DNA from: a virus
IMG/VR virus record: IMGVR_UViG_3300042291_000512
Coordinates: 1-55,213 of that record
Reading direction: 5' to 3' (one strand)
DNA length: 55,213 nt
The notes beneath the pieces are model-generated. The model was not told the origin of the DNA and searched no databases. It saw only the letters and a program-made list of their open reading frames with translations. This document shows, in pieces, positions 1 to 55,213 of this stretch. The stretch's first letter is position 1. Every line of letters begins with the position of its first letter. A program made the translations under genes and the position numbers.

Positions 1-1
1 A

Positions 2-106
2 ATTGGTAACCCATCTTATGATTTGGAAAGACATAAAGTAAGAAATTTAAATATAGGTAAAGATGTAATTCTTTCTGTTAGATTATTTGAATCAACAAAC
101 GAATAG
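2..106 (+). CDS. 3' end of an upstream protein (partial)
   Basis: An open frame runs from the window edge to a TAG at 104-106 and encodes 34 residues ending VRLFESTNE. The next gene starts 4 bases after this stop, the tight spacing seen throughout the block, so this is probably the C-terminus of a real gene. It is too short to assign a function. The sequence looks like the end of a beta-rich domain (alternating hydrophobics in DVILSVRLFE), which is only an impression. Confidence 0.55.
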   Translation: MGNPSYDLERHKVRNLNIGKDVILSVRLFESTNE

Positions 107-110
107 TAAA

Positions 111-926
111 ATGAAACTTTCAGAGTGTATTATTGTATCTAAAGAAATTAAAGATAAGTTTATCCTAGCTAAAAATAGAGATAGAGCGTATAATCCATCT
201 TTAGAAATCGTACATACTATCATTGATGGTGTGGAAGTTGCATATCTACATGATTTAATAACGGATTGGAGTGAGGGTTTAAACGAAAACGGAATTGGTG
301 TTGTAAACTCAGCACTATTAGTTGGACACGATGAAGCCGAACATAAGATTGTAAAGAAAGGTGGAAAGCCAGGTCCTGATGGTGATAAGATGAGAAATAT
401 CATTAAGCAACCTACTCTAATGGCCGCAGTAAGAGCTACACTATCATATAAGGGCAAGAGTGGGATGTCTTTAAAAGGTCATACATTTGTATCATCTCCA
501 AAACATATGGTTAGTATTGAAACTACATCAAAGCATAAGCCTGATGTTAAACTTCAAAATACCGAATCACCTGTTGTTCGTACAAATCACGGACATATGT
601 TCACTGATGCTGGATACACAAGCGGTGAGAAATATCTAAGTTCACAATTGAGAAAAATATCAGCAGAGAAATCAGTTGATAAAATAGAAGATTGGAAAGA
701 AATAGCACACGCTATGAGAAAGGAATACTTTCCAAAGAAACCAGCTCTTAATATGAAAAGAGATACGGAAGAAATGTCTACATCATCTCAAACTGTAATG
801 AACCTGACCGATAAGGTATTGCAAATAACTTACTTTAAGGGTAAAGTAAATGAATTCAAAGGTATTAATAGACAACTGCCTGAAGGATATCAACCTAAGA
901 TTACAATCGAAGTAATCTCAATTTAA
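111..926 (+). CDS. Ntn-hydrolase-like protein (peptidase C45 / acyltransferase family)
   Basis: A 271-residue protein with features of the N-terminal-nucleophile hydrolases related to choloylglycine hydrolase and acyl-CoA:6-APA acyltransferase (C45). These are a candidate nucleophile Cys6, the substrate-pocket motif AKNRDR at about 18-23, GLNENGIGVVNS at about 60-71, and VRTNHGH resembling the family's TNH motif. In these families the Cys becomes the free N-terminus after processing and cleaves amide bonds; here only five residues precede it. I chose ATG at 111 over an in-frame TTG at 87 because 87 lies inside the preceding gene and 111 follows its stop by 4 bases. Placed just before tail-hub genes; its substrate is unknown. 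An AT-rich late-type promoter follows it. Assignment is from motifs only. Confidence 0.65.
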   Translation: MKLSECIIVSKEIKDKFILAKNRDRAYNPSLEIVHTIIDGVEVAYLHDLITDWSEGLNENGIGVVNSALLVGHDEAEHKIVKKGGKPGPDGDKMRNIIKQPTLMAAVRATLSYKGKSGMSLKGHTFVSSPKHMVSIETTSKHKPDVKLQNTESPVVRTNHGHMFTDAGYTSGEKYLSSQLRKISAEKSVDKIEDWKEIAHAMRKEYFPKKPALNMKRDTEEMSTSSQTVMNLTDKVLQITYFKGKVNEFKGINRQLPEGYQPKITIEVISI

Positions 927-947
927 TTTCAACATTTTTATAGAACC

Positions 948-958
948 ATATTTATATA
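948..958 (+). promoter_or_regulatory. Late-type promoter element
   Basis: ATATTTATATA, 24 bases before the ATG at 983. It is flanked by inverted-repeat arms ACATTTT (932-938) and AAAATGT (964-970). Confidence 0.65.
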
Positions 959-982
959 CATACAAAATGTAAATATATTAAT

Positions 983-1375
983 ATGTCAACAGAATTCGAA
1001 TTATTCAAAGGTAAATCATTAGGTGGTCTTTTTGAAGATATCTATAACAACCAAGTTTCTAAAAAAACAAAGATTAGTGCTCTAATTGAGGAATTAAAGA
1101 AAATGGTTAGACACGCAGGTGATATGGGAACTTTAGGTCCTGTAATTGGTGGTTTAATTGATAGTTCAGTTAGGAACGATGACCAATTGGTTAAGTTAGC
1201 AACAATCGCAACTAAGATTATGGCATCAGAAAAGAAAACCGAAGGACAAGAAGGATTTCTATCAGCATTTGAGAAAGAACAATTGCTTAAAGATTTGGAA
1301 GAAACTAAAGAACAAGTAGAAAGAGTTGATGATTTGGAATTTGAGTTAGATGAGTTAAAACAAAAAATAAAATAG
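983..1375 (+). CDS. Small protein of unknown function at the head of the tail-hub cluster
   Basis: A 130-residue protein that I do not recognise. The first 90 residues are predicted largely helical (KTKISALIEELKKMVRHAGD, LGPVIGGLIDSSVRNDDQ), and the last 35 form an acidic heptad-like coiled coil (EETKEQVERVDDLEFELDEL). It is the first gene after a late-type promoter element at 948-958 and is followed after one base by the hub/spike gene. This suggests a virion assembly or tail role such as a hub chaperone, but nothing in the sequence proves it. Confidence 0.7.
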   Translation: MSTEFELFKGKSLGGLFEDIYNNQVSKKTKISALIEELKKMVRHAGDMGTLGPVIGGLIDSSVRNDDQLVKLATIATKIMASEKKTEGQEGFLSAFEKEQLLKDLEETKEQVERVDDLEFELDELKQKIK

Positions 1376-1376
1376 C

Positions 1377-2621
1377 ATGTCAGGATTGCAAAATGCTAGT
1401 GTATCGGCTGTACAATCCAGTCAAGCAACGGCAACTAATAGTGAAAAACGCCAGGGTATAGTTTATAGTATAATATTAGATGAAACTCACCCATATTTAA
1501 AAAATAGAGAAGATTCTAAAAACAAAGAATCAATTTTTATTGGAGCAATTGAATACAAATTAACAGGACAATTAGCAACTGATGAGGCCAGTTTACCTAT
1601 TGCATATCCATTAGATAAAAACTTTAAAACACTTCCAGTAAAAAATGAAGCTGTTGAAATTATAAACGGAGCAGGTGGTACTACCTATTACAAACGAATT
1701 GGTCCTGAACTAACACCATTTGTAAATGCGGATATGAATGCAATATCCAAATTATTTAATCCGGTAAAAGCAGATACAAATACATCAAAAGATTACTCAA
1801 AAGTACAATCGACCGGAATAACCAGAAGTAATACAAATGAATCCGCAAAGTATGATAATTATGGTGATTATTTTAAATATGAAAAAGGTATTCACAAATT
1901 AAAATTATGGGAAGGTGATACTTTATTTGAAAGTAGATTTGGACAATCAATTAGATTTTCTGGATATAATAACGATGAAAAGAAATATTCACCTGTAATT
2001 ATAATAAGAAATGGGGAAAACGCAGATTCTAAAAAATTATTAGATAATGAGGTAACCAAAGAAGATATAAATCGAGATGGGAGTATAATAGCTATCACAT
2101 CAGATAAGTTTCAATTGGGATTTGTTCCAGGTAAATTAGATGATAAGGGTAAAGGTAATTTTGAAACAAAGCCAGAATCGTTTGAAAACTATCCAGATAA
2201 ATTAATAGGTGACCAAATACTTTTAAATTCGGATAGAATAATTTTATCTGCAAAAAGTGGAGAAATGTTATTCTATTCAAAAAAGAATTATGGATTTATT
2301 TCAGATGGTGGACTCTCAATAGATAATAAGGGTGGTATTGATGTTAGTACAAAAGATAATGTTAATTTTATAACAAACGATAGAGATTTCGCCATTCATA
2401 GTGGTAAGGGTTCTATATTTTTAGGAGATACTGAATTAGAACCATTGGTTAAAGGAACAAAATTAGTTGAATTATTAGCAGAACTTATAGATGCAATAGT
2501 TGCACAAAATTATTTAACACCGTCTGGACCATCTAAAGTAGGACCTGAAAACCTACCTACATTTAATAAAATAAAATCAAAGCTAAATAATATCTTAAGT
2601 AAATTAAATCAAACATCTTAA
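1377..2621 (+). CDS. gp5-like baseplate hub / central spike protein (OB-fold and beta-helix)
   Basis: A 414-residue protein resembling the non-lysozyme gp5-type spikes of T4-like phages. Residues about 27-110 look like an OB-type barrel (GIVYSIILDETHPYL ... IGAIEYKL ... VKNEAVEII). A second beta domain carries LWEGDTLFESRFGQSIRFSG near 178-197, a pattern common in spike proteins. The C-terminal part has short alternating strands (DGGLSIDNKGGIDVSTKD, NVNFITNDRDFAIHSGKG), as expected for the trimeric beta-helix that punctures the envelope. Unlike T4 gp5 it has no lysozyme insert; that activity seems moved to the next genes. It sits one base after its upstream gene and one base before the next. 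Family assignment is good, exact fold boundaries are inferred. Confidence 0.75.
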   Translation: MSGLQNASVSAVQSSQATATNSEKRQGIVYSIILDETHPYLKNREDSKNKESIFIGAIEYKLTGQLATDEASLPIAYPLDKNFKTLPVKNEAVEIINGAGGTTYYKRIGPELTPFVNADMNAISKLFNPVKADTNTSKDYSKVQSTGITRSNTNESAKYDNYGDYFKYEKGIHKLKLWEGDTLFESRFGQSIRFSGYNNDEKKYSPVIIIRNGENADSKKLLDNEVTKEDINRDGSIIAITSDKFQLGFVPGKLDDKGKGNFETKPESFENYPDKLIGDQILLNSDRIILSAKSGEMLFYSKKNYGFISDGGLSIDNKGGIDVSTKDNVNFITNDRDFAIHSGKGSIFLGDTELEPLVKGTKLVELLAELIDAIVAQNYLTPSGPSKVGPENLPTFNKIKSKLNNILSKLNQTS

Positions 2622-2622
2622 T

Positions 2623-3540
2623 ATGGAAAATTTAACTGGACAAGCTACTGATTTAAAAAACCAAGCACAATCAACTGCAACAGCGGCGGTTGGTAATGCC
2701 CAAGCAACTGCAACAGCGGCGGTTGGCAATGCTCAAGCCGCAGCATCAAATGCGGTTGGCGCAGCTACATCTGCGGTGAGTGATTTGCAATCAAAAATTC
2801 CACAACTTCCAAAGATACCAAATATACCTAAACTACCTGGTGTTCCTGAATTCAAAACAAAAAAACTACCAGTTCCTAAAAAATTTAAAAATAGTAAATT
2901 CAAAGATAAATTGGCAAACGCATCGGCCAAAGCAAAACAATTGGCTGCAAAAGGACAGGCATTGGCTGCAAAAGGGCAAGCGGCTGTAGCTGGAGCACAG
3001 GCAAAAGTTCAATCAACAATTGCTTCCGCTCAAGAGAAAGCACAAAAAATAGTATCAGATGCACAAGATAAAGTAAATAAAGGAATCGCGAGTGTAGAAG
3101 AAAAAGCAACCGCAATGGCAGAAAAAGCTAAACAAAGTGTGCAAAATGAAATAAAAAATATTCAAGAAGGAAATATAAGTAAACCATTAAGTGGAGTAGA
3201 AAAAGATAAATTAATAATTAATAAAACAACTGAATTGGCGGTCACTGATGCAAAAGCTACTCAAGACGCAGCCAAAGCAGCATTGGCGAAATCAAACGAA
3301 ACAATAGGAAAACCTGATTTATCAACACCTATGAAATTTATCAAATCATATGATACTCCTAAAAATGGAAATAGATTTTATTTTTATCAACAAAGAGATA
3401 GTGTTGGGGTTTATTATACATCTGTACATGATAAAAAAGACCCATTTTCATATAAAATTCAGAATTTTGCAAAGAAAACTGCAGAAAGTGGAATAGACGT
3501 GGCTACTAGATATTGTAATGAAGTAGAAGATGATGCTTAA
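2623..3540 (+). CDS. Alanine-rich, long-helical tail-cluster protein
   Basis: A 305-residue protein of strongly biased composition. Residues 1-55 carry Ala/Thr/Gln 11-residue repeats (TATAAVGNAQ twice, then a divergent copy). Residues 60-85 form a Pro-Lys ladder (KIPQLPKIPNIPKLPGVP). Residues 95-190 are an Ala/Lys/Gln long helix of LEA-like character (AKQLAAKGQALAAKGQ). The last 75 residues are a compact domain with FYFYQQRDSVGVYYTSVHD. It lies between the spike and the tail lysins. A role as tape-measure-like, internal-helix or hub-packing protein is possible, but at 305 residues it is short for a myovirus tape measure. No family recognised. Confidence 0.7.
   Translation: MENLTGQATDLKNQAQSTATAAVGNAQATATAAVGNAQAAASNAVGAATSAVSDLQSKIPQLPKIPNIPKLPGVPEFKTKKLPVPKKFKNSKFKDKLANASAKAKQLAAKGQALAAKGQAAVAGAQAKVQSTIASAQEKAQKIVSDAQDKVNKGIASVEEKATAMAEKAKQSVQNEIKNIQEGNISKPLSGVEKDKLIINKTTELAVTDAKATQDAAKAALAKSNETIGKPDLSTPMKFIKSYDTPKNGNRFYFYQQRDSVGVYYTSVHDKKDPFSYKIQNFAKKTAESGIDVATRYCNEVEDDA
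2672..2737 (+). repeat. 33-bp tandem duplication encoding an 11-residue repeat
   Basis: Bases 2672-2704 and 2705-2737 are identical except for two synonymous C/T changes. The repeat encodes the ATATAAVGNAQ-type unit of the alanine-rich protein. Near identity at DNA level suggests a recent in-frame duplication. Confidence 0.9.
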
Positions 3541-3558
3541 TAAACAAAATAGTTAATT

Positions 3559-4791
3559 ATGTCTTGGCAAACATTTAAAAATAATATATTAAATCTTTCT
3601 AATAGTCCCGAAAGTATTGCAGATATTGATACGGTTGCAAAAACATATGCAACTGAATATGATGCTGCTATTAAACGAGGAAAGGATTCACTTCATCAAA
3701 TATCTTTACAAAAGGGAAACGTAGATGCAATGCAACAATTATTTAAAGCTGCTTTGCAAAAAGGCCAAACATCAACTGCCCCATATGATTTGGTTGGTGA
3801 AATGGGTAAGGGTGTAATTGCGTATTGGTCTGGTGCAACTATGAATAACTTTCCAACACCGGTAATTCCCGCTCCTGGTGCGGTATCAAATGTTTCGGTT
3901 GTATCTAATATGGTAGTAAATCCTGGGCAATGGACACCTCCAACACCAGCTGCAGCCGCGGCAATATCCAACGATGATGTACAATCTCCATATGATAAAT
4001 TAGATTGGAACGAAATACCATTGGATAAAAATGATCCAGATGTTCAAGAAATAATAAATCCAGATCCAGAAAAAATAAACGAAGAAATTATACAATCGGA
4101 TTTAGTAATAGCAGGTGATGATGAAAGTGCTTCTATAATAACTGAAATGGATAATACTAAAGCAGAAATAATTGATAAAGCGTTATATGACCAAAAGGTA
4201 TTATCCGAAGAAAAATTACCACCTGCAAAAAAATTAGAAAATGACACCGCTTTAAAAAGTGGATATAAAAACTTAGATGAATTATTAAAAAAAGCCGGAG
4301 CGTGGGGCCCCAAATTGGGCAAAAATCCAAGAATTAGTTATGAAAATTTAAGAATAGGATTCAACTCGGATATACATGGACTTTGTCCACAGGGAACTCA
4401 AGCAGTAGTTGTGGCATTAACCGGTGTTAAAGGATTAGGAACTCTTAGTGGAAACGCAGATTGGTTCTCATTTAAGAATCCATCAACTGGTGGAGGGCGT
4501 TCATCGTTTGCTACTAACATCGGTGGTAAATCTTATTATAATGATAAAGTTAATGTTGGCGATGAATATACATTAGATTCTACAAAATGGCAAGTTGGTG
4601 ATATTATAGTAATGGGGTATAATGATAAAAAGTATGGCCACATACAAGTTTGGACAGGTTGGAAATGGGTTAGTGATTTTACTCAAAATAAAATACAAGC
4701 AAATTGGGTAGATAAATCATCTATTGCATTGTGGAGATTAAATGAAAACGGTAAAAGCGTAGTAACATCAGAAAAAAATAAAACGGCTTAA
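3559..4791 (+). CDS. Tail-associated cysteine peptidase (NlpC/P60-CHAP-like C-terminal domain)
   Basis: A 410-residue protein. The N-terminal ~130 residues contain an APYDLVGEMGKGVIAYWSGA segment followed by Pro/Val-rich sequence. A variable acidic linker follows (about 150-250). The C-terminal ~140 residues look like a papain-like peptidoglycan peptidase: Cys276 in GLCPQGTQAVVV as nucleophile at a helix start, a DSTKWQVGDIIVMGY strand typical of CHAP domains, and His361 in YGHIQVWTG. Such enzymes cut the peptide cross-links of peptidoglycan. It lies immediately before a GH19 lysozyme gene and both are in the hub cluster, so I infer a virion-borne tail-tip enzyme rather than a lysis endolysin. 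Family call is by motif. Confidence 0.72.
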   Translation: MSWQTFKNNILNLSNSPESIADIDTVAKTYATEYDAAIKRGKDSLHQISLQKGNVDAMQQLFKAALQKGQTSTAPYDLVGEMGKGVIAYWSGATMNNFPTPVIPAPGAVSNVSVVSNMVVNPGQWTPPTPAAAAAISNDDVQSPYDKLDWNEIPLDKNDPDVQEIINPDPEKINEEIIQSDLVIAGDDESASIITEMDNTKAEIIDKALYDQKVLSEEKLPPAKKLENDTALKSGYKNLDELLKKAGAWGPKLGKNPRISYENLRIGFNSDIHGLCPQGTQAVVVALTGVKGLGTLSGNADWFSFKNPSTGGGRSSFATNIGGKSYYNDKVNVGDEYTLDSTKWQVGDIIVMGYNDKKYGHIQVWTGWKWVSDFTQNKIQANWVDKSSIALWRLNENGKSVVTSEKNKTA

Positions 4792-4793
4792 AA

Positions 4794-5786
4794 ATGTCAG
4801 TAATACCTCCAACAAAAAATTCGGCAATTATAGTAGATGATTTTATATCATATGCAACATTGCATTTATCTACTGTGAGTGGTATTATAAATACCGTATC
4901 ACTATATCCGCCACTTGGAACTCCTGGTCCTGGTGTTATAATGTGGTCCTCATACATGGTAACTCCATCTAGACCTGGGGGAGCTGCATCAACTGCATCG
5001 GAAACACCTGAAGAAATAGCCGATGTTGCGGAAGTAGATACAACTGAAATAGAAATGACGGATGCTCAATTAGTGGCATCAGAAGAAGCATCTTTAGAAG
5101 GTTCAGATATAAACGAAGCATCCGCTGAAGCATATTCACTTCCAGAAGATGCACCAATACCAAGTGAGGAGGAACAGACTAGTGTTGAGGAACGAATTAC
5201 AGCGGATGCTGAAAAGGAACCTGACCCTCCATTGGCAGAAGAGGAAAAGCCTAAAGATAACATTCCTCCAGTTCCAAATTACAAAACAAAGATAAAAGTA
5301 CCAAGTGAATTAGTAGCGGCTATGAGAAAATATGGTTTAGCAAAAACACCATTAGAAAGAGCTCATTTTTTGGCACAAACTAACCATGAATCTGGTAATT
5401 TCGTATATAAAGAAGAAATTGCATCTGGAACTGCATATGAAGGTAGGAAGGATTTGGGTAATACGCAACCTGGTGATGGTAAACGATATAAAGGTAGAGG
5501 GTATATACAATTAACCGGAAGAGCTAATTATAAAAAATTCGGACCAATCGCTGGGGATGATTTTGAAGGTAATCCAACATTAGTAGGTTCTAAGTATTAT
5601 GCGGATACTGCGTGCTTATTTTGGAAAGCAAATAAATTGGGAGAAAAATGTAAAGATTCAACCACAGTTACTATAAAAGTTATAACAAAACGAATTAATG
5701 GCGGTTACAATGGATTAGATGACAGAATTAAAAAATTTACGATGTATTGGACAGAATTACAAAAAGACCCAACTCTTTGGGCCTAA
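4794..5786 (+). CDS. Tail-associated GH19 (chitinase-like) lysozyme
   Basis: A 330-residue protein. Its C-terminal ~170 residues are a clear glycoside hydrolase family 19 domain: FLAQTNHESGNF with catalytic Glu199, AYEGRKDLGNTQPGDGKRYK with candidate second Glu216, RGYIQLTGRANYKKFG, and RINGGYNGLDDR. Phage GH19 enzymes cleave the glycan strand of peptidoglycan. The N-terminal ~65 residues (SLYPPLGTPGPGVIMWSSYM) resemble the YWSGATMNNFPTPVIPAPG region of the upstream peptidase, suggesting a shared virion-docking module. An acidic Ala/Glu-rich linker (about 70-155) joins them. It starts 2 bases after the peptidase gene. Context says tail hub enzyme; a role in lysis is less likely since no holin is adjacent. 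Confidence 0.87.
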   Translation: MSVIPPTKNSAIIVDDFISYATLHLSTVSGIINTVSLYPPLGTPGPGVIMWSSYMVTPSRPGGAASTASETPEEIADVAEVDTTEIEMTDAQLVASEEASLEGSDINEASAEAYSLPEDAPIPSEEEQTSVEERITADAEKEPDPPLAEEEKPKDNIPPVPNYKTKIKVPSELVAAMRKYGLAKTPLERAHFLAQTNHESGNFVYKEEIASGTAYEGRKDLGNTQPGDGKRYKGRGYIQLTGRANYKKFGPIAGDDFEGNPTLVGSKYYADTACLFWKANKLGEKCKDSTTVTIKVITKRINGGYNGLDDRIKKFTMYWTELQKDPTLWA

Positions 5787-5808
5787 TTCTCAAAAATACT
5801 TAATTTAA

Positions 5809-5817
5809 ATATTTATA
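5809..5817 (+). promoter_or_regulatory. Late-type promoter element
   Basis: ATATTTATA, 27 bases before the ATG at 5845. Confidence 0.65.
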
Positions 5818-5844
5818 AACATAACAAACAAAGAATAGAATATT

Positions 5845-6345
5845 ATGGACATGGATAAACTATTAGAAGCCATTCAAATTCTGATTAAAGAGGAGCTCAA
5901 AGAGCAATTACCTGCTTTAATTAAGGAAGGTGTGAAGGCTGAAATGAAAAAAATGCTATCTGAAACAAAGGTAGCACCAAAACCAGTATCAAAGAGTATC
6001 TCAATGGCTAAGGCTGTATTGGGAGATGATACTATTACAGAATCGGTAGTTCAAAAGGAAATACCAACAAAGCAATACAGCAAAAACCCAATGATTAACC
6101 AAATTCTTAATGAAACAAGAGGAGGTATCCCACAGGGTGATGGTGGATTTAGAACAATGAATTTTGGACAAGCAGATATGGGTTCACTTGTAGGTGGAAC
6201 TGCATTAGCTGAAAAAATGGGTTATGGTGAAATGGCTAAAGGACCTTCTCCAACAGGATTGGGAGTAAACACTGGAGTAGCTGAAATAGATAAAGCATTG
6301 AATAGAGATTATTCAGAACTTGTAAAAAGATTTAAGAAGAAGTAA
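5845..6345 (+). CDS. Conserved-looking virion cluster protein, unknown function
   Basis: A 166-residue protein with an N-terminal amphipathic helix (IKEELKEQLPALIKEGVKAE), a flexible middle, and a Gly/Met-rich part (GGFRTMNFGQADMGSLVGG). It ends with a basic helix (DYSELVKRFKKK). Two Met codons (1 and 3) are possible starts. It begins a new late-promoter unit (element at 5809-5817). Its stop overlaps the gp25 start by one base, so it is translationally coupled to baseplate wedge genes and probably acts in baseplate assembly. No family recognised. Confidence 0.65.
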   Translation: MDMDKLLEAIQILIKEELKEQLPALIKEGVKAEMKKMLSETKVAPKPVSKSISMAKAVLGDDTITESVVQKEIPTKQYSKNPMINQILNETRGGIPQGDGGFRTMNFGQADMGSLVGGTALAEKMGYGEMAKGPSPTGLGVNTGVAEIDKALNRDYSELVKRFKKK

Positions 6346-6773
6346 TGGCAATTGTATTAGGACAAAAATTAGTACAAGATACTAAAAAGTATGAAGATTA
6401 TGCGATAGGTATATCATTACCAATCCAAATCGGTAATACTGCGTTCAATCAAACCTTTACAACAAATGAGCAAATTAAATCAAATGTAAAAAATCTATTA
6501 TTAACTAAAAAAGGAGAAAGAGTAATGCAGCCTGAATTTGGTAGTGGGTTGCAGGAATTACTTTTTGATTTTAATGATGATACATTATCTGGTAAAATTG
6601 AAGATGCGATAACAGCAGCTTTAGAGCAATGGTTACCATATGTTACAGTAGAACAAATAGATGTAGAAAGTACAAGCAACAATAGAGATAATAATTTAGT
6701 AAATGTTTCCGTAACATTCGGATTGTTAAATCAAGTTGATTTAAACACGGTATCTTTTACAATAGCCGCTTAA
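6345..6773 (+). CDS. 25: Baseplate wedge subunit gp25
   Basis: A 142-residue gp25/GPW family protein, close to T4 gp25 (132 residues). It holds the diagnostic EPR-type strand-turn region KGERVMQPEFGSGLQELLF at about 59-77, and the usual alternating beta C-terminus. gp25-like proteins nucleate sheath polymerisation from the baseplate in all contractile injection machines and bind gp6. It is coupled to the upstream gene (TAATG overlap) and is followed 10 bases later by gene 6, the usual partner order. Confidence 0.93.
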   Translation: MAIVLGQKLVQDTKKYEDYAIGISLPIQIGNTAFNQTFTTNEQIKSNVKNLLLTKKGERVMQPEFGSGLQELLFDFNDDTLSGKIEDAITAALEQWLPYVTVEQIDVESTSNNRDNNLVNVSVTFGLLNQVDLNTVSFTIAA

Positions 6774-6783
6774 TAAAATAAAA

Positions 6784-8820
6784 ATGGGAATAACTGTAAC
6801 AAATAAGAATTTTAAAAATAAAGGAAAAGAAGTAAAATATCTTGATAAGGATTTTATTGGATTTAGAAGTAATTTAGTAGAATTTGCAAAAAACTATTTT
6901 CCTAAAACATATTCTGATTTCAATGAATCATCTCCGGGTATGATGTTTATAGAAATGGCATCGTATATAGGTGATTCATTATCGTATTACATCGATGATA
7001 CTTTAAAAGAATCATTGATGGTATATGCAGAAGACATAAAAAGTGTATTGGCATTATCTCAATATTTGGGATATAGACCAAAAGTAACTTCCCCAGCAAT
7101 AACAACCTTATCAGTTTATCAATTAGTACCATCGATAGGTATTGGCTTAAATAACATACCAGATTCAAAATATTTTTTAAGAATAAAAGAAGGATTACAA
7201 TCCATTTCAACAAAAGATGGTATATCATTTAGAACAACGGACGCTATTGATTTTTCGGAAGCAGCTAATAGAGAGATTAGTGTATATCAGAGAGAAGCGA
7301 TAACTGGTGAACCAAGCTTTTATTTAATTAAAAAATATGTTCAAGTCATATCTGGTGAATTAAAAGAAGCAACTTTTACATTTGGTTCATATTCTCCTTT
7401 TGAAAAAATAACATTAAATGATACTGATGTTATACAAATATTAGATGTTAGAGATTCAAATAATAATAAATGGTATGAAGTTCCTTATTTAGCTCAAGAA
7501 ATGGTTTTTGTAGATGTACCAAATACGGAAGTAAATGACCAAGACTTGTATCAATTTAAAACAACTGTACCATATATTTTAAAAACAATTAAAACACCAA
7601 AAAGATTTGTTTCAAAAATAGATGAAGAAAGTAGAACTATAATACAATTTGGTGCGGGGGATTCATCGGCATCGGATGAGCAATTAATTCCAAATCTTAA
7701 GAATGTTGGATTGGGTTTACCAAATTCCATAAGTAGATTAGAAGAATCGTTTGACCCAACAAATTTCTTAAAAACAAAAACATATGGCACATCTCCATCA
7801 AATACAACTATAACTGTTAAGTATTTAGTTGGTGGTGGTGTTAAATCAAATGTGTCAACTGGACAATTAACTAGAATTGATAAGATAGAATTCGAAGAAG
7901 ATACACAGGCATTAAGTGATGGTGATAGAGCAATATATAGTGCAACTAAAAATTCGGTTGCAATTGATAATGAAGTTACTGCAGGTGGTGGTAGAGGTGG
8001 CGAGACCGTTGAAGAAATTAGACAAAATGCATTAGCAAATTTTGGTTCTCAAAATAGAGCAGTAACTGCCAAAGATTATCAAGTAAGAGTATTATCTATG
8101 CCAGCAAAATTTGGAGCGGTTGCAAAGGCGTATGCTGTAGCAGATGGTACGATAGATAATAATTCACCAGCATCTATTTTAGCATCTCCTAATAATTTAC
8201 AAGAGTTTACCGATTTGGTAATGGGATTTGTTAATATGCCAGATAGTCAGGAACCTTCTGAACAATCGGTTAAAGAAGATATTACAAGATATTTGCTTGG
8301 AAAAACTTCAAATGAGAACGAAAAAAATAATCCATTTGCAATTAATTTATATTTGTTAGGATATGATTTATTTGGAAAATTAATTCCACTTACACGTGGT
8401 ATAAAAGAAAATGTTAAGACTTATTTAAATGAATATAGATTATTAACCGATGGTATAAACATTAATGATGGATTTATTATAAACATAGGTATTGAATTTG
8501 AAATATCAGTTTATCAGAATTATAATAAGAGTGAGGTATTGGCAAAATGTATTTCAGAATTAAAAGATTATTTTAATATTGATAATTGGCAATTCAATCA
8601 AACAATAAATTTAAGTGAAGTTGAATTATTAATAGCAAATATAGAAGGAGTTTCATCTGTTCCAAGTTTATTAATAGTGAATAAATGTGGAGGTAAGTAC
8701 GCACCAAATTCATATAATATAGAAGCGGCAACTAAAGCTAAGATTGTATATCCATCTTTAGACCCATCTATTTTTGAAATTAAATATCCGGATTCGGACA
8801 TAAAAGGCAGAGCAAAATAA
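6784..8820 (+). CDS. 6: Baseplate wedge subunit gp6 (gpJ-like)
   Basis: A 678-residue protein, matching T4 gp6 in length (660). The N-terminal region has the conserved DFNESSPGMMFIEMASYIGD at about 43-62, then LAEDIKSVL-type helix sequence and SQYLGYRP (the gpJ/gp6 signature that precedes the first beta domain). The middle contains the RAVTAKDYQVRVLSMP block seen in gpJ-family proteins. gp6 dimers form the inner baseplate ring that triggers sheath contraction. It directly follows gp25 and overlaps the next start by one base. Confidence 0.92.
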   Translation: MGITVTNKNFKNKGKEVKYLDKDFIGFRSNLVEFAKNYFPKTYSDFNESSPGMMFIEMASYIGDSLSYYIDDTLKESLMVYAEDIKSVLALSQYLGYRPKVTSPAITTLSVYQLVPSIGIGLNNIPDSKYFLRIKEGLQSISTKDGISFRTTDAIDFSEAANREISVYQREAITGEPSFYLIKKYVQVISGELKEATFTFGSYSPFEKITLNDTDVIQILDVRDSNNNKWYEVPYLAQEMVFVDVPNTEVNDQDLYQFKTTVPYILKTIKTPKRFVSKIDEESRTIIQFGAGDSSASDEQLIPNLKNVGLGLPNSISRLEESFDPTNFLKTKTYGTSPSNTTITVKYLVGGGVKSNVSTGQLTRIDKIEFEEDTQALSDGDRAIYSATKNSVAIDNEVTAGGGRGGETVEEIRQNALANFGSQNRAVTAKDYQVRVLSMPAKFGAVAKAYAVADGTIDNNSPASILASPNNLQEFTDLVMGFVNMPDSQEPSEQSVKEDITRYLLGKTSNENEKNNPFAINLYLLGYDLFGKLIPLTRGIKENVKTYLNEYRLLTDGININDGFIINIGIEFEISVYQNYNKSEVLAKCISELKDYFNIDNWQFNQTINLSEVELLIANIEGVSSVPSLLIVNKCGGKYAPNSYNIEAATKAKIVYPSLDPSIFEIKYPDSDIKGRAK

Positions 8821-9890
8821 TGGCATACTATTTTTTAACAGCATCAAAAGATGCAACTCTTTATCTTCAACAACCCAATCAAAATACTGGGCTTGATGAA
8901 ATCTTAGAAATAAGTAAAGTGTATTATGGAAACATTAAAGATGTATCACATATACTACTTAAATTTGATGTTGGATTTATATCGGCATCAATTTCTAATA
9001 ATAGTATTTCAATGAACTCCGCTGAGTTAATTTTAAAAGAAACTCAAAGTGACGAAATTCCTTTAGAATATACGATATATGCGAATCCACTATCTGGTAG
9101 TTGGGAAATGGGAACTGGTACTAGATTTGATAATATATCAACTCAAGGTGTTACTTGGAATTATAGAGAAGGTGATTCTTCATTGGAATGGTTGCAAAAT
9201 AACTTTGCAACAAATACAACAGCTAGTGTTAATAACGGAGATGGTGGAACTTGGTACACGGATTATGGAACATCACAAACATTTAATTATCAGACAGCCG
9301 ATATTAATATGGATGTAAAATCTATGTTAAGAGTTTGGATGAGTGGTTCTAAACCAAATGATGGGATGATTTTAAAATATGCAACTGAAAAAGAAAGTGA
9401 CACTGCTGATTATGGGCAGTTGAAATTCTTTAGTAAAGAAACACATACGATATATCAACCAAAAATACGAATAGGATGGGATGATTCGGTATTTGCTACC
9501 GGTTCATTGAGTGCTCTAACTGCAAGTGATATTAAAGTTGGTATAACTAATTTGAAGAAAGAATACAAAGCAGGAACTATTGCTAAAATACAAATTTTTG
9601 GTAGAGAATTATATCCTCTAAAAACATTTACCGATACATTTGCATATACTAATATAAAGTATTTACCAACTACAACTTATTATCAAATAAGAGATTATGC
9701 ATCAAATGATATTATAATTCCATTTAGTGATTATTCTAAAATTAGTTGCGATACTAACGGAAATTATATAAAAGTTAATTTTTCAAATTGGGAAGCAGAT
9801 AGAGTTTATAAAATAGAATTTAAGATAGATAATAACGGTGGTATTGAATATTTTGATGATAATATAACATTTAGTATAGTAAAAGATTAA
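8820..9890 (+). CDS. Structural baseplate/tail protein with DNRLRE-like beta-sandwich
   Basis: A 356-residue protein beginning MAYYFLTASKDATLYLQQ. The pattern of an N-terminal DATL strand, SAELILKE, GSWEMGTG, VTWNYREGDSSLEW and DVKSMLRVWMSG resembles DNRLRE-type domains, which occur in extracellular and virion surface proteins. A C-terminal beta domain (about 240-356) has regular strand spacing. It overlaps the gp6 stop by one base, so it is probably a wedge-peripheral or fibre-attachment protein. Exact T4 counterpart unclear. Confidence 0.7.
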   Translation: MAYYFLTASKDATLYLQQPNQNTGLDEILEISKVYYGNIKDVSHILLKFDVGFISASISNNSISMNSAELILKETQSDEIPLEYTIYANPLSGSWEMGTGTRFDNISTQGVTWNYREGDSSLEWLQNNFATNTTASVNNGDGGTWYTDYGTSQTFNYQTADINMDVKSMLRVWMSGSKPNDGMILKYATEKESDTADYGQLKFFSKETHTIYQPKIRIGWDDSVFATGSLSALTASDIKVGITNLKKEYKAGTIAKIQIFGRELYPLKTFTDTFAYTNIKYLPTTTYYQIRDYASNDIIIPFSDYSKISCDTNGNYIKVNFSNWEADRVYKIEFKIDNNGGIEYFDDNITFSIVKD

Positions 9891-9892
9891 TA

Positions 9893-10969
9893 ATGGCTAA
9901 ACAACTTATAAAAACTGGTTTACGAAATGAGGGTATGATATCCGAACTTTTGTTAAGTGGTTCATTAGCAATAAAAACTAAGAATGAATTTGGTATTCAT
10001 GTGTTTAGTGGTTCAGTTGCAAATGATGGTATTGTTTCTGGAAAATTAACAAAACCAAAATATAATGAAGTTGAAGTTATAAAATCAATTGATACTAATA
10101 TAGTTGAATTAATTCCAGTAGAACCACCGGCATTACCACCAACAATATTATTAACGGCATATACTGAAGCAAATGAGTTAATAGGCGATTTAACAACACA
10201 GGTTGAGAGATTGAATAGTGTTACGCTTGATTTGGCATCTAAAGTTAAAGAATTGGAAATTGTAACACAAAGTCTTTTGGTTCAAATAGATTCTAAGGAT
10301 TTATTATTAGCAGTTTCTCAAAATCAAACTCAACAATCAAATTTAAAAGTAGAAAGTAGTATTGGTAGTTTACAAAACGCAATTCAAAAAGCAACTGCGG
10401 AGTCTATTCAACGAGTTTCTTTGAGTGGAAGAAATACATCTTTATTACAAGAAAACTCGATATTAAGTGAACAGTTAACATCGGCACAATCTCAAATAGT
10501 AAATCTTAACCAAACAATTAATCAATTGAATACTCAATTGAATAGTACTCAAACGCAATTGGTTAATAACTCAACTCAATTGGCGCAAGCTAATAATCAA
10601 CTTACAAATGCAACTACTAAAAAGAAGAAAATAATTTGTAACGAATTATACAATCAAGGTTTCTTACCTCAACACATTTGGAACGCCGATGAAATTTATG
10701 GTGAGATGATGTATGAGAAAGACCCTCGTTTGGTATTAGGATATATGATGTGGGCTAGAAATGTAGTTAAGTATATGAAAGCTAAGCCACAAAATACTAA
10801 GTGGATTTATAAGATGGTAAAACCTTGGACTGAGCATATGGCGTATAAAGTAGGTACATTGCCAAAAGATAATTGGATAGGTAAAATTATTCATAGTGTA
10901 GGAAAACAATATTGTTACTATGTATATGATAAGCAAATGAGTAAAAGAAATAAGTTGTCATGGCAATAA
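9893..10969 (+). CDS. Coiled-coil baseplate/fibre protein with conserved C-terminal domain
   Basis: A 358-residue protein. Residues 1-75 form a small beta domain (LLLSGSLAIKTKNEFGIHVF). Residues 100-240 are a long Gln/Asn-rich coiled coil (NLNQTINQLNTQLNSTQTQL). The last ~110 residues form a Trp/Tyr-rich helical domain starting KKKKIICNELYNQGFLPQHI and containing GYMMWARNVVKYMKAKP. This C-terminal domain has the look of a conserved phage tail domain, but I cannot name it. It overlaps the next gene by 10 bases, so they are coupled. A trimeric fibre or connector is a reasonable guess. Confidence 0.65.
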   Translation: MAKQLIKTGLRNEGMISELLLSGSLAIKTKNEFGIHVFSGSVANDGIVSGKLTKPKYNEVEVIKSIDTNIVELIPVEPPALPPTILLTAYTEANELIGDLTTQVERLNSVTLDLASKVKELEIVTQSLLVQIDSKDLLLAVSQNQTQQSNLKVESSIGSLQNAIQKATAESIQRVSLSGRNTSLLQENSILSEQLTSAQSQIVNLNQTINQLNTQLNSTQTQLVNNSTQLAQANNQLTNATTKKKKIICNELYNQGFLPQHIWNADEIYGEMMYEKDPRLVLGYMMWARNVVKYMKAKPQNTKWIYKMVKPWTEHMAYKVGTLPKDNWIGKIIHSVGKQYCYYVYDKQMSKRNKLSWQ

Positions 10970-12210
10970 AAACATTTAAGGAAATATTAAACAATCAGGG
11001 ATATAGAATATCTTCAAATGATAGAAAGATATTTGAAGAAGGTAATCTTGATTCCTTTTTTGGATTTAGTCAAAACGATGCAATTGAATTTATTGTATAT
11101 GATTTGGACGATAACCAACTACCACAGATTAACGATGAATTGGTAAGATATATTCCATTGACAACGCAAAATATTAAAGATTATTTTTTAATCGCAGAAG
11201 GTACTGTATTTCAAAAATATAAATTCCCAACTGAATATTTTATAGATATTGAAAGATTACTTAGAGAAGCTGGATATGATAATGGTATATTTAAAACACA
11301 AATAACTTTACTTAATAAGAGAGTGGGCAGTGAATTTCCATCCGATAAATTGTGGATTGCCGAAATATCACCATCTCGTACTGAGGTTAGATTATTACCA
11401 TTAAAAAAAGGATTAGAATTAAATGAAGAACTTAAAAAAAGATACGATGTATTTGTAAATAATGGTGAATTTAGAGATGATACTATAAATTTAACATTTC
11501 CATTTGTTGAAAAAATAAGTCCAATCGGTATTGATGAATTTATTAAATCAAAATATACAGCTAGCTGGCTAAATAAACTTGTATATGAATTTAAAATAAA
11601 AAACTTTGAAACGTTTTCGACAAAGGTATTTGAAAAATTTACACAAGCTTGTTTTTATGAATTTCAAAACAAAATATCTGATATAAACGATATTAATTAT
11701 GGAAAACCTAAATCTGAAAAACCAGTAGTAGGATTATCTATTAATGAAATTGAAAATATATGTAAAAAGATATTAATTATGTGTATTGATTTTTATTTTC
11801 CTAACCCGGATGTAAAAACTGAAACTACATATGATATGGGCGTTGATACGAGTATTGATGTAGTTGGTAAGGTATTACAAAGAATAGAATCAAACACAAT
11901 AATAGATACAACAAGTCCTGTAATTAGAAAAGCTGAAATTATAAATCCAATATTAACAAGTAAAGAATTGAAATTGGAAGAAGAAATAAAAAAACAAATT
12001 CCAGACCCACCGTTTGATGTGAGTAGGCCAGTACCGGACCCACCCCCACCAATTGAAATAGTTACACCAATTGATGAACCACCATATAGCCCACCATATA
12101 CTGGAGGTGGCGGAGGAGGAGGCGGTGGAGGACAATTTGATACACAATCATTAGATAGAGATAATTTATCAGATGGTGGTATGGGCAGAGAACAACTGGC
12201 ATTTCAATAA
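10960..12210 (+). CDS. Baseplate-cluster protein of unknown function with Gly-rich tail
   Basis: A 416-residue acidic protein. The first ~290 residues are a mixed alpha/beta domain (KTFKEILNNQGYRISSNDRK, KLWIAEISPSRTEVRLLPLK) not assigned to a family. The statement SPSRTEVRLLP resembles a strand motif found in wedge proteins. Residues 345-375 are Pro-rich (PDPPPPIEIV), followed by a run of ten Gly and a short tail ending LAFQ. The start overlaps the preceding gene by 10 bases. Position between the gp6 block and the gp7/gpI-like gene supports a baseplate role. Confidence 0.65.
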   Translation: MAIKTFKEILNNQGYRISSNDRKIFEEGNLDSFFGFSQNDAIEFIVYDLDDNQLPQINDELVRYIPLTTQNIKDYFLIAEGTVFQKYKFPTEYFIDIERLLREAGYDNGIFKTQITLLNKRVGSEFPSDKLWIAEISPSRTEVRLLPLKKGLELNEELKKRYDVFVNNGEFRDDTINLTFPFVEKISPIGIDEFIKSKYTASWLNKLVYEFKIKNFETFSTKVFEKFTQACFYEFQNKISDINDINYGKPKSEKPVVGLSINEIENICKKILIMCIDFYFPNPDVKTETTYDMGVDTSIDVVGKVLQRIESNTIIDTTSPVIRKAEIINPILTSKELKLEEEIKKQIPDPPFDVSRPVPDPPPPIEIVTPIDEPPYSPPYTGGGGGGGGGGQFDTQSLDRDNLSDGGMGREQLAFQ

Positions 12211-12216
12211 TATAAA

Positions 12217-12225
12217 ATACTTATA
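12217..12225 (+). promoter_or_regulatory. Late-type promoter element (C variant)
   Basis: ATACTTATA, 5 bases before the ATG at 12231; a transcript from it would be nearly leaderless, so this site is less certain. Confidence 0.45.
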
Positions 12226-12230
12226 AAGTA

Positions 12231-15200
12231 ATGAGAGCAGTAGAAGAAAACGCATTTGATAATGGATTTGGGGTAAACGAATCACAACAATTATACAATC
12301 TTGATAATGAATTGGGTATTGGTATAGGTGGGGGTTCAGGTGCTGGCATCTCCTATGGTGGCGGCGGAGGAGGAGGCTTTATACCTATCATAGATACTCC
12401 AAATACGGCTCAAAGTGATAGTAAAAATATATTTTATATAGAGGCAAATGCCGCGGCAAGTATTTATATAAATGGTAGACCTACATACCAAACAACAAAT
12501 TATGGGTTACCTATTATGGTATCGCAATTGTTGGACGAAGGTAGTAAAAAAATTACGGTACAAAAGGAAGGATACGCGTGTAACGAAGAATATATAATAG
12601 ATGTTGTACAAAATCCAAATTACTATATACCATATGTTAATTTAAATATAAATCCATATGATAGTTTGGTTGGATACGATACAAGAGGATTACCCAATCA
12701 AACGTATGAAGATAACAGTTTATATAGAATTCCTGAAAATTATCAAGCGGTTTACTCGTCTGTACCGGCATACACATTTAGAATAAGAAAATTTATAAAT
12801 GAGGTACTTCAAACTGATTATAGTTATGAAATTGATAAGCAAGATAAAAAAATAAATTTTACATTAACTCAAAATATCATTGCTGATAGAAATCCAACTG
12901 ACCCTTTAGTTGAAAAGATAAAATTAAACATGGCTGTTGAGGGCCCAAATTCATCCGTATTAGTGGTGAAGGATGGTACTGGTATAACTAATGAAAAATT
13001 TAATTTAAATGCAGGAGTAACAAATTTTGAAGATGTACCAACATCGGATTTAGTTTATTCGATACAAACATCTGATATAAATTTATACAGGATTACTAAA
13101 ATAGTAGTAAGTGGTGAGGGGTTGGTAACAAAAACGTTAGAAGCTACTAGTGGATTGGAAAGTATATCTACTAAAATAAAAGCCGAAAGGGATTTAAATA
13201 TTAGTATTACTACTGAAAATTTCACAATAGTACAAGCAACAATACCATCCGTAGCATTTCTTAATTTAGACAGATTAGCATCAAAAGAATTTACTGAGTA
13301 TAACATAAATTCAAACGCAGATGTTCCAATTGGATTAAATTTATTTGGAGGTACTAATAGAGTATCGGTGTATGTAAAGGATAAGAAATATGCATTTGAT
13401 GTAAGTGGTGATAGTTCTATAATTTTAATACCATCTAAAACGTTTGATGTAATTGGTAAATATTCTATAAAAATAGTACCAAGTAATAATAGTGGAGATG
13501 GTGAGTTTATAGAAACGGCATTAGTTGCAATGGATGATATGTGGGTTGGTGTTCCGGATATTAGAAATATACAATACCCATCGGTTCTAAGAGGTCCTGA
13601 TTACATTGGTACGGATGTAAATTTTAATATATACTTTGATTCGGTTGATACTGATTATGTTAGAATGTATGCCGGAAGTACAAATTCAAATTTTACACAA
13701 TTACCTAGTAATGGCACACATACATTTAATTTTAAGCAATTATTAGTAAATTCAGGTACCAACGTTTCAGAGGACCAGGATAAAATTAGTTTACAATTAA
13801 TATTAATACCATACAATACAAGTGGAAGACAAGTCGTAGTTGGTAAAACTGAAATAATTACAATTCTTTTTGATAAAGGAGATTTAACAATTCCAAGAGA
13901 TGTTGCAATTGGTAGAATTGCTGAAGGATTTATTGCACAATTTGACAAATCTATTTTTGCAGATGAAACTTCTAAATACTTAACTCACTTATTACATATT
14001 GGTGATGGTGATAATAAAGTAATTACAACTTGGATTGGTGATGATGAATCGCTTATATTAAAATTATATGAACCGTTAGATACTGCAATACAACCAAACC
14101 AACAAGTTTGGATATCAAAAGTTCAATCAGACCCAATAATTGAAACGGTAACAATAAGTGGAGTTGATACAAGTTATTGTGCCCCACTAAAAGGACCTAA
14201 CTTTTTATTAGAACCTGATAACGGTACTGCTTTTAAAATATTTGATGATTTAATTGCAAGCGGTTCTACTACTTCAAATGATATATTAAATAAAATATCC
14301 GCTCAAAATAATATTGATACTGAAAAATTAAATATTCAATATGCAAGTGGGTCTTCATATACATTTGACCAATTTGTGCATTTTGGTTCAGCGGCTGAAA
14401 GATTAAAAAACTTTTATTATAAAGTAAGTGTTTTACAAGAATATCAAGCAAAGTATTTAGATTTAACACAAACATCCTACCCAATTGGTTATTTATTAAC
14501 CGAAGATTCGGGTGGAGATGGTACTCCTGAAATACTTGGTAATGAAATATTAATAGGTGAACAACTGGACCCAATTTTACAATTACAATTTGAGACACCT
14601 CAAGTAATCCCAGCACCATATGCTTTAATAGAAGCTAATTTAGTAGCTCAAAAAATAAGTAATTTGATAAAAACGTTTGATGGTTATGAAATATTTTTAT
14701 TTAAATCTGAAAACTTATTAGCATATCCAAAAGAAAATTATTTTAATCCATTAACATCTTACACATACAGAGTTCTAAGACCAAAAAATCATCCGATATC
14801 AATAAGTTGGTATGAAACCGCATTAAACGATTCGGAAGAATTTGATAAATATAATTCATATGCAATGCGTAATAATCTTCCAGAATATATAACGGAAGAT
14901 TATGATAATGCTGATTTTATTTTATTTTTAGATATGGTAGGCCAACATTTTGATATTTTGTGGGTCTATATAAATGGGATAAAAAAAGCTAAAAAAGTAG
15001 AACATAAAGAAGAATTAGGAGTACCGGATTCGTTAGTTAGTTCTTTACTAAACGCAATGGGTTGGGAAGAAAAAAGAGCATTTAATTCTCAATTACTTTG
15101 GGAATATATGTTTGGTACTAATCAAAATGGAGCTCCAAAATACGGCCGAAGTTTGGAAGATGCTAATTATGAAGTTTGGCGAAGAATTTTAAATAACTTA

Positions 15201-17453
15201 CCATATCTATTAAAACATAAGGGTACTTCTAGAGCATTGAAAGCTGTAATGGCTTGTTATGGCGTACCACAATCTATGTTGACGATAATGGAATTTGGCG
15301 GACCGCAAGATCCAGTTAAAAATGGCACTACAAAATTTACGTTTGATGATAGAACCGCGGCTATTGTATTAGATGAAAATTCAAGTATACAAGTACCTTG
15401 GCATATTGTAGGCTCAACAATGGATTTCCCAAATTGTATCGAATTTAGAATAAGGCCCTCAGCTAGTATCTCTAATCCAGCGACATTAATATCTGGAAGT
15501 GAATTTACTTTAGATTTAGTTCAAACAACCGGTTCTTATTATAAATTAGAATTAAATTTTGGTGGTAATGATTCTAATAGTACATACTTTGAAACAACAA
15601 CTGTATATGTAACTCCTGAATTAAGTGGTGAGTATGCATATGGTCCTGATTTAAAAACTGGAAGTTTAGATTTTCCACTTTCAAATGAACATTATTCCAA
15701 CGTAGCGATTAATAGGCACAACAATCCAGATTCATCTTCTTGGTATGAGATTTGGTTGGGAACATCTGATGGGCAAAGAATAATTACTTCGGTTAGTATG
15801 TCTATGTTATATAACGATAGTCAATGGACCGGTTCAACTCCATACTTAGTAGTTGGTGGAAATGGGTATCAGGGTGAATTAGATGAATTTCGTTTGTGGA
15901 GTGTTCCATTACAAAGAAGTAAATTTGAAAATCATACACTATTCCCAGACGCAATCAATGGTAATGATTACGATTCATCTACAAAAGATTTAATGTTCCG
16001 TTTAGATTTTGAATATCCAAAAGATAGAACTAAAACGGAAAATATTGGAATTAAAAACGTAGCTATAAGTGATACATATGCAGAACCATTTGCATCGGCA
16101 AGTAATATGTATTCTGCATCGGCATACCCATATCAATATATACCATATGATAGAACTGTAACCGCTACCGTGCCATCTATGGGATTAAACTATTCAAACA
16201 AAATACGTTTTGAAGACCAGGAATTAATTGGAGACCTTTCATATAAAACTAGAGCAACAAAAAAGGCGTTTGATAGAGCTCCAATAGATTCAAATCGTTT
16301 AGGATTATTCTTCTCTCCAATAAAGGAGTTAAATATGGATATCCTAAAAGCATTTGGTGATTTTAATATTGATAACTATATTGGTGACCCTTCCGATGAA
16401 TATACCAATTCATATAAACAATTAGATACTTTAAGACATTATTATTTTGAAAGACTTGGTAATAGAGATATCTATGAATATATTAGATTAATACGCTATA
16501 TAGATAAATCATTATTCGAGGTACTTTCGGATTTAGCACCTGCTAGAACAAATATATCTAAAGGATTATTAATAGAACCGCATTATTTAGAAAGAAGTAA
16601 AACACAATGGAAAAAAGCGGAAGCATTACGAAATGATTTTGATACTTCAATAGATACGAATGAAAATTACATATTAGAAGGCGAATCAATTCCGAAAGAT
16701 GCACATATAAACGCAGAAGAAGTAGCAATGCTAACTGGTGACATTAGTAATGAAGAAACTACAATTTTCGCAAATGATGTAATAGTAATTGAGGGAACTA
16801 ATCCAAATTACGATACAACTATTAATACAGCAGATTCAATTATATTCGAATCATCTGCTCCTTTTTATGATACTTTAATAGAATGTCCTACCGGAGCTAA
16901 TTTGGTAGGAGAAGCCGATTCATTTACATTTACTGAAATTGGAAATGATAAAGATTCTATTGCAAATGCGGGATATGGATTATACGCTATAAGAGGTAAT
17001 GGTTTGGTTAGAGATTATGACCCATTATTTGGAAATAATCAAAATACTGGAAGCAGAAAGAGTATATTTTTGGTAAAACAACAATATATCCAAAAAATAA
17101 ATACACAAACCGAAGGATACCCAACCACAGCGGATAAGCAAGTTAAATATGAAAAAATAGCTGTTACTAAATATAAATATAAAGTAGCAAAACTTCCTTT
17201 TAGTGGTAGTATTGAACTTGGTAACGATACCGTAGAGGTAACCGCTTTAAATGGATATTTGCCATCACATTATAAATTTACAAATAATTTGGGTGAGGGA
17301 ATGCTTCGTTCATTTTGGAAAGGCTCGGTTCAAGATTCATCAACTACACCTGATGGGTTAGACCCGGTTGAAACATTTACAACCAACCCTAATATTCTTA
17401 GAGTTACTAAGACTGGACGAGGTAGTGGTGAACCAATTCTTATCGTTGATTAA
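12231..17453 (+). CDS. Very large gp7/gpI-like baseplate wedge protein with LamG domain
   Basis: A 1740-residue protein. Residues about 35-50 are Gly-rich (IGIGGGSGAGISYGGGGGGG), like the tail of its upstream neighbour. The N-terminal half consists of repeated beta domains. Near 985-1025 is VWRRILNNLPYLLKHKGTSR followed by ALKAVMACYGVP, the Trp-Arg ... KGT ... Gly pattern of P2 gpI-type wedge proteins, the counterparts of T4 gp7. Residues about 1055-1225 form a LamG/concanavalin-like lectin domain (CIEFRIRPSASIS ... GELDEFRLWSVPLQ). T4 gp7 is 1032 residues, so this one is enlarged, possibly with glycan-binding modules. It has its own late element just upstream (12217-12225). Confidence 0.72.
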   Translation: MRAVEENAFDNGFGVNESQQLYNLDNELGIGIGGGSGAGISYGGGGGGGFIPIIDTPNTAQSDSKNIFYIEANAAASIYINGRPTYQTTNYGLPIMVSQLLDEGSKKITVQKEGYACNEEYIIDVVQNPNYYIPYVNLNINPYDSLVGYDTRGLPNQTYEDNSLYRIPENYQAVYSSVPAYTFRIRKFINEVLQTDYSYEIDKQDKKINFTLTQNIIADRNPTDPLVEKIKLNMAVEGPNSSVLVVKDGTGITNEKFNLNAGVTNFEDVPTSDLVYSIQTSDINLYRITKIVVSGEGLVTKTLEATSGLESISTKIKAERDLNISITTENFTIVQATIPSVAFLNLDRLASKEFTEYNINSNADVPIGLNLFGGTNRVSVYVKDKKYAFDVSGDSSIILIPSKTFDVIGKYSIKIVPSNNSGDGEFIETALVAMDDMWVGVPDIRNIQYPSVLRGPDYIGTDVNFNIYFDSVDTDYVRMYAGSTNSNFTQLPSNGTHTFNFKQLLVNSGTNVSEDQDKISLQLILIPYNTSGRQVVVGKTEIITILFDKGDLTIPRDVAIGRIAEGFIAQFDKSIFADETSKYLTHLLHIGDGDNKVITTWIGDDESLILKLYEPLDTAIQPNQQVWISKVQSDPIIETVTISGVDTSYCAPLKGPNFLLEPDNGTAFKIFDDLIASGSTTSNDILNKISAQNNIDTEKLNIQYASGSSYTFDQFVHFGSAAERLKNFYYKVSVLQEYQAKYLDLTQTSYPIGYLLTEDSGGDGTPEILGNEILIGEQLDPILQLQFETPQVIPAPYALIEANLVAQKISNLIKTFDGYEIFLFKSENLLAYPKENYFNPLTSYTYRVLRPKNHPISISWYETALNDSEEFDKYNSYAMRNNLPEYITEDYDNADFILFLDMVGQHFDILWVYINGIKKAKKVEHKEELGVPDSLVSSLLNAMGWEEKRAFNSQLLWEYMFGTNQNGAPKYGRSLEDANYEVWRRILNNLPYLLKHKGTSRALKAVMACYGVPQSMLTIMEFGGPQDPVKNGTTKFTFDDRTAAIVLDENSSIQVPWHIVGSTMDFPNCIEFRIRPSASISNPATLISGSEFTLDLVQTTGSYYKLELNFGGNDSNSTYFETTTVYVTPELSGEYAYGPDLKTGSLDFPLSNEHYSNVAINRHNNPDSSSWYEIWLGTSDGQRIITSVSMSMLYNDSQWTGSTPYLVVGGNGYQGELDEFRLWSVPLQRSKFENHTLFPDAINGNDYDSSTKDLMFRLDFEYPKDRTKTENIGIKNVAISDTYAEPFASASNMYSASAYPYQYIPYDRTVTATVPSMGLNYSNKIRFEDQELIGDLSYKTRATKKAFDRAPIDSNRLGLFFSPIKELNMDILKAFGDFNIDNYIGDPSDEYTNSYKQLDTLRHYYFERLGNRDIYEYIRLIRYIDKSLFEVLSDLAPARTNISKGLLIEPHYLERSKTQWKKAEALRNDFDTSIDTNENYILEGESIPKDAHINAEEVAMLTGDISNEETTIFANDVIVIEGTNPNYDTTINTADSIIFESSAPFYDTLIECPTGANLVGEADSFTFTEIGNDKDSIANAGYGLYAIRGNGLVRDYDPLFGNNQNTGSRKSIFLVKQQYIQKINTQTEGYPTTADKQVKYEKIAVTKYKYKVAKLPFSGSIELGNDTVEVTALNGYLPSHYKFTNNLGEGMLRSFWKGSVQDSSTTPDGLDPVETFTTNPNILRVTKTGRGSGEPILIVD

Positions 17454-17473
17454 ATTGAAAATAAAAATTAGTT

Positions 17474-17482
17474 ATATTTATA
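17474..17482 (+). promoter_or_regulatory. Late-type promoter element
   Basis: ATATTTATA, 24 bases before the ATG at 17507. Confidence 0.65.
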
Positions 17483-17506
17483 GAATATAGATAAAAAACA
17501 TATCAA

Positions 17507-18133
17507 ATGGCATATTTAGATAACACGGAAATTACGGTAGATGCAATTCTTACCAAAAAAGGAAGACAAAAATTGGCATCTGGACAATCTTTAAACATTA
17601 CAAAGTTCGCTTTGGGAGATGATGAGATTGATTATACGCTTTACGAACCAGCACACCCAAAAGGTTCAGCATACTACGATTCAGCAATTAGAGCTATTCC
17701 TATTACGGAAGCTTCTCCTGATGAAACTCAAGTATTAAGATATAAGTTAGTTACTTTACCAAAAGGAACTACTCAAATCCCAACTGTAAGATTGGGTGTA
17801 CCTTCTATTAGTGTTAATCAATATGAAGGTGGTGTAGGATTATCTCCAACAACATCTCCTGCTGGAAACCAAAATGCTGGATACACTATGGTATTAGCCG
17901 ACCAAAGAGCTGGTACTCTTACTGTAACTAGAGGAGCAAACGGAACTGGTACCGCGTTGTTCTTAGGTGATGAAATTACAACAACGGCACAGGTTACTAC
18001 TGGTTTAGAATTTAAGTTCACTCCAAATCCAAATTTAACAATTGATGTATCAACAACGATAACTGTATTTGGCAATGAAACGGGAGGTTCTCAAACTATA
18101 CCTGTAATTGTAACGTACAAAGCAAACGTATAA
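17507..18133 (+). CDS. Virion structural protein, beta-rich
   Basis: A 208-residue protein beginning MAYLDNTEITVDAILTKKGR. Its FALGDDEIDYTLYEPAHPKG segment and C-terminal Ig-like strands (TTITVFGNETGG ... VIVTYKANV) look like a phage structural protein of the sort found beside baseplate genes in T4-like genomes. It starts a new late unit (element at 17474-17482). It shows no resemblance to T4 gp19, so I do not call it tail tube. Confidence 0.65.
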   Translation: MAYLDNTEITVDAILTKKGRQKLASGQSLNITKFALGDDEIDYTLYEPAHPKGSAYYDSAIRAIPITEASPDETQVLRYKLVTLPKGTTQIPTVRLGVPSISVNQYEGGVGLSPTTSPAGNQNAGYTMVLADQRAGTLTVTRGANGTGTALFLGDEITTTAQVTTGLEFKFTPNPNLTIDVSTTITVFGNETGGSQTIPVIVTYKANV

Positions 18134-18152
18134 AATAAAATAGAAATATAAA

Positions 18153-19364
18153 ATGGCACTAATAAACGACCCAAAAATAACAGACCAAATAAGAGCATTG
18201 GCGAATACCGGTACTGTTGATTCAAACCAAATAGTACAGATATTAAATTCAGTTTTACCAGCTGGGCAACAAATTGCAACTACTGGAACTACTGGAACTG
18301 GTCTTTACAAAAGATTTGGTGAATTTGATAAAGTAAACGCTAAAATAGAAGTAGTAACAACTGGACTATGGAGTAGTGACTCTGGTTCGTTGACGTCATT
18401 TTATACATCATCGCAAGTTGAAGCAACTAGTGGTAAATACTATTACAATGTATATCAAACTGACCCAATCGATACTGATATAGAAGAAGTTCAATTCGCA
18501 GTAGCATATGGGCATTTAGATGGTAGTGGTTCGGTTAGTTTGGATAATGACCCTAATGGATTATTGGCAACTAAAGCGACTTACGCACAATATAAATCAA
18601 TATTATTAGACCCAACATTATCTCAATTTCAATTTGAAAATGCAGTTGCGCAGGCAACAAATTCAAATGAGATTTATGTGATAAACGTAGCTAGAGCAAG
18701 ATATAGAGAATCTATGGATGCTGGTAACTGGTCATTAAAACTATCTGGTTCTAATGGATTATTTACATTTATTGATAATAGTGGTAAAAAATTCGGTGAT
18801 AATTATGGTTTAAGTGGTAATGTATTCAAAGTGGTTTCTGGTTCATTGAATTTAGGAAGCCAAAACGAAGCAACTGTTAAAAATACTACTGACCCAACTT
18901 CTGGTGAAGGGTATGGTTTATTCTACCCTGAAAGAGGTATTATAATTCTTAATCCAAAAGCGATAGCTAACGTAGTTGGTAATGTATTCAATGAAAATTT
19001 CCAAAACGTTGGAAGTTTATTACCAGATTATTCAATACTTGCTGATAAAGAAAACCATAAGAGATTATATCACGCAATTAGAGCAGGTAAAGATTTTGAT
19101 GCTAGAAGAACTGAAAATGTATCAACACAACACTTCTTTGTAAGAGCAACAAATAGAGAGTTTAATTATTCTAACAATCCTACTTACTTAGATGCAGATG
19201 GTTTCTTTACTGAACCAACATTTGAAACTGACCCTCAAACATTTATTACAACAATCGGTTTGCTGAATGATGCAAATGAAATAGTAGCAGTAGCTAAGAC
19301 TTCACAGCCAATTGTTAAATCATTTGATAAGGAAGTTCTAATTAAAGTGAAATTATCATTCTAA
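18153..19364 (+). CDS. Virion structural protein, paralogue of the next gene
   Basis: A 403-residue protein of unknown function. Its last ~40 residues (TTIGLLNDANEIVAVAKTSQ ... VLIKVKLSF) align with the last ~40 of the gene at 19436 (TTIALYDDELNMVAVAKLPQ ... NFIVRFDS). The middle also corresponds: FYPERGIIILNPKAI here and FYDRGLIVVSKDVV there. The N-terminal part (about 30-200) has no counterpart in the shorter paralogue. The gene ends just before a strong terminator at 19387-19410, closing the unit that begins at 17507. Likely a tail or head surface protein. Confidence 0.7.
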   Translation: MALINDPKITDQIRALANTGTVDSNQIVQILNSVLPAGQQIATTGTTGTGLYKRFGEFDKVNAKIEVVTTGLWSSDSGSLTSFYTSSQVEATSGKYYYNVYQTDPIDTDIEEVQFAVAYGHLDGSGSVSLDNDPNGLLATKATYAQYKSILLDPTLSQFQFENAVAQATNSNEIYVINVARARYRESMDAGNWSLKLSGSNGLFTFIDNSGKKFGDNYGLSGNVFKVVSGSLNLGSQNEATVKNTTDPTSGEGYGLFYPERGIIILNPKAIANVVGNVFNENFQNVGSLLPDYSILADKENHKRLYHAIRAGKDFDARRTENVSTQHFFVRATNREFNYSNNPTYLDADGFFTEPTFETDPQTFITTIGLLNDANEIVAVAKTSQPIVKSFDKEVLIKVKLSF

Positions 19365-19386
19365 TTAAAAATTATAGAAAATAAAT

Positions 19387-19410
19387 AAACCCCCTTCATT
19401 GGGGGTTTTT
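19387..19410 (+). terminator. Rho-independent terminator
   Basis: An 8-bp stem AAACCCCC / GGGGGTTT encloses a 6-base loop and runs into five T. It sits 23 bases after the stop of the 403-residue structural gene and just before a new late element at 19421. A clear unit boundary. Confidence 0.93.
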
Positions 19411-19420
19411 CATTTAACGA

Positions 19421-19429
19421 ATATTTATA
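19421..19429 (+). promoter_or_regulatory. Late-type promoter element
   Basis: ATATTTATA directly after the terminator at 19387-19410 and 6 bases before the ATG at 19436. Confidence 0.65.
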
Positions 19430-19435
19430 TAAGAC

Positions 19436-20329
19436 ATGTTAAAAGAAATTCCAAAATCCGATGTAATCACTAGACCAATTAAGGTCTATAAAGAATGGAC
19501 ATTGGATGAAAATGATATATACCCAGTATTTGGTATAAATGGGGCTAATACACTCGTTGATATTGATAACGATGAGACGAGTTATGGATTTAATAAAAAA
19601 ATAATTTACGCATCCATAAAATCCCAATTCTACACAAACCCAGCAACTGCATCAGTATTAACCGAAGTTGGTAGAAGAATTTCTTATGCATCTACAAATG
19701 AAAGAATATTAGAAAATAATATAGCAGTATTTTCAGTACCACAAGCAAAGTATGGAGAGGGTATAAAACCAGGTACGGTTGTATTAGAAGATGCGCAATT
19801 AGGTAGAACGTATGTGGATGATGGATATTCAAATTTGAAATATAATAACCAAATAAAAGGTAATATATTTTACGATAGGGGATTAATAGTAGTTTCTAAA
19901 GATGTAGTTAGTGGTTCTGTTTTATCTCAATTTACTTTAAACTTTCGTTCAACCAAAACAATATATGAAAATGAAATATTTCTATCCGTATTGGAAAACG
20001 AGTTTAATACATCTCAAAACCCATCTGCGGTAACTGAGGATGGTGGTGTAATAAATACACATATAGTACAAAGACCCGGTTCAATTAGAAATGGGGATTT
20101 GGTAACCGCATCATTTTATAATGCTGGAACTAAAATAGTAAATGATGAATTTGCTTATTATGAAGATAATGTAAGCTTAGACCCTACTGGTTCGTATTTA
20201 GCTCCTTATATTACTACTATTGCGTTGTATGATGATGAACTAAATATGGTAGCGGTGGCAAAATTACCTCAACCAATTAAATCAACTCCAGATTATCCAG
20301 TGAATTTTATTGTTAGATTTGATTCATAA
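19436..20329 (+). CDS. Virion structural protein, shorter paralogue
   Basis: A 297-residue protein starting MLKEIPKSDVITRPIKVYKE. Its C-terminal two thirds are paralogous to the preceding gene (shared FYDRGLIVVS-like strand and VAVAKLPQPIK tail). The start is only 6 bases after its late promoter element, so its mRNA leader must be very short. Separated from its paralogue by a terminator, so the two are expressed independently. Function unknown; virion surface location inferred from context. Confidence 0.7.
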   Translation: MLKEIPKSDVITRPIKVYKEWTLDENDIYPVFGINGANTLVDIDNDETSYGFNKKIIYASIKSQFYTNPATASVLTEVGRRISYASTNERILENNIAVFSVPQAKYGEGIKPGTVVLEDAQLGRTYVDDGYSNLKYNNQIKGNIFYDRGLIVVSKDVVSGSVLSQFTLNFRSTKTIYENEIFLSVLENEFNTSQNPSAVTEDGGVINTHIVQRPGSIRNGDLVTASFYNAGTKIVNDEFAYYEDNVSLDPTGSYLAPYITTIALYDDELNMVAVAKLPQPIKSTPDYPVNFIVRFDS

Positions 20330-20341
20330 ACAATTTTATTT

Positions 20342-20350
20342 ATATTTATA
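20342..20350 (+). promoter_or_regulatory. Late-type promoter element
   Basis: ATATTTATA, 15 bases before the ATG at 20366. Confidence 0.6.
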
Positions 20351-20365
20351 TTCAAATAACACAAA

Positions 20366-20554
20366 ATGGCAAGTATATTAGACATATATAAGAAAACTCC
20401 ACCAAAGACAGGTATAGTTGATGTTAAGGGTGGTGATAAAACCCCTCTAAACGCAGATGGTGGTAAAGATTTATCAACAAACGAAACAGCTATTCTTAAA
20501 GCTAGAGGTGGAAAATTAAACGAAAAGAAATATTCTGATTCGGTTAAAAGATAA
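20366..20554 (+). CDS. Small protein of unknown function
   Basis: A 62-residue charged, Gly/Lys-rich, probably unstructured protein (KGGDKTPLNADGGKDL ... RGGKLNEKKYSDSVKR). It has its own late-type element (20342-20350), and the next gene begins 3 bases after its stop, supporting that it is real. No family recognised. Confidence 0.6.
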   Translation: MASILDIYKKTPPKTGIVDVKGGDKTPLNADGGKDLSTNETAILKARGGKLNEKKYSDSVKR

Positions 20555-20557
20555 TAA

Positions 20558-20968
20558 ATGAGTTGGAAATTTAATGGAAATATTGTTACAGAAGAAACCA
20601 CACCAGTGGGTGCGGTTGGATTTGTCTATAAAATGATTGATACCAGAACCGGTAGGTTCTATATAGGAAAAAAATCATTATCTCAAACCCGCAGATTGAA
20701 ACCCCTTAAGGGAAAGACTCGTAGAAGGGTTGTAAAGAAAGCATCCGATTGGGAGAAATACTACTCATCAAACGAATGGATTAAATCAGAAGTAAAAGCT
20801 GGAAATGCTGAATACTTTGAAAGAGAAATCATTCAGTTTTGTTTCTCAAAGAAATCCTTATCATATTACGAAATTAAATGGCAGTTTCATTACGATGTAC
20901 TAGCCAACGAACAAGCAATAAACGAAAACCTTATGGGAAAATTCTTCCGTAGGGATATTATAAACTAA
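20558..20968 (+). CDS. SegE-like GIY-YIG domain protein
   Basis: A 136-residue protein with GFVYKMIDTRTGRFYIGKKS at about 21-40, a variant of the GIY-(10-11)-YIG nuclease core. Downstream are ASDWEKYYSSNEWIKSEV and EYFEREIIQFCFSKKSLSYYE, with a Glu in the position expected for metal binding. This is the stand-alone SegE-type family seen in many T4-like phages. It lacks an obvious separate DNA-binding domain, so classical homing is uncertain; a role in DNA processing or defence against other phage DNA is equally possible. Confidence 0.75.
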   Translation: MSWKFNGNIVTEETTPVGAVGFVYKMIDTRTGRFYIGKKSLSQTRRLKPLKGKTRRRVVKKASDWEKYYSSNEWIKSEVKAGNAEYFEREIIQFCFSKKSLSYYEIKWQFHYDVLANEQAINENLMGKFFRRDIIN

Positions 20969-20972
20969 AGTT

Positions 20973-21173
20973 ATGACAATACCTGAAATCGCAAAAAAGT
21001 ACGGAATCTCCGAAGCTTACTTAAACGCAAAAGATGATGCACTACAAATAGCAGCTGCATCAATAGTAGACCTTAAAGGAATGTTGGAAGCAAACCAACC
21101 AAAAGCTCCAATTGTAGCAAAAATGCAGTTTTTAGCTGATTTTCTATACGATGTGAAGAATTCCAACCATTAA
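20973..21173 (+). CDS. Small helical protein of unknown function
   Basis: A 66-residue protein beginning MTIPEIAKKYGISEAYLNAK, which reads like a helix-turn-helix start, followed by two further helices. It follows the GIY-YIG gene by 4 bases and directly precedes the host-like promoter of the primase unit. Could be a small DNA-binding protein; the evidence is only the helix pattern. Confidence 0.55.
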   Translation: MTIPEIAKKYGISEAYLNAKDDALQIAAASIVDLKGMLEANQPKAPIVAKMQFLADFLYDVKNSNH

Positions 21174-21174
21174 T

Positions 21175-21205
21175 TTGGTAAATCCCCAAAAAAGTTGTAT
21201 ATTTG
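21175..21205 (+). promoter_or_regulatory. Bacteroidota-type vegetative promoter for primase unit
   Basis: TTTG at 21175-21178, a 19-bp spacer, and TATATTTG at 21198-21205 match the Bacteroidota consensus TTTG/TAnnTTTG. The expected start of transcription near 21211 leaves about 11 bases before the primase ATG at 21222. Confidence 0.82.
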
Positions 21206-21221
21206 TGTAGAATATACTAAT

Positions 21222-22160
21222 ATGGTATCTGGGAAGAATAAACTAACAGTCATTAACATTTTAGACACCGCATTAGGTGTAGGTTCATCCTTAAAGGGAA
21301 ATGAGCAGGCACATCATTGTCCATTTTGTAACCACCATAAGAGAAAACTTCAGGTAAACTTAGATACTCAAAGATGGCATTGCTGGGTATGTGATTCTAA
21401 GGGTAGGAGTATTCAATCCCTCCTTCGCAAACTCAATGTAGATATAAGAGACCTCAATAGATTGAAAGATATCTATGGTGAGGATGATTATACATTAGTT
21501 GCGAAAGATGAGTATGTAGCTAAGTTACAATTACCATCAGAATTCAAACAATTACACTTCAAACCAAATGGATTCCAACCTGAATACAATCAAGCTATTA
21601 ACTATCTTAAAGAAAGAGGAATTACCCAAGCTGATATCGTTAAATACAACATCGGATATTGTTCTGATGGATTATACTTTGGCAGAATCATTGTACCTTC
21701 GTATGATGAGAATGGTGACTTAAATTACTTCGTAGCTCGTTCATATTACAAAGAGGAACGAATGAAGTATAAGAATCCACCGGTTAATAGAGATGTAATT
21801 GTGTTTGAAAATCAAATCAATTGGAATGAACCTATTACCTTAGTGGAAGGTGTATTTGATTCATTTTCAGTTAAGAGAAATTGTATTCCTTTGCTTGGTA
21901 AATTTTTATTAAGTAAATTAAAGAATAAGATTATAGAGAAAGGGGTTAAGGATATAACAATACTATTAGATTCAGATGCTATTTCAGATTCTACAAAGCA
22001 TACTGATTATTTTATAAAGAATGGTATTAACGTAAAGAATATTATACCAACCGAAAAGGATGCTGGGGATATGGGATTCAAAGCAGTTAGAGAATTATTA
22101 AAAGGAGCAACACAAACTGGATGGGATGACTTAGTTCTATCCAAACTAAATAATATATGA
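21222..22160 (+). CDS. DNA primase (zinc-finger and TOPRIM, gp61/DnaG-like)
   Basis: A 312-residue primase. The N-terminal zinc motif is Cys33-x2-Cys36 (HCPFCNHHKRKLQVN) with Cys54-x2-Cys57 (WHCWVC). The TOPRIM domain has ITLVEGVFDSFS with Glu209 and ILLDSDAISD with Asp250 and Asp252, the metal-binding acidic residues. It makes RNA primers for lagging-strand synthesis, normally with a gp41-type helicase that is not in this window. ATG at 21222 is preferred over TTG at 21195, because the latter lies upstream of the predicted transcription start. The 3' end overlaps the next gene by 4 bases (ATGA). Confidence 0.9.
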   Translation: MVSGKNKLTVINILDTALGVGSSLKGNEQAHHCPFCNHHKRKLQVNLDTQRWHCWVCDSKGRSIQSLLRKLNVDIRDLNRLKDIYGEDDYTLVAKDEYVAKLQLPSEFKQLHFKPNGFQPEYNQAINYLKERGITQADIVKYNIGYCSDGLYFGRIIVPSYDENGDLNYFVARSYYKEERMKYKNPPVNRDVIVFENQINWNEPITLVEGVFDSFSVKRNCIPLLGKFLLSKLKNKIIEKGVKDITILLDSDAISDSTKHTDYFIKNGINVKNIIPTEKDAGDMGFKAVRELLKGATQTGWDDLVLSKLNNI

Positions 22161-25100
22161 GGTTAAAGAGAATTTATCACATTGCGGATATACACATTCG
22201 TAATATAAAAAGACACAAAGAGTTTAGAGAAGTATTTTACTCAATGTTTGAGGAAATACAAAAAAGAGGAACGGAAGATTCTATTATCTACTTAGCTGGA
22301 GATATAGCTCATGCTAAATTGGAAATGAGTCCTGAATTGGTAAGTGAGATTAGCTGGTTGTTTACGGAATGTAACAAACTATGTCCTACTATTGTAATCG
22401 CTGGTAATCACGATTGTAATATGAACAATGCGGATAGATTAGATGTACTTACTCCAATAGTTGATGCATTGAAGTTACCAAACCTAACGTATTTAAAAGA
22501 TACGCAAGTTTACGGAATCGGAGATGTTGATTTTGCAGTATTCAGTATATTTGATAACAAAGATAATTGGCCGAAAGCTAATACTCTATTTGGTAATAAG
22601 AAGATTGCACTATTTCACGGACCTGTTGATAACTCTACAACCGATGTAGGGTATGTGGTTAGTAGTAGACACTTTACAACTGAAATATTTGATGGGTATG
22701 ATTTAGCCTTATTAGGAGATATTCATAAAAGACAAGAGATGATATCACCAAGCGGATGTAAGGTGGTATATGCCGGTTCTTTGGTACAACAAAACTTTGG
22801 TGAGACATTAGACAAGCACGGATTCTTAGTTTGGGATTTAGATACAATGACCTATGAGGAAGTTGATATCCAAAACGATTACGGATACTATACCTTAGAT
22901 GTTGATGGTGGTATTGTGCCGGATGTAACTGATATGCCGTTGTACCCTCGTTTAAGAGTGAGGATAACTAATACGGATACCGCAGATACAAAGAGAATGA
23001 TGGCTGACATTACCGCAAAGTATGGTGTGGAGGACTTTACAATCATTAGAACGGATACATTCAATAAGAAGAAAACCAACGATAGAGAAGCAAGGTTGGA
23101 AGTAGATAGCATAGCTGATATAAACCATCAAAACTCTTTAATCGGTGAGTATATTGAACGTATGATGCCATTCGTAACCAAAGAGGACTTAGCTGGAATA
23201 GAGAAAATAAATCGTGACATTAATAGTAGAATACAACCATCAGAACTACAAAGAAACATAAGCTGGAAACCAATTAAGTTTGATTTCAGTAATATGTTCT
23301 CATACGGAGAGAGGAACGTAATCAACTTCGATAAGATAAACGGATTGATGGGATTATTCGCACCAAACGCACAAGGTAAATCATCCCTATTTGATGCAAT
23401 CTCATTTTGCTTGTTTGATAAGTGTAGTAGGGCTTATAAAGCATCTGCTATTATGAATAATCGTAAATCTGATTTCCATTGCCAATTAGAATTCTCCGTA
23501 GATGGAGTTATCTATGGTATTCGTAGGGAAGGTAGAATTATCAATAAGGGAAAGAACGTAAAAGTGGATGTGGACTTTTGGAGAGAGGGAGATAGTGGTA
23601 GAGAATCACTTAACGGAACGGAACGTAGAGACACAAACCAAGTCATTGAAACTTATGTAGGAAGATATGAGGATTTCATTATGACTGCTTTATCTTTACA
23701 AGCTAATAACGCACTATTCATTGATAAATCACAATCGGAGAGAAAGGATTTGATGGCTCAGTTTATGGGCTTGGATATATTTGATAAGCTGTATGATACT
23801 GCTACAAACGACATCAAAGATGTGAATGCACTTATCAGAAATTTCAGAAAGACCGATTTTACTTCGGAGTTAGCTCAAAAAGAAACCGACTTGAATGAGA
23901 AGAAAAGTGAATATGATGAATTGGATTCTGAAAAATTGGAATTAGAAAAAAGAAAAGGTGAGATGGACGAACAAATTGTAACACTATCTCAACAAATAAT
24001 TCCAATTCAAGGTAATTTAGATATTGATGTATTAAACTCAAAATTTAAAACAATTGAAGATGATTTAAAAACTTGGAGTGATACTAAATTTGATAAAACT
24101 ATAAAGCATACGGAGGCTAAAGAGTTGGTAAGAGAAGCTAAGGAAATGATTGATTCCAAAGTTACTATAAACGGAACTGATATTGGTGAAGCACAAGTTC
24201 AATTGAATTTAGTCAAAGGACAAATTAAAGATACCTTACATCAGATTGAATTATTGGAACAAACAATTGAAACCAACAAAGAGAAGTTATCGCACTTAGC
24301 AGAGCATGAGTATGACCCTAATTGTAGTTTTTGTATGAACAATGTATTCGTAAAGGATGCAAAAGAAACTGAAAAGAAATTAGGAGAGCAGGGTAATCAA
24401 TTAGAAACTCTAAACATTTTACATGGTGCTCTTATAAATCAATTGGGTGAATTGGCTGGAGTTGAAGACCAATTCCGTCAATGGAAACAATGGACAAACG
24501 AGTATAGTAGATTAATTACCATTAGAGAAAGATTAGAAGCTGATGGTAAAACTGCGGATTCAAAAATTGAATTATTACAGCATCAGTTAGAAACCACAAA
24601 AGCGGATATCAAACGATATAATGATAATGTAGAAACAATTACAAAGAATCAGGCATTAGATATTCATATTCAAAATGTTCGTAGGTTAAAACAAGGTGTT
24701 GAAAAGCAAATATCCGATGTGAACAAACTTATGCTACGATTAATGTCAGAGGTAGGTGCAACAAAAACCTACATTGATAATATGGTAGCTAAGATGGAGG
24801 AAGTAAAAGAATTAGAAAGTAAAAACCAATTATATACATTCTACTTAGATGCAGTTAAGAAAGATGGAGTACCTTATGAGTTAATATCCAAAGCACTTCC
24901 AGCAATTGAAAACGAAGTGAACAACATATTAGGACAGGTGGTAGACTTCTCAATATCAATGGATACCGATGGAAAGAACATTAACGCTAGAATCGTTTAC
25001 GAGGACCAGGAGTGGGCTCTAGAAATGTGTAGTGGTATGGAGAAGTTTATATCAGGCCTAGCGATTAGAGTGGCTCTAATTAACATATGCAACCTGCCTA

Positions 25101-25300
25101 GACCTAACTTCTTAGTAATTGATGAAGGGTTTGGTACATTGGATGCGGATAATCTATCATCCTTATTTATGATGATGCAGTATCTTAAAACTCAATTTGA
25201 TTTCATTTGGGTTATTTCTCACTTAGAACAAATGAGAGATATTGTAGATGGACTTATTGAAATTAAAAAAGTAGATGGGTTCTCTAAGATTAACTTTTAG
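22157..25300 (+). CDS. 47-46: Fused gp47-gp46 (Mre11/SbcD-Rad50/SbcC) recombination nuclease
   Basis: A 1047-residue single-chain nuclease-ATPase. Residues 1-345 are a calcineurin-like nuclease: HIADIHIRN, YLAGDIAHAK, IAGNHDCN, LFHGPVD, LLGDIHKRQ. From about 375 follows an SMC/Rad50 ATPase: Walker A GLFAPNAQGKSS (Lys408), a long coiled coil with zinc-hook CSFC (Cys723, Cys726), signature-like CSGMEKFISGLAIRVAL, and Walker B FLVIDEGFGTLDAD (Asp989, Glu990). In T4 these are two proteins of 339 and 560 residues that resect DNA ends for recombination-dependent replication and degrade host DNA. No stop, slippery site or second start separates the two halves. Coupled to primase by an ATGA overlap; ends at a terminator. 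Confidence 0.93.
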   Translation: MRLKRIYHIADIHIRNIKRHKEFREVFYSMFEEIQKRGTEDSIIYLAGDIAHAKLEMSPELVSEISWLFTECNKLCPTIVIAGNHDCNMNNADRLDVLTPIVDALKLPNLTYLKDTQVYGIGDVDFAVFSIFDNKDNWPKANTLFGNKKIALFHGPVDNSTTDVGYVVSSRHFTTEIFDGYDLALLGDIHKRQEMISPSGCKVVYAGSLVQQNFGETLDKHGFLVWDLDTMTYEEVDIQNDYGYYTLDVDGGIVPDVTDMPLYPRLRVRITNTDTADTKRMMADITAKYGVEDFTIIRTDTFNKKKTNDREARLEVDSIADINHQNSLIGEYIERMMPFVTKEDLAGIEKINRDINSRIQPSELQRNISWKPIKFDFSNMFSYGERNVINFDKINGLMGLFAPNAQGKSSLFDAISFCLFDKCSRAYKASAIMNNRKSDFHCQLEFSVDGVIYGIRREGRIINKGKNVKVDVDFWREGDSGRESLNGTERRDTNQVIETYVGRYEDFIMTALSLQANNALFIDKSQSERKDLMAQFMGLDIFDKLYDTATNDIKDVNALIRNFRKTDFTSELAQKETDLNEKKSEYDELDSEKLELEKRKGEMDEQIVTLSQQIIPIQGNLDIDVLNSKFKTIEDDLKTWSDTKFDKTIKHTEAKELVREAKEMIDSKVTINGTDIGEAQVQLNLVKGQIKDTLHQIELLEQTIETNKEKLSHLAEHEYDPNCSFCMNNVFVKDAKETEKKLGEQGNQLETLNILHGALINQLGELAGVEDQFRQWKQWTNEYSRLITIRERLEADGKTADSKIELLQHQLETTKADIKRYNDNVETITKNQALDIHIQNVRRLKQGVEKQISDVNKLMLRLMSEVGATKTYIDNMVAKMEEVKELESKNQLYTFYLDAVKKDGVPYELISKALPAIENEVNNILGQVVDFSISMDTDGKNINARIVYEDQEWALEMCSGMEKFISGLAIRVALINICNLPRPNFLVIDEGFGTLDADNLSSLFMMMQYLKTQFDFIWVISHLEQMRDIVDGLIEIKKVDGFSKINF

Positions 25301-25463
25301 TAACTGGTAATACATTTTTAGGTGCGTTCTTACTCAAAGAATGCACCTTTTCTTTTATAAGGGTTTCTACTAACCCATTTATCTTATATCCTTTCTCTTT
25401 ACAAAATTCCTTTAATACTTGATGTATTTCGGCATCAATTTGTATCATAGCATATTTTTTCAT
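25290..25463 (-). CDS. Small ribbon-helix-helix regulator
   Basis: A 57-residue leftward ORF starting MKKYAMIQIDAEIHQVLKEF and continuing CKEKGYKINGLVETLIKEKV. The pattern of a short strand (YAMIQID), helix A (AEIHQVLKEFCKEKG), turn and helix B (INGLVETLIKEK) is that of Arc/CopG-type ribbon-helix-helix proteins, which bind operators as dimers through the strand. It is the only leftward gene in the window; it overlaps the last 11 bases of the gp47-gp46 gene tail to tail and diverges from the tail-fibre gene. A leftward late-type element lies at 25505-25513, and three 10-bp-spaced repeats lie in its leader, suggesting autoregulation. Confidence 0.78.
   Translation of the reverse strand: MKKYAMIQIDAEIHQVLKEFCKEKGYKINGLVETLIKEKVHSLSKNAPKNVLPVTKS
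25321..25356 (+). terminator. Terminator of the primase/recombination unit, inside the leftward gene
   Basis: An 11-bp stem GGTGCGTTCTT / AAGAATGCACC (one G-U pair) with a 5-base loop is followed by TTTTCTTTT on the plus strand. It stops rightward transcription after gp47-gp46. On the minus strand the hairpin is not followed by a T run, so the regulator mRNA should read through. Confidence 0.87.
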
Positions 25464-25465
25464 AA

Positions 25466-25493
25466 TTCTTTAGATTTATTTAGTTTTCTTTAG
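25466..25493. promoter_or_regulatory. Three direct repeats at the regulator start, candidate operator
   Basis: TTCTTTAG (25466), TTATTTAG (25476) and TTCTTTAG (25486) recur with exactly 10-bp spacing, beginning 2 bases beyond the regulator's start codon and lying between it and its promoter element. Tandem sites one helical turn apart are the usual operators of ribbon-helix-helix proteins. Confidence 0.55.
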
Positions 25494-25504
25494 TTTTTAT
25501 TATT

Positions 25505-25513
25505 TATAAATAT
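25505..25513 (-). promoter_or_regulatory. Leftward late-type promoter element
   Basis: The minus strand reads ATATTTATA here, 41 bases upstream of the regulator start. The surrounding sequence is nearly palindromic (TTATTTATAAATA), so the plus strand may be active as well. Confidence 0.5.
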
Positions 25514-25521
25514 TAAACACA

Positions 25522-25530
25522 ATATTTATT
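25522..25530 (+). promoter_or_regulatory. Late-type promoter element of the tail fibre
   Basis: ATATTTATT, 20 bases before the ATG at 25551, next to the leftward element at 25505-25513. Confidence 0.55.
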
Positions 25531-25550
25531 ACTAATTAATAGGAACATAC

Positions 25551-28500
25551 ATGGCAAGAATCAAAAAATATGCGGATAATTTAACGCAAAATTTAACTTA
25601 TTTTCAAACATTTGTAACAGATACAAATCCAAATTCGGATTATTTTAGAATTACTGAATTTAAAGAATCATTTACTGGAGGTAAGAATGGATTTCTAATT
25701 GAAGGCTCTGAGTATTTAAAAGAGAGTACTGATATAAAAATAGAAATATTAGACGTTGAAGGTAATCCAATTTATTTTGAACCAGGTAATGGTGTTCCTG
25801 AGTACTATGAGGGGTTATCAAAAGTTATAGCTGTTTACATATATGAAGATACTCCAATTGGTAATGCGAAAATTACTATATTGGGAGAATTAAAAACTTA
25901 TTTGGATGGGGATGGTATTGCTCAACCAATTCCTAGTGAATGGGCTGGTATATATAACGTTAAGTGGGAAAGAGAATTTAAAGTAAATAGATTACTTTCA
26001 AATGAAGATAAGGTAAGATTTTATGTAAGACCTGAAGTCACTATTAGTGAAATAGTTAAACCAATATTTTCAAATGTAGTTGCACCAAAAACTCAAAGTG
26101 GAATTATAAATGGTATTGCACAGGTTCCTGTGGCGGGCACTTCATTAACAAATTATACATCACCGAGAACTTATATTTTAGAAACCGTTGGTAATTCGTT
26201 TTGGACGGGTTCTATTGTTGGAACGTATTTAGATACCAACTTATTAGTATCAGATGCAACCTCTCCACTTGGAAGTGCGGCACCACTTATACCATATAAA
26301 CCACTAGTAACCCAGGTAATTAATTCAAGAGAAATATTAGTACAGCCACCATATACTGAATATGGCTTAGTAGCTAATACTGAAAATGCAACATATACCG
26401 GAATATTTAATTATACCGAGGGTGTAGATAATTTAAAAACGGCATTAACTGGTTCATTTGCAAAAATAACATTAGCGGATTTGACTACTTTTGTGGGAGA
26501 TTGTGCTAGAGTTAAAATATTTAGGAAATCAACGGCAGACTTATCTGATTTTCAATTTGTTCAAGAAATACAATTAGAATCAAATGAAATTTTAGTTGAT
26601 TTAGCATCTACTACAAAAAATCAAGAAAATTATGGATTATTTGATAATATCAATTTTAAAGAATATTGGGTAACATCCTCAAACGATTTGGATGCATCAT
26701 TTGAACAATCGTTTTTATTTGATTCTATAAAATTAAACAGTACATCCGGTGTAAATAAATTCTTTACAACAAAATCATTAAATATAAATGAAGGTATTGA
26801 ATACAGTTTAAATTTTAATGTTAGAAAAGAAGCAATTGGCAATCGTAGTAATTACATTGAAGCATATTTAAGTGGTTCTAAACAAACAATTGTAAATGGT
26901 TCACCTGCTACACTTCAAGTAAAACAAAGTATTGTAAGATTAGATACTCAAAATTCTTTACTTGAAAAACAAATTATTACTGAAAATATAAAAGCTGAAG
27001 AAATAAATAATGCTAGATTATATTTCGACATAAAAGGATTTGATTGGCATATTGCCGATGTTAGTTTAAAAGCATCACAAGAAACGGCATTTTCTCCAGA
27101 TGAAATTACATTTATTCAATCAGTACCAAGAAGTTTACCAGTTGAAACATTTATATATCGTTTTGAATTTTACGATATAAATAATAATTATATACCTGTA
27201 TTAGTTGAAGAAACAAAAACATTTGATGGAGGAAATTTACAAAGAATACAAAAAGGATTAGTATTTTCACCTAGATCGCTAACATTTCAATTTGATTCGG
27301 GTTCAAATCCAGTACCACCGACTGTTGTAGGGTTTACGGTGACAAAAAATTTACTAACAGGTTCAGTCAATTATACATCACAATCTTTTGATTTTTTTGG
27401 AGATGAGTTATTTGCTTCAGATTATACCGCATCATTTACCGGCCAAAGATATCCTGGATTACTTAGTGATATTACATCCGATGCTCCTACAATGACTGTT
27501 GGTAATTTCACAGGTTCTAGAGGCGATAAGTTAGTACAAATTGTAAAAATTACTGGAGAAGTTGAAGGATATACTGATACTGTTATATTCACTAAAGTAT
27601 TAGACGGATTTGGTGGGGTAAACTATTTGATTAGACCGTATAGAGGTACTCAGATTAGAAATAGTAGTACATCATCTTTAGAGATTCAGGCTATACGAAT
27701 AGATGGTGTAAATGATATTCAATTGAGTAGTTTAACCAAACCAGAAAAAGGTTGGCCTGATAAACAATTACACATCATATCTCGTTCGGCTGATGGAGCT
27801 GAGAAATTTGTAAATTTATCATACGCATCTTCTAGTGGGTATGTTAGAGGATTGATAACTGGTTCTTTGGGTAGTGGTGAAATTAATTATAACGCAATAT
27901 TCAATAGAGATTCGATAGATTTTAGAAGAACGATATATTTGATATCATCCGCATCCGCTGCATCTAGTCCGGCATATATAGCATCAGCATCCGTTGTTGC
28001 ATCACAAATATTAGAAGATTTACAAGATGGATTGGATAGTGGTGTTGTAATTTATAACGCAGATTCATTTACAATAAATCCAAGAACAGATAAATTATTT
28101 AAACCAGTATTTGGATTTGCAACTGCATCATTTGCAAAAAGAGGAACGGCTGCAGCTGAAATCGACGCAGTAACAGCATCATTTCAAGTATACCCATCAA
28201 TGTCAATAAATAGAGATTGGGTTCCTGAATATTGGATGTATTATATGACTCAAAGTTTAGACCCAACAATTACTGTTGTTGCTAAAGATGATAATAAAAT
28301 TTTAATACCTTCACAAAAGCCAGAAGGAGTTGAATCATTCTATGTTAGAAGTCCTTTAAATCAAACTAAAAATTTAACACTAACATTTACATATACTGAA
28401 CCTTGGACATCGGCATCCGTTAGTATTGATAAAACATTTACAATTGTACCGGAAGGTAAGCAAGGAGATGAAAGTATTGTATTTGAAGTAAGTCCAATAT

Positions 28501-31500
28501 CAGTAGTTCTTGGCGCAAATTCAAGAGGGATTGTAAATGATTACAGACCATCTATAACCGATATTAGATTAAAGCAAGGTTCTAAATATCTTGCGTTTAG
28601 TTCAAGTGCACATGTGTTGGATAACTTAAATACTCATGGTACATTCTATATAGCAACGGCATCTATAATAGATACCAATGTTACGGCCGGTAATGTTCAA
28701 TTTACTTCATCATTTTTAGTACCATATACTGCATCTTTAATAGTAAGTGCTTCATCAAATATGACAGATTTAAGTGGAAGTATTGAGTATCCCTTAATTA
28801 TACATCCATACTTTACATCTTCGATTTATAGCGCTAGTGTATTTGTAAACTATACAAAGATATTAGAAGGAGCTCCGCCAATTCAAATAATAATATCACC
28901 CACATCGGTAGCATTAACAGCAGATGAAGTTGGATACATTACACCAGGTGGATACTCCGCAGCAAATACAACGATACAAGTAAAAGACGGAGATGATTTT
29001 TTAAAATTAACAACAACTGAATCTTTTGCAAACGCCGATACTAGAAAAGGTACATACACAATTAATTCAATAGCTGCAAATGCTATTCAAGTTACAAAAA
29101 TAGCATCTTCATCTTTATCTGGATTAACAGGAACTGTAACTTATAATCGATTTGATTATCCATTTGTTTCTGCAAGTGCACTTTATACACTTCAAGTATA
29201 TCCTTACGCATTGGGTGCTGGGCATCAACCTACTTCATCTATTTTTACTCGTACGCAAACATTTACAAAAAATGTAACACCACCTAAAGCTCGTAGTGTA
29301 GATTTCAAAGCATCCGCATATACAGTAAACTATGATAGAAATGGTAGAGTATCGTTAGCATCGCAATCGCCAATTATATTATCAGCAACTGCATTTAATA
29401 CAACCGCATCGGCTGATAAGGTATATATTGTAATATCGGAAATAGCGCAGGATGGTTCTGAAAGTGGTGAATCCGCACCAATACCCGGCGCGGGAAATCC
29501 TGTAACATTTACATTACCAGATGTAAACTTTGAGGATGTAGCACCCGGTTCAATAAAAACATTTAAAGTTAAAATTACTGATGGAAATCCATACACATCT
29601 CCAACTGTAAATCCATATAGGGCAGAAGCTCAATTAACGATAAGTGGTGTAAAAGCCGGTGCAGACTCATACAAGCTAGTAGCATCAAATGAAAGCACTG
29701 CTATAACCGCTGATTTATGGGGACCTACTATATTTTCTAATACCGGTATGAAAATCACCACATTTAATGGTACTCAACAATTAATAAATGAAACTAGTGC
29801 ATTACCACAAGCCAATTTATTTGATGAAAATTTAGACTTTGAGGGGAATCCGATTGGGGTATTAGGGTATTCATCCGCATCGATAGTTTATAAAGATAAT
29901 TGGATTGGATTAACTGGAGGAACGCCTCCAAAGCTCACAGCATTATCAAACCCCGCTTCAATTGGAGATATAATTAGTTGGACTACGCCAGCTACAAATA
30001 CATCTGGAAAAATTGTATATAGAGTAGATTTTGAAGGAGATTCATCTACAACTGACCCATTGGTAAGACCGTTAGCTAGACAAACTCAATTTGTAACTCA
30101 ATCAATATCTGTTCAATTTACACCACCACCTCCGTATGATGTAAAGATGACTAATGAAAATTCATCCGCAGTTTATAAAGTAGCGGGTACGTTATCATTT
30201 GCTGGAACTGGTACACAAATTAGAGTTTATAGAGGAGGCACTGAATTGGTGAATACGAATTATAATCCATTGGTACCAGGTCCTGATCTTGATGCATACG
30301 GAAATTATGGATATAAAGATAAATGTAGAATTAGTATAGACTCATATTCATCGGGTATAATTACTTTAGCCGGAACTTTAACTGGAGGTAACCCTGTTCC
30401 TGGTGCACCCGCAACAATGGGAGATATTATAGGTTGGGCTACACCGGCTTCAAATCCAAGTGCGCAAATAGTTTATGAAATTAATTGTGAAGGTAGGCAA
30501 ACTTTTTATAAAACACAATCCCTATCAATTCAATATGAAGGTAATGTAGGCCCGGGTCTTGTTATGAGAGGTGAGTGGGATGCAACTAAAGATTATTATG
30601 GTTCAGTTGAAAACATAAATGATAGATTGGATGTTGTTACTTACCAAGCCACTTCAGATGATACAAAATATTATGCAGCAATTAGTGGGTCTGGCCCAAA
30701 CACTTGGGTAAATCCAACTACATCAACTTTTTATAGAGGAGTATCGCCACCTGCAGGTTTTACTTTTAATGTACTAGCACAAGCACCAACACCAAGTACA
30801 ACACAAGTACCACCAGTAGCATATTGGAGATATTTGGGAACGCAAGATTTCTTTGTGGCAGCTAAGTTGGCAATATTTGAAAAATCATATGTTAAGAATT
30901 CTATAAACGTTGGTACTAAGGATACCAGTGGTGATTTTGCTAATATTGTAATAAACGGAGGAAGACCGGACCCATATATTGCTTTAGGGCAAGTTGGTAG
31001 TACTGCTGGAACGGCTGGTACATCTGGTACATCAACCACTGGATCTGGTGTTATCGGATATGATAAGCCTGGTATATTTTTAGGAATGTATGAAAATGGT
31101 TCTTTCGGTACAACTGGTAGATTCTCAATAAAAACTACTTCTACTTCTGGAAAGGGAATGTCTTGGGATGGTGATGTTTTAACTATTATAGGGGCAATTA
31201 GACAAATTCAACCGGGTGTTAGTGAGGGTTCGTTAAGGGGAGCTTGGACATCTGGAGATACTTATTACACAAATGATATAGTTTCATACGGAGGACAAAG
31301 TTGGAGATGTACATCGGCGCAAGCACAAAATTATCAAAACATTGCAACAAACGATACAAATGCATTAACTGGATATCCCGGTTCTGGTCCTTGGGCAATT
31401 GCGGCCTCAGCAGGAACATCTGGAACTTCAGGAGCTCTCGGTGCTACTGGTGGACCCGGTCCTGGTGTAGTTTATAGAGGACCGTGGGCTCAATTTGAAT

Positions 31501-33710
31501 CCGATGGAACTACTGCTAAACAATATTTCAGAGAACCAGCATCACCTGCAGCTGCGACAAGACGTGATGTTGTAAAAGGAAGTGATGGTGCATATTATTT
31601 ATGTAAGGTAAATCACACAACCGCAGTAGGTAGTGGGGGTGTTTCAACTAAACCAATTACTGGTGTTGATTATGCAACATATTGGGAATCATTTGGAGCA
31701 ACATTTAGTTCAGTAGCAACCGATGTATTATTATCACAGGATGCAACTATTACAAGAGCATTAGTTATGGGTAGTGATGATGATGGTATTGGTATAATAC
31801 GTTCCGTCGATGCAACTGCATTTAATGCAGGAGCTGGATTTTTTATGGATAAAACTGGAAGGGCTAGATTTGGAGACCCTACTGGAAATCAAATAAAATT
31901 TGATGGTACTAATTTTGAAATCACAGGTTCAATAAACGCAACGGACGGACAAATTGGGGATTGGGTTATTGATGCTACTACAAGAGCATTAAGAGATACT
32001 GATTCTCAAATAATACTTGACCCAAATATTCCTGAAATACAATTTTATACTGGTAGTGGTGCTGGTAGGGTAAAAAAAGTAAGTATTTCTCCTGTAAAAG
32101 CATTATCATCTCCAAGTGCTACACCTATAATATTATATCTTACTGGTTCATATACATTACCAACTCCATCTATAACAACCACAGCGGGCTATACTACTCA
32201 AGAAGTAAAATATTCGGCATATACAACTTCCGGTAGTGTATCGGATGGCGTAAATAATTTAGGTAGATATAACGTTACAGAACTTGGATTTGTACAAGTA
32301 ACTGCGAATATACCTACTTTCGAAGTAGAAACACCACCGAATTCAATATCACATACCACCACCTTTCCATCGTACTTCCCTCAATACTCAGAGCAAAAAC
32401 ACGGAGGATACTCTAGTCCACAAACAGCGGTTGCGTATTTGTATTTAGAAGCTGTTAAGGTTAGTGATGATAGTGTAATAGGGCAGTCGTATATTGGTAA
32501 TTCCAGTTCAACCGGAGAGTATGATGAGGGTAACTATTATATAGAAGATTTTTACTCCGTTACGGGTGATACTTTAATTATAAATGAATTTGGTGAAAGT
32601 ATTTACGCAAAAGATGTTATCGTAGGACAAATTATTACGGCGTGGGATTGGCATAGTTCGTTTAAAAAATACAAAATAGAAAATATCAAAACCAGAACTG
32701 TTAATAAAATATTCAAAGTATCAGCTGGCGGTAAGGAAGTGAAAGTTTCCGAAACACATGGATTTTGGCTAGACGGTAATGCAGAAATAAAAGTAAGTGA
32801 TTTAATACCGGGTGAAAGTAAAATAAATATAAAAGATGGCAATACTATAAAATTAGTAATTGTAGATAATGTTGAAATTATTGAAAGTGTTCAAACTGTA
32901 TATACGTTTGTTGTACCTGTTGCACATAACTACATTTCAAATGATATAATATCACACAATCCTAGTTATTGGGCACTTACCCCTGCAAATACAATATCTG
33001 CAGTTTCGTATCCATTTACCGGTGGAGAAATTACAACCAATATATTCTTAAGTGCTACAGGATTGATAAGATTTAGATATGCATTTTATTTTTACGCAGC
33101 AGCGGGCACCGCGGTAAGTTTAGGAGCGACTGTCGATAGTTATAGCACTTCAGTTTCAAATTGGACGTTTAATGCGTTTAGTACAATGACAGCACTCGGT
33201 GATACAATGTCAATACTAGCTCCAGCCAACTTTGTTGAAATTAATGCAGGTGGTTTGCAAGTAATATCGGATTCGGATAAATATGTTAGAATACCAAGAA
33301 GAGCTACGGGAGCGGCTGTTGGGGATTTACTTAAGGTATTCGGTGGAAATATCAGAACGGATAATATACTACCAAATGATACTGGACGAACGGTTGGTTC
33401 ATCTTATGAAAAGTATGATTATATGTATTCTGCGCATTACTATGGAACTCCATACGTTGCAGCCACGAACGGATATACATATTTAACAAATGGAATTATA
33501 TTACAATGGGGATACCAAGCCTACACTACAACAGCAACACCTGTGGTATTTCCAATAACGTTCCCTAATGCTGTTTATTCAGTACATGTAACAACAAACA
33601 GACTCAATTCGGGAGCAAATGGATATAATCATGCTGGTAGTCTAACAACAGCAGGATTTAGCGCAGTATTTGATGCAGTAGGTGGATGGTGGTCGGCAAT
33701 TGGAGCTTAA
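25551..33710 (+). CDS. Giant tail fibre protein with Ig-like repeats, CBM-like modules, Hint domain and gp53-like tip
   Basis: A 2719-residue fibre. Residues about 1-900 are mixed beta domains. About 980-1280 hold Ig-like repeats (ISPTSVALTADEVGYITPGG; VSPISVVLGANSRGIV). About 1375-1670 is a tandem repeat sharing GDIISWTTPATNTSGKIVY / GDIIGWATPASNPSAQIVY. Three carbohydrate-binding-like modules follow near 1672, 1895 and 1973 (LRGAWTSGDTYYTNDIVSYG type), separated by short GTSGTSG linkers. About 2060-2190 has the phage fibre block IKFDFDGT-like FDGTNFEITGSINATDGQIG. A Hint domain occupies 2336-2470. The last 100 residues (YLTNGIILQWGYQAYTTTAT, VVFPITFPNAVYSVHV) match gp53-like fibre tips that bind the receptor. 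The chaperone gene follows by 14 bases. Confidence 0.85.
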   Translation: MARIKKYADNLTQNLTYFQTFVTDTNPNSDYFRITEFKESFTGGKNGFLIEGSEYLKESTDIKIEILDVEGNPIYFEPGNGVPEYYEGLSKVIAVYIYEDTPIGNAKITILGELKTYLDGDGIAQPIPSEWAGIYNVKWEREFKVNRLLSNEDKVRFYVRPEVTISEIVKPIFSNVVAPKTQSGIINGIAQVPVAGTSLTNYTSPRTYILETVGNSFWTGSIVGTYLDTNLLVSDATSPLGSAAPLIPYKPLVTQVINSREILVQPPYTEYGLVANTENATYTGIFNYTEGVDNLKTALTGSFAKITLADLTTFVGDCARVKIFRKSTADLSDFQFVQEIQLESNEILVDLASTTKNQENYGLFDNINFKEYWVTSSNDLDASFEQSFLFDSIKLNSTSGVNKFFTTKSLNINEGIEYSLNFNVRKEAIGNRSNYIEAYLSGSKQTIVNGSPATLQVKQSIVRLDTQNSLLEKQIITENIKAEEINNARLYFDIKGFDWHIADVSLKASQETAFSPDEITFIQSVPRSLPVETFIYRFEFYDINNNYIPVLVEETKTFDGGNLQRIQKGLVFSPRSLTFQFDSGSNPVPPTVVGFTVTKNLLTGSVNYTSQSFDFFGDELFASDYTASFTGQRYPGLLSDITSDAPTMTVGNFTGSRGDKLVQIVKITGEVEGYTDTVIFTKVLDGFGGVNYLIRPYRGTQIRNSSTSSLEIQAIRIDGVNDIQLSSLTKPEKGWPDKQLHIISRSADGAEKFVNLSYASSSGYVRGLITGSLGSGEINYNAIFNRDSIDFRRTIYLISSASAASSPAYIASASVVASQILEDLQDGLDSGVVIYNADSFTINPRTDKLFKPVFGFATASFAKRGTAAAEIDAVTASFQVYPSMSINRDWVPEYWMYYMTQSLDPTITVVAKDDNKILIPSQKPEGVESFYVRSPLNQTKNLTLTFTYTEPWTSASVSIDKTFTIVPEGKQGDESIVFEVSPISVVLGANSRGIVNDYRPSITDIRLKQGSKYLAFSSSAHVLDNLNTHGTFYIATASIIDTNVTAGNVQFTSSFLVPYTASLIVSASSNMTDLSGSIEYPLIIHPYFTSSIYSASVFVNYTKILEGAPPIQIIISPTSVALTADEVGYITPGGYSAANTTIQVKDGDDFLKLTTTESFANADTRKGTYTINSIAANAIQVTKIASSSLSGLTGTVTYNRFDYPFVSASALYTLQVYPYALGAGHQPTSSIFTRTQTFTKNVTPPKARSVDFKASAYTVNYDRNGRVSLASQSPIILSATAFNTTASADKVYIVISEIAQDGSESGESAPIPGAGNPVTFTLPDVNFEDVAPGSIKTFKVKITDGNPYTSPTVNPYRAEAQLTISGVKAGADSYKLVASNESTAITADLWGPTIFSNTGMKITTFNGTQQLINETSALPQANLFDENLDFEGNPIGVLGYSSASIVYKDNWIGLTGGTPPKLTALSNPASIGDIISWTTPATNTSGKIVYRVDFEGDSSTTDPLVRPLARQTQFVTQSISVQFTPPPPYDVKMTNENSSAVYKVAGTLSFAGTGTQIRVYRGGTELVNTNYNPLVPGPDLDAYGNYGYKDKCRISIDSYSSGIITLAGTLTGGNPVPGAPATMGDIIGWATPASNPSAQIVYEINCEGRQTFYKTQSLSIQYEGNVGPGLVMRGEWDATKDYYGSVENINDRLDVVTYQATSDDTKYYAAISGSGPNTWVNPTTSTFYRGVSPPAGFTFNVLAQAPTPSTTQVPPVAYWRYLGTQDFFVAAKLAIFEKSYVKNSINVGTKDTSGDFANIVINGGRPDPYIALGQVGSTAGTAGTSGTSTTGSGVIGYDKPGIFLGMYENGSFGTTGRFSIKTTSTSGKGMSWDGDVLTIIGAIRQIQPGVSEGSLRGAWTSGDTYYTNDIVSYGGQSWRCTSAQAQNYQNIATNDTNALTGYPGSGPWAIAASAGTSGTSGALGATGGPGPGVVYRGPWAQFESDGTTAKQYFREPASPAAATRRDVVKGSDGAYYLCKVNHTTAVGSGGVSTKPITGVDYATYWESFGATFSSVATDVLLSQDATITRALVMGSDDDGIGIIRSVDATAFNAGAGFFMDKTGRARFGDPTGNQIKFDGTNFEITGSINATDGQIGDWVIDATTRALRDTDSQIILDPNIPEIQFYTGSGAGRVKKVSISPVKALSSPSATPIILYLTGSYTLPTPSITTTAGYTTQEVKYSAYTTSGSVSDGVNNLGRYNVTELGFVQVTANIPTFEVETPPNSISHTTTFPSYFPQYSEQKHGGYSSPQTAVAYLYLEAVKVSDDSVIGQSYIGNSSSTGEYDEGNYYIEDFYSVTGDTLIINEFGESIYAKDVIVGQIITAWDWHSSFKKYKIENIKTRTVNKIFKVSAGGKEVKVSETHGFWLDGNAEIKVSDLIPGESKINIKDGNTIKLVIVDNVEIIESVQTVYTFVVPVAHNYISNDIISHNPSYWALTPANTISAVSYPFTGGEITTNIFLSATGLIRFRYAFYFYAAAGTAVSLGATVDSYSTSVSNWTFNAFSTMTALGDTMSILAPANFVEINAGGLQVISDSDKYVRIPRRATGAAVGDLLKVFGGNIRTDNILPNDTGRTVGSSYEKYDYMYSAHYYGTPYVAATNGYTYLTNGIILQWGYQAYTTTATPVVFPITFPNAVYSVHVTTNRLNSGANGYNHAGSLTTAGFSAVFDAVGGWWSAIGA
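32556..32960 (+). other. Hint (intein-like) domain inside the tail fibre
   Basis: Codons 2336-2470 of the fibre encode a 135-residue Hint fold. Block A is SVTGDTLIINEFGESI with Ser in position 1. A block-B-like VSETHGFWLDG carries the conserved His. The C-terminal blocks read VPVAHNYISNDIISHN, with the canonical penultimate His and terminal Asn. The residue after Asn is Pro, not Cys/Ser/Thr, so normal splicing is doubtful. No homing endonuclease is inserted. Confidence 0.85.
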
Positions 33711-33724
33711 AAAAATAAAAATAT

Positions 33725-34096
33725 ATGATTTACTACGCAACATTTAATGAGACAGGTGATTATACCGGATTCTATACTGAAGAAATACATGGTGATAACA
33801 TACCAACACCAAATGTAGAATTGACAGAAGAGCAATGGAAAGAAGCTACTACTGGTAGATATAAATTAATAGATGGAGTGCACACACATACTCCACTTAT
33901 ACAAGAAGAAATAGATGCTAACGAATTGGCAATAGTTAAAAGTAATAGAAACAATTTACTTAACCAATCGGATTGGACACAATTGCCAAATAATCCACTA
34001 ACATCTGAAAAGCAGGAAGAATGGGCGGTTTATAGACAACAATTAAGGGATATACCGGAAACAATTCCATATGTATTTCCAACTCCTCCACTTTAG
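33725..34096 (+). CDS. Tail fibre assembly chaperone
   Basis: A 123-residue protein. Its C-terminal half has the hallmark of phage tail assembly chaperones: RNNLLNQSDWTQLPNNPLTS, then KQEEWAVYRQQLRDIPE. The N-terminal half (YYATFNETGDYTGFYTEEIH) is the part that reads the fibre. In other phages such proteins assist trimerisation of the fibre encoded immediately upstream and are often exchanged with it, and here the fibre tip gene ends 14 bases before. It shares the fibre's transcript. Confidence 0.9.
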   Translation: MIYYATFNETGDYTGFYTEEIHGDNIPTPNVELTEEQWKEATTGRYKLIDGVHTHTPLIQEEIDANELAIVKSNRNNLLNQSDWTQLPNNPLTSEKQEEWAVYRQQLRDIPETIPYVFPTPPL

Positions 34097-34132
34097 TATA
34101 TTAGTATTCCAGTATAAAAAAATTAAAAATAT

Positions 34133-34141
34133 ATACTTATA
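34133..34141 (+). promoter_or_regulatory. Late-type promoter element (C variant)
   Basis: ATACTTATA within TATACTTATATATA, 15 bases before the ATG at 34157. Confidence 0.6.
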
Positions 34142-34156
34142 TATAAATACTAACTC

Positions 34157-34441
34157 ATGGCACAAAAGACCGAACAATTACCAAAGGAAACATTAGATAC
34201 TCTAATATCATACCAAACTCAAGCAAACGAATTGATATTAAATTTAGGACAAATTCATTTAAGAATTAGAGAATTGCAATTGGAAATTAAAAAATTGGAA
34301 TCTGTTAAGGAAAATATAGAAACCGAATCTGACAAAATTGGATTGGAATTTAATCAAGTTATCAAAGATTTGGAAAACTTATATCCAAAGGGAGAAGTTG
34401 ATTTGCAAGAAGGTGTTGTTTTATTTGAATCTGCAGAATAA
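34157..34441 (+). CDS. Coiled-coil protein, paralogue of the gene at 37871
   Basis: A 94-residue, mostly helical protein. The stretch LGQIHLRIRELQLEIKKLES ... DLENLYPKGEVDLQEGVVLF aligns with FGQIYLRKKEIQDELTGLDD ... ALDDRYPQGRINLQDGTIQY of the gene at 37871. It has its own late-type element of the C variant (34133-34141), as does its paralogue. The pair brackets the glycosylation cassette. Function unknown; short coiled-coil proteins of this type are common in T4-like virion regions. Confidence 0.75.
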   Translation: MAQKTEQLPKETLDTLISYQTQANELILNLGQIHLRIRELQLEIKKLESVKENIETESDKIGLEFNQVIKDLENLYPKGEVDLQEGVVLFESAE

Positions 34442-34446
34442 ATAAA

Positions 34447-34478
34447 TTTGGTGCTTTCAATATAATTTCGTATCTTTG
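34447..34478 (+). promoter_or_regulatory. Bacteroidota-type promoter for glycosylation cassette
   Basis: TTTG at 34447-34450, a 20-bp spacer and TATCTTTG at 34471-34478. The predicted transcript would start about 12 bases before the ATG at 34496. Confidence 0.83.
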
Positions 34479-34495
34479 TTACAATTAATAAAAAT

Positions 34496-36673
34496 ATGTT
34501 AAAAAAGAAGTTACTCTATGTTGCTCCCCATTTATCTACCGGAGGACAACCACAATACCTATATAAGCAGGTAAAAGAATTCATAAAAGATTTTGAGATT
34601 GAAGTTGTTGAAATAAACAATAGCGGTGGTGATGCGTTTGTTGTTCAAAAAAATAGAATCAAATCGTTAGTACCTATACATACATTGGGGGATGATAAAT
34701 CTACGATACTAGAGATAATTCAGAAATTTAATCCTGATATTATACATTTTCAAGAAATACCAGAATTTGATTTAGCTCCATTTGTATTAGATAAAATATT
34801 TGAAAAAAATAGGTCATATTTTATTGTAGCATCTACACATGGTTCATTAACTAACCCATCTGAAATATCTTACCATCCTGATAAATACATTTTAGTATCA
34901 GAATGGAGTAGACAGAGATTTATTGAAACTGGAGTAGAAACCGACATATGGCAATATCCTATTGAAGATTATGTATTTGATAAAGAGGCTGCACAAAAGG
35001 AATTAGGATTAGACCCAACTTGGAAGCATGTACTTAATGTTGGGTTATTTGCACCAGGTAAAAATCAAGGAGAAATATTTGCAATAGCAACTCAACTACA
35101 AAAATATAAAATTAAATTTCACTTCGTAGGAAATCAGGCCGGAAATTTTGAACATTATTGGGGCCCATTGATGGAGCATGTTCCTGAAAATTGTGTAATA
35201 TGGGGAGAACGAACCGATGTGGATACATTTTATTCTGCAGTAGATATGTTTTATTTTGCATCTAAACTAGAATTAAATCCACTTTCAATAAAAGAAGCAC
35301 TTTCATATAAACTTCCTTGTATATTTAGAAAATTGCATACATATTTGGATACATATGATAATAATCCATTGGTAACTTATATTGATGACGATTTAAAATT
35401 AATTAAAAGAATTATATTAGAAAAACTACAACCGCAATTTAATGAAATACCTGGTTGGTTTTCATACGAAGATATATATAACGATGTAGTTACTTTATTA
35501 AATAACGAAGATACATTTGTTGAAGTAGGAACTTGGTTTGGTAAGTCTACAAATTATATGGCAAGTAAGATTAAAGAATCTGGTAAAGATATAAAATTTA
35601 CAACCATAGATACATTCAAAGGAACTGATAATGAAACATTGCATAAAAATATAGTAGATAGTTTTAGTGGAGATATATTTTATGAGTTCATAGATAACAC
35701 AGTCCTATCAAATAATTACGGCTCATTCGATATTATAAAAGACACATCTCATAATGCATCTAATAACTTTTCAAACAATAGTATAAATTATATAATGTTA
35801 GATGCTGGACATAGTTACGAAGATGTAAAAAATGATATTAATGTTTGGTACAAAAAAGTAAAACCAGGTGGTGTTATTAGTGGTGATGATTATGGAGGAA
35901 CTTTCTTTCCTGGAGTTACCCAAGCAGCGGATGAATACTTTTATAAACAATTCAATAGAGGATTTAGAACTTGGTATCGTAAAAAACCTCGTATTCAAAT
36001 AAAACATATGTTGACTAGACCCAATGATATGAGAGAAAGAGTATCTATTCAATCTATTAAACAATTGGAAAAATATGGAATGTATTACGAACCGATTGTA
36101 AATCAACCATACGAGGGATTTGCACCAGCTGAAAATTGTAGAAGGCCAGAACATATAAGTAAAGATAATAAGCCGGGTGAGTTATACCCTGGTGCAGGTT
36201 TAGGATGGATGACTGGTAGACACTATGGTTGCTACTTAGCACATAGAATGGCATTGGAAACTATGGATACTGAAAAATTTGATTACACTTTAGTATTTGA
36301 AGCAGATGCATTTATCTATACGGGTTTGGAAGAATTTGTTGAAATAGTACATAAAGCATGTTTCTTATCAGAAAGAGATAATGTTCCATTTATTTCATTT
36401 GCAGATAACCCATCAAGAGAAAAAACAAAAATTGATGAGTTGTTTTCAAAGACAGCAGCGAATCAAGACCTTGCACATTGTTATTTAATTCCAAATAGAG
36501 AAAAACAATGGTGGGCCGATAGATTAAAAGATTGTGGTTGGGATGTTGGTGATTTGTGGTTTAATCATGTATTTATCAATCACCCAAGACCAAGATATAC
36601 AACAAACAAAATGTATAGTAAGCAAGCAGAGGGATTCTCTTTATTGGATTTAACAGTTAAAACTTGGAGTTAA
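34496..36673 (+). CDS. Three-domain glycosyltransferase / methyltransferase / glycosyltransferase-like protein
   Basis: A 725-residue fusion. Residues 1-325 look like a GT-B glycosyltransferase of family 4 type (KLLYVAPHLSTGGQPQYLYK, HVLNVGLFAPGKNQGEIFAI, ELNPLSIKEALSYKLPCIFR). Residues 340-480 are a class I SAM methyltransferase: FVEVGTWFGKSTNYMA (motif I, Glu343-Gly345) and IMLDAGHSYEDVKND (Asp436), as in sugar or cell-surface methyltransferases. Residues 500-725 contain a GT-A-like domain with VFEADAFIY (Asp604) as a likely metal motif. A host-like promoter drives it, and its stop overlaps the next start by one base. It probably decorates a phage protein or sugar with a methylated glycan; the actual substrate is unknown. 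Confidence 0.78.
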   Translation: MLKKKLLYVAPHLSTGGQPQYLYKQVKEFIKDFEIEVVEINNSGGDAFVVQKNRIKSLVPIHTLGDDKSTILEIIQKFNPDIIHFQEIPEFDLAPFVLDKIFEKNRSYFIVASTHGSLTNPSEISYHPDKYILVSEWSRQRFIETGVETDIWQYPIEDYVFDKEAAQKELGLDPTWKHVLNVGLFAPGKNQGEIFAIATQLQKYKIKFHFVGNQAGNFEHYWGPLMEHVPENCVIWGERTDVDTFYSAVDMFYFASKLELNPLSIKEALSYKLPCIFRKLHTYLDTYDNNPLVTYIDDDLKLIKRIILEKLQPQFNEIPGWFSYEDIYNDVVTLLNNEDTFVEVGTWFGKSTNYMASKIKESGKDIKFTTIDTFKGTDNETLHKNIVDSFSGDIFYEFIDNTVLSNNYGSFDIIKDTSHNASNNFSNNSINYIMLDAGHSYEDVKNDINVWYKKVKPGGVISGDDYGGTFFPGVTQAADEYFYKQFNRGFRTWYRKKPRIQIKHMLTRPNDMRERVSIQSIKQLEKYGMYYEPIVNQPYEGFAPAENCRRPEHISKDNKPGELYPGAGLGWMTGRHYGCYLAHRMALETMDTEKFDYTLVFEADAFIYTGLEEFVEIVHKACFLSERDNVPFISFADNPSREKTKIDELFSKTAANQDLAHCYLIPNREKQWWADRLKDCGWDVGDLWFNHVFINHPRPRYTTNKMYSKQAEGFSLLDLTVKTWS

Positions 36674-37821
36674 TGATATACGATAATTTAAAAAAGAACA
36701 AAAATAATATAGTTGAGGTACAAAACAAAGTGATAGTTCATTTTGTTAAAGGACCGTATGTAGAAATAAAAGGAAGTAAGGCTTCGGAATATAAAGTTGA
36801 ATTTATAGATAATAAAACCAATAAAATACATTATGCAGCAACTATAAAAAACAATTGTTGGTGTAAATCAAATATTGAATATTTTGTAGAATGGAAAATA
36901 AAAATTTATGAAAATGATAAATTATGGTATGAGTACATTTATAATGCAAAAGGTAAGCGTGTTTATATAGCAATGGATTCAAAGGCATTAGGGGATTCTT
37001 TGGCATGGGTAGCGTATGTTGAAGAATTTAGAAAAAAACACGAATGTGAAGTAACAACTTCAACATTTATGAACGATATGTTTATACAACAATATCCCAA
37101 TGTAACATTTGTATCACCAGGAACTCCTGTTGAAAATCTTTACGCGATGTATTGTGTTGGATTATTTTACAATGATGATAGTTCTATAAATTTAATGAAA
37201 AATCCAATAGACCCTAAAACACAAACAATGCAAAAAATGTGTTCCGATATATTGGGATTGGATTTCATAGAAGTTAGAACTAAAATAAAAAAACGAAATA
37301 TAAAAATAGACCCAAATCTTAAACAAGTTTGTATTGGTATATTTGGGACCGCTCAATCTAAATTTTGGAATAACCCAACAGGATGGCAAGATGTTGTTAA
37401 TTGGTTAAAGGAACGTGGGTATGTTGTAAAATTACTTTCGAGAGAGGGTGATGATTATATGGGAAATAAATTACCAAACGGAATTGTACAACATCCCAAT
37501 GGACCATTAGAATTGGTAATGGATGAAATGTTAAAATCAAAAGCATTTATTGGTATTGGTAGTGGATTGAGTTGGTTGAGTTGGAGTTTAAATGTTCCAA
37601 CTGTATTGATTAGTGGATTCTCATACGATTGGGCCGAGATGAAAGATTGTTATAGAGTAGCAGCACCAAAAGGTAAATGTGAGGGATGTTTTAATAGACT
37701 TAGATTGGATCCTGGTGATTGGAATTGGTGTCCGGACCATAAGGGAACTGATAGACAATTTGAGTGTACAAACTCAATAACATCAGAAATGGTAATAAAA
37801 GAATTGGAAAAATTCTTATAA
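36673..37821 (+). CDS. BAHT/TibC-like protein O-heptosyltransferase
   Basis: A 382-residue protein resembling the autotransporter strand-loop-strand O-heptosyltransferase family (Aah/TibC). It has an N-terminal beta domain, then a GT-B catalytic part (MDSKALGDSLAWVAYVEEFR, FGTAQSKFWNNPTGWQDVV, FIGIGSGLSWLSWSLNVP). The C-terminal four-cysteine cluster is Cys336-x2-Cys339-x13-Cys353-x11-Cys365 (KGKCEGCFNRLRLD ... WNWCPD ... FECTNS), which in TibC binds iron. Known members transfer heptose from ADP-heptose to Ser of adhesins. ATG at 36673 overlaps the upstream stop; the in-frame TTG at 36664 is less likely. Its position just after the fibre suggests glycosylation of virion proteins, which is inference. 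Confidence 0.82.
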   Translation: MIYDNLKKNKNNIVEVQNKVIVHFVKGPYVEIKGSKASEYKVEFIDNKTNKIHYAATIKNNCWCKSNIEYFVEWKIKIYENDKLWYEYIYNAKGKRVYIAMDSKALGDSLAWVAYVEEFRKKHECEVTTSTFMNDMFIQQYPNVTFVSPGTPVENLYAMYCVGLFYNDDSSINLMKNPIDPKTQTMQKMCSDILGLDFIEVRTKIKKRNIKIDPNLKQVCIGIFGTAQSKFWNNPTGWQDVVNWLKERGYVVKLLSREGDDYMGNKLPNGIVQHPNGPLELVMDEMLKSKAFIGIGSGLSWLSWSLNVPTVLISGFSYDWAEMKDCYRVAAPKGKCEGCFNRLRLDPGDWNWCPDHKGTDRQFECTNSITSEMVIKELEKFL

Positions 37822-37836
37822 AAAATAAAAAACAAT

Positions 37837-37845
37837 ATACTTATA
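37837..37845 (+). promoter_or_regulatory. Late-type promoter element (C variant)
   Basis: ATACTTATA within TATACTTATATATATA, 25 bases before the ATG at 37871. Confidence 0.6.
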
Positions 37846-37870
37846 TATATAAACAATAAAAAACAAAATT

Positions 37871-38263
37871 ATGGCAGGATTAGATAACATTCCACAAAAA
37901 ACAACAGTTGAGATTGAAATCGTTAAATTAGACGAAAATGTGCTAGAAAGTATTAAAGATTTAAATCAAAAATCTGCAGGTATCATTAATGAATTTGGAC
38001 AAATCTATCTTAGAAAAAAAGAAATCCAAGATGAATTAACCGGATTGGATGATGTTTTGCAAAAAGGTGAAGATGAGTTTAAATCTATTAATTTTCAATT
38101 GAAAGAAATCATTGAGGCTTTGGATGATAGATACCCACAAGGTAGAATTAACTTACAAGACGGTACAATTCAATATCAACCAGGTGCACCAACTAGAAAA
38201 CAACAAGCTGAACAGCAAGCACAACAATCTTCTGGAAGCGGAATGAAAGTAGTAAAACAATAA
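37871..38263 (+). CDS. Coiled-coil protein, paralogue of the gene at 34157
   Basis: A 130-residue helical protein. Its core (residues about 35-100) is paralogous to the 94-residue protein at 34157, and it adds a Gln/Ser-rich tail (KQQAEQQAQQSSGSG). A C-variant late element lies at 37837-37845. Unknown function. Confidence 0.75.
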   Translation: MAGLDNIPQKTTVEIEIVKLDENVLESIKDLNQKSAGIINEFGQIYLRKKEIQDELTGLDDVLQKGEDEFKSINFQLKEIIEALDDRYPQGRINLQDGTIQYQPGAPTRKQQAEQQAQQSSGSGMKVVKQ

Positions 38264-38269
38264 TATCGA

Positions 38270-38278
38270 ATATTTATA
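38270..38278 (+). promoter_or_regulatory. Late-type promoter element
   Basis: ATATTTATA, 16 bases before the ATG at 38295. Confidence 0.6.
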
Positions 38279-38294
38279 TAGCAAGAACTATATA

Positions 38295-41200
38295 ATGAAC
38301 GAATTATCAAACTTTTTAAGAGAAACAATATTGGGAGAAGCGGCTCAAATGGACAAAGTAGTTGTTGTCTATTCGGGTCGTTTTCAACCATTTCATAAAG
38401 GACACTACGCAACTTATGATAATTTAGTACGCAAATTCGGTAAGGATAGTGTATATATCGGAACTTCTAATGTTACCGATTCAAAGAAATCTCCATTTAA
38501 TTTTAAGGAAAAGAAAGTAATAATGACAACAATGTTTGGTATTCCATCAAACAAAATTGTCAATATTAAAAATCCATATGCGCCTGAAGAAATACTAAAA
38601 AAGTATGAATCTGATACAACTGGTTTAATAGTTGTAGTTGGAGAGAAGGATGAAAATCGTTTAAGTGGTAAATACTTTACTCCATATAAAGGCAAAGTAG
38701 AGAAAGGATATTTGGATAAAGGATATGTGTATGCTTCACCTGCTCAATCAAATCCTATTAGTGGTACTGATGTTAGATATTGGTTAAGTGCTGGTAGCTC
38801 GGATGATAGAAAGAAAAACTTTACAAAAGCATATCCAAAGTTTGATTCTCAGATATTTAAATTAATTACTCTTAAGTTAAAGAGTTTAAAAGAATGTATT
38901 AACGAAGAAATTAAACTAAACGTAAAAATTGGTGATACTATTTTAATGGGTAGATTTAAAAATAAAAAAGTAGTTGTAAAAACAATAGGAACTGATGATT
39001 GGGGGATGCCAACAATCAATGGTAAAAAGGTAGCAACGTTTAGAATTCCTAAAAAAGAAAACCTAAAAGAAATTAATCTCGGTGGATACGGTGCAGATCC
39101 TGGTGAACCTGATACTGGATATATTCCTGATGGAAAAGCTAGAATATTAAATACAACAAAACCAGAACCTTGGTTTAATCAAGGTGGATATACTCAATTA
39201 CATACTCCAAAAGCCGATGATATGAGAGGTAAAGGAAAATCAAAAGATACCGAAACTCAATTTAGAAAAGCGTATTATAAAGTTAAAAACGTAACACAAA
39301 GTACATTAAATCCAGCAGATGACCCGCATAAAGTTGAAGATTGGGAAGAAACTAATAGAGATACTCCATTAGAAAAACCTAAAAGATTTTGGGAATTACC
39401 TGATAATCAAAAAAATACAATAATTTCAAAAGAAGATATTAAAGAAATAGTTGAAGATTTTGATTCTATATTAGATGAGATGGGATTGCCGGGTGGAGCT
39501 GGTGTGGGTTTGAGTTTGCCGGGTGGATATATTAATGGAGCACCAAAAGCTGATGATGTTAAGAAGGTTAGTAAAAAACTTAACAACAAAGGAATAAGTG
39601 GTTATGAAGAAATTGATGAAGATAAAATTCCTGGTGGTTTGGCAAATGGTAAAACTTTAATTGATTTGGCTAATAAGTGGGATTCTAAAGGATATTACGA
39701 ACCAAAGCAATTTGCAGCAGAATATATTAAACCTAAATTGATAAATGGTATTAGAGTTGAAATGGAGCATACATCTGATATTAGATATGCAGCCGAAATA
39801 GCAATGGACCATTTATGGGAAGATTTAAATTATTATCAAAAGTTATCAAGTATTGAAGGTGATAGTATAGCTGAAGCAAGTGGTAATGGTGCTTTCTATA
39901 ATGATGGAAATGCAACAACTGGTACTCAATGGAATGGTACATGGGATGATTATGATAAGCAAAAATACTATTTAGATAATTTGGAAGGTTGGGATTTCTT
40001 TGATGAAATACCATCTAAAAGAGAAAAGAAAAAAGCAGTAGACCAAAAATTACCAATAGATAATCATAAAGATACAACTGATAATTACAATCGTATATTA
40101 AAGCATGATTTAAAATCCCCAATTGATTTTCTTAAAGAATCTTTATTAACTGAAGGTGGTGCGTATGGTCATATGAACCATCCATTTGATATTGAGATGA
40201 ATCTTACCTTTGGTGATTTAAAACAAATTGTGGTAAGAGCTCTTAATGGTGATTTAGAATTAGCAAGAGAGAAGACTGATGGACAAGCATTGGCAGTTAG
40301 TTGGGTAAATGGTAGATTAGTTGCAGCTCGTAACAAATCACACCTAAAGAACAAAGGAACTGGCGCTATGACAATAGGACAAGTAGCAGATAAGTTTGCC
40401 GGTAGAGGTGGATTAACCGATGCATATAATTTCGCTATGAAAGATTTATCCGCAGCAATAGCAGCCCTATCTGAACCTCAACGTAAGAAGGTTTTTAAGG
40501 ATGGTAGTTCGTTTATGAACTTAGAAGTAATATATCCAACGTCTGTAAATGTAATCCCCTACAATCAACCCCTATTAGTATTTCATGGTACGTTTGATTA
40601 TGATATGGATGGTACTATTGTAGGTGAAAACCAACAAGCGGCATCTATATTGGGTGGAATGATTAAGCAAGTAAATGCACACGTTCAATCTAAGTACACA
40701 ATACAGGGCCCTCCAATTAATAAACTTCCTAAATCAGAACACCTTTCTAAATTGCAAGGAAAGTATTTAGGAATGATTACTAAACTTCAAAATGAGTTTA
40801 AGTTAGCAGATAGTGATGGTGTGGCGGATTATCATCAATCATGGTGGACTGATTTCGTAGAAAAGAAAGCTAAGAAGTTAGATTATCAACAAAAAATAGG
40901 ATTAATTAAAAGATGGGCTTTTGGGGACAAAGGTTTCCGTATAGCAGAAATAACTGATGACAAATTAAGAGCATGGGCTGAACAAACCGATAAGCAAGAC
41001 CAACAAAAGATATCAAAGCAAAATCTAATGAGATTTGAGGAGATATTCTTAGGAGTTGGTGCGGATGTATTATCGTTTATGGAATCGGTACTTACTGCAA
41101 ATCCTGATAGTGCTAAAAGACAAATGGTAGCACGTTTAGAAACAACAATATCCCAAGTAAAAGCAAGTGGTGACCCTAAGAAGATTGCAAAATTAAAATT

Positions 41201-41348
41201 AGAATTACAAAGATTAAATGCTTTGGGTGGATTCGAAAAGATTGTACCAAATGAGGGTATTGTATTTGTCTATGGAGGTAACACTTACAAATTAACAGGC
41301 GCATTCGCACCCCTAAATCAAATTTTAGGTATTTTCTTTGATAAATAA
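38295..41348 (+). CDS. Nucleotidyltransferase - DUF5661 - polynucleotide-ligase-like fusion
   Basis: A 1017-residue protein with three recognisable parts. Residues 20-200 are a HIGH-type nucleotidyltransferase: YSGRFQPFHKGHYATYDNL (His34, His37) and ISGTDVR (155-161), as in NMN or pantetheine-phosphate adenylyltransferases. Around 484-520 is a DUF5661-like segment (IRVEMEHTSDIRYAAEIAMD then HLWEDLNYY). Residues 620-1017 look like a nucleotidyltransferase of the DNA/RNA ligase superfamily: Lys660-Thr-Asp-Gly then VNGRLVAARNK, FMNLEVIYP, LLVFHGTFDYD, and EGIVFVYGG (Glu987) with TYKLTG (Lys999). N-terminal FLRETILGEAAQ resembles a prohead-targeting peptide with an (L/I)-x-E cleavage site. Substrates are unknown: NAD metabolism or nucleic-acid end repair are both possible. 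Confidence 0.75.
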   Translation: MNELSNFLRETILGEAAQMDKVVVVYSGRFQPFHKGHYATYDNLVRKFGKDSVYIGTSNVTDSKKSPFNFKEKKVIMTTMFGIPSNKIVNIKNPYAPEEILKKYESDTTGLIVVVGEKDENRLSGKYFTPYKGKVEKGYLDKGYVYASPAQSNPISGTDVRYWLSAGSSDDRKKNFTKAYPKFDSQIFKLITLKLKSLKECINEEIKLNVKIGDTILMGRFKNKKVVVKTIGTDDWGMPTINGKKVATFRIPKKENLKEINLGGYGADPGEPDTGYIPDGKARILNTTKPEPWFNQGGYTQLHTPKADDMRGKGKSKDTETQFRKAYYKVKNVTQSTLNPADDPHKVEDWEETNRDTPLEKPKRFWELPDNQKNTIISKEDIKEIVEDFDSILDEMGLPGGAGVGLSLPGGYINGAPKADDVKKVSKKLNNKGISGYEEIDEDKIPGGLANGKTLIDLANKWDSKGYYEPKQFAAEYIKPKLINGIRVEMEHTSDIRYAAEIAMDHLWEDLNYYQKLSSIEGDSIAEASGNGAFYNDGNATTGTQWNGTWDDYDKQKYYLDNLEGWDFFDEIPSKREKKKAVDQKLPIDNHKDTTDNYNRILKHDLKSPIDFLKESLLTEGGAYGHMNHPFDIEMNLTFGDLKQIVVRALNGDLELAREKTDGQALAVSWVNGRLVAARNKSHLKNKGTGAMTIGQVADKFAGRGGLTDAYNFAMKDLSAAIAALSEPQRKKVFKDGSSFMNLEVIYPTSVNVIPYNQPLLVFHGTFDYDMDGTIVGENQQAASILGGMIKQVNAHVQSKYTIQGPPINKLPKSEHLSKLQGKYLGMITKLQNEFKLADSDGVADYHQSWWTDFVEKKAKKLDYQQKIGLIKRWAFGDKGFRIAEITDDKLRAWAEQTDKQDQQKISKQNLMRFEEIFLGVGADVLSFMESVLTANPDSAKRQMVARLETTISQVKASGDPKKIAKLKLELQRLNALGGFEKIVPNEGIVFVYGGNTYKLTGAFAPLNQILGIFFDK

Positions 41349-41367
41349 TCGTTTTCTTTATTTTGAT

Positions 41368-41376
41368 ATACTTATA
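41368..41376 (+). promoter_or_regulatory. Late-type promoter element (C variant)
   Basis: ATACTTATA within TATACTTATATATA, 23 bases before the ATG at 41400. Confidence 0.62.
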
Positions 41377-41399
41377 TATACAAATATATCGTAAGTAAT

Positions 41400-42083
41400 A
41401 TGGCAAGAGAATTCAATAAAAAATTCATGCATCCAACTAGACGAAAGTTGGTAGATATGGTAATGCATGGGGCTGAATATGAAAAGGAATCATTTATTTC
41501 ATTTTCTGGAGCAGATAAAGAAAAGGTAAAAAGAACAATTGGTGAAAAATGGACCGATACCGATGGTAGGTCTTGGGAACAATTGGAAGCTGGTAAAATA
41601 GAAACATCCGAATTGGGTGATACTATGGCTGAAGTTAGAGCGTATTTAGATTCATTGAATACTTGTAAATCTGATAATTGCAAAACAATAAAAGTAGGTA
41701 GAGTTGATAAAAAATTAATATCTAAAACTGGATATTGTTTACACTGTCTTACATTAAGAGAATCTCAAATTAAAGTAGATGGATTGTGGAAAGAATATGA
41801 AGATTATAAAATGTATTCTAATATGATTGCACATGGTAAAGATGTAATTGCACAATTTCAACAAGCGTATGATGATGCAAAACAAACTTATGAAGTAGTT
41901 CAAGAAGATGGTAAAATTGAAACTTGGAGTATGGAAAGAGATGTTAATGAATTGAAAGCAGAAATAATGACGGATATTGTTAATTTTGAAAAAGAAATAG
42001 AACTAGTTACAAAATTAAGAAATGAGGCTTACACAAAATTAAAAGATAAAAATTACGATTTAGTAAGACCACTTAAAGATTAA
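41400..42083 (+). CDS. Zinc-motif protein upstream of terminase, possible small-terminase counterpart
   Basis: A 227-residue protein. Residues about 82-118 hold four cysteines in CKSDNC ... YCLHC, a likely zinc site. The C-terminal half is coiled-coil helical (ERDVNELKAEIMTDIVNFEK). It ends one base before the terminase large subunit, the place of T4 gene 16, but no sequence resemblance to gp16 is evident. A DNA-recognition or packaging-partner role is inferred from position only. Confidence 0.65.
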   Translation: MAREFNKKFMHPTRRKLVDMVMHGAEYEKESFISFSGADKEKVKRTIGEKWTDTDGRSWEQLEAGKIETSELGDTMAEVRAYLDSLNTCKSDNCKTIKVGRVDKKLISKTGYCLHCLTLRESQIKVDGLWKEYEDYKMYSNMIAHGKDVIAQFQQAYDDAKQTYEVVQEDGKIETWSMERDVNELKAEIMTDIVNFEKEIELVTKLRNEAYTKLKDKNYDLVRPLKD

Positions 42084-42084
42084 T

Positions 42085-43680
42085 ATGAGTACTGGTATAA
42101 CACAAAAAAAATCGTTAAAAGAGATTATTGCAGAAGAGTACAAAAAATGTGCGGTAGACCCGATACATTTTATGAAAAAGTATTGTATGATTCAGCATCC
42201 TGTTAGGGGTAAGATACCTTTTCAATTATTTCCATTTCAGGAAAAAACTTTAACTCAATTTAAAGATAATAGATTTAACGTAGTTCTAAAATCACGTCAA
42301 ACTGGCATATCAACACTTTGTGCTGGATTTTCACTTTGGAAAATGATATTCAATACGGATTTTAATGTGTTGGTAATTGCAACAAAACAGGAGGTAGCAA
42401 AGAACTTAGTAACTAAAGTAAGAGTAATGCATGATTTACTCCCAACATGGCTTAAGGGAGGTTCTATGGAAGATAACAAGCTTTCCCTTCGTTTGCAAAA
42501 TGGTTCTCAAATTAAGGCTATTGCTTCTTCTCCTGATGCAGGACGTTCTGAAGCCTTATCACTTCTTATATTTGATGAGGCCGCTTTCATTGATGATATT
42601 GATGAGATTTGGGTATCAGCACAATCTACCCTTTCAACGGGTGGTAGTTGTATTGCACTATCTACTCCTAATGGTGTGGGTAATTGGTTTCACCAAACTT
42701 GGTTAGGAGCTGAGGAAAGTAGAAACCCATTCAATACAATCAGATTACATTGGACAGTGCATCCGGAAAGAGACCAGAAATGGAGAGATGAGCAAGAAAA
42801 ACTATTAGGTGTAAAGAAAGCAGCACAAGAATGTGATTGTGATTTTGTATCTTCTGGTGAAACTGTAGTTGAACCCGAAACCCTAATGTTTTATAAAGAA
42901 ACATATATTCAAGACCCAATAGAGAAAGGTGGATTTGATGGAAATCTTTGGAAATGGGAACATCCCGATTATTCTAAATCCTATATGGTAGTAGCCGATG
43001 TGGCCAGAGGTGATGGAGCAGATTATTCTACTTGTCATGTAATTGATATAGTTAATTCGGTTCAAGTAGCTGAATACAAAGGTAAAGTTGATACAAAAGA
43101 TTTTGGAAACTTCTTAGTAGCACTTTCAACTGAATATAACGATGCACTTCTTGTAATAGAGAATGCAAACATTGGTTGGGCAACAATCCAGCAAGTAATT
43201 GATAGAGATTATAAAAACTTATTCTATATGAGTAAGGATTTGAAATACATTGACGTAGAGAATCAGATGACAAATAGATATAGAGCAGAGGATAAAGGAT
43301 TGGTAGCTGGTTTTTCAACTACTTCTAAAACTAGACCTTTAATCATATCTAAACTAACTGATTACTTTAGAGAGAAATCAATTATAATTCGTTCTAATCG
43401 TTTGATAGATGAACTATTTACATTTATTTATATGAATGGTAGAGCAGAAGCTATGAAGGGTTATAATGATGACTTAGTTATGGCTATATCAATTGGGTTA
43501 TGGGTTAGAGATACGGCACTTCGTTTAAGACAAGAAGGTATAGATTTAACCAAACAAGCGGTAAGTGGTATCACATCAAATACATCTCAAGGAATTTATG
43601 GTGGTAATGATACTATGAATGATAACCCTTGGAAAATGAGAGTTGGTGATGGATTTGAAGATTTATCACAATGGTTGTAG
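42085..43680 (+). CDS. 17: Terminase large subunit gp17
   Basis: A 531-residue packaging motor (T4 gp17 is 610). ATPase: Walker A-like SRQTGIST at about 71-78, Walker B LLIFDEAAF (Asp164-Glu165), and coupling STPNGVGN. Nuclease of RNase H fold: MVVADVARGDGADYS (Asp305), LLVIENANIGWATIQQ, and GYNDDLVMAISIGLW. It cuts concatemers and drives DNA through the portal. The portal gene follows directly, so genes 18 and 19 (sheath and tube), which separate 17 and 20 in T4, are not at this place. Confidence 0.95.
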   Translation: MSTGITQKKSLKEIIAEEYKKCAVDPIHFMKKYCMIQHPVRGKIPFQLFPFQEKTLTQFKDNRFNVVLKSRQTGISTLCAGFSLWKMIFNTDFNVLVIATKQEVAKNLVTKVRVMHDLLPTWLKGGSMEDNKLSLRLQNGSQIKAIASSPDAGRSEALSLLIFDEAAFIDDIDEIWVSAQSTLSTGGSCIALSTPNGVGNWFHQTWLGAEESRNPFNTIRLHWTVHPERDQKWRDEQEKLLGVKKAAQECDCDFVSSGETVVEPETLMFYKETYIQDPIEKGGFDGNLWKWEHPDYSKSYMVVADVARGDGADYSTCHVIDIVNSVQVAEYKGKVDTKDFGNFLVALSTEYNDALLVIENANIGWATIQQVIDRDYKNLFYMSKDLKYIDVENQMTNRYRAEDKGLVAGFSTTSKTRPLIISKLTDYFREKSIIIRSNRLIDELFTFIYMNGRAEAMKGYNDDLVMAISIGLWVRDTALRLRQEGIDLTKQAVSGITSNTSQGIYGGNDTMNDNPWKMRVGDGFEDLSQWL

Positions 43681-43682
43681 TG

Positions 43683-43722
43683 TTTTGACATTTTACGATA
43701 TTTATGTTATAGAATGTCAAAA
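43683..43722. repeat. Inverted repeat around the portal-gene promoter element
   Basis: TTTTGACATT (43683-43692) and AATGTCAAAA (43713-43722) are perfect 10-bp arms separated by 20 bases that contain the late-type element. It could be a regulator site or an RNA hairpin. Confidence 0.75.
43698..43706 (+). promoter_or_regulatory. Late-type promoter element of the portal unit
   Basis: ATATTTATG, 38 bases before the ATG at 43745, inside the 43683-43722 inverted repeat. Confidence 0.58.
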
Positions 43723-43744
43723 TAGAAAACTGATAAAATAAATT

Positions 43745-45526
43745 ATGGCAGAACAAGAATTAGATGATAGTAAAAGTTTTTTTGGTAGACTAAAGAAATT
43801 ATTTTCAACAAATGCTATTGTTACCGTTGATAAAGACGGTAAGCGTAGAGTTGTTGATACGGATGAAAAACAAATGAATACAAATTTTGTAAATCTTAGA
43901 GATAGATATACAAAATTACAAAGGTCATACTACGAAACAAATCAGGGTGCACAATCAATGGCATACCATCAGGTTCGTAGAGAGTTATTCAGAGATTATG
44001 ATGCTATGGATAACGACCCTATTATCGCATCGGCATTAGATATCTATTCAGATGAATCTACAACAAAGAATGAATATGGTGATATATTAACAATCAAATC
44101 ATCAAATGAAAATGTAAGTGCAATACTACATAACTTATTTTATGATATTATAAACATAGAATTTAACCTTTGGCCTTGGACTAGAAACTTAGTAAAATAT
44201 GGTGATTTCTTTTTAGCATTAGAAATGGCAGAAGGTAAGGGTATTATTAATGTAACTCCATACTCTGTATATAATACGGAAAGATTGGAAGGTACTGACC
44301 CAATGAATCAAAACTATGTTAAGTTTAAAGTTGAATTAGACAGATTTGGTAAAAAGGAATATGAGAACTATGAAATGGCTCACTTCCGTTTACTTTCGGA
44401 TACAAACTTCCTACCATATGGTAAGGCTATGATTGAAAACGGCCGTAGAGTTTGGAAACAATTACAATTAATGGAAGATGCGATGTTAATCCATCGTATT
44501 ATGAGAGCTCCTGAAAAGAGAATATTCAAAATTGATATTGGTAACATCAACCCTAATGAAGTTGATAACTATATGCAAAAGATTATCAACAAAATGAAGA
44601 AAACTCCATTCGTTGATAAAAATACAGGAGATTACAACTTAAAATACAATATTCAAAACCTTACTGAAGATTTCTTCTTACCCGTTAGAGGTGGAGATAG
44701 TGGTACTGCTATTGAAAACTTAGCTGGATTAGAATATTCGGCAGTAGAGGATATTGATTATTTAAAAGCTAAATTATTTGCAGCACTTAAAATACCTAAA
44801 GCATTTTTAGGATATGAGGAAGATGTGAATGGTAAAGCAACTTTAGCAGCACAAGATGTTCGTTTTGCTAGAACAATCGAAAGAATTCAAAGAACAATTG
44901 TTAGTGAATTATATAAGGTAGCAATTGTACACTTAGCTGGACAAGGTATTGATGATTCTGAAATGACAAACTTCCAACTTACTTTAACCAACGCTTCTAC
45001 AATATATGAGCAAGAGAAAGTAAATCTTTGGAGTGAGAAAGTTAGATTAGCAACTGATATGAAAGGGTTGAATATGTTATCTACTGATTGGGTTTACCAT
45101 AATGTATTTGGTATGAGTGAAGATGAGATGGACATGGAAAGAGCTAAGATGGTATTAGACCTTAAAGATAGATTCAGATATAACTCAATTGAACAACAAG
45201 GACAAGACCCAGCAAATCCACCAGAACAACAAAACGTAGAAGAAGAAATCCAAAAGATGAAGCAGGAGATTGTTGATAATAAAGGTGGTAGACCAAGAGA
45301 AGGAAATACATATGGTAAAGATAAGCATCCATATGGTAGAGACCCACTGGGTAATAAAGAAAACGAGAAAGAAAGAAAAAGAGAAACTCGTACAAACGAA
45401 TCAAACAAGAAAATAGCACGTGAATATATTAATGGACTTTCGGCAAAAAAGAAGATTTTAAGTGAAAAAACACAAAAATCTGACCTTTTAGATGAAAATA
45501 ATCTATTAGATGACACCAAATTTTAA
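43745..45526 (+). CDS. 20: Portal protein gp20
   Basis: A 593-residue portal vertex protein (T4 gp20 is 524). Conserved stretches include YHQVRRELFRDYDAMDNDPI, IIASALDIYSDESTTKNEYG, WTRNLVKYGDFFLALEM, MRAPEKRIFKIDIGNINPNE, and KLFAALKIPKAFLGYEEDVN. The C-terminus is a charged extension (GGRPREGNTYGKDKHPYGRD). The dodecameric portal is the DNA channel and prohead nucleator. It begins a late unit that runs through the protease to the terminator at 49318. Confidence 0.93.
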   Translation: MAEQELDDSKSFFGRLKKLFSTNAIVTVDKDGKRRVVDTDEKQMNTNFVNLRDRYTKLQRSYYETNQGAQSMAYHQVRRELFRDYDAMDNDPIIASALDIYSDESTTKNEYGDILTIKSSNENVSAILHNLFYDIINIEFNLWPWTRNLVKYGDFFLALEMAEGKGIINVTPYSVYNTERLEGTDPMNQNYVKFKVELDRFGKKEYENYEMAHFRLLSDTNFLPYGKAMIENGRRVWKQLQLMEDAMLIHRIMRAPEKRIFKIDIGNINPNEVDNYMQKIINKMKKTPFVDKNTGDYNLKYNIQNLTEDFFLPVRGGDSGTAIENLAGLEYSAVEDIDYLKAKLFAALKIPKAFLGYEEDVNGKATLAAQDVRFARTIERIQRTIVSELYKVAIVHLAGQGIDDSEMTNFQLTLTNASTIYEQEKVNLWSEKVRLATDMKGLNMLSTDWVYHNVFGMSEDEMDMERAKMVLDLKDRFRYNSIEQQGQDPANPPEQQNVEEEIQKMKQEIVDNKGGRPREGNTYGKDKHPYGRDPLGNKENEKERKRETRTNESNKKIAREYINGLSAKKKILSEKTQKSDLLDENNLLDDTKF

Positions 45527-45543
45527 TAAACATTAAAAAGTTT

Positions 45544-45552
45544 ATATTTATA
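45544..45552 (+). promoter_or_regulatory. Late-type promoter element
   Basis: ATATTTATA, 43 bases before the ATG at 45596. Confidence 0.58.
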
Positions 45553-45595
45553 TGTGTTAGTTTATGGACAATAGGTTAAATTATAGGGTAAATAA

Positions 45596-46474
45596 ATGAA
45601 AAAAATAAAACATTCCAAAGTTAAGAACACTGGAGTGTTATTTGAATTATTAGTAAGACAAATAACATTAGAAGTTCTTAATGGGGACAAAACGGAGAAC
45701 GCAAAACATATAGTAAAGGAATTCTTTGCAGCTGGGACTGAATTAAATAAAGAATTACGCCTTTACGATTTGTTATTAAAAGAAAAATACAATTCGGAAT
45801 CAAAAGCCGAAATGTTTGTTGATACTGTATCACAGGCTCATAGTAAATTAAATGAGACTAAACTTGTAAAAGAGAAGTATAATCTTATTAAACAAATTAA
45901 TGAAAAGTTTGAATTAGAGCAATTTCTATCTTCTCCTATAACTAACTATAAAGTATTAGCTTCAATATATAAAGTATTTGAATCTAAGAAGTCCGAAAAC
46001 TACGATATTAAGGATATATTCAATTCAAAGATTACATTGATTGAAAATATCATCTCAAGACCAACCGTAGTTAAAGCTAACAAAACGGATGATACTAAAT
46101 TGATTGAAACCTACAAAAAACAAGATAAAGACCTACGATTATTAACCTATAAGATTCTTGTTGAGACTTTCAATAAAAAATACACAAATTTAGATGAAAA
46201 ACAAAAGGGATTGTTAAAAGAATATATTAATAACATGTCTAATACATCTAAATTTAAAGATTATTTAGCGGTAGAACTTCCACAGATTGTGAAAGAACTA
46301 AAATCCATCAAGTCTAAAATATCAGATAAAGTAACTACAATTAAATTGGCAGAAACTATTTCTGTTTTAGAAAAAATGAAAATTGGTAAAACTGTAACTG
46401 ATAATAATGTTTCATCTATCATGCTTTCTTATGAGTTAATCAAAGAATTAAAATCAAAGGTAAATGTCAAATAG
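45596..46474 (+). CDS. Head-cluster protein of unknown function
   Basis: A 292-residue, Lys/Glu-rich, mainly helical protein (TGVLFELLVRQITLEVLNGD; DLRLLTYKILVETFNKKYTN). It lies between portal and protease, where T4 has small prohead core proteins 67 and 68, but it is much larger than these. It overlaps the next gene by 11 bases. Possibly a prohead core component; not recognised. Confidence 0.65.
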   Translation: MKKIKHSKVKNTGVLFELLVRQITLEVLNGDKTENAKHIVKEFFAAGTELNKELRLYDLLLKEKYNSESKAEMFVDTVSQAHSKLNETKLVKEKYNLIKQINEKFELEQFLSSPITNYKVLASIYKVFESKKSENYDIKDIFNSKITLIENIISRPTVVKANKTDDTKLIETYKKQDKDLRLLTYKILVETFNKKYTNLDEKQKGLLKEYINNMSNTSKFKDYLAVELPQIVKELKSIKSKISDKVTTIKLAETISVLEKMKIGKTVTDNNVSSIMLSYELIKELKSKVNVK

Positions 46475-47051
46475 ACTAAAAGAAATAATCAGAGGTATAG
46501 TTAAAGAAATCCAAGACGAAAAGGAATTGGAAGAAATGACTGGAACTGGTGCAGTTGCTGGATACGATACTCCAAACGCATTCGCTAAACCTGGTCAAAC
46601 TGGAAAGAAAAATAAAAGATTGGCAAATATAACTGGTGGTGAAGTTGTAGATGATTTAGAAGAAGCTAAGGATTGGTTGAAAAACGATGTTCCTGCTAAC
46701 TCTAAAAACGCATTAACAATAAAACCAACTGCAACTGATTGTAGTGATTCTGGTGAAATTGCAGATAAAAGTGGTATGATATTAGCATCGGCTGATGATG
46801 AAGCTAGTTTAAATGAAAATCGTTGGTTAGAAATTAAAAACGGAGATTCTTCACCTAAAGCTAAAATGAGTAAAGGTATGACGAGTATCAAACATCAATT
46901 GGGTGAAGTAGAAAAGTTTGTTAATTGGTACTCTAAGATTAAAAACGAAAATGGAGTTAAGAGGGATGATTACTATAAAAGAACACATAAAAGTTTACAT
47001 AAAATAAAAGAGAGATTAATGAATCTTTCAGAAAAAATTAGAACACTATAA
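46464..47051 (+). CDS. Head-cluster protein with targeting-like N-terminus
   Basis: A 195-residue protein beginning MSNRLKEIIRGIVKEIQDEK, an amphipathic helix like those at the start of several genes here. The rest includes a flexible middle and a Lys-rich helical C-terminus (YYKRTHKSLHKIKERLMNLS). It overlaps the upstream gene by 11 bases. Candidate internal head or prohead-core protein; function inferred from position only. Confidence 0.6.
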   Translation: MSNRLKEIIRGIVKEIQDEKELEEMTGTGAVAGYDTPNAFAKPGQTGKKNKRLANITGGEVVDDLEEAKDWLKNDVPANSKNALTIKPTATDCSDSGEIADKSGMILASADDEASLNENRWLEIKNGDSSPKAKMSKGMTSIKHQLGEVEKFVNWYSKIKNENGVKRDDYYKRTHKSLHKIKERLMNLSEKIRTL

Positions 47052-47052
47052 T

Positions 47053-47553
47053 ATGAACACATCAATTACAAAATCAAGACTAAAAGAATTAGTTAAAGAA
47101 GTAATGACAGAAGAATCTGAATATCAGGCATTCTTTCAAAAAGCTTTAGATAAAGCAGGTAAAGATATTAATGCAATGTCAGACGAAGAAAAGAAATCTT
47201 TCTTTAATAAAATTGATTCTGCTTGGAATGGTAAGGGTGAGAAGAATGAAGAATTGGTTGGTGGTCAAAAAGAATTAGATGTTGATAAGGATGGTGATAT
47301 TGAAGGAGATGATTTAGCAGATTTAAGAGCAAGTAAAACCGAAGATATATCAGCTGAATTACCATCTGCAACTATCCCATCTGCTGTAAAAATAAAATTA
47401 GGGATGGCCATTGATAAAATTAAAGATGCTAAATTAAATAATAATGCAAAATTACAATTAGTTGCGCAAGTTATTGATAGTTTGGGTATAGATAAATCTC
47501 AATTAGGTACTATTGCTAATAAGATTAGAAGCAAAATGGAATCTAAAAAATAA
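47053..47553 (+). CDS. Head-cluster protein with targeting-like N-terminus
   Basis: A 166-residue acidic protein beginning MNTSITKSRLKELVKEVMTE, similar in style to the preceding gene's N-terminus. A LDVDKDGDIEGDD segment (about 76-86) has the spacing of an EF-hand-like calcium loop. The C-terminus is a helical bundle (KIKLGMAIDKIKDAKLNNNA). It starts one base after the upstream stop. Possible prohead internal protein. Confidence 0.6.
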   Translation: MNTSITKSRLKELVKEVMTEESEYQAFFQKALDKAGKDINAMSDEEKKSFFNKIDSAWNGKGEKNEELVGGQKELDVDKDGDIEGDDLADLRASKTEDISAELPSATIPSAVKIKLGMAIDKIKDAKLNNNAKLQLVAQVIDSLGIDKSQLGTIANKIRSKMESKK

Positions 47554-47562
47554 GAATATAGA

Positions 47563-48159
47563 ATGAAGAATCTTTTAATAGAAACAAAATTATTCGAAGG
47601 TAAAGTACAAGAAGACGAAGGTGGAAGAACCATTGTTAAAGGTATTCTACAAAGAGCTGGTGCTGAAAATCAAAATGGAAGAATCTATCCTAGAGAAATC
47701 CTAATGAGAGAAGCTAAGAAGTATGAGGTATTCATCAAAGAGCGTAGAGCATTGGGTGAATTAGACCATCCGGATTCTACTGTAATTAACTTAAAGAATG
47801 TTTCTCACAATATTAGAGAGATTCATTGGGAAGGTGATGATTTATGTGGAACTGTTGAAGTACTTTCTACTCCATCTGGTAACATCTTAAAAGAATTATT
47901 AAAAGCAGGTATCCTATTGGGTATTTCATCTAGAGGAATGGGTTCTACTCGTAACTTATCTGGAAACAAAGTAGAGGTACAAGAAGATTTTGAATTGATT
48001 GGTTGGGATTTCGTATCTAACCCATCTACACACGGTGCATTTATGGTACCTGTAAACGAATCGGTTAATAGAGGTTTACAACAAATCGGAACTGATGTTT
48101 GCGGAGAATTCTGTAAAGCACAAGACTTAATGAGAGAAATAATAACTGAAATAGCATAA
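47563..48159 (+). CDS. 21: Prohead core protease gp21
   Basis: A 198-residue serine protease (T4 gp21 is 212). It shows GILQRAGAENQNGRIYPREI, the catalytic His69 in GELDHPDSTV, and the catalytic Ser122 or Ser123 in LGISSRGMGSTR, followed by FELIGWDFVSNPSTHGAFM. It degrades the scaffold and trims capsid proteins at (L/I)-x-E sites during maturation. Its own LFE near residue 12 is a candidate self-cleavage site. Confidence 0.95.
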   Translation: MKNLLIETKLFEGKVQEDEGGRTIVKGILQRAGAENQNGRIYPREILMREAKKYEVFIKERRALGELDHPDSTVINLKNVSHNIREIHWEGDDLCGTVEVLSTPSGNILKELLKAGILLGISSRGMGSTRNLSGNKVEVQEDFELIGWDFVSNPSTHGAFMVPVNESVNRGLQQIGTDVCGEFCKAQDLMREIITEIA

Positions 48160-48161
48160 TA

Positions 48162-48707
48162 ATGGCAAAGAACTTTGATATATACGATTTCGTACACAAC
48201 AATAAGATAACCTTAAAAGTTGATGCACCAAAAGGAACAACTGTAGCTAAGGCATACAATGATATCCGTAAAACTAACTTGAAAGAAGTAAAGATAGTAA
48301 ATGGTAAATTCAGTTTAGCTGAAAACTTAGAAGATAGAAAACTATCAAACGAAGTTAAAAAACACTTCTTAGAAATAATTTCTACTTATAATACTTTCCA
48401 AGACCAAATGAGAAGACAATCTGATTTGACTGAAGTTGCAAATACTTTAGGTGCTATTGTTGAGGCTGCAAAGGAAATGACATTAAGAGAGAGTGGTGAT
48501 TGGTTTGATGCAGTGACTGTAAAAAGAAATATGCAGGAATTAGATAAGTTAGGTAAATCATTTGATAAGTTCGCTGTTGAAGCAAACTCAATGGATGAAA
48601 GATTACATTCTTTATATGAAGATATGGGTCACATCTTAAATCGTTACTATGAAATCGCTGATATCTCTGTAGATACAATGAAAGAAAGATTAGGTAAAAA
48701 GAAATAA
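48162..48707 (+). CDS. Head-cluster protein of unknown function
   Basis: A 181-residue protein with a short N-terminal beta domain (DFVHNNKITLKVDAPKGTTV) and a long helical body (QDQMRRQSDLTEVANTLGAI; ANSMDERLHSLYEDMGHILN). It sits 2 bases after the protease gene and 2 bases before the next. Likely part of prohead assembly; no family recognised. Confidence 0.65.
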   Translation: MAKNFDIYDFVHNNKITLKVDAPKGTTVAKAYNDIRKTNLKEVKIVNGKFSLAENLEDRKLSNEVKKHFLEIISTYNTFQDQMRRQSDLTEVANTLGAIVEAAKEMTLRESGDWFDAVTVKRNMQELDKLGKSFDKFAVEANSMDERLHSLYEDMGHILNRYYEIADISVDTMKERLGKKK

Positions 48708-48709
48708 TT

Positions 48710-49294
48710 ATGATTCGTTTAGGTGGTTTAATATCTCAAAAAGCATTTGGTAAATTTGAAATGGGTAAAGTTGTTTCTAATCCATTTGCAAACGCATTCA
48801 TTAAAGAAGGTGAAGGTGAAGACCATGAAGTTTCTATGGCAAACAATTCATTGGATACCATTATTAAGATGGCAACTGAATTGAAAGCTAAAATGGGTGA
48901 GGATGAAAAACAAATCCCAGCTTGGATTCAAGACCATATAGCTAAAGCAGAAAACTTAATTTCTCAAGCATCTGGAAACTATCACGAATATGGTGATTCA
49001 AACGAAAATATTAACGAAGAACCTGTAAAATCAACTGGTGAAAAAATACAAAACCTTAATAATAGAATTAAGGCACTAAAAGATAAGATGGCAGCAACCA
49101 AATCATCTGAACAAAAAAACCTTATTCAACAAAGATTAAAAAACGCATTACAAACACTATCTAATTACAAAAAACAAAATATTAGTAAAGAAAGTGTGGT
49201 AAAAGAAGAATCACCTTGTTGGAAAGGATATCAACAAATTGGTATGAAAGATAAGGGTGGTAAGCAAGTTCCAAATTGTGTTCCAAATAAATAA
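48710..49294 (+). CDS. Small head-region protein with conserved phage motifs
   Basis: A 194-residue protein. The segment LDTIIKMATELKAKMGEDEK followed by QIPAWIQDHIAKAENLISQA is a helical motif I associate with head-region genes of marine T4-like phages. The C-terminus ends CWKGYQQIGMKDKGGKQVPN, a short Cys-Trp-Lys-Gly...Pro-Asn-Cys motif also recurrent in such phages. FIKE near residue 33 may be a protease cleavage site. It is the last gene before the terminator at 49318. Confidence 0.68.
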   Translation: MIRLGGLISQKAFGKFEMGKVVSNPFANAFIKEGEGEDHEVSMANNSLDTIIKMATELKAKMGEDEKQIPAWIQDHIAKAENLISQASGNYHEYGDSNENINEEPVKSTGEKIQNLNNRIKALKDKMAATKSSEQKNLIQQRLKNALQTLSNYKKQNISKESVVKEESPCWKGYQQIGMKDKGGKQVPNCVPNK

Positions 49295-49317
49295 ATAAAT
49301 TCTAAATAAATATTCTT

Positions 49318-49344
49318 AAAAGCTTGGTTATTCCAAGCTTTTTT
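49318..49344 (+). terminator. Terminator of the portal-protease unit
   Basis: A 10-bp stem AAAAGCTTGG / CCAAGCTTTT with a 5-base loop leads into a T run. The following promoter's -33 element (CTTG at 49323-49326) is built into its left arm. Confidence 0.9.
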
Positions 49345-49354
49345 CGTATATTTA
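49323..49354 (+). promoter_or_regulatory. Bacteroidota-like promoter for the methyltransferase
   Basis: CTTG at 49323-49326, 20 bp, then TATATTTA at 49347-49354: one mismatch in each box against TTTG/TAnnTTTG. The ATG at 49358 lies about where transcription should begin, so the mRNA may be leaderless. Confidence 0.62.
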
Positions 49355-49357
49355 CAT

Positions 49358-50680
49358 ATGATTAAGCCTTTTTCAATTTTAGATACACGCTCTAAAGAAT
49401 GGCAGGAGCGTAAGCGATGGTGGATTAACACCTATAATATTCAATCGGAATTGGGTAGAGAGGATACCCAGTCCAGAGCTCGTTTTTGGGAAGATAATAC
49501 GGTATCTATCTTTGATGCAACTCTTTGTGAAAAAATGTATGAATGGTTTTGTCCAAAAGAAGGTAGAGTATTAGACCCATTTGCAGGTGGTAGTGTTAGA
49601 GGTATCGTTGCAACTGAAATGGGATACGTTTATAATGGTATTGACCTTTCGGATGAACAAGTTGAAGCTAATAAAAAACAATCTACAAAACCAACCTGGA
49701 TTACAGGAGATAGTGAATGGGTAATTGATGCTATACATGACAATACTCAGGATTTTGTATTTACTTGTCCACCATATTATGATTTAGAAAAATATACGGA
49801 TGACCCGGCTGACCTTTCAAATATGGATGTAGATTCATTTGATAAAAAATATTACTCTATTCTAAACAAAGCAGCTAGAAAATTAAAAAACGATAGATTC
49901 TTTGCAGTAGTAGTATCCGAAGTAAGAGAACAATCAGTAACCGGAAATTACAAAATCGGAAAGTATAGAGGATTGGTATGGAAAACGATTAGAGCCTGTG
50001 AGGAAGCGGGATTACACTTCTATAACGATATGATATTATTTAACTCTCAGCATCAGGCATCCAGAGTTGTTGATACCTATTTTGAAAGAAATCGTAAAAT
50101 AGCATCGGTTCATCAAAACATATTAATATTTGTAAAAGGAAACCCAGATATAGCAACTGAGGGTATAGTTAATGGTGATAATTACGTTTGTACTATTGAT
50201 GGTAATTCATATAGAAGTTTTAGAGAAGCTGCGATTACTATAAATCCAAATACATTAGTAGCTACTGAAATTGAAAGAAGATGTCGTTCAACTAAATCCA
50301 AATACAAAGAGTGGCAAATCATTGGTGAGGAAACAAAGCCTGAAATTAAATACGAAGTTGATGGAATTCCTTTTGAGAATCCAAAACAGGTAGCAGAATT
50401 GATTGGTGGTGATATGAGTGAATCAATGGTTAGAAACTACATAGAATCAAACAATCCCAAATACCGTCATTGGAAGAAAGTAGATGGTTGGGATATTACC
50501 TACAACGAAATGCAAGATTTGTGGGAAAGAAACATTACATTAGAATTACCTATCATAAGTTGTGATGGTAAAGAATTTTATTCAATTATAGATGCAGCCA
50601 ACTTCTTTGGTTGTTCAGATGAGCGTATTCGTCAAAAGCTCAAATCAGATAAACATACTGATTATATTTACATTTTCTAA
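49358..50680 (+). CDS. DNA methyltransferase with three NUMOD-like C-terminal repeats
   Basis: A 440-residue protein. Residues 1-265 form an N6-adenine/N4-cytosine-type DNA methyltransferase: motif I DPFAGGSVRG (Asp73) for SAM, and catalytic TCPPYYDLE at 136-144. Three degenerate repeats follow at about 276-322, 331-377 and 400-440, each of the form (I/V/C)DG-x-x(F/Y)-S-x-x-AA-x-x(I/F)-(helix)-W, for example TIDGNSYRSFREAAITINPN and SCDGKEFYSIIDAANFFGCS. These resemble NUMOD1 modules of homing endonucleases and probably recognise DNA. Host-like promoter, terminator before and AT-rich hairpin after mark it as an independent cargo gene between protease and scaffold units. Confidence 0.85.
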   Translation: MIKPFSILDTRSKEWQERKRWWINTYNIQSELGREDTQSRARFWEDNTVSIFDATLCEKMYEWFCPKEGRVLDPFAGGSVRGIVATEMGYVYNGIDLSDEQVEANKKQSTKPTWITGDSEWVIDAIHDNTQDFVFTCPPYYDLEKYTDDPADLSNMDVDSFDKKYYSILNKAARKLKNDRFFAVVVSEVREQSVTGNYKIGKYRGLVWKTIRACEEAGLHFYNDMILFNSQHQASRVVDTYFERNRKIASVHQNILIFVKGNPDIATEGIVNGDNYVCTIDGNSYRSFREAAITINPNTLVATEIERRCRSTKSKYKEWQIIGEETKPEIKYEVDGIPFENPKQVAELIGGDMSESMVRNYIESNNPKYRHWKKVDGWDITYNEMQDLWERNITLELPIISCDGKEFYSIIDAANFFGCSDERIRQKLKSDKHTDYIYIF

Positions 50681-50696
50681 AGAATTTTTTAGAAAA
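50673..50696 (+). terminator. Weak AT-rich hairpin after the methyltransferase
   Basis: TTTTCTAAA (50673-50681) pairs with TTTAGAAAA (50688-50696), overlapping the stop codon. With no G-C-rich core and no clear T run beyond it, termination would be weak. Confidence 0.3.
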
Positions 50697-50719
50697 ATTG
50701 TGTTTTCTCAAACTTTTAT

Positions 50720-50728
50720 ATATTTATT
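50720..50728 (+). promoter_or_regulatory. Late-type element of the scaffold-capsid operon
   Basis: ATATTTATT lies about 140 bases upstream of the scaffold ATG, far more than at any other unit in the window, leaving a long leader. Confidence 0.6.
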
Positions 50729-50868
50729 CATATAATAACGTATTTTATATGCGTTTTTCTATTGGTAACTGAATACTCACCTCTATGTGTAGTGAAAACA
50801 CCAATCAAAAAAATTCTATTTAAGCTCCAAATCTAATAGCTTAAGAAATCCGATAAATAAGGAAACAA
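50729..50868 (+). promoter_or_regulatory. Structured 5' leader of the scaffold-capsid mRNA
   Basis: Two foldable parts are visible. AACGTAT (50737-50743) pairs with ATGCGTT (50749-50755) and is followed by T's, like a weak terminator. ATTGGT (50761-50766) pairs with ACCAAT (50800-50805) and encloses a smaller hairpin (ACTCAC 50775-50780 with GTG-T-AGT 50787-50793, loop CTCTAT). The rest is A-rich up to the ATG. No known riboswitch class recognised and no convincing leader ORF. Confidence 0.45.
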
Positions 50869-51993
50869 ATGGCAAGTTCAAAATTGTTGAAAGAAGCAAT
50901 TGCTGATGCTAAAGCTGTACGTGAAACTGCTATCGCTAATGCTAAAATCGCACTAGAAGAAGCATTTACTCCTCGTTTACAATCTATCTTATCTCAAAAA
51001 TTACAAGCCGAAATGGAAGGTGATGAAGAAGATACAGAAGATGCAGTAAATGAAGATAATGATACTTCAAGTGAAATAGCTAAAGGTGATAACAAACAAC
51101 CTGCAGATAAAGCAAACTCAGCACAAACTGACCTAAGTGGTATCTCTAAGCAATCTGGTGAGCCAGGTAGTGAAGGTGAAGAAACTAAAGTTAGTGGCCT
51201 TACAGAAGGTGAAGATGAATTCGGAACTGAAGATGCAGCAGAAGATGCAGCAGAATTCGGTACTGAAGAAGCTCCAGCTACTGAAGGTGAAGATTTCGCT
51301 CCTGAAACTGACGAAGATGAATTAGATTTAGAATCTATCATCCGTGAGTTAGAAGCGCAAATCGCAGGTGAAGAAGGCGAAGAGGAAGAAATTCCTGCTG
51401 AAGCACCAGCTATGGAAGGTGAAGAAGCACCGGTTGAAGAACCAGTAGCATCTGCACCAACTGAAGAACCAGCAATAGAGGGTGAAGACCCAGCTATGGC
51501 TGATGATGAAATCGACTTAGACGAAATTCTAAGAGAAATGGGATACGGAGAAGATGAAGCTGAAGAAGAAACAGCTGATGATGCAACTGAAATGAAAGCT
51601 GAAGTAAGTAAATTACAAAGTGAATTAGAAGAAGCATTAGCAGTAATTAAATCTTTAAAAGGTACAATCAACGAAGTAAACCTTTTAAACGCTAAATTAC
51701 TTTACACAAACAAATTGTTCAGAAGTTATAACTTAACTAACGAACAAAAAGTTAAAGTTGTAGAAAATTTAGACAGAACTTCTAACGTAAGAGAAGTTAA
51801 ATTAGTTTACGCTACACTTTCTGAATCAATGAAATTTACAGGAACTGAAAGAAAAGTTGCTCAAGTTAAAAAGAACATTACCGAAGGTATTGCTTCTAAG
51901 GCTCAAGCTTCAACAGCTCCTAAAAAAGAAATCATCGCAGAAAGTAATGAATTAGCAAATCGCTTTAAGCAATTAGCTGGTATCATAAAATAA
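50869..51993 (+). CDS. 22: Prohead scaffold protein (gp22-like)
   Basis: A 374-residue protein immediately before the capsid gene. The first 45 residues are helical and Ala-rich (KLLKEAIADAKAVRETAIAN). Residues 48-245 are extremely acidic and low complexity (EGEDEFGTEDAAEDAAEF, GEEGEEEEIPAEAP). The C-terminal 120 residues are a conserved-looking helical domain (LNAKLLYTNKLFRSYNLTNE; TSNVREVKLVYATLSES). This plan fits a myovirus scaffold core protein, which is digested by gp21 after assembly. T4 gp22 is 269 residues; the acidic region accounts for the extra length. Confidence 0.85.
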   Translation: MASSKLLKEAIADAKAVRETAIANAKIALEEAFTPRLQSILSQKLQAEMEGDEEDTEDAVNEDNDTSSEIAKGDNKQPADKANSAQTDLSGISKQSGEPGSEGEETKVSGLTEGEDEFGTEDAAEDAAEFGTEEAPATEGEDFAPETDEDELDLESIIRELEAQIAGEEGEEEEIPAEAPAMEGEEAPVEEPVASAPTEEPAIEGEDPAMADDEIDLDEILREMGYGEDEAEEETADDATEMKAEVSKLQSELEEALAVIKSLKGTINEVNLLNAKLLYTNKLFRSYNLTNEQKVKVVENLDRTSNVREVKLVYATLSESMKFTGTERKVAQVKKNITEGIASKAQASTAPKKEIIAESNELANRFKQLAGIIK

Positions 51994-52017
51994 CAATCCA
52001 TAAAAAAATAAATAAAA

Positions 52018-53652
52018 ATGGCAAATTTTGATTTAAGCAAACTTATGGAAGGCAAGAACCCACAAGCAGTAATGTTGGCTGAAACACGTCAATTGAAAAG
52101 CAAATGGGAGAAAACAGGTCTTCTAGAAGGTATGAAAGAAAGAGACCAACACTCTATGGCAGTTCTATTAGAGAACCAAGCTAAGCAATTGTTGGATGAG
52201 GCAACTCAAACAGGTACATCATCAGGATCAGAAGAATGGTCTGGTGTTGCTTTACCATTAGTAAGAAGAATCTTCGGAGAAATCGCATCTAAGGAATTCG
52301 TAAGTGTACAACCTATGAACTTACCTTCAGGTCTTATCTTCTTCTTAGACTTCAAATATGGTTCTGCACAAGGTGGAGCAGGACAGTTTGGTGGTAAATC
52401 ACTTTTCGGTGGTACTAACGTAACTGGTTCAGCATCTAACTTTGGTAGAACTAATGCAGCTGAAGGTGGTTTATATGGTGAAGGCCGTTATGGTTATTCA
52501 GTAAATGATGCATCTATTGCAGCTTCAACAACTGCACAAGCTTCAGCTTCTTGGGTAGATTTAGGATTCGATTCTAACTATTCTCAATCAGTAGCTAACG
52601 TTGTAACAACTGGACGTTCAATCGTTAAGTTGACTATTCCTAAAGCTAACATTTCAGCAACTGCTGATACTGAAGCTGTACGTTCATTCCAAGTGGCTGG
52701 TGTACACTCTACTTTAGGTCAATTCAACTATGTATCTGGTACTAACGTTGTATTATTCGTATCTGCATCTTTAACTCAAAGAGCTGCATTAGCAGACGCA
52801 GGAGCAGCAACTGTAACTTATTCTGAAGTTCCTGTAGCTTATGACAGAGGTGATTTCGAAGATTCAACTGCAAATAGTGCTGGTAACACCACTACTGCTT
52901 TAGATATTCCTGAAATCGATCTTGAATTGAAATCAGAGGCTATCGTTGCTAAAACTCGTAAGTTGAAAGCAGTATGGACTCCTGAATTAGCGCAAGATTT
53001 GAACGCGTATCACTCAATTGATGCAGAAGCTGAATTAACTTCTATGTTATCTGATTATATCTCTTTAGAGATTGATTTAGAAATCTTAGATATGTTAAAG
53101 AGCAACGCATTAACTACTGAATACTGGTCAACTAACGTTGGTGAGGAATATGTAGGTGGTACTTGGTCAAACATTGGTGGTGCTTCTAACGCATACACTA
53201 AGAATGCATGGTTTCAAACATTAGGTGTTAAATTGAACAAAGTTTCTAACAAGATTCATCAATTAACATTAAGAGGTGGTGCTAACTTTATCGTTGCATC
53301 TCCAGATGTTTGTACTATTTTAGAATCAATTCCTGGTTTCGTTGTAAACGCTGATAAAGACGCTTTACAATTCGCAGCTGGTGTAACTTCAGTAGGTTCT
53401 ATGAGCAATAGATACACAGTTTACAAAAACCCTTACATGACTTCTAACGAAATCTTGATGGGTTATAGAGGTAACAACTTCTTAGAGACTGGTGCTGTTT
53501 ACGCTCCTTATGTTCCATTGATTATGACTCCATTAGTGTATGACCCTCAAAATTTCACTCCAAGACGCGGGGTGATGACGAGATACGCTAAGAAAATGGT
53601 CCGCCCTGAGTACTACGGAAAGATTTATGTTAAAGATTTAGCATCTATCTAA
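52018..53652 (+). CDS. 23: Major capsid protein gp23
   Basis: A 544-residue major head protein (T4 gp23 is 521). It has the gp23 signature EEWSGVALPLVRRIFGEI then SVQPMNLPSGLIFFLDFKYG at about 100-119, KTRKLKAVWTPELAQDL, and the C-terminal TRYAKKMVRPEYYGKIYVKD. The N-terminal helical peptide ends LLDE-ATQ, a gp21-type (L/I)-x-E site after Glu61, so the mature protein probably starts at Ala62, close to the T4 cut after residue 65. Codon choice appears more G/C-ending than neighbours, as expected for a highly expressed gene (impression, not counted). A strong terminator follows. Confidence 0.96.
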   Translation: MANFDLSKLMEGKNPQAVMLAETRQLKSKWEKTGLLEGMKERDQHSMAVLLENQAKQLLDEATQTGTSSGSEEWSGVALPLVRRIFGEIASKEFVSVQPMNLPSGLIFFLDFKYGSAQGGAGQFGGKSLFGGTNVTGSASNFGRTNAAEGGLYGEGRYGYSVNDASIAASTTAQASASWVDLGFDSNYSQSVANVVTTGRSIVKLTIPKANISATADTEAVRSFQVAGVHSTLGQFNYVSGTNVVLFVSASLTQRAALADAGAATVTYSEVPVAYDRGDFEDSTANSAGNTTTALDIPEIDLELKSEAIVAKTRKLKAVWTPELAQDLNAYHSIDAEAELTSMLSDYISLEIDLEILDMLKSNALTTEYWSTNVGEEYVGGTWSNIGGASNAYTKNAWFQTLGVKLNKVSNKIHQLTLRGGANFIVASPDVCTILESIPGFVVNADKDALQFAAGVTSVGSMSNRYTVYKNPYMTSNEILMGYRGNNFLETGAVYAPYVPLIMTPLVYDPQNFTPRRGVMTRYAKKMVRPEYYGKIYVKDLASI

Positions 53653-53680
53653 TCTAAAGTAATTCTTAGATAATAAAATT

Positions 53681-53706
53681 GGGAAGAAGAAATTCTTCCC
53701 TTTTTT
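53681..53706 (+). terminator. Terminator of the scaffold-capsid operon
   Basis: GGGAAGAA (53681-53688) pairs perfectly with TTCTTCCC (53693-53700) around a GAAA loop, followed by six T. A strong terminator 28 bases after the capsid stop. Confidence 0.95.
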
Positions 53707-53733
53707 ATGCTTATAGGTTTCTTAAACATTTTG

Positions 53734-53742
53734 ATATTTATA
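53734..53742 (+). promoter_or_regulatory. Late-type promoter element
   Basis: ATATTTATA preceded by ACATTTT at 53726, 34 bases before the ATG at 53777. Confidence 0.65.
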
Positions 53743-53776
53743 GATGTTATAGTGTACACTAGATAATTAAATAAAA

Positions 53777-54115
53777 ATGAGCAAGCAGACAACACATCAA
53801 GTACTTCAAACTAAAAACGTATCTCAATTTACAAGTTATATGACAAGTGTAGGAACTAGAACAATATCACCTACATCTGCATCACTAAAAACGGAAACGT
53901 ATGCTAGTGGTGGAATTTCGTATGTAGCAAATGTAAACTCATTAAGTACTCAAATGATTAATGCCGGTTCATCTTCATTAGATGTATCGGAAATTGTGGG
54001 ATTATACGATATAAGATTAAACCCTGATTTGTATAGAAAATATCAATTGAATTACGCATTATCAACTGGTTCTACTTATAACGAAGCAGTAATGTGGTCT
54101 GTTAATAATTCATAA
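53777..54115 (+). CDS. Small virion-region protein of unknown function
   Basis: A 112-residue Ser/Thr-rich protein (VSQFTSYMTSVGTRTISPTS) with a C-terminal segment LNPDLYRKYQLNYALSTGST. It is a single-gene unit with its own late element (53734-53742) and terminator (54138-54168). Possibly a capsid-decorating or head-tail protein given the setting; no family recognised. Confidence 0.65.
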   Translation: MSKQTTHQVLQTKNVSQFTSYMTSVGTRTISPTSASLKTETYASGGISYVANVNSLSTQMINAGSSSLDVSEIVGLYDIRLNPDLYRKYQLNYALSTGSTYNEAVMWSVNNS

Positions 54116-54137
54116 TAACTTTCACAAAATATATACT

Positions 54138-54168
54138 AAAAGGAGATACTAATACTATCTCCTTTTTT
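54138..54168 (+). terminator. Terminator after the 112-residue gene
   Basis: AAAAGGAGATA (54138-54148) pairs with TATCTCCTTTT (54156-54166) across a 7-base loop, and the T run continues to 54168. Confidence 0.92.
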
Positions 54169-54193
54169 ATTTTTACCCCTTTCCAACATTTTA

Positions 54194-54202
54194 ATATTTA
54201 TA
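54194..54202 (+). promoter_or_regulatory. Late-type promoter element
   Basis: ATATTTATA preceded by ACATTTT at 54186 with the same spacing as the previous unit, 22 bases before the ATG at 54225. Confidence 0.65.
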
Positions 54203-54224
54203 AGAGTATTAAACCGAATTACTT

Positions 54225-54605
54225 ATGGCAGCAGGAAAATACTCTTTTATAATAGAGCAAGGAGCAACAACAAATTTTCAAATCAATTGGAACGATGAAT
54301 CGGGTTCAGCAGTTGATTTGAGTGGTTATCAGGCCCGAATGCAAATCAGACCGGGTGTTGAATCATCTGATGTCTTTCTTTCACTATCATCATCCCTAAA
54401 TTCCGATAATACGGGAATCAATTTAAGTGGTTCTAATTTCATAACTCCATTGGCAAGTGGTTCAATTGGAGTATATATTTCTGCAGCATCTTCATCCGCA
54501 TTAAATTTTGGTGAAGCATTTTACGATTTAGAATTGGTAAAAGGTAATGAAGTTACGAGATTATTAGAAGGTAAAGTTAAGTTATCTAAAAACGTAACTC
54601 GATAG
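54225..54605 (+). CDS. Beta-sandwich structural protein
   Basis: A 126-residue protein: YSFIIEQGATTNFQINWNDE, VDLSGYQARMQIRPG, GSIGVYISAASSSALNFGEA, FYDLELVKGNEVTRLLEGKV. This layout (EQGAT ... W.D..G..VDLSGY.ARMQIR ... YDLEL..G.VTRLL.G.V) recurs in small structural proteins of many environmental phages, as far as I recall, but its role is not known to me. It precedes a collagen-like fibre by one base, so it may be the fibre's docking partner. Confidence 0.75.
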   Translation: MAAGKYSFIIEQGATTNFQINWNDESGSAVDLSGYQARMQIRPGVESSDVFLSLSSSLNSDNTGINLSGSNFITPLASGSIGVYISAASSSALNFGEAFYDLELVKGNEVTRLLEGKVKLSKNVTR

Positions 54606-54606
54606 G

Positions 54607-55213
54607 ATGTCAGTACAAATAAACAAAGATATAACAACTGTCCAAGTTGAAATCCCAAAAACCAATGTTGCAATTGAAACTGCAGTAACGGAAATAACTG
54701 TCCAAACTTCACAGCCGGAAATAATAATAGCAACGGCAGGAGTTCAAGGACCGGTAGGACCAAGAGGTTTTGATACTGGTACTTCAGGAACTTCTGGTAC
54801 AAGCGGAGTAACCGGCACATCGGGAACTTCTGGAATAGGAAGTAATGGTACATCGGGTACATCCGGTTCAAACGGTATAACTGGAGCAGGTGGTACGGCT
54901 GGTTCATCTGGAACATCAGGTTTAAATGGTACATTCTTTGGAAGTAGTGGAACATCTGGAGTAAGTGGAAGTGGTGGCACAAGTGGTACATCAGGAACTT
55001 CTGGAGTAAGTGGAAGTAGTGGGACTAGTGGTATAAGTGGTAGTGATGGTACAAGCGGCACATCTGGAACTTCTGGTACATCAGGAAGTAGTGGGACTAG
55101 TGGAGTAAGTGGAAGTAATGGCACATCAGGAACTTCTGGAACAAGCGGCACCTCTGGGACTACTGGACTTACAGCATTCATACCATTAAAAATATTTGAT
55201 GGTGGTAGTGCTG
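54607..55213 (+). CDS. Collagen-like fibre protein, 5' part (runs off window)
   Basis: The frame opened by ATG at 54607 stays open to the window end (202 codons). Residues 1-50 form a beta-rich head (KDITTVQVEIPKTNVAIETA). A G-x-y region follows, starting GVQGPVGPRG and soon dominated by Gly-Thr-Ser and variants (GTSGTSGVSGSSGTSGIS), to about residue 188. Non-repeat sequence then resumes (LTAFIPLKIFDGG). Such repeats form trimeric, flexible shafts in phage fibres. It is coupled to the preceding gene by one base. The remainder, presumably with the tip, lies beyond the window. Confidence 0.85.
   Translation, partial: MSVQINKDITTVQVEIPKTNVAIETAVTEITVQTSQPEIIIATAGVQGPVGPRGFDTGTSGTSGTSGVTGTSGTSGIGSNGTSGTSGSNGITGAGGTAGSSGTSGLNGTFFGSSGTSGVSGSGGTSGTSGTSGVSGSSGTSGISGSDGTSGTSGTSGTSGSSGTSGVSGSNGTSGTSGTSGTSGTTGLTAFIPLKIFDGGSA
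54772..55170 (+). repeat. Gly-x-y (mostly Gly-Thr-Ser) coding repeat
   Basis: About 130 codons in 9-base steps with many synonymous codon choices (aca/act, tct/tca/agc/agt, ggt/gga/ggc). The repeat is conserved at protein rather than DNA level. Confidence 0.88.

What the first reader, a model, noticed from the sequence alone, without database searches (positions are those of the whole stretch)
34496..37821. Protein-glycosylation cassette next to the tail fibre
A BAHT/TibC-like heptosyltransferase with its four-Cys cluster and a three-domain GT/methyltransferase/GT form a two-gene unit with overlapping start and stop codons, a host-like promoter, and a place immediately after the fibre and its chaperone. 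TibC-type enzymes glycosylate Ser in repetitive beta-structured adhesins; the fibre and the Gly-Thr-Ser protein at 54607 are repetitive and Ser/Thr-rich. The cassette may glycosylate the phage's own fibres or alter host surface proteins.
Basis: partly seen in the sequence, partly recalled or inferred. Interest (0 to 1): 0.8.

Follow-up and report, generated by a model that had tools for sequence, protein, structure and literature searches.

The report
Phage kit for sugar-coating collagen-like fibres
A freshwater phage carries a two-gene sugar-transfer unit with its own promoter; relatives of the unit recur beside serine/threonine-rich collagen-like fibre genes and genes for an activated-heptose supply, which suggests that such phages sugar-coat their own collagen-like fibres with an enzyme type described for bacterial surface adhesins.

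Summary
In detail: a GT4/methyltransferase/GT-A protein (34496-36673) and a TibC-type enzyme (36673-37821) overlap at TAATG behind a promoter. The second gene scores 283 bits to TIGR04414 (cut-off 200) and its model matches TibC 4RAP (TM 0.83). In 102 of 102 window-clade loci with a gene upstream of TibC, that gene is the glycosyltransferase protein, whole or in part. A Bacteroidota-type promoter precedes it in 50 of 54 relatives (3 of 475 upstream regions of other genes).

The target is probably not an SLS beta-helix (none found) but Ser/Thr-rich collagen-like Gly-X-Y fibres. Such tracts (20 or more triplets) occur in 18 of 27 divergent phage TibC loci and 2 of 120 random viral stretches. In 51 of 103 window-clade loci an HldE-domain-II-like gene follows TibC, in 43 also a domain-I-like kinase: part of an ADP-heptose supply. 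The window lacks both beside TibC.

Best reading: TibC starts a heptose-based O-glycan on Ser (perhaps Thr) of the phage's own collagen-like fibres; the other domains extend and cap it. Against: TibC's adenine-contact Arg is Val here (67 of 70), and no substrate was shown. Enzyme family known; phage setting and probable collagen substrate appear new.

The parts
34447..34478 (+). Bacteroidota-type promoter (TTTG-N20-TATCTTTG) of the cassette
   Evidence: the same element begins 29-50 bases before the start codon in 50 of 54 relatives
34496..36673 (+). 725-aa three-domain protein: GT4 glycosyltransferase / Methyltransf_24 / C-terminal GT-A-fold glycosyltransferase
34496..35470 (+). GT4-type glycosyltransferase domain (residues 1-325)
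   Evidence: PF00534 E 1e-7; homologous domain beside or fused to TibC in divergent phages
35519..35893 (+). Methyltransferase domain (residues 342-466)
   Evidence: PF13578 E 4.3e-18
36008..36670 (+). GT-A-fold domain (residues 505-725) with invariant E-x-D
   Evidence: alignment; model of residues 495-725, pLDDT 90.6; COLGALT1 Z 16.7, GnT-I Z 15.7, mimivirus R655 Z 14.4
36673..37821 (+). TibC/Aah-type protein O-glycosyltransferase (382 aa from ATG 36673; ORF of 385 aa from TTG 36664)
54607..55212 (+). Candidate acceptor: collagen-like Gly-Thr-Ser protein, cut by the window end (tracts of 7, 10 and 26 triplets)
   Evidence: a relative's complete 652-aa version has tracts of 7, 10 and 62 triplets
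25551..33710 (+). 2719-aa tail fibre; one short collagen-like tract of 6 triplets at residues 1955-1972 (31413-31466)
34157..34441 (+). 94-aa gene on the 5' side, paralogue of the 130-aa gene on the 3' side
   Evidence: 28% identity over 87 aa, E 3e-13
37871..38263 (+). 130-aa gene on the 3' side; in 51 of 103 relatives an HldE-II-like gene (in 43 also an HldE-I-like gene) is among the next three genes after TibC, before this gene's relative where that is seen

Best explanation
The cassette is a cytoplasmic protein O-glycosylation unit of a T4-like phage, probably of Bacteroidota. The TibC-type enzyme attaches the first sugar, most likely a heptose, to Ser (perhaps also Thr) in the Gly-Thr-Ser / Gly-Ser-Ser triplets of the phage's own collagen-like fibre proteins, here the 54607 protein and similar proteins elsewhere in the genome. 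The GT4 and GT-A domains of the upstream protein extend the sugar and its methyltransferase domain caps it. About half of the window clade also encodes part of an ADP-heptose supply as split HldE-like genes; the window's phage would take the donor from the host or from genes outside the fragment. The glycans would stabilise or shield proline-poor triple helices and alter receptor binding. Shown: gene identities, fold, conserved residues, operon, conserved promoter motif, purifying selection, association with collagen-like and HldE-like genes. Inferred: acceptor, donor, order of steps, benefit, host.
For: TIGR04414 283 bits; model TM 0.83 to TibC, next best GT9/LPS heptosyltransferases. Catalytic Asp, Thr226, Lys230, Trp305 and four iron-finger Cys kept in 70 of 70 distinct phage proteins, hydrophobic thumb pair Tyr-Met in 68 and 69 of 70. 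In 102 of 102 loci with an upstream gene that gene is the GT protein (all three domains in 90, one or two in 12). The same domains are re-fused elsewhere: GT4-TibC in 10 and TibC-MT-GT25like in 1 of 35 divergent loci, related loci included. Collagen-like Ser/Thr tracts of >=20 triplets in 18 of 27 non-redundant divergent TibC loci (17 within 5 kb) vs 2 of 120 random stretches, p 1e-14. TIGR04414 in 8 of 45 Gly-Thr-Ser records vs 0 of 39 Gly-Pro-X records, p 0.006; in 5 of those 8 a collagen gene lies in the about 20 kb fetched around TibC. Strict triplet pattern in 19 of 39 TibC records vs 1 of 21 random records, p 0.0005. L446, whose TibC is 70% identical to the window's, has GT4 and TibC directly after a gene with 149 such triplets. 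Window-clade records G001 (136 kb) and G002 (266 kb), searched in pieces, both hold Ser/Thr-rich collagen-like proteins, tracts up to 271 and 19 triplets. HldE-like genes beside TibC. C-terminal domain fold nearest collagen galactosyltransferase COLGALT1, tied with GnT-I.
Against: Arg286, which contacts adenine in TibC and whose Ala mutant lost most or all activity (PMC4358343 section 11), is Val in 67 of 70. 37 of 45 Gly-Thr-Ser records (many fragments) have no TibC, so such collagens do not need it. 9 of 27 divergent TibC loci show fewer than 20 such triplets; a 636-kb phage shows none within 12 kb. In the window clade the collagen genes seen lie about 17 to 46 kb from the cassette (window, G001, G002), and within 10 kb only short tracts (6-11 triplets) occur, in 12 of 80 loci. 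20 of 39 TibC records miss the strict pattern, though it also misses G001 and G005, which do have tracts. Random controls are not matched for phage type or length. GmhA was not found in 9 phage records. HldE-like scores are below equivalog cut-offs. No glycan has been seen.
Confidence: 0.62

Rival explanations
1. Host-surface remodelling: the enzymes add heptose-containing sugars to host LPS or surface proteins to block superinfection, as proposed for glycosyltransferases and rfaE in pelagimyophages.
For: Glycosyltransferases and rfaE in pelagimyophages are read this way in PMC7029224 (passages seen); the fold also resembles WaaC at lower score; an own host-type promoter allows expression apart from the structural genes.
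Against: The protein is far from LPS heptosyltransferase I (283 bits to TIGR04414, 22 bits to TIGR02193) and keeps the iron finger and thumb of the protein-modifying TibC dodecamer; association with Ser/Thr-rich collagen genes and not with Gly-Pro-X collagens.
Confidence: 0.15
2. The cassette glycosylates another virion protein (the variable 2719-aa fibre, its chaperone or the capsid), and collagen genes merely share the host-recognition regions of aquatic phages.
For: In the window clade the cassette follows the fibre in the loci where the contig reaches that far and the fibre is recognised, while collagen genes are distant; in two cultured freshwater actinophages a variable island covers part of the tail fibre and two collagen-like proteins (PMC10202952, passages).
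Against: In divergent phages a collagen gene lies within 5 kb of TibC in 17 of 27; 0 of 39 records with Gly-Pro-X collagens carry TibC.
Confidence: 0.16
3. The sugar or its nucleotide carrier differs: a TibC-like enzyme using a non-heptose or non-ADP donor on the same acceptors. (This rival overlaps with the best explanation on the acceptor.)
For: Arg286 replaced (8 of 11 diverse phage enzymes lack it, read by eye); the window has no HldE-like gene beside TibC.
Against: Thr226, Lys230, Trp305 kept in 70 of 70; HldE-I/II-like genes follow TibC in 43 of 103 loci of the clade that has Val at this position.
Confidence: 0.2

Closest known systems
BAHT family / TIGR04414: TibC, Aah (E. coli autotransporter heptosyltransferases)
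   Same: Score above curated cut-off, fold, catalytic Asp, three of four donor residues, four-Cys finger, hydrophobic thumb pair
   Different: In phages, paired with a GT4/MT/GT-A protein and often HldE-like genes; adenine-contact Arg replaced; likely acceptor collagen triplets instead of an SLS beta-helix; no autotransporter family match in the window proteins scanned
Glycosylated BclA spore collagens and mimivirus collagens
   Same: Sugars on Gly-X-Y proteins; a virus that glycosylates its own collagen is reported for mimivirus (PMC8968730, passages)
   Different: Here a TibC-type starter enzyme and, by inference, Ser/Thr acceptors in a tailed phage; relation of the BclA enzymes not tested
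Virion glycosylation of mycobacteriophages (Freeman 2023; seen only as cited in PMC12619734 and PMC10568470)
   Same: Glycans on the phage's own structural proteins
   Different: Reported there at the C-termini of capsid and tail-tube subunits; enzyme relation not tested here
Pelagimyophage host-recognition clusters with glycosyltransferases and rfaE (PMC7029224, passages)
   Same: T4-like aquatic phages, glycosyltransferases and rfaE with fibres, triple collagen repeats mentioned
   Different: Read there as host LPS modification; no TibC-type enzyme named in the passages seen

Membership tests
TIGR04414 / BAHT (TibC, Aah) | Curated profile score above cut-off | tested here: met
   283 bits vs 200
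TIGR04414 / BAHT (TibC, Aah) | Catalytic base Asp110 | tested here: met
   Asp111, 70 of 70 phage proteins
TIGR04414 / BAHT (TibC, Aah) | Four-Cys iron finger | tested here: met
   Cys339, 342, 356, 368; 70 of 70; iron binding itself not testable
TIGR04414 / BAHT (TibC, Aah) | N-terminal beta-barrel and thumb with two hydrophobic tip residues | tested here: met
   strands between residues 22 and 92 in the model; Tyr265 in 68, Met266 in 69 and Phe366 in 70 of 70; dodecamer itself not testable
TIGR04414 / BAHT (TibC, Aah) | Donor residues Thr226, Lys230, Trp305 | tested here: met
   70 of 70
TIGR04414 / BAHT (TibC, Aah) | Donor residue Arg286 (adenine contact, described as highly conserved in the family) | tested here: not met
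   Val in 67 of 70; Ile, Leu, Arg once each. So: relative by sequence and fold, ADP-heptose use not established
TIGR04414 / BAHT (TibC, Aah) | Partner autotransporter with strand-loop-strand repeats | tested here: inconclusive
   no SLS/AIDA match in 4 window proteins scanned with NCBIfam and 2 with Pfam, all at E 0.1; the rest of the genome is unknown. Not filed as an autotransporter system
GT25 (collagen galactosyltransferase / LOS glycosyltransferase) | PF01755 above gathering score | tested here: not met
   17.4 vs 24 bits; not filed as GT25
GT25 (collagen galactosyltransferase / LOS glycosyltransferase) | Fold match clearly best to GT25 | tested here: inconclusive
   COLGALT1 Z 16.7, GnT-I 15.7, tied
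HldE domains I and II (genes in relatives, not in the window) | TIGR02198 / TIGR02199 equivalog cut-off | tested here: inconclusive
   best family hits of 4 + 4 proteins, 99.6-121.6 and 87-100.2 bits, below cut-offs 345 and 181.5

The most novel reading that the evidence does not exclude
Tailed phages of several lineages run a dedicated collagen-glycosylation pathway: a TibC-type dodecamer O-heptosylates Ser-rich Gly-X-Y triple-helical fibres, some of them thousands of residues long, further domains extend and methylate the glycan, and many of these phages supply ADP-heptose through their own split HldE. This would be a second acceptor class for the family and a phage-encoded collagen modification.
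Probability: 0.5. Interest if true: 0.85.

Novelty: new variant of a known kind. Interest (0 to 1): 0.72.

Why it matters
In the papers seen, glycosyltransferases of aquatic phages are read as tools against the host surface or for phage DNA (PMC7029224, PMC10202952, passages). This finding points to the virion's own collagen-like fibres as a target, would offer an explanation for how proline-poor, Ser-rich triple helices could be stable, and makes it directly testable. A compact system that glycosylates collagen in bacteria would also be useful for biomaterials. With at least 572 stretches encoding a TibC relative in one viral collection it is common in the environment.

Tried and rejected
LPS heptosyltransferase reading of the TibC gene: rejected on scores (283 vs 22 bits). 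SLS repeats as target: no match in the proteins scanned. The 38295 nucleotidyltransferase fusion as an ADP-heptose synthase: rejected; its best NCBIfam matches are NMN adenylyltransferases. G001 first looked like a counterexample (cassette, nearly collagen-free orthologue of 54607), but its other pieces hold tracts of up to 271 triplets. Bacteroidota promoter across the whole window: only weakly above shuffles (7 found, 3.5 expected, 6 of 100 shuffles reach it); its conservation before the cassette is the evidence. In 35 divergent loci no such promoter was found before a TibC or GT4 gene, so the host inference is for the window clade only. A control with non-TibC phage glycosyltransferases was not run.

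Caveats on counts: 5 of the 11 seeds of the alignment scan came from Gly-Thr-Ser records; at least one divergent locus (L479) lies on a contig also found by the Gly-Thr-Ser scan (L223); mean locus length was about 17 kb in the TibC set and 9 kb in the control. Searches used 45 and 39 distinct records of 30 kb or more out of the 80 printed rows of 120 stretches each; one search used the 39 records of 40 kb or more, related ones included; one search used 21 records of 40 kb or more from 80 printed rows. One search dropped 8 of 35 divergent loci as redundant at 90% identity.
Full report
What is there. The window is a 55,213-base IMG/VR virus fragment with a T4-like structural gene order: a 2719-aa fibre (25551-33710), tail chaperone, a 94-aa gene, the two-gene cassette, a 130-aa gene, a nucleotidyltransferase fusion, terminase genes, portal and capsid genes, and, at the right edge, a collagen-like Gly-Thr-Ser protein (terminase, portal and capsid names are recalled from gene order and sequence, not from a family search). 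The first cassette gene encodes GT4, Methyltransf_24 and a third domain; the second is above the curated cut-off of TIGR04414, the Aah/TibC family. They overlap as TAATG.

The TibC-type protein. Compared with TibC (PMC4358343; passages and section 11 read), the catalytic Asp, the phosphate contacts Thr226 and Lys230, Trp305 and all four iron-finger Cys are kept in 70 of 70 distinct phage proteins; the thumb pair is hydrophobic (Tyr in 68, Met in 69 of 70) and Phe368 is kept in 70 of 70. An AlphaFold model (pLDDT 86) matches TibC chains with TM up to 0.83, far ahead of GT9/LPS heptosyltransferases. One donor residue differs: Arg286, which contacts adenine, is Val in 67 of 70; among 11 diverse phage enzymes 3 keep Arg (read by eye).

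The partner protein. Its third domain modelled well (pLDDT 90.6). The best solved relatives are the human collagen galactosyltransferase COLGALT1 (Z 16.7, rmsd 3.3, 207 residues), N-acetylglucosaminyltransferase I (15.7; tied) and mimivirus R655 (14.4). It is a GT-A enzyme with an invariant E-x-D; its acceptor cannot be told from the fold.

A conserved unit. A scan found 118 close relatives, of which the best 80 were fetched; an alignment-based scan, cut at 600 stretches, found 572 that encode a TibC relative, of which 80 were kept. Of 107 window-clade loci examined, 5 begin with TibC and 102 have a gene upstream; in every one it is the glycosyltransferase protein, with all three domains detected in 90 and one or two in 12 (cut ends, undetected domains, and L446 with GT4 alone). 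dN/dS in seven comparisons each is 0.10-0.20 (TibC), 0.12-0.15 (partner) and 0.05-0.12 (terminase). A Bacteroidota-type promoter (motif recalled; no call names it) begins 29-50 bases before the start codon in 50 of 54 distinct upstream regions of the partner gene, but occurs in only 3 of 475 regions before seven other genes. So the cassette probably has its own transcription start, and the host is probably of Bacteroidota.

Heptose supply. In 51 of 103 window-clade loci with at least 1.5 kb downstream, a gene resembling HldE domain II (adenylyltransferase) is among the next three genes after TibC, nearly always the first, and in 43 a second gene resembles domain I (heptose-7-phosphate kinase). 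NCBIfam ranks these families first by a wide margin but below equivalog cut-offs. A domain-II-like gene occurred in 1 of 120 random stretches and 1 of 120 Gly-Pro-X stretches, a domain-I-like gene in none of these. The two genes also follow GT4-TibC fusions in divergent phages (L491 directly, L474 after one other gene). GmhA was not found in 9 long phage records, so the first step would be the host's. The window has neither gene next to TibC.

The likely acceptor. The distant relatives pointed to collagen: the Microcystis phage Mel-JY01, a 735-kb phage and a contig binned as Rickettsiaceae each have a Ser/Thr-rich Gly-X-Y protein within about 4 kb of the TibC gene, while a 636-kb phage (L162) has none within 12 kb. 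Tested in both directions: 18 of 27 non-redundant divergent TibC loci have at least 20 such triplets (17 within 5 kb) against 2 of 120 random viral stretches. Of records with a Gly-Thr-Ser array 8 of 45 carry TIGR04414; of records with Gly-Pro-X collagens 0 of 39. In 5 of those 8 a collagen gene lies in the about 20 kb fetched around TibC. A strict DNA pattern for four Gly-[Ser/Thr]-[Ser/Thr] triplets occurs in 19 of 39 TibC records and 1 of 21 random ones. The pattern is insensitive: it misses G001, whose collagen-like proteins have up to 271 consecutive triplets, and G005, which has a tract of 62. In 5139 triplets from tracts of 8 or more in TibC loci or TibC-bearing records, X is Thr 43% or Ser 38% and Y is Ser 71% (tracts were chosen for at least 30% Ser/Thr). 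In the window clade: G001 and G002, searched in pieces, hold such proteins; G100, G105 and G107 match the pattern; L446 has one directly before GT4 and TibC. In the window the 54607 protein has tracts of 7, 10 and 26 triplets before the edge and the big fibre only 6.

Mechanism. Fusions suggest that the parts act together: GT4-TibC in 10 and TibC-methyltransferase-GT-A in 1 of 35 divergent loci, and a protein with GT-A, GT4 and TibC domains in L428. I therefore propose: TibC starts the glycan on Ser of the triplets before or during fibre assembly; GT4 and GT-A add sugars; the methyltransferase caps the end. Order, donor and acceptor are inferred. Glycosylation of BclA is believed to aid hydration networks in bacterial collagen (PMC8968730 passages), which offers a reason.

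Against and open. 37 of 45 Gly-Thr-Ser records lack TibC; 9 of 27 divergent loci lack 20 triplets nearby; in the window, G001 and G002 the collagen genes are about 17 to 46 kb from the cassette, and within 10 kb only 12 of 80 close relatives have a tract, of 6-11 triplets; controls are not matched for phage type; Arg286 is lost. The rival, host LPS change, is the published reading for glycosyltransferases and rfaE in pelagimyophages (PMC7029224, passages).

Novelty. In the held open library, TibC+phage+heptosyltransferase gave 5 papers, none of whose titles or abstract starts is about a phage TibC; heptosyltransferase+collagen-like+phage gave none; the listings (titles and abstract starts, capped lists) showed none on this point. 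Subscription papers are mostly not covered. The enzyme family is known; the phage setting, linked donor genes and probable collagen acceptor make it a new variant.

Noticed in passing
window 25551-33710, residues about 2352-2470 of the fibre: A Hint/intein-like domain (PF14890, E 0.0024, below cut-off; ends HNYISNDIISHN-P) lies near the C-terminus of the tail fibre. The end motif was found in 4 of 51 fibre ORFs, the window and its three copies with identical TibC only, so it looks like a recent insertion.
   Followed up: partly
window 34157-34441 and 37871-38263: Two paralogous small genes (28% identity, E 3e-13) bracket the cassette here and in many relatives, as if it sat inside a duplicated gene.
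   Followed up: partly
window 22157-25300: SbcD-like phosphoesterase and SbcC/Rad50-like ATPase are fused in one 1047-aa protein.
   Followed up: no
window 38295-41348: NMN-adenylyltransferase-like domain at the N-terminus of a 1017-aa protein whose relatives vary from about 780 to 1276 aa in the clade and up to 1848 aa in more distant phages; some ORFs may be cut by contig ends.
   Followed up: no
L001 (PP395634.1) 2-3052: The cultured Microcystis phage Mel-JY01 has a long + strand open frame of Gly-Thr-Ser triplets (one tract of 149) where the record annotates mostly opposite-strand hypothetical genes; probably mis-annotated.
   Followed up: partly
L621 (G001:74700-94600), 3-13214: Collagen-like open frame of 4403 residues, open at its 5' end, with 271 consecutive Gly-X-Y triplets in a phage, far above the about 18 residues stated for phage collagens in PMC8968730.
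   Followed up: no
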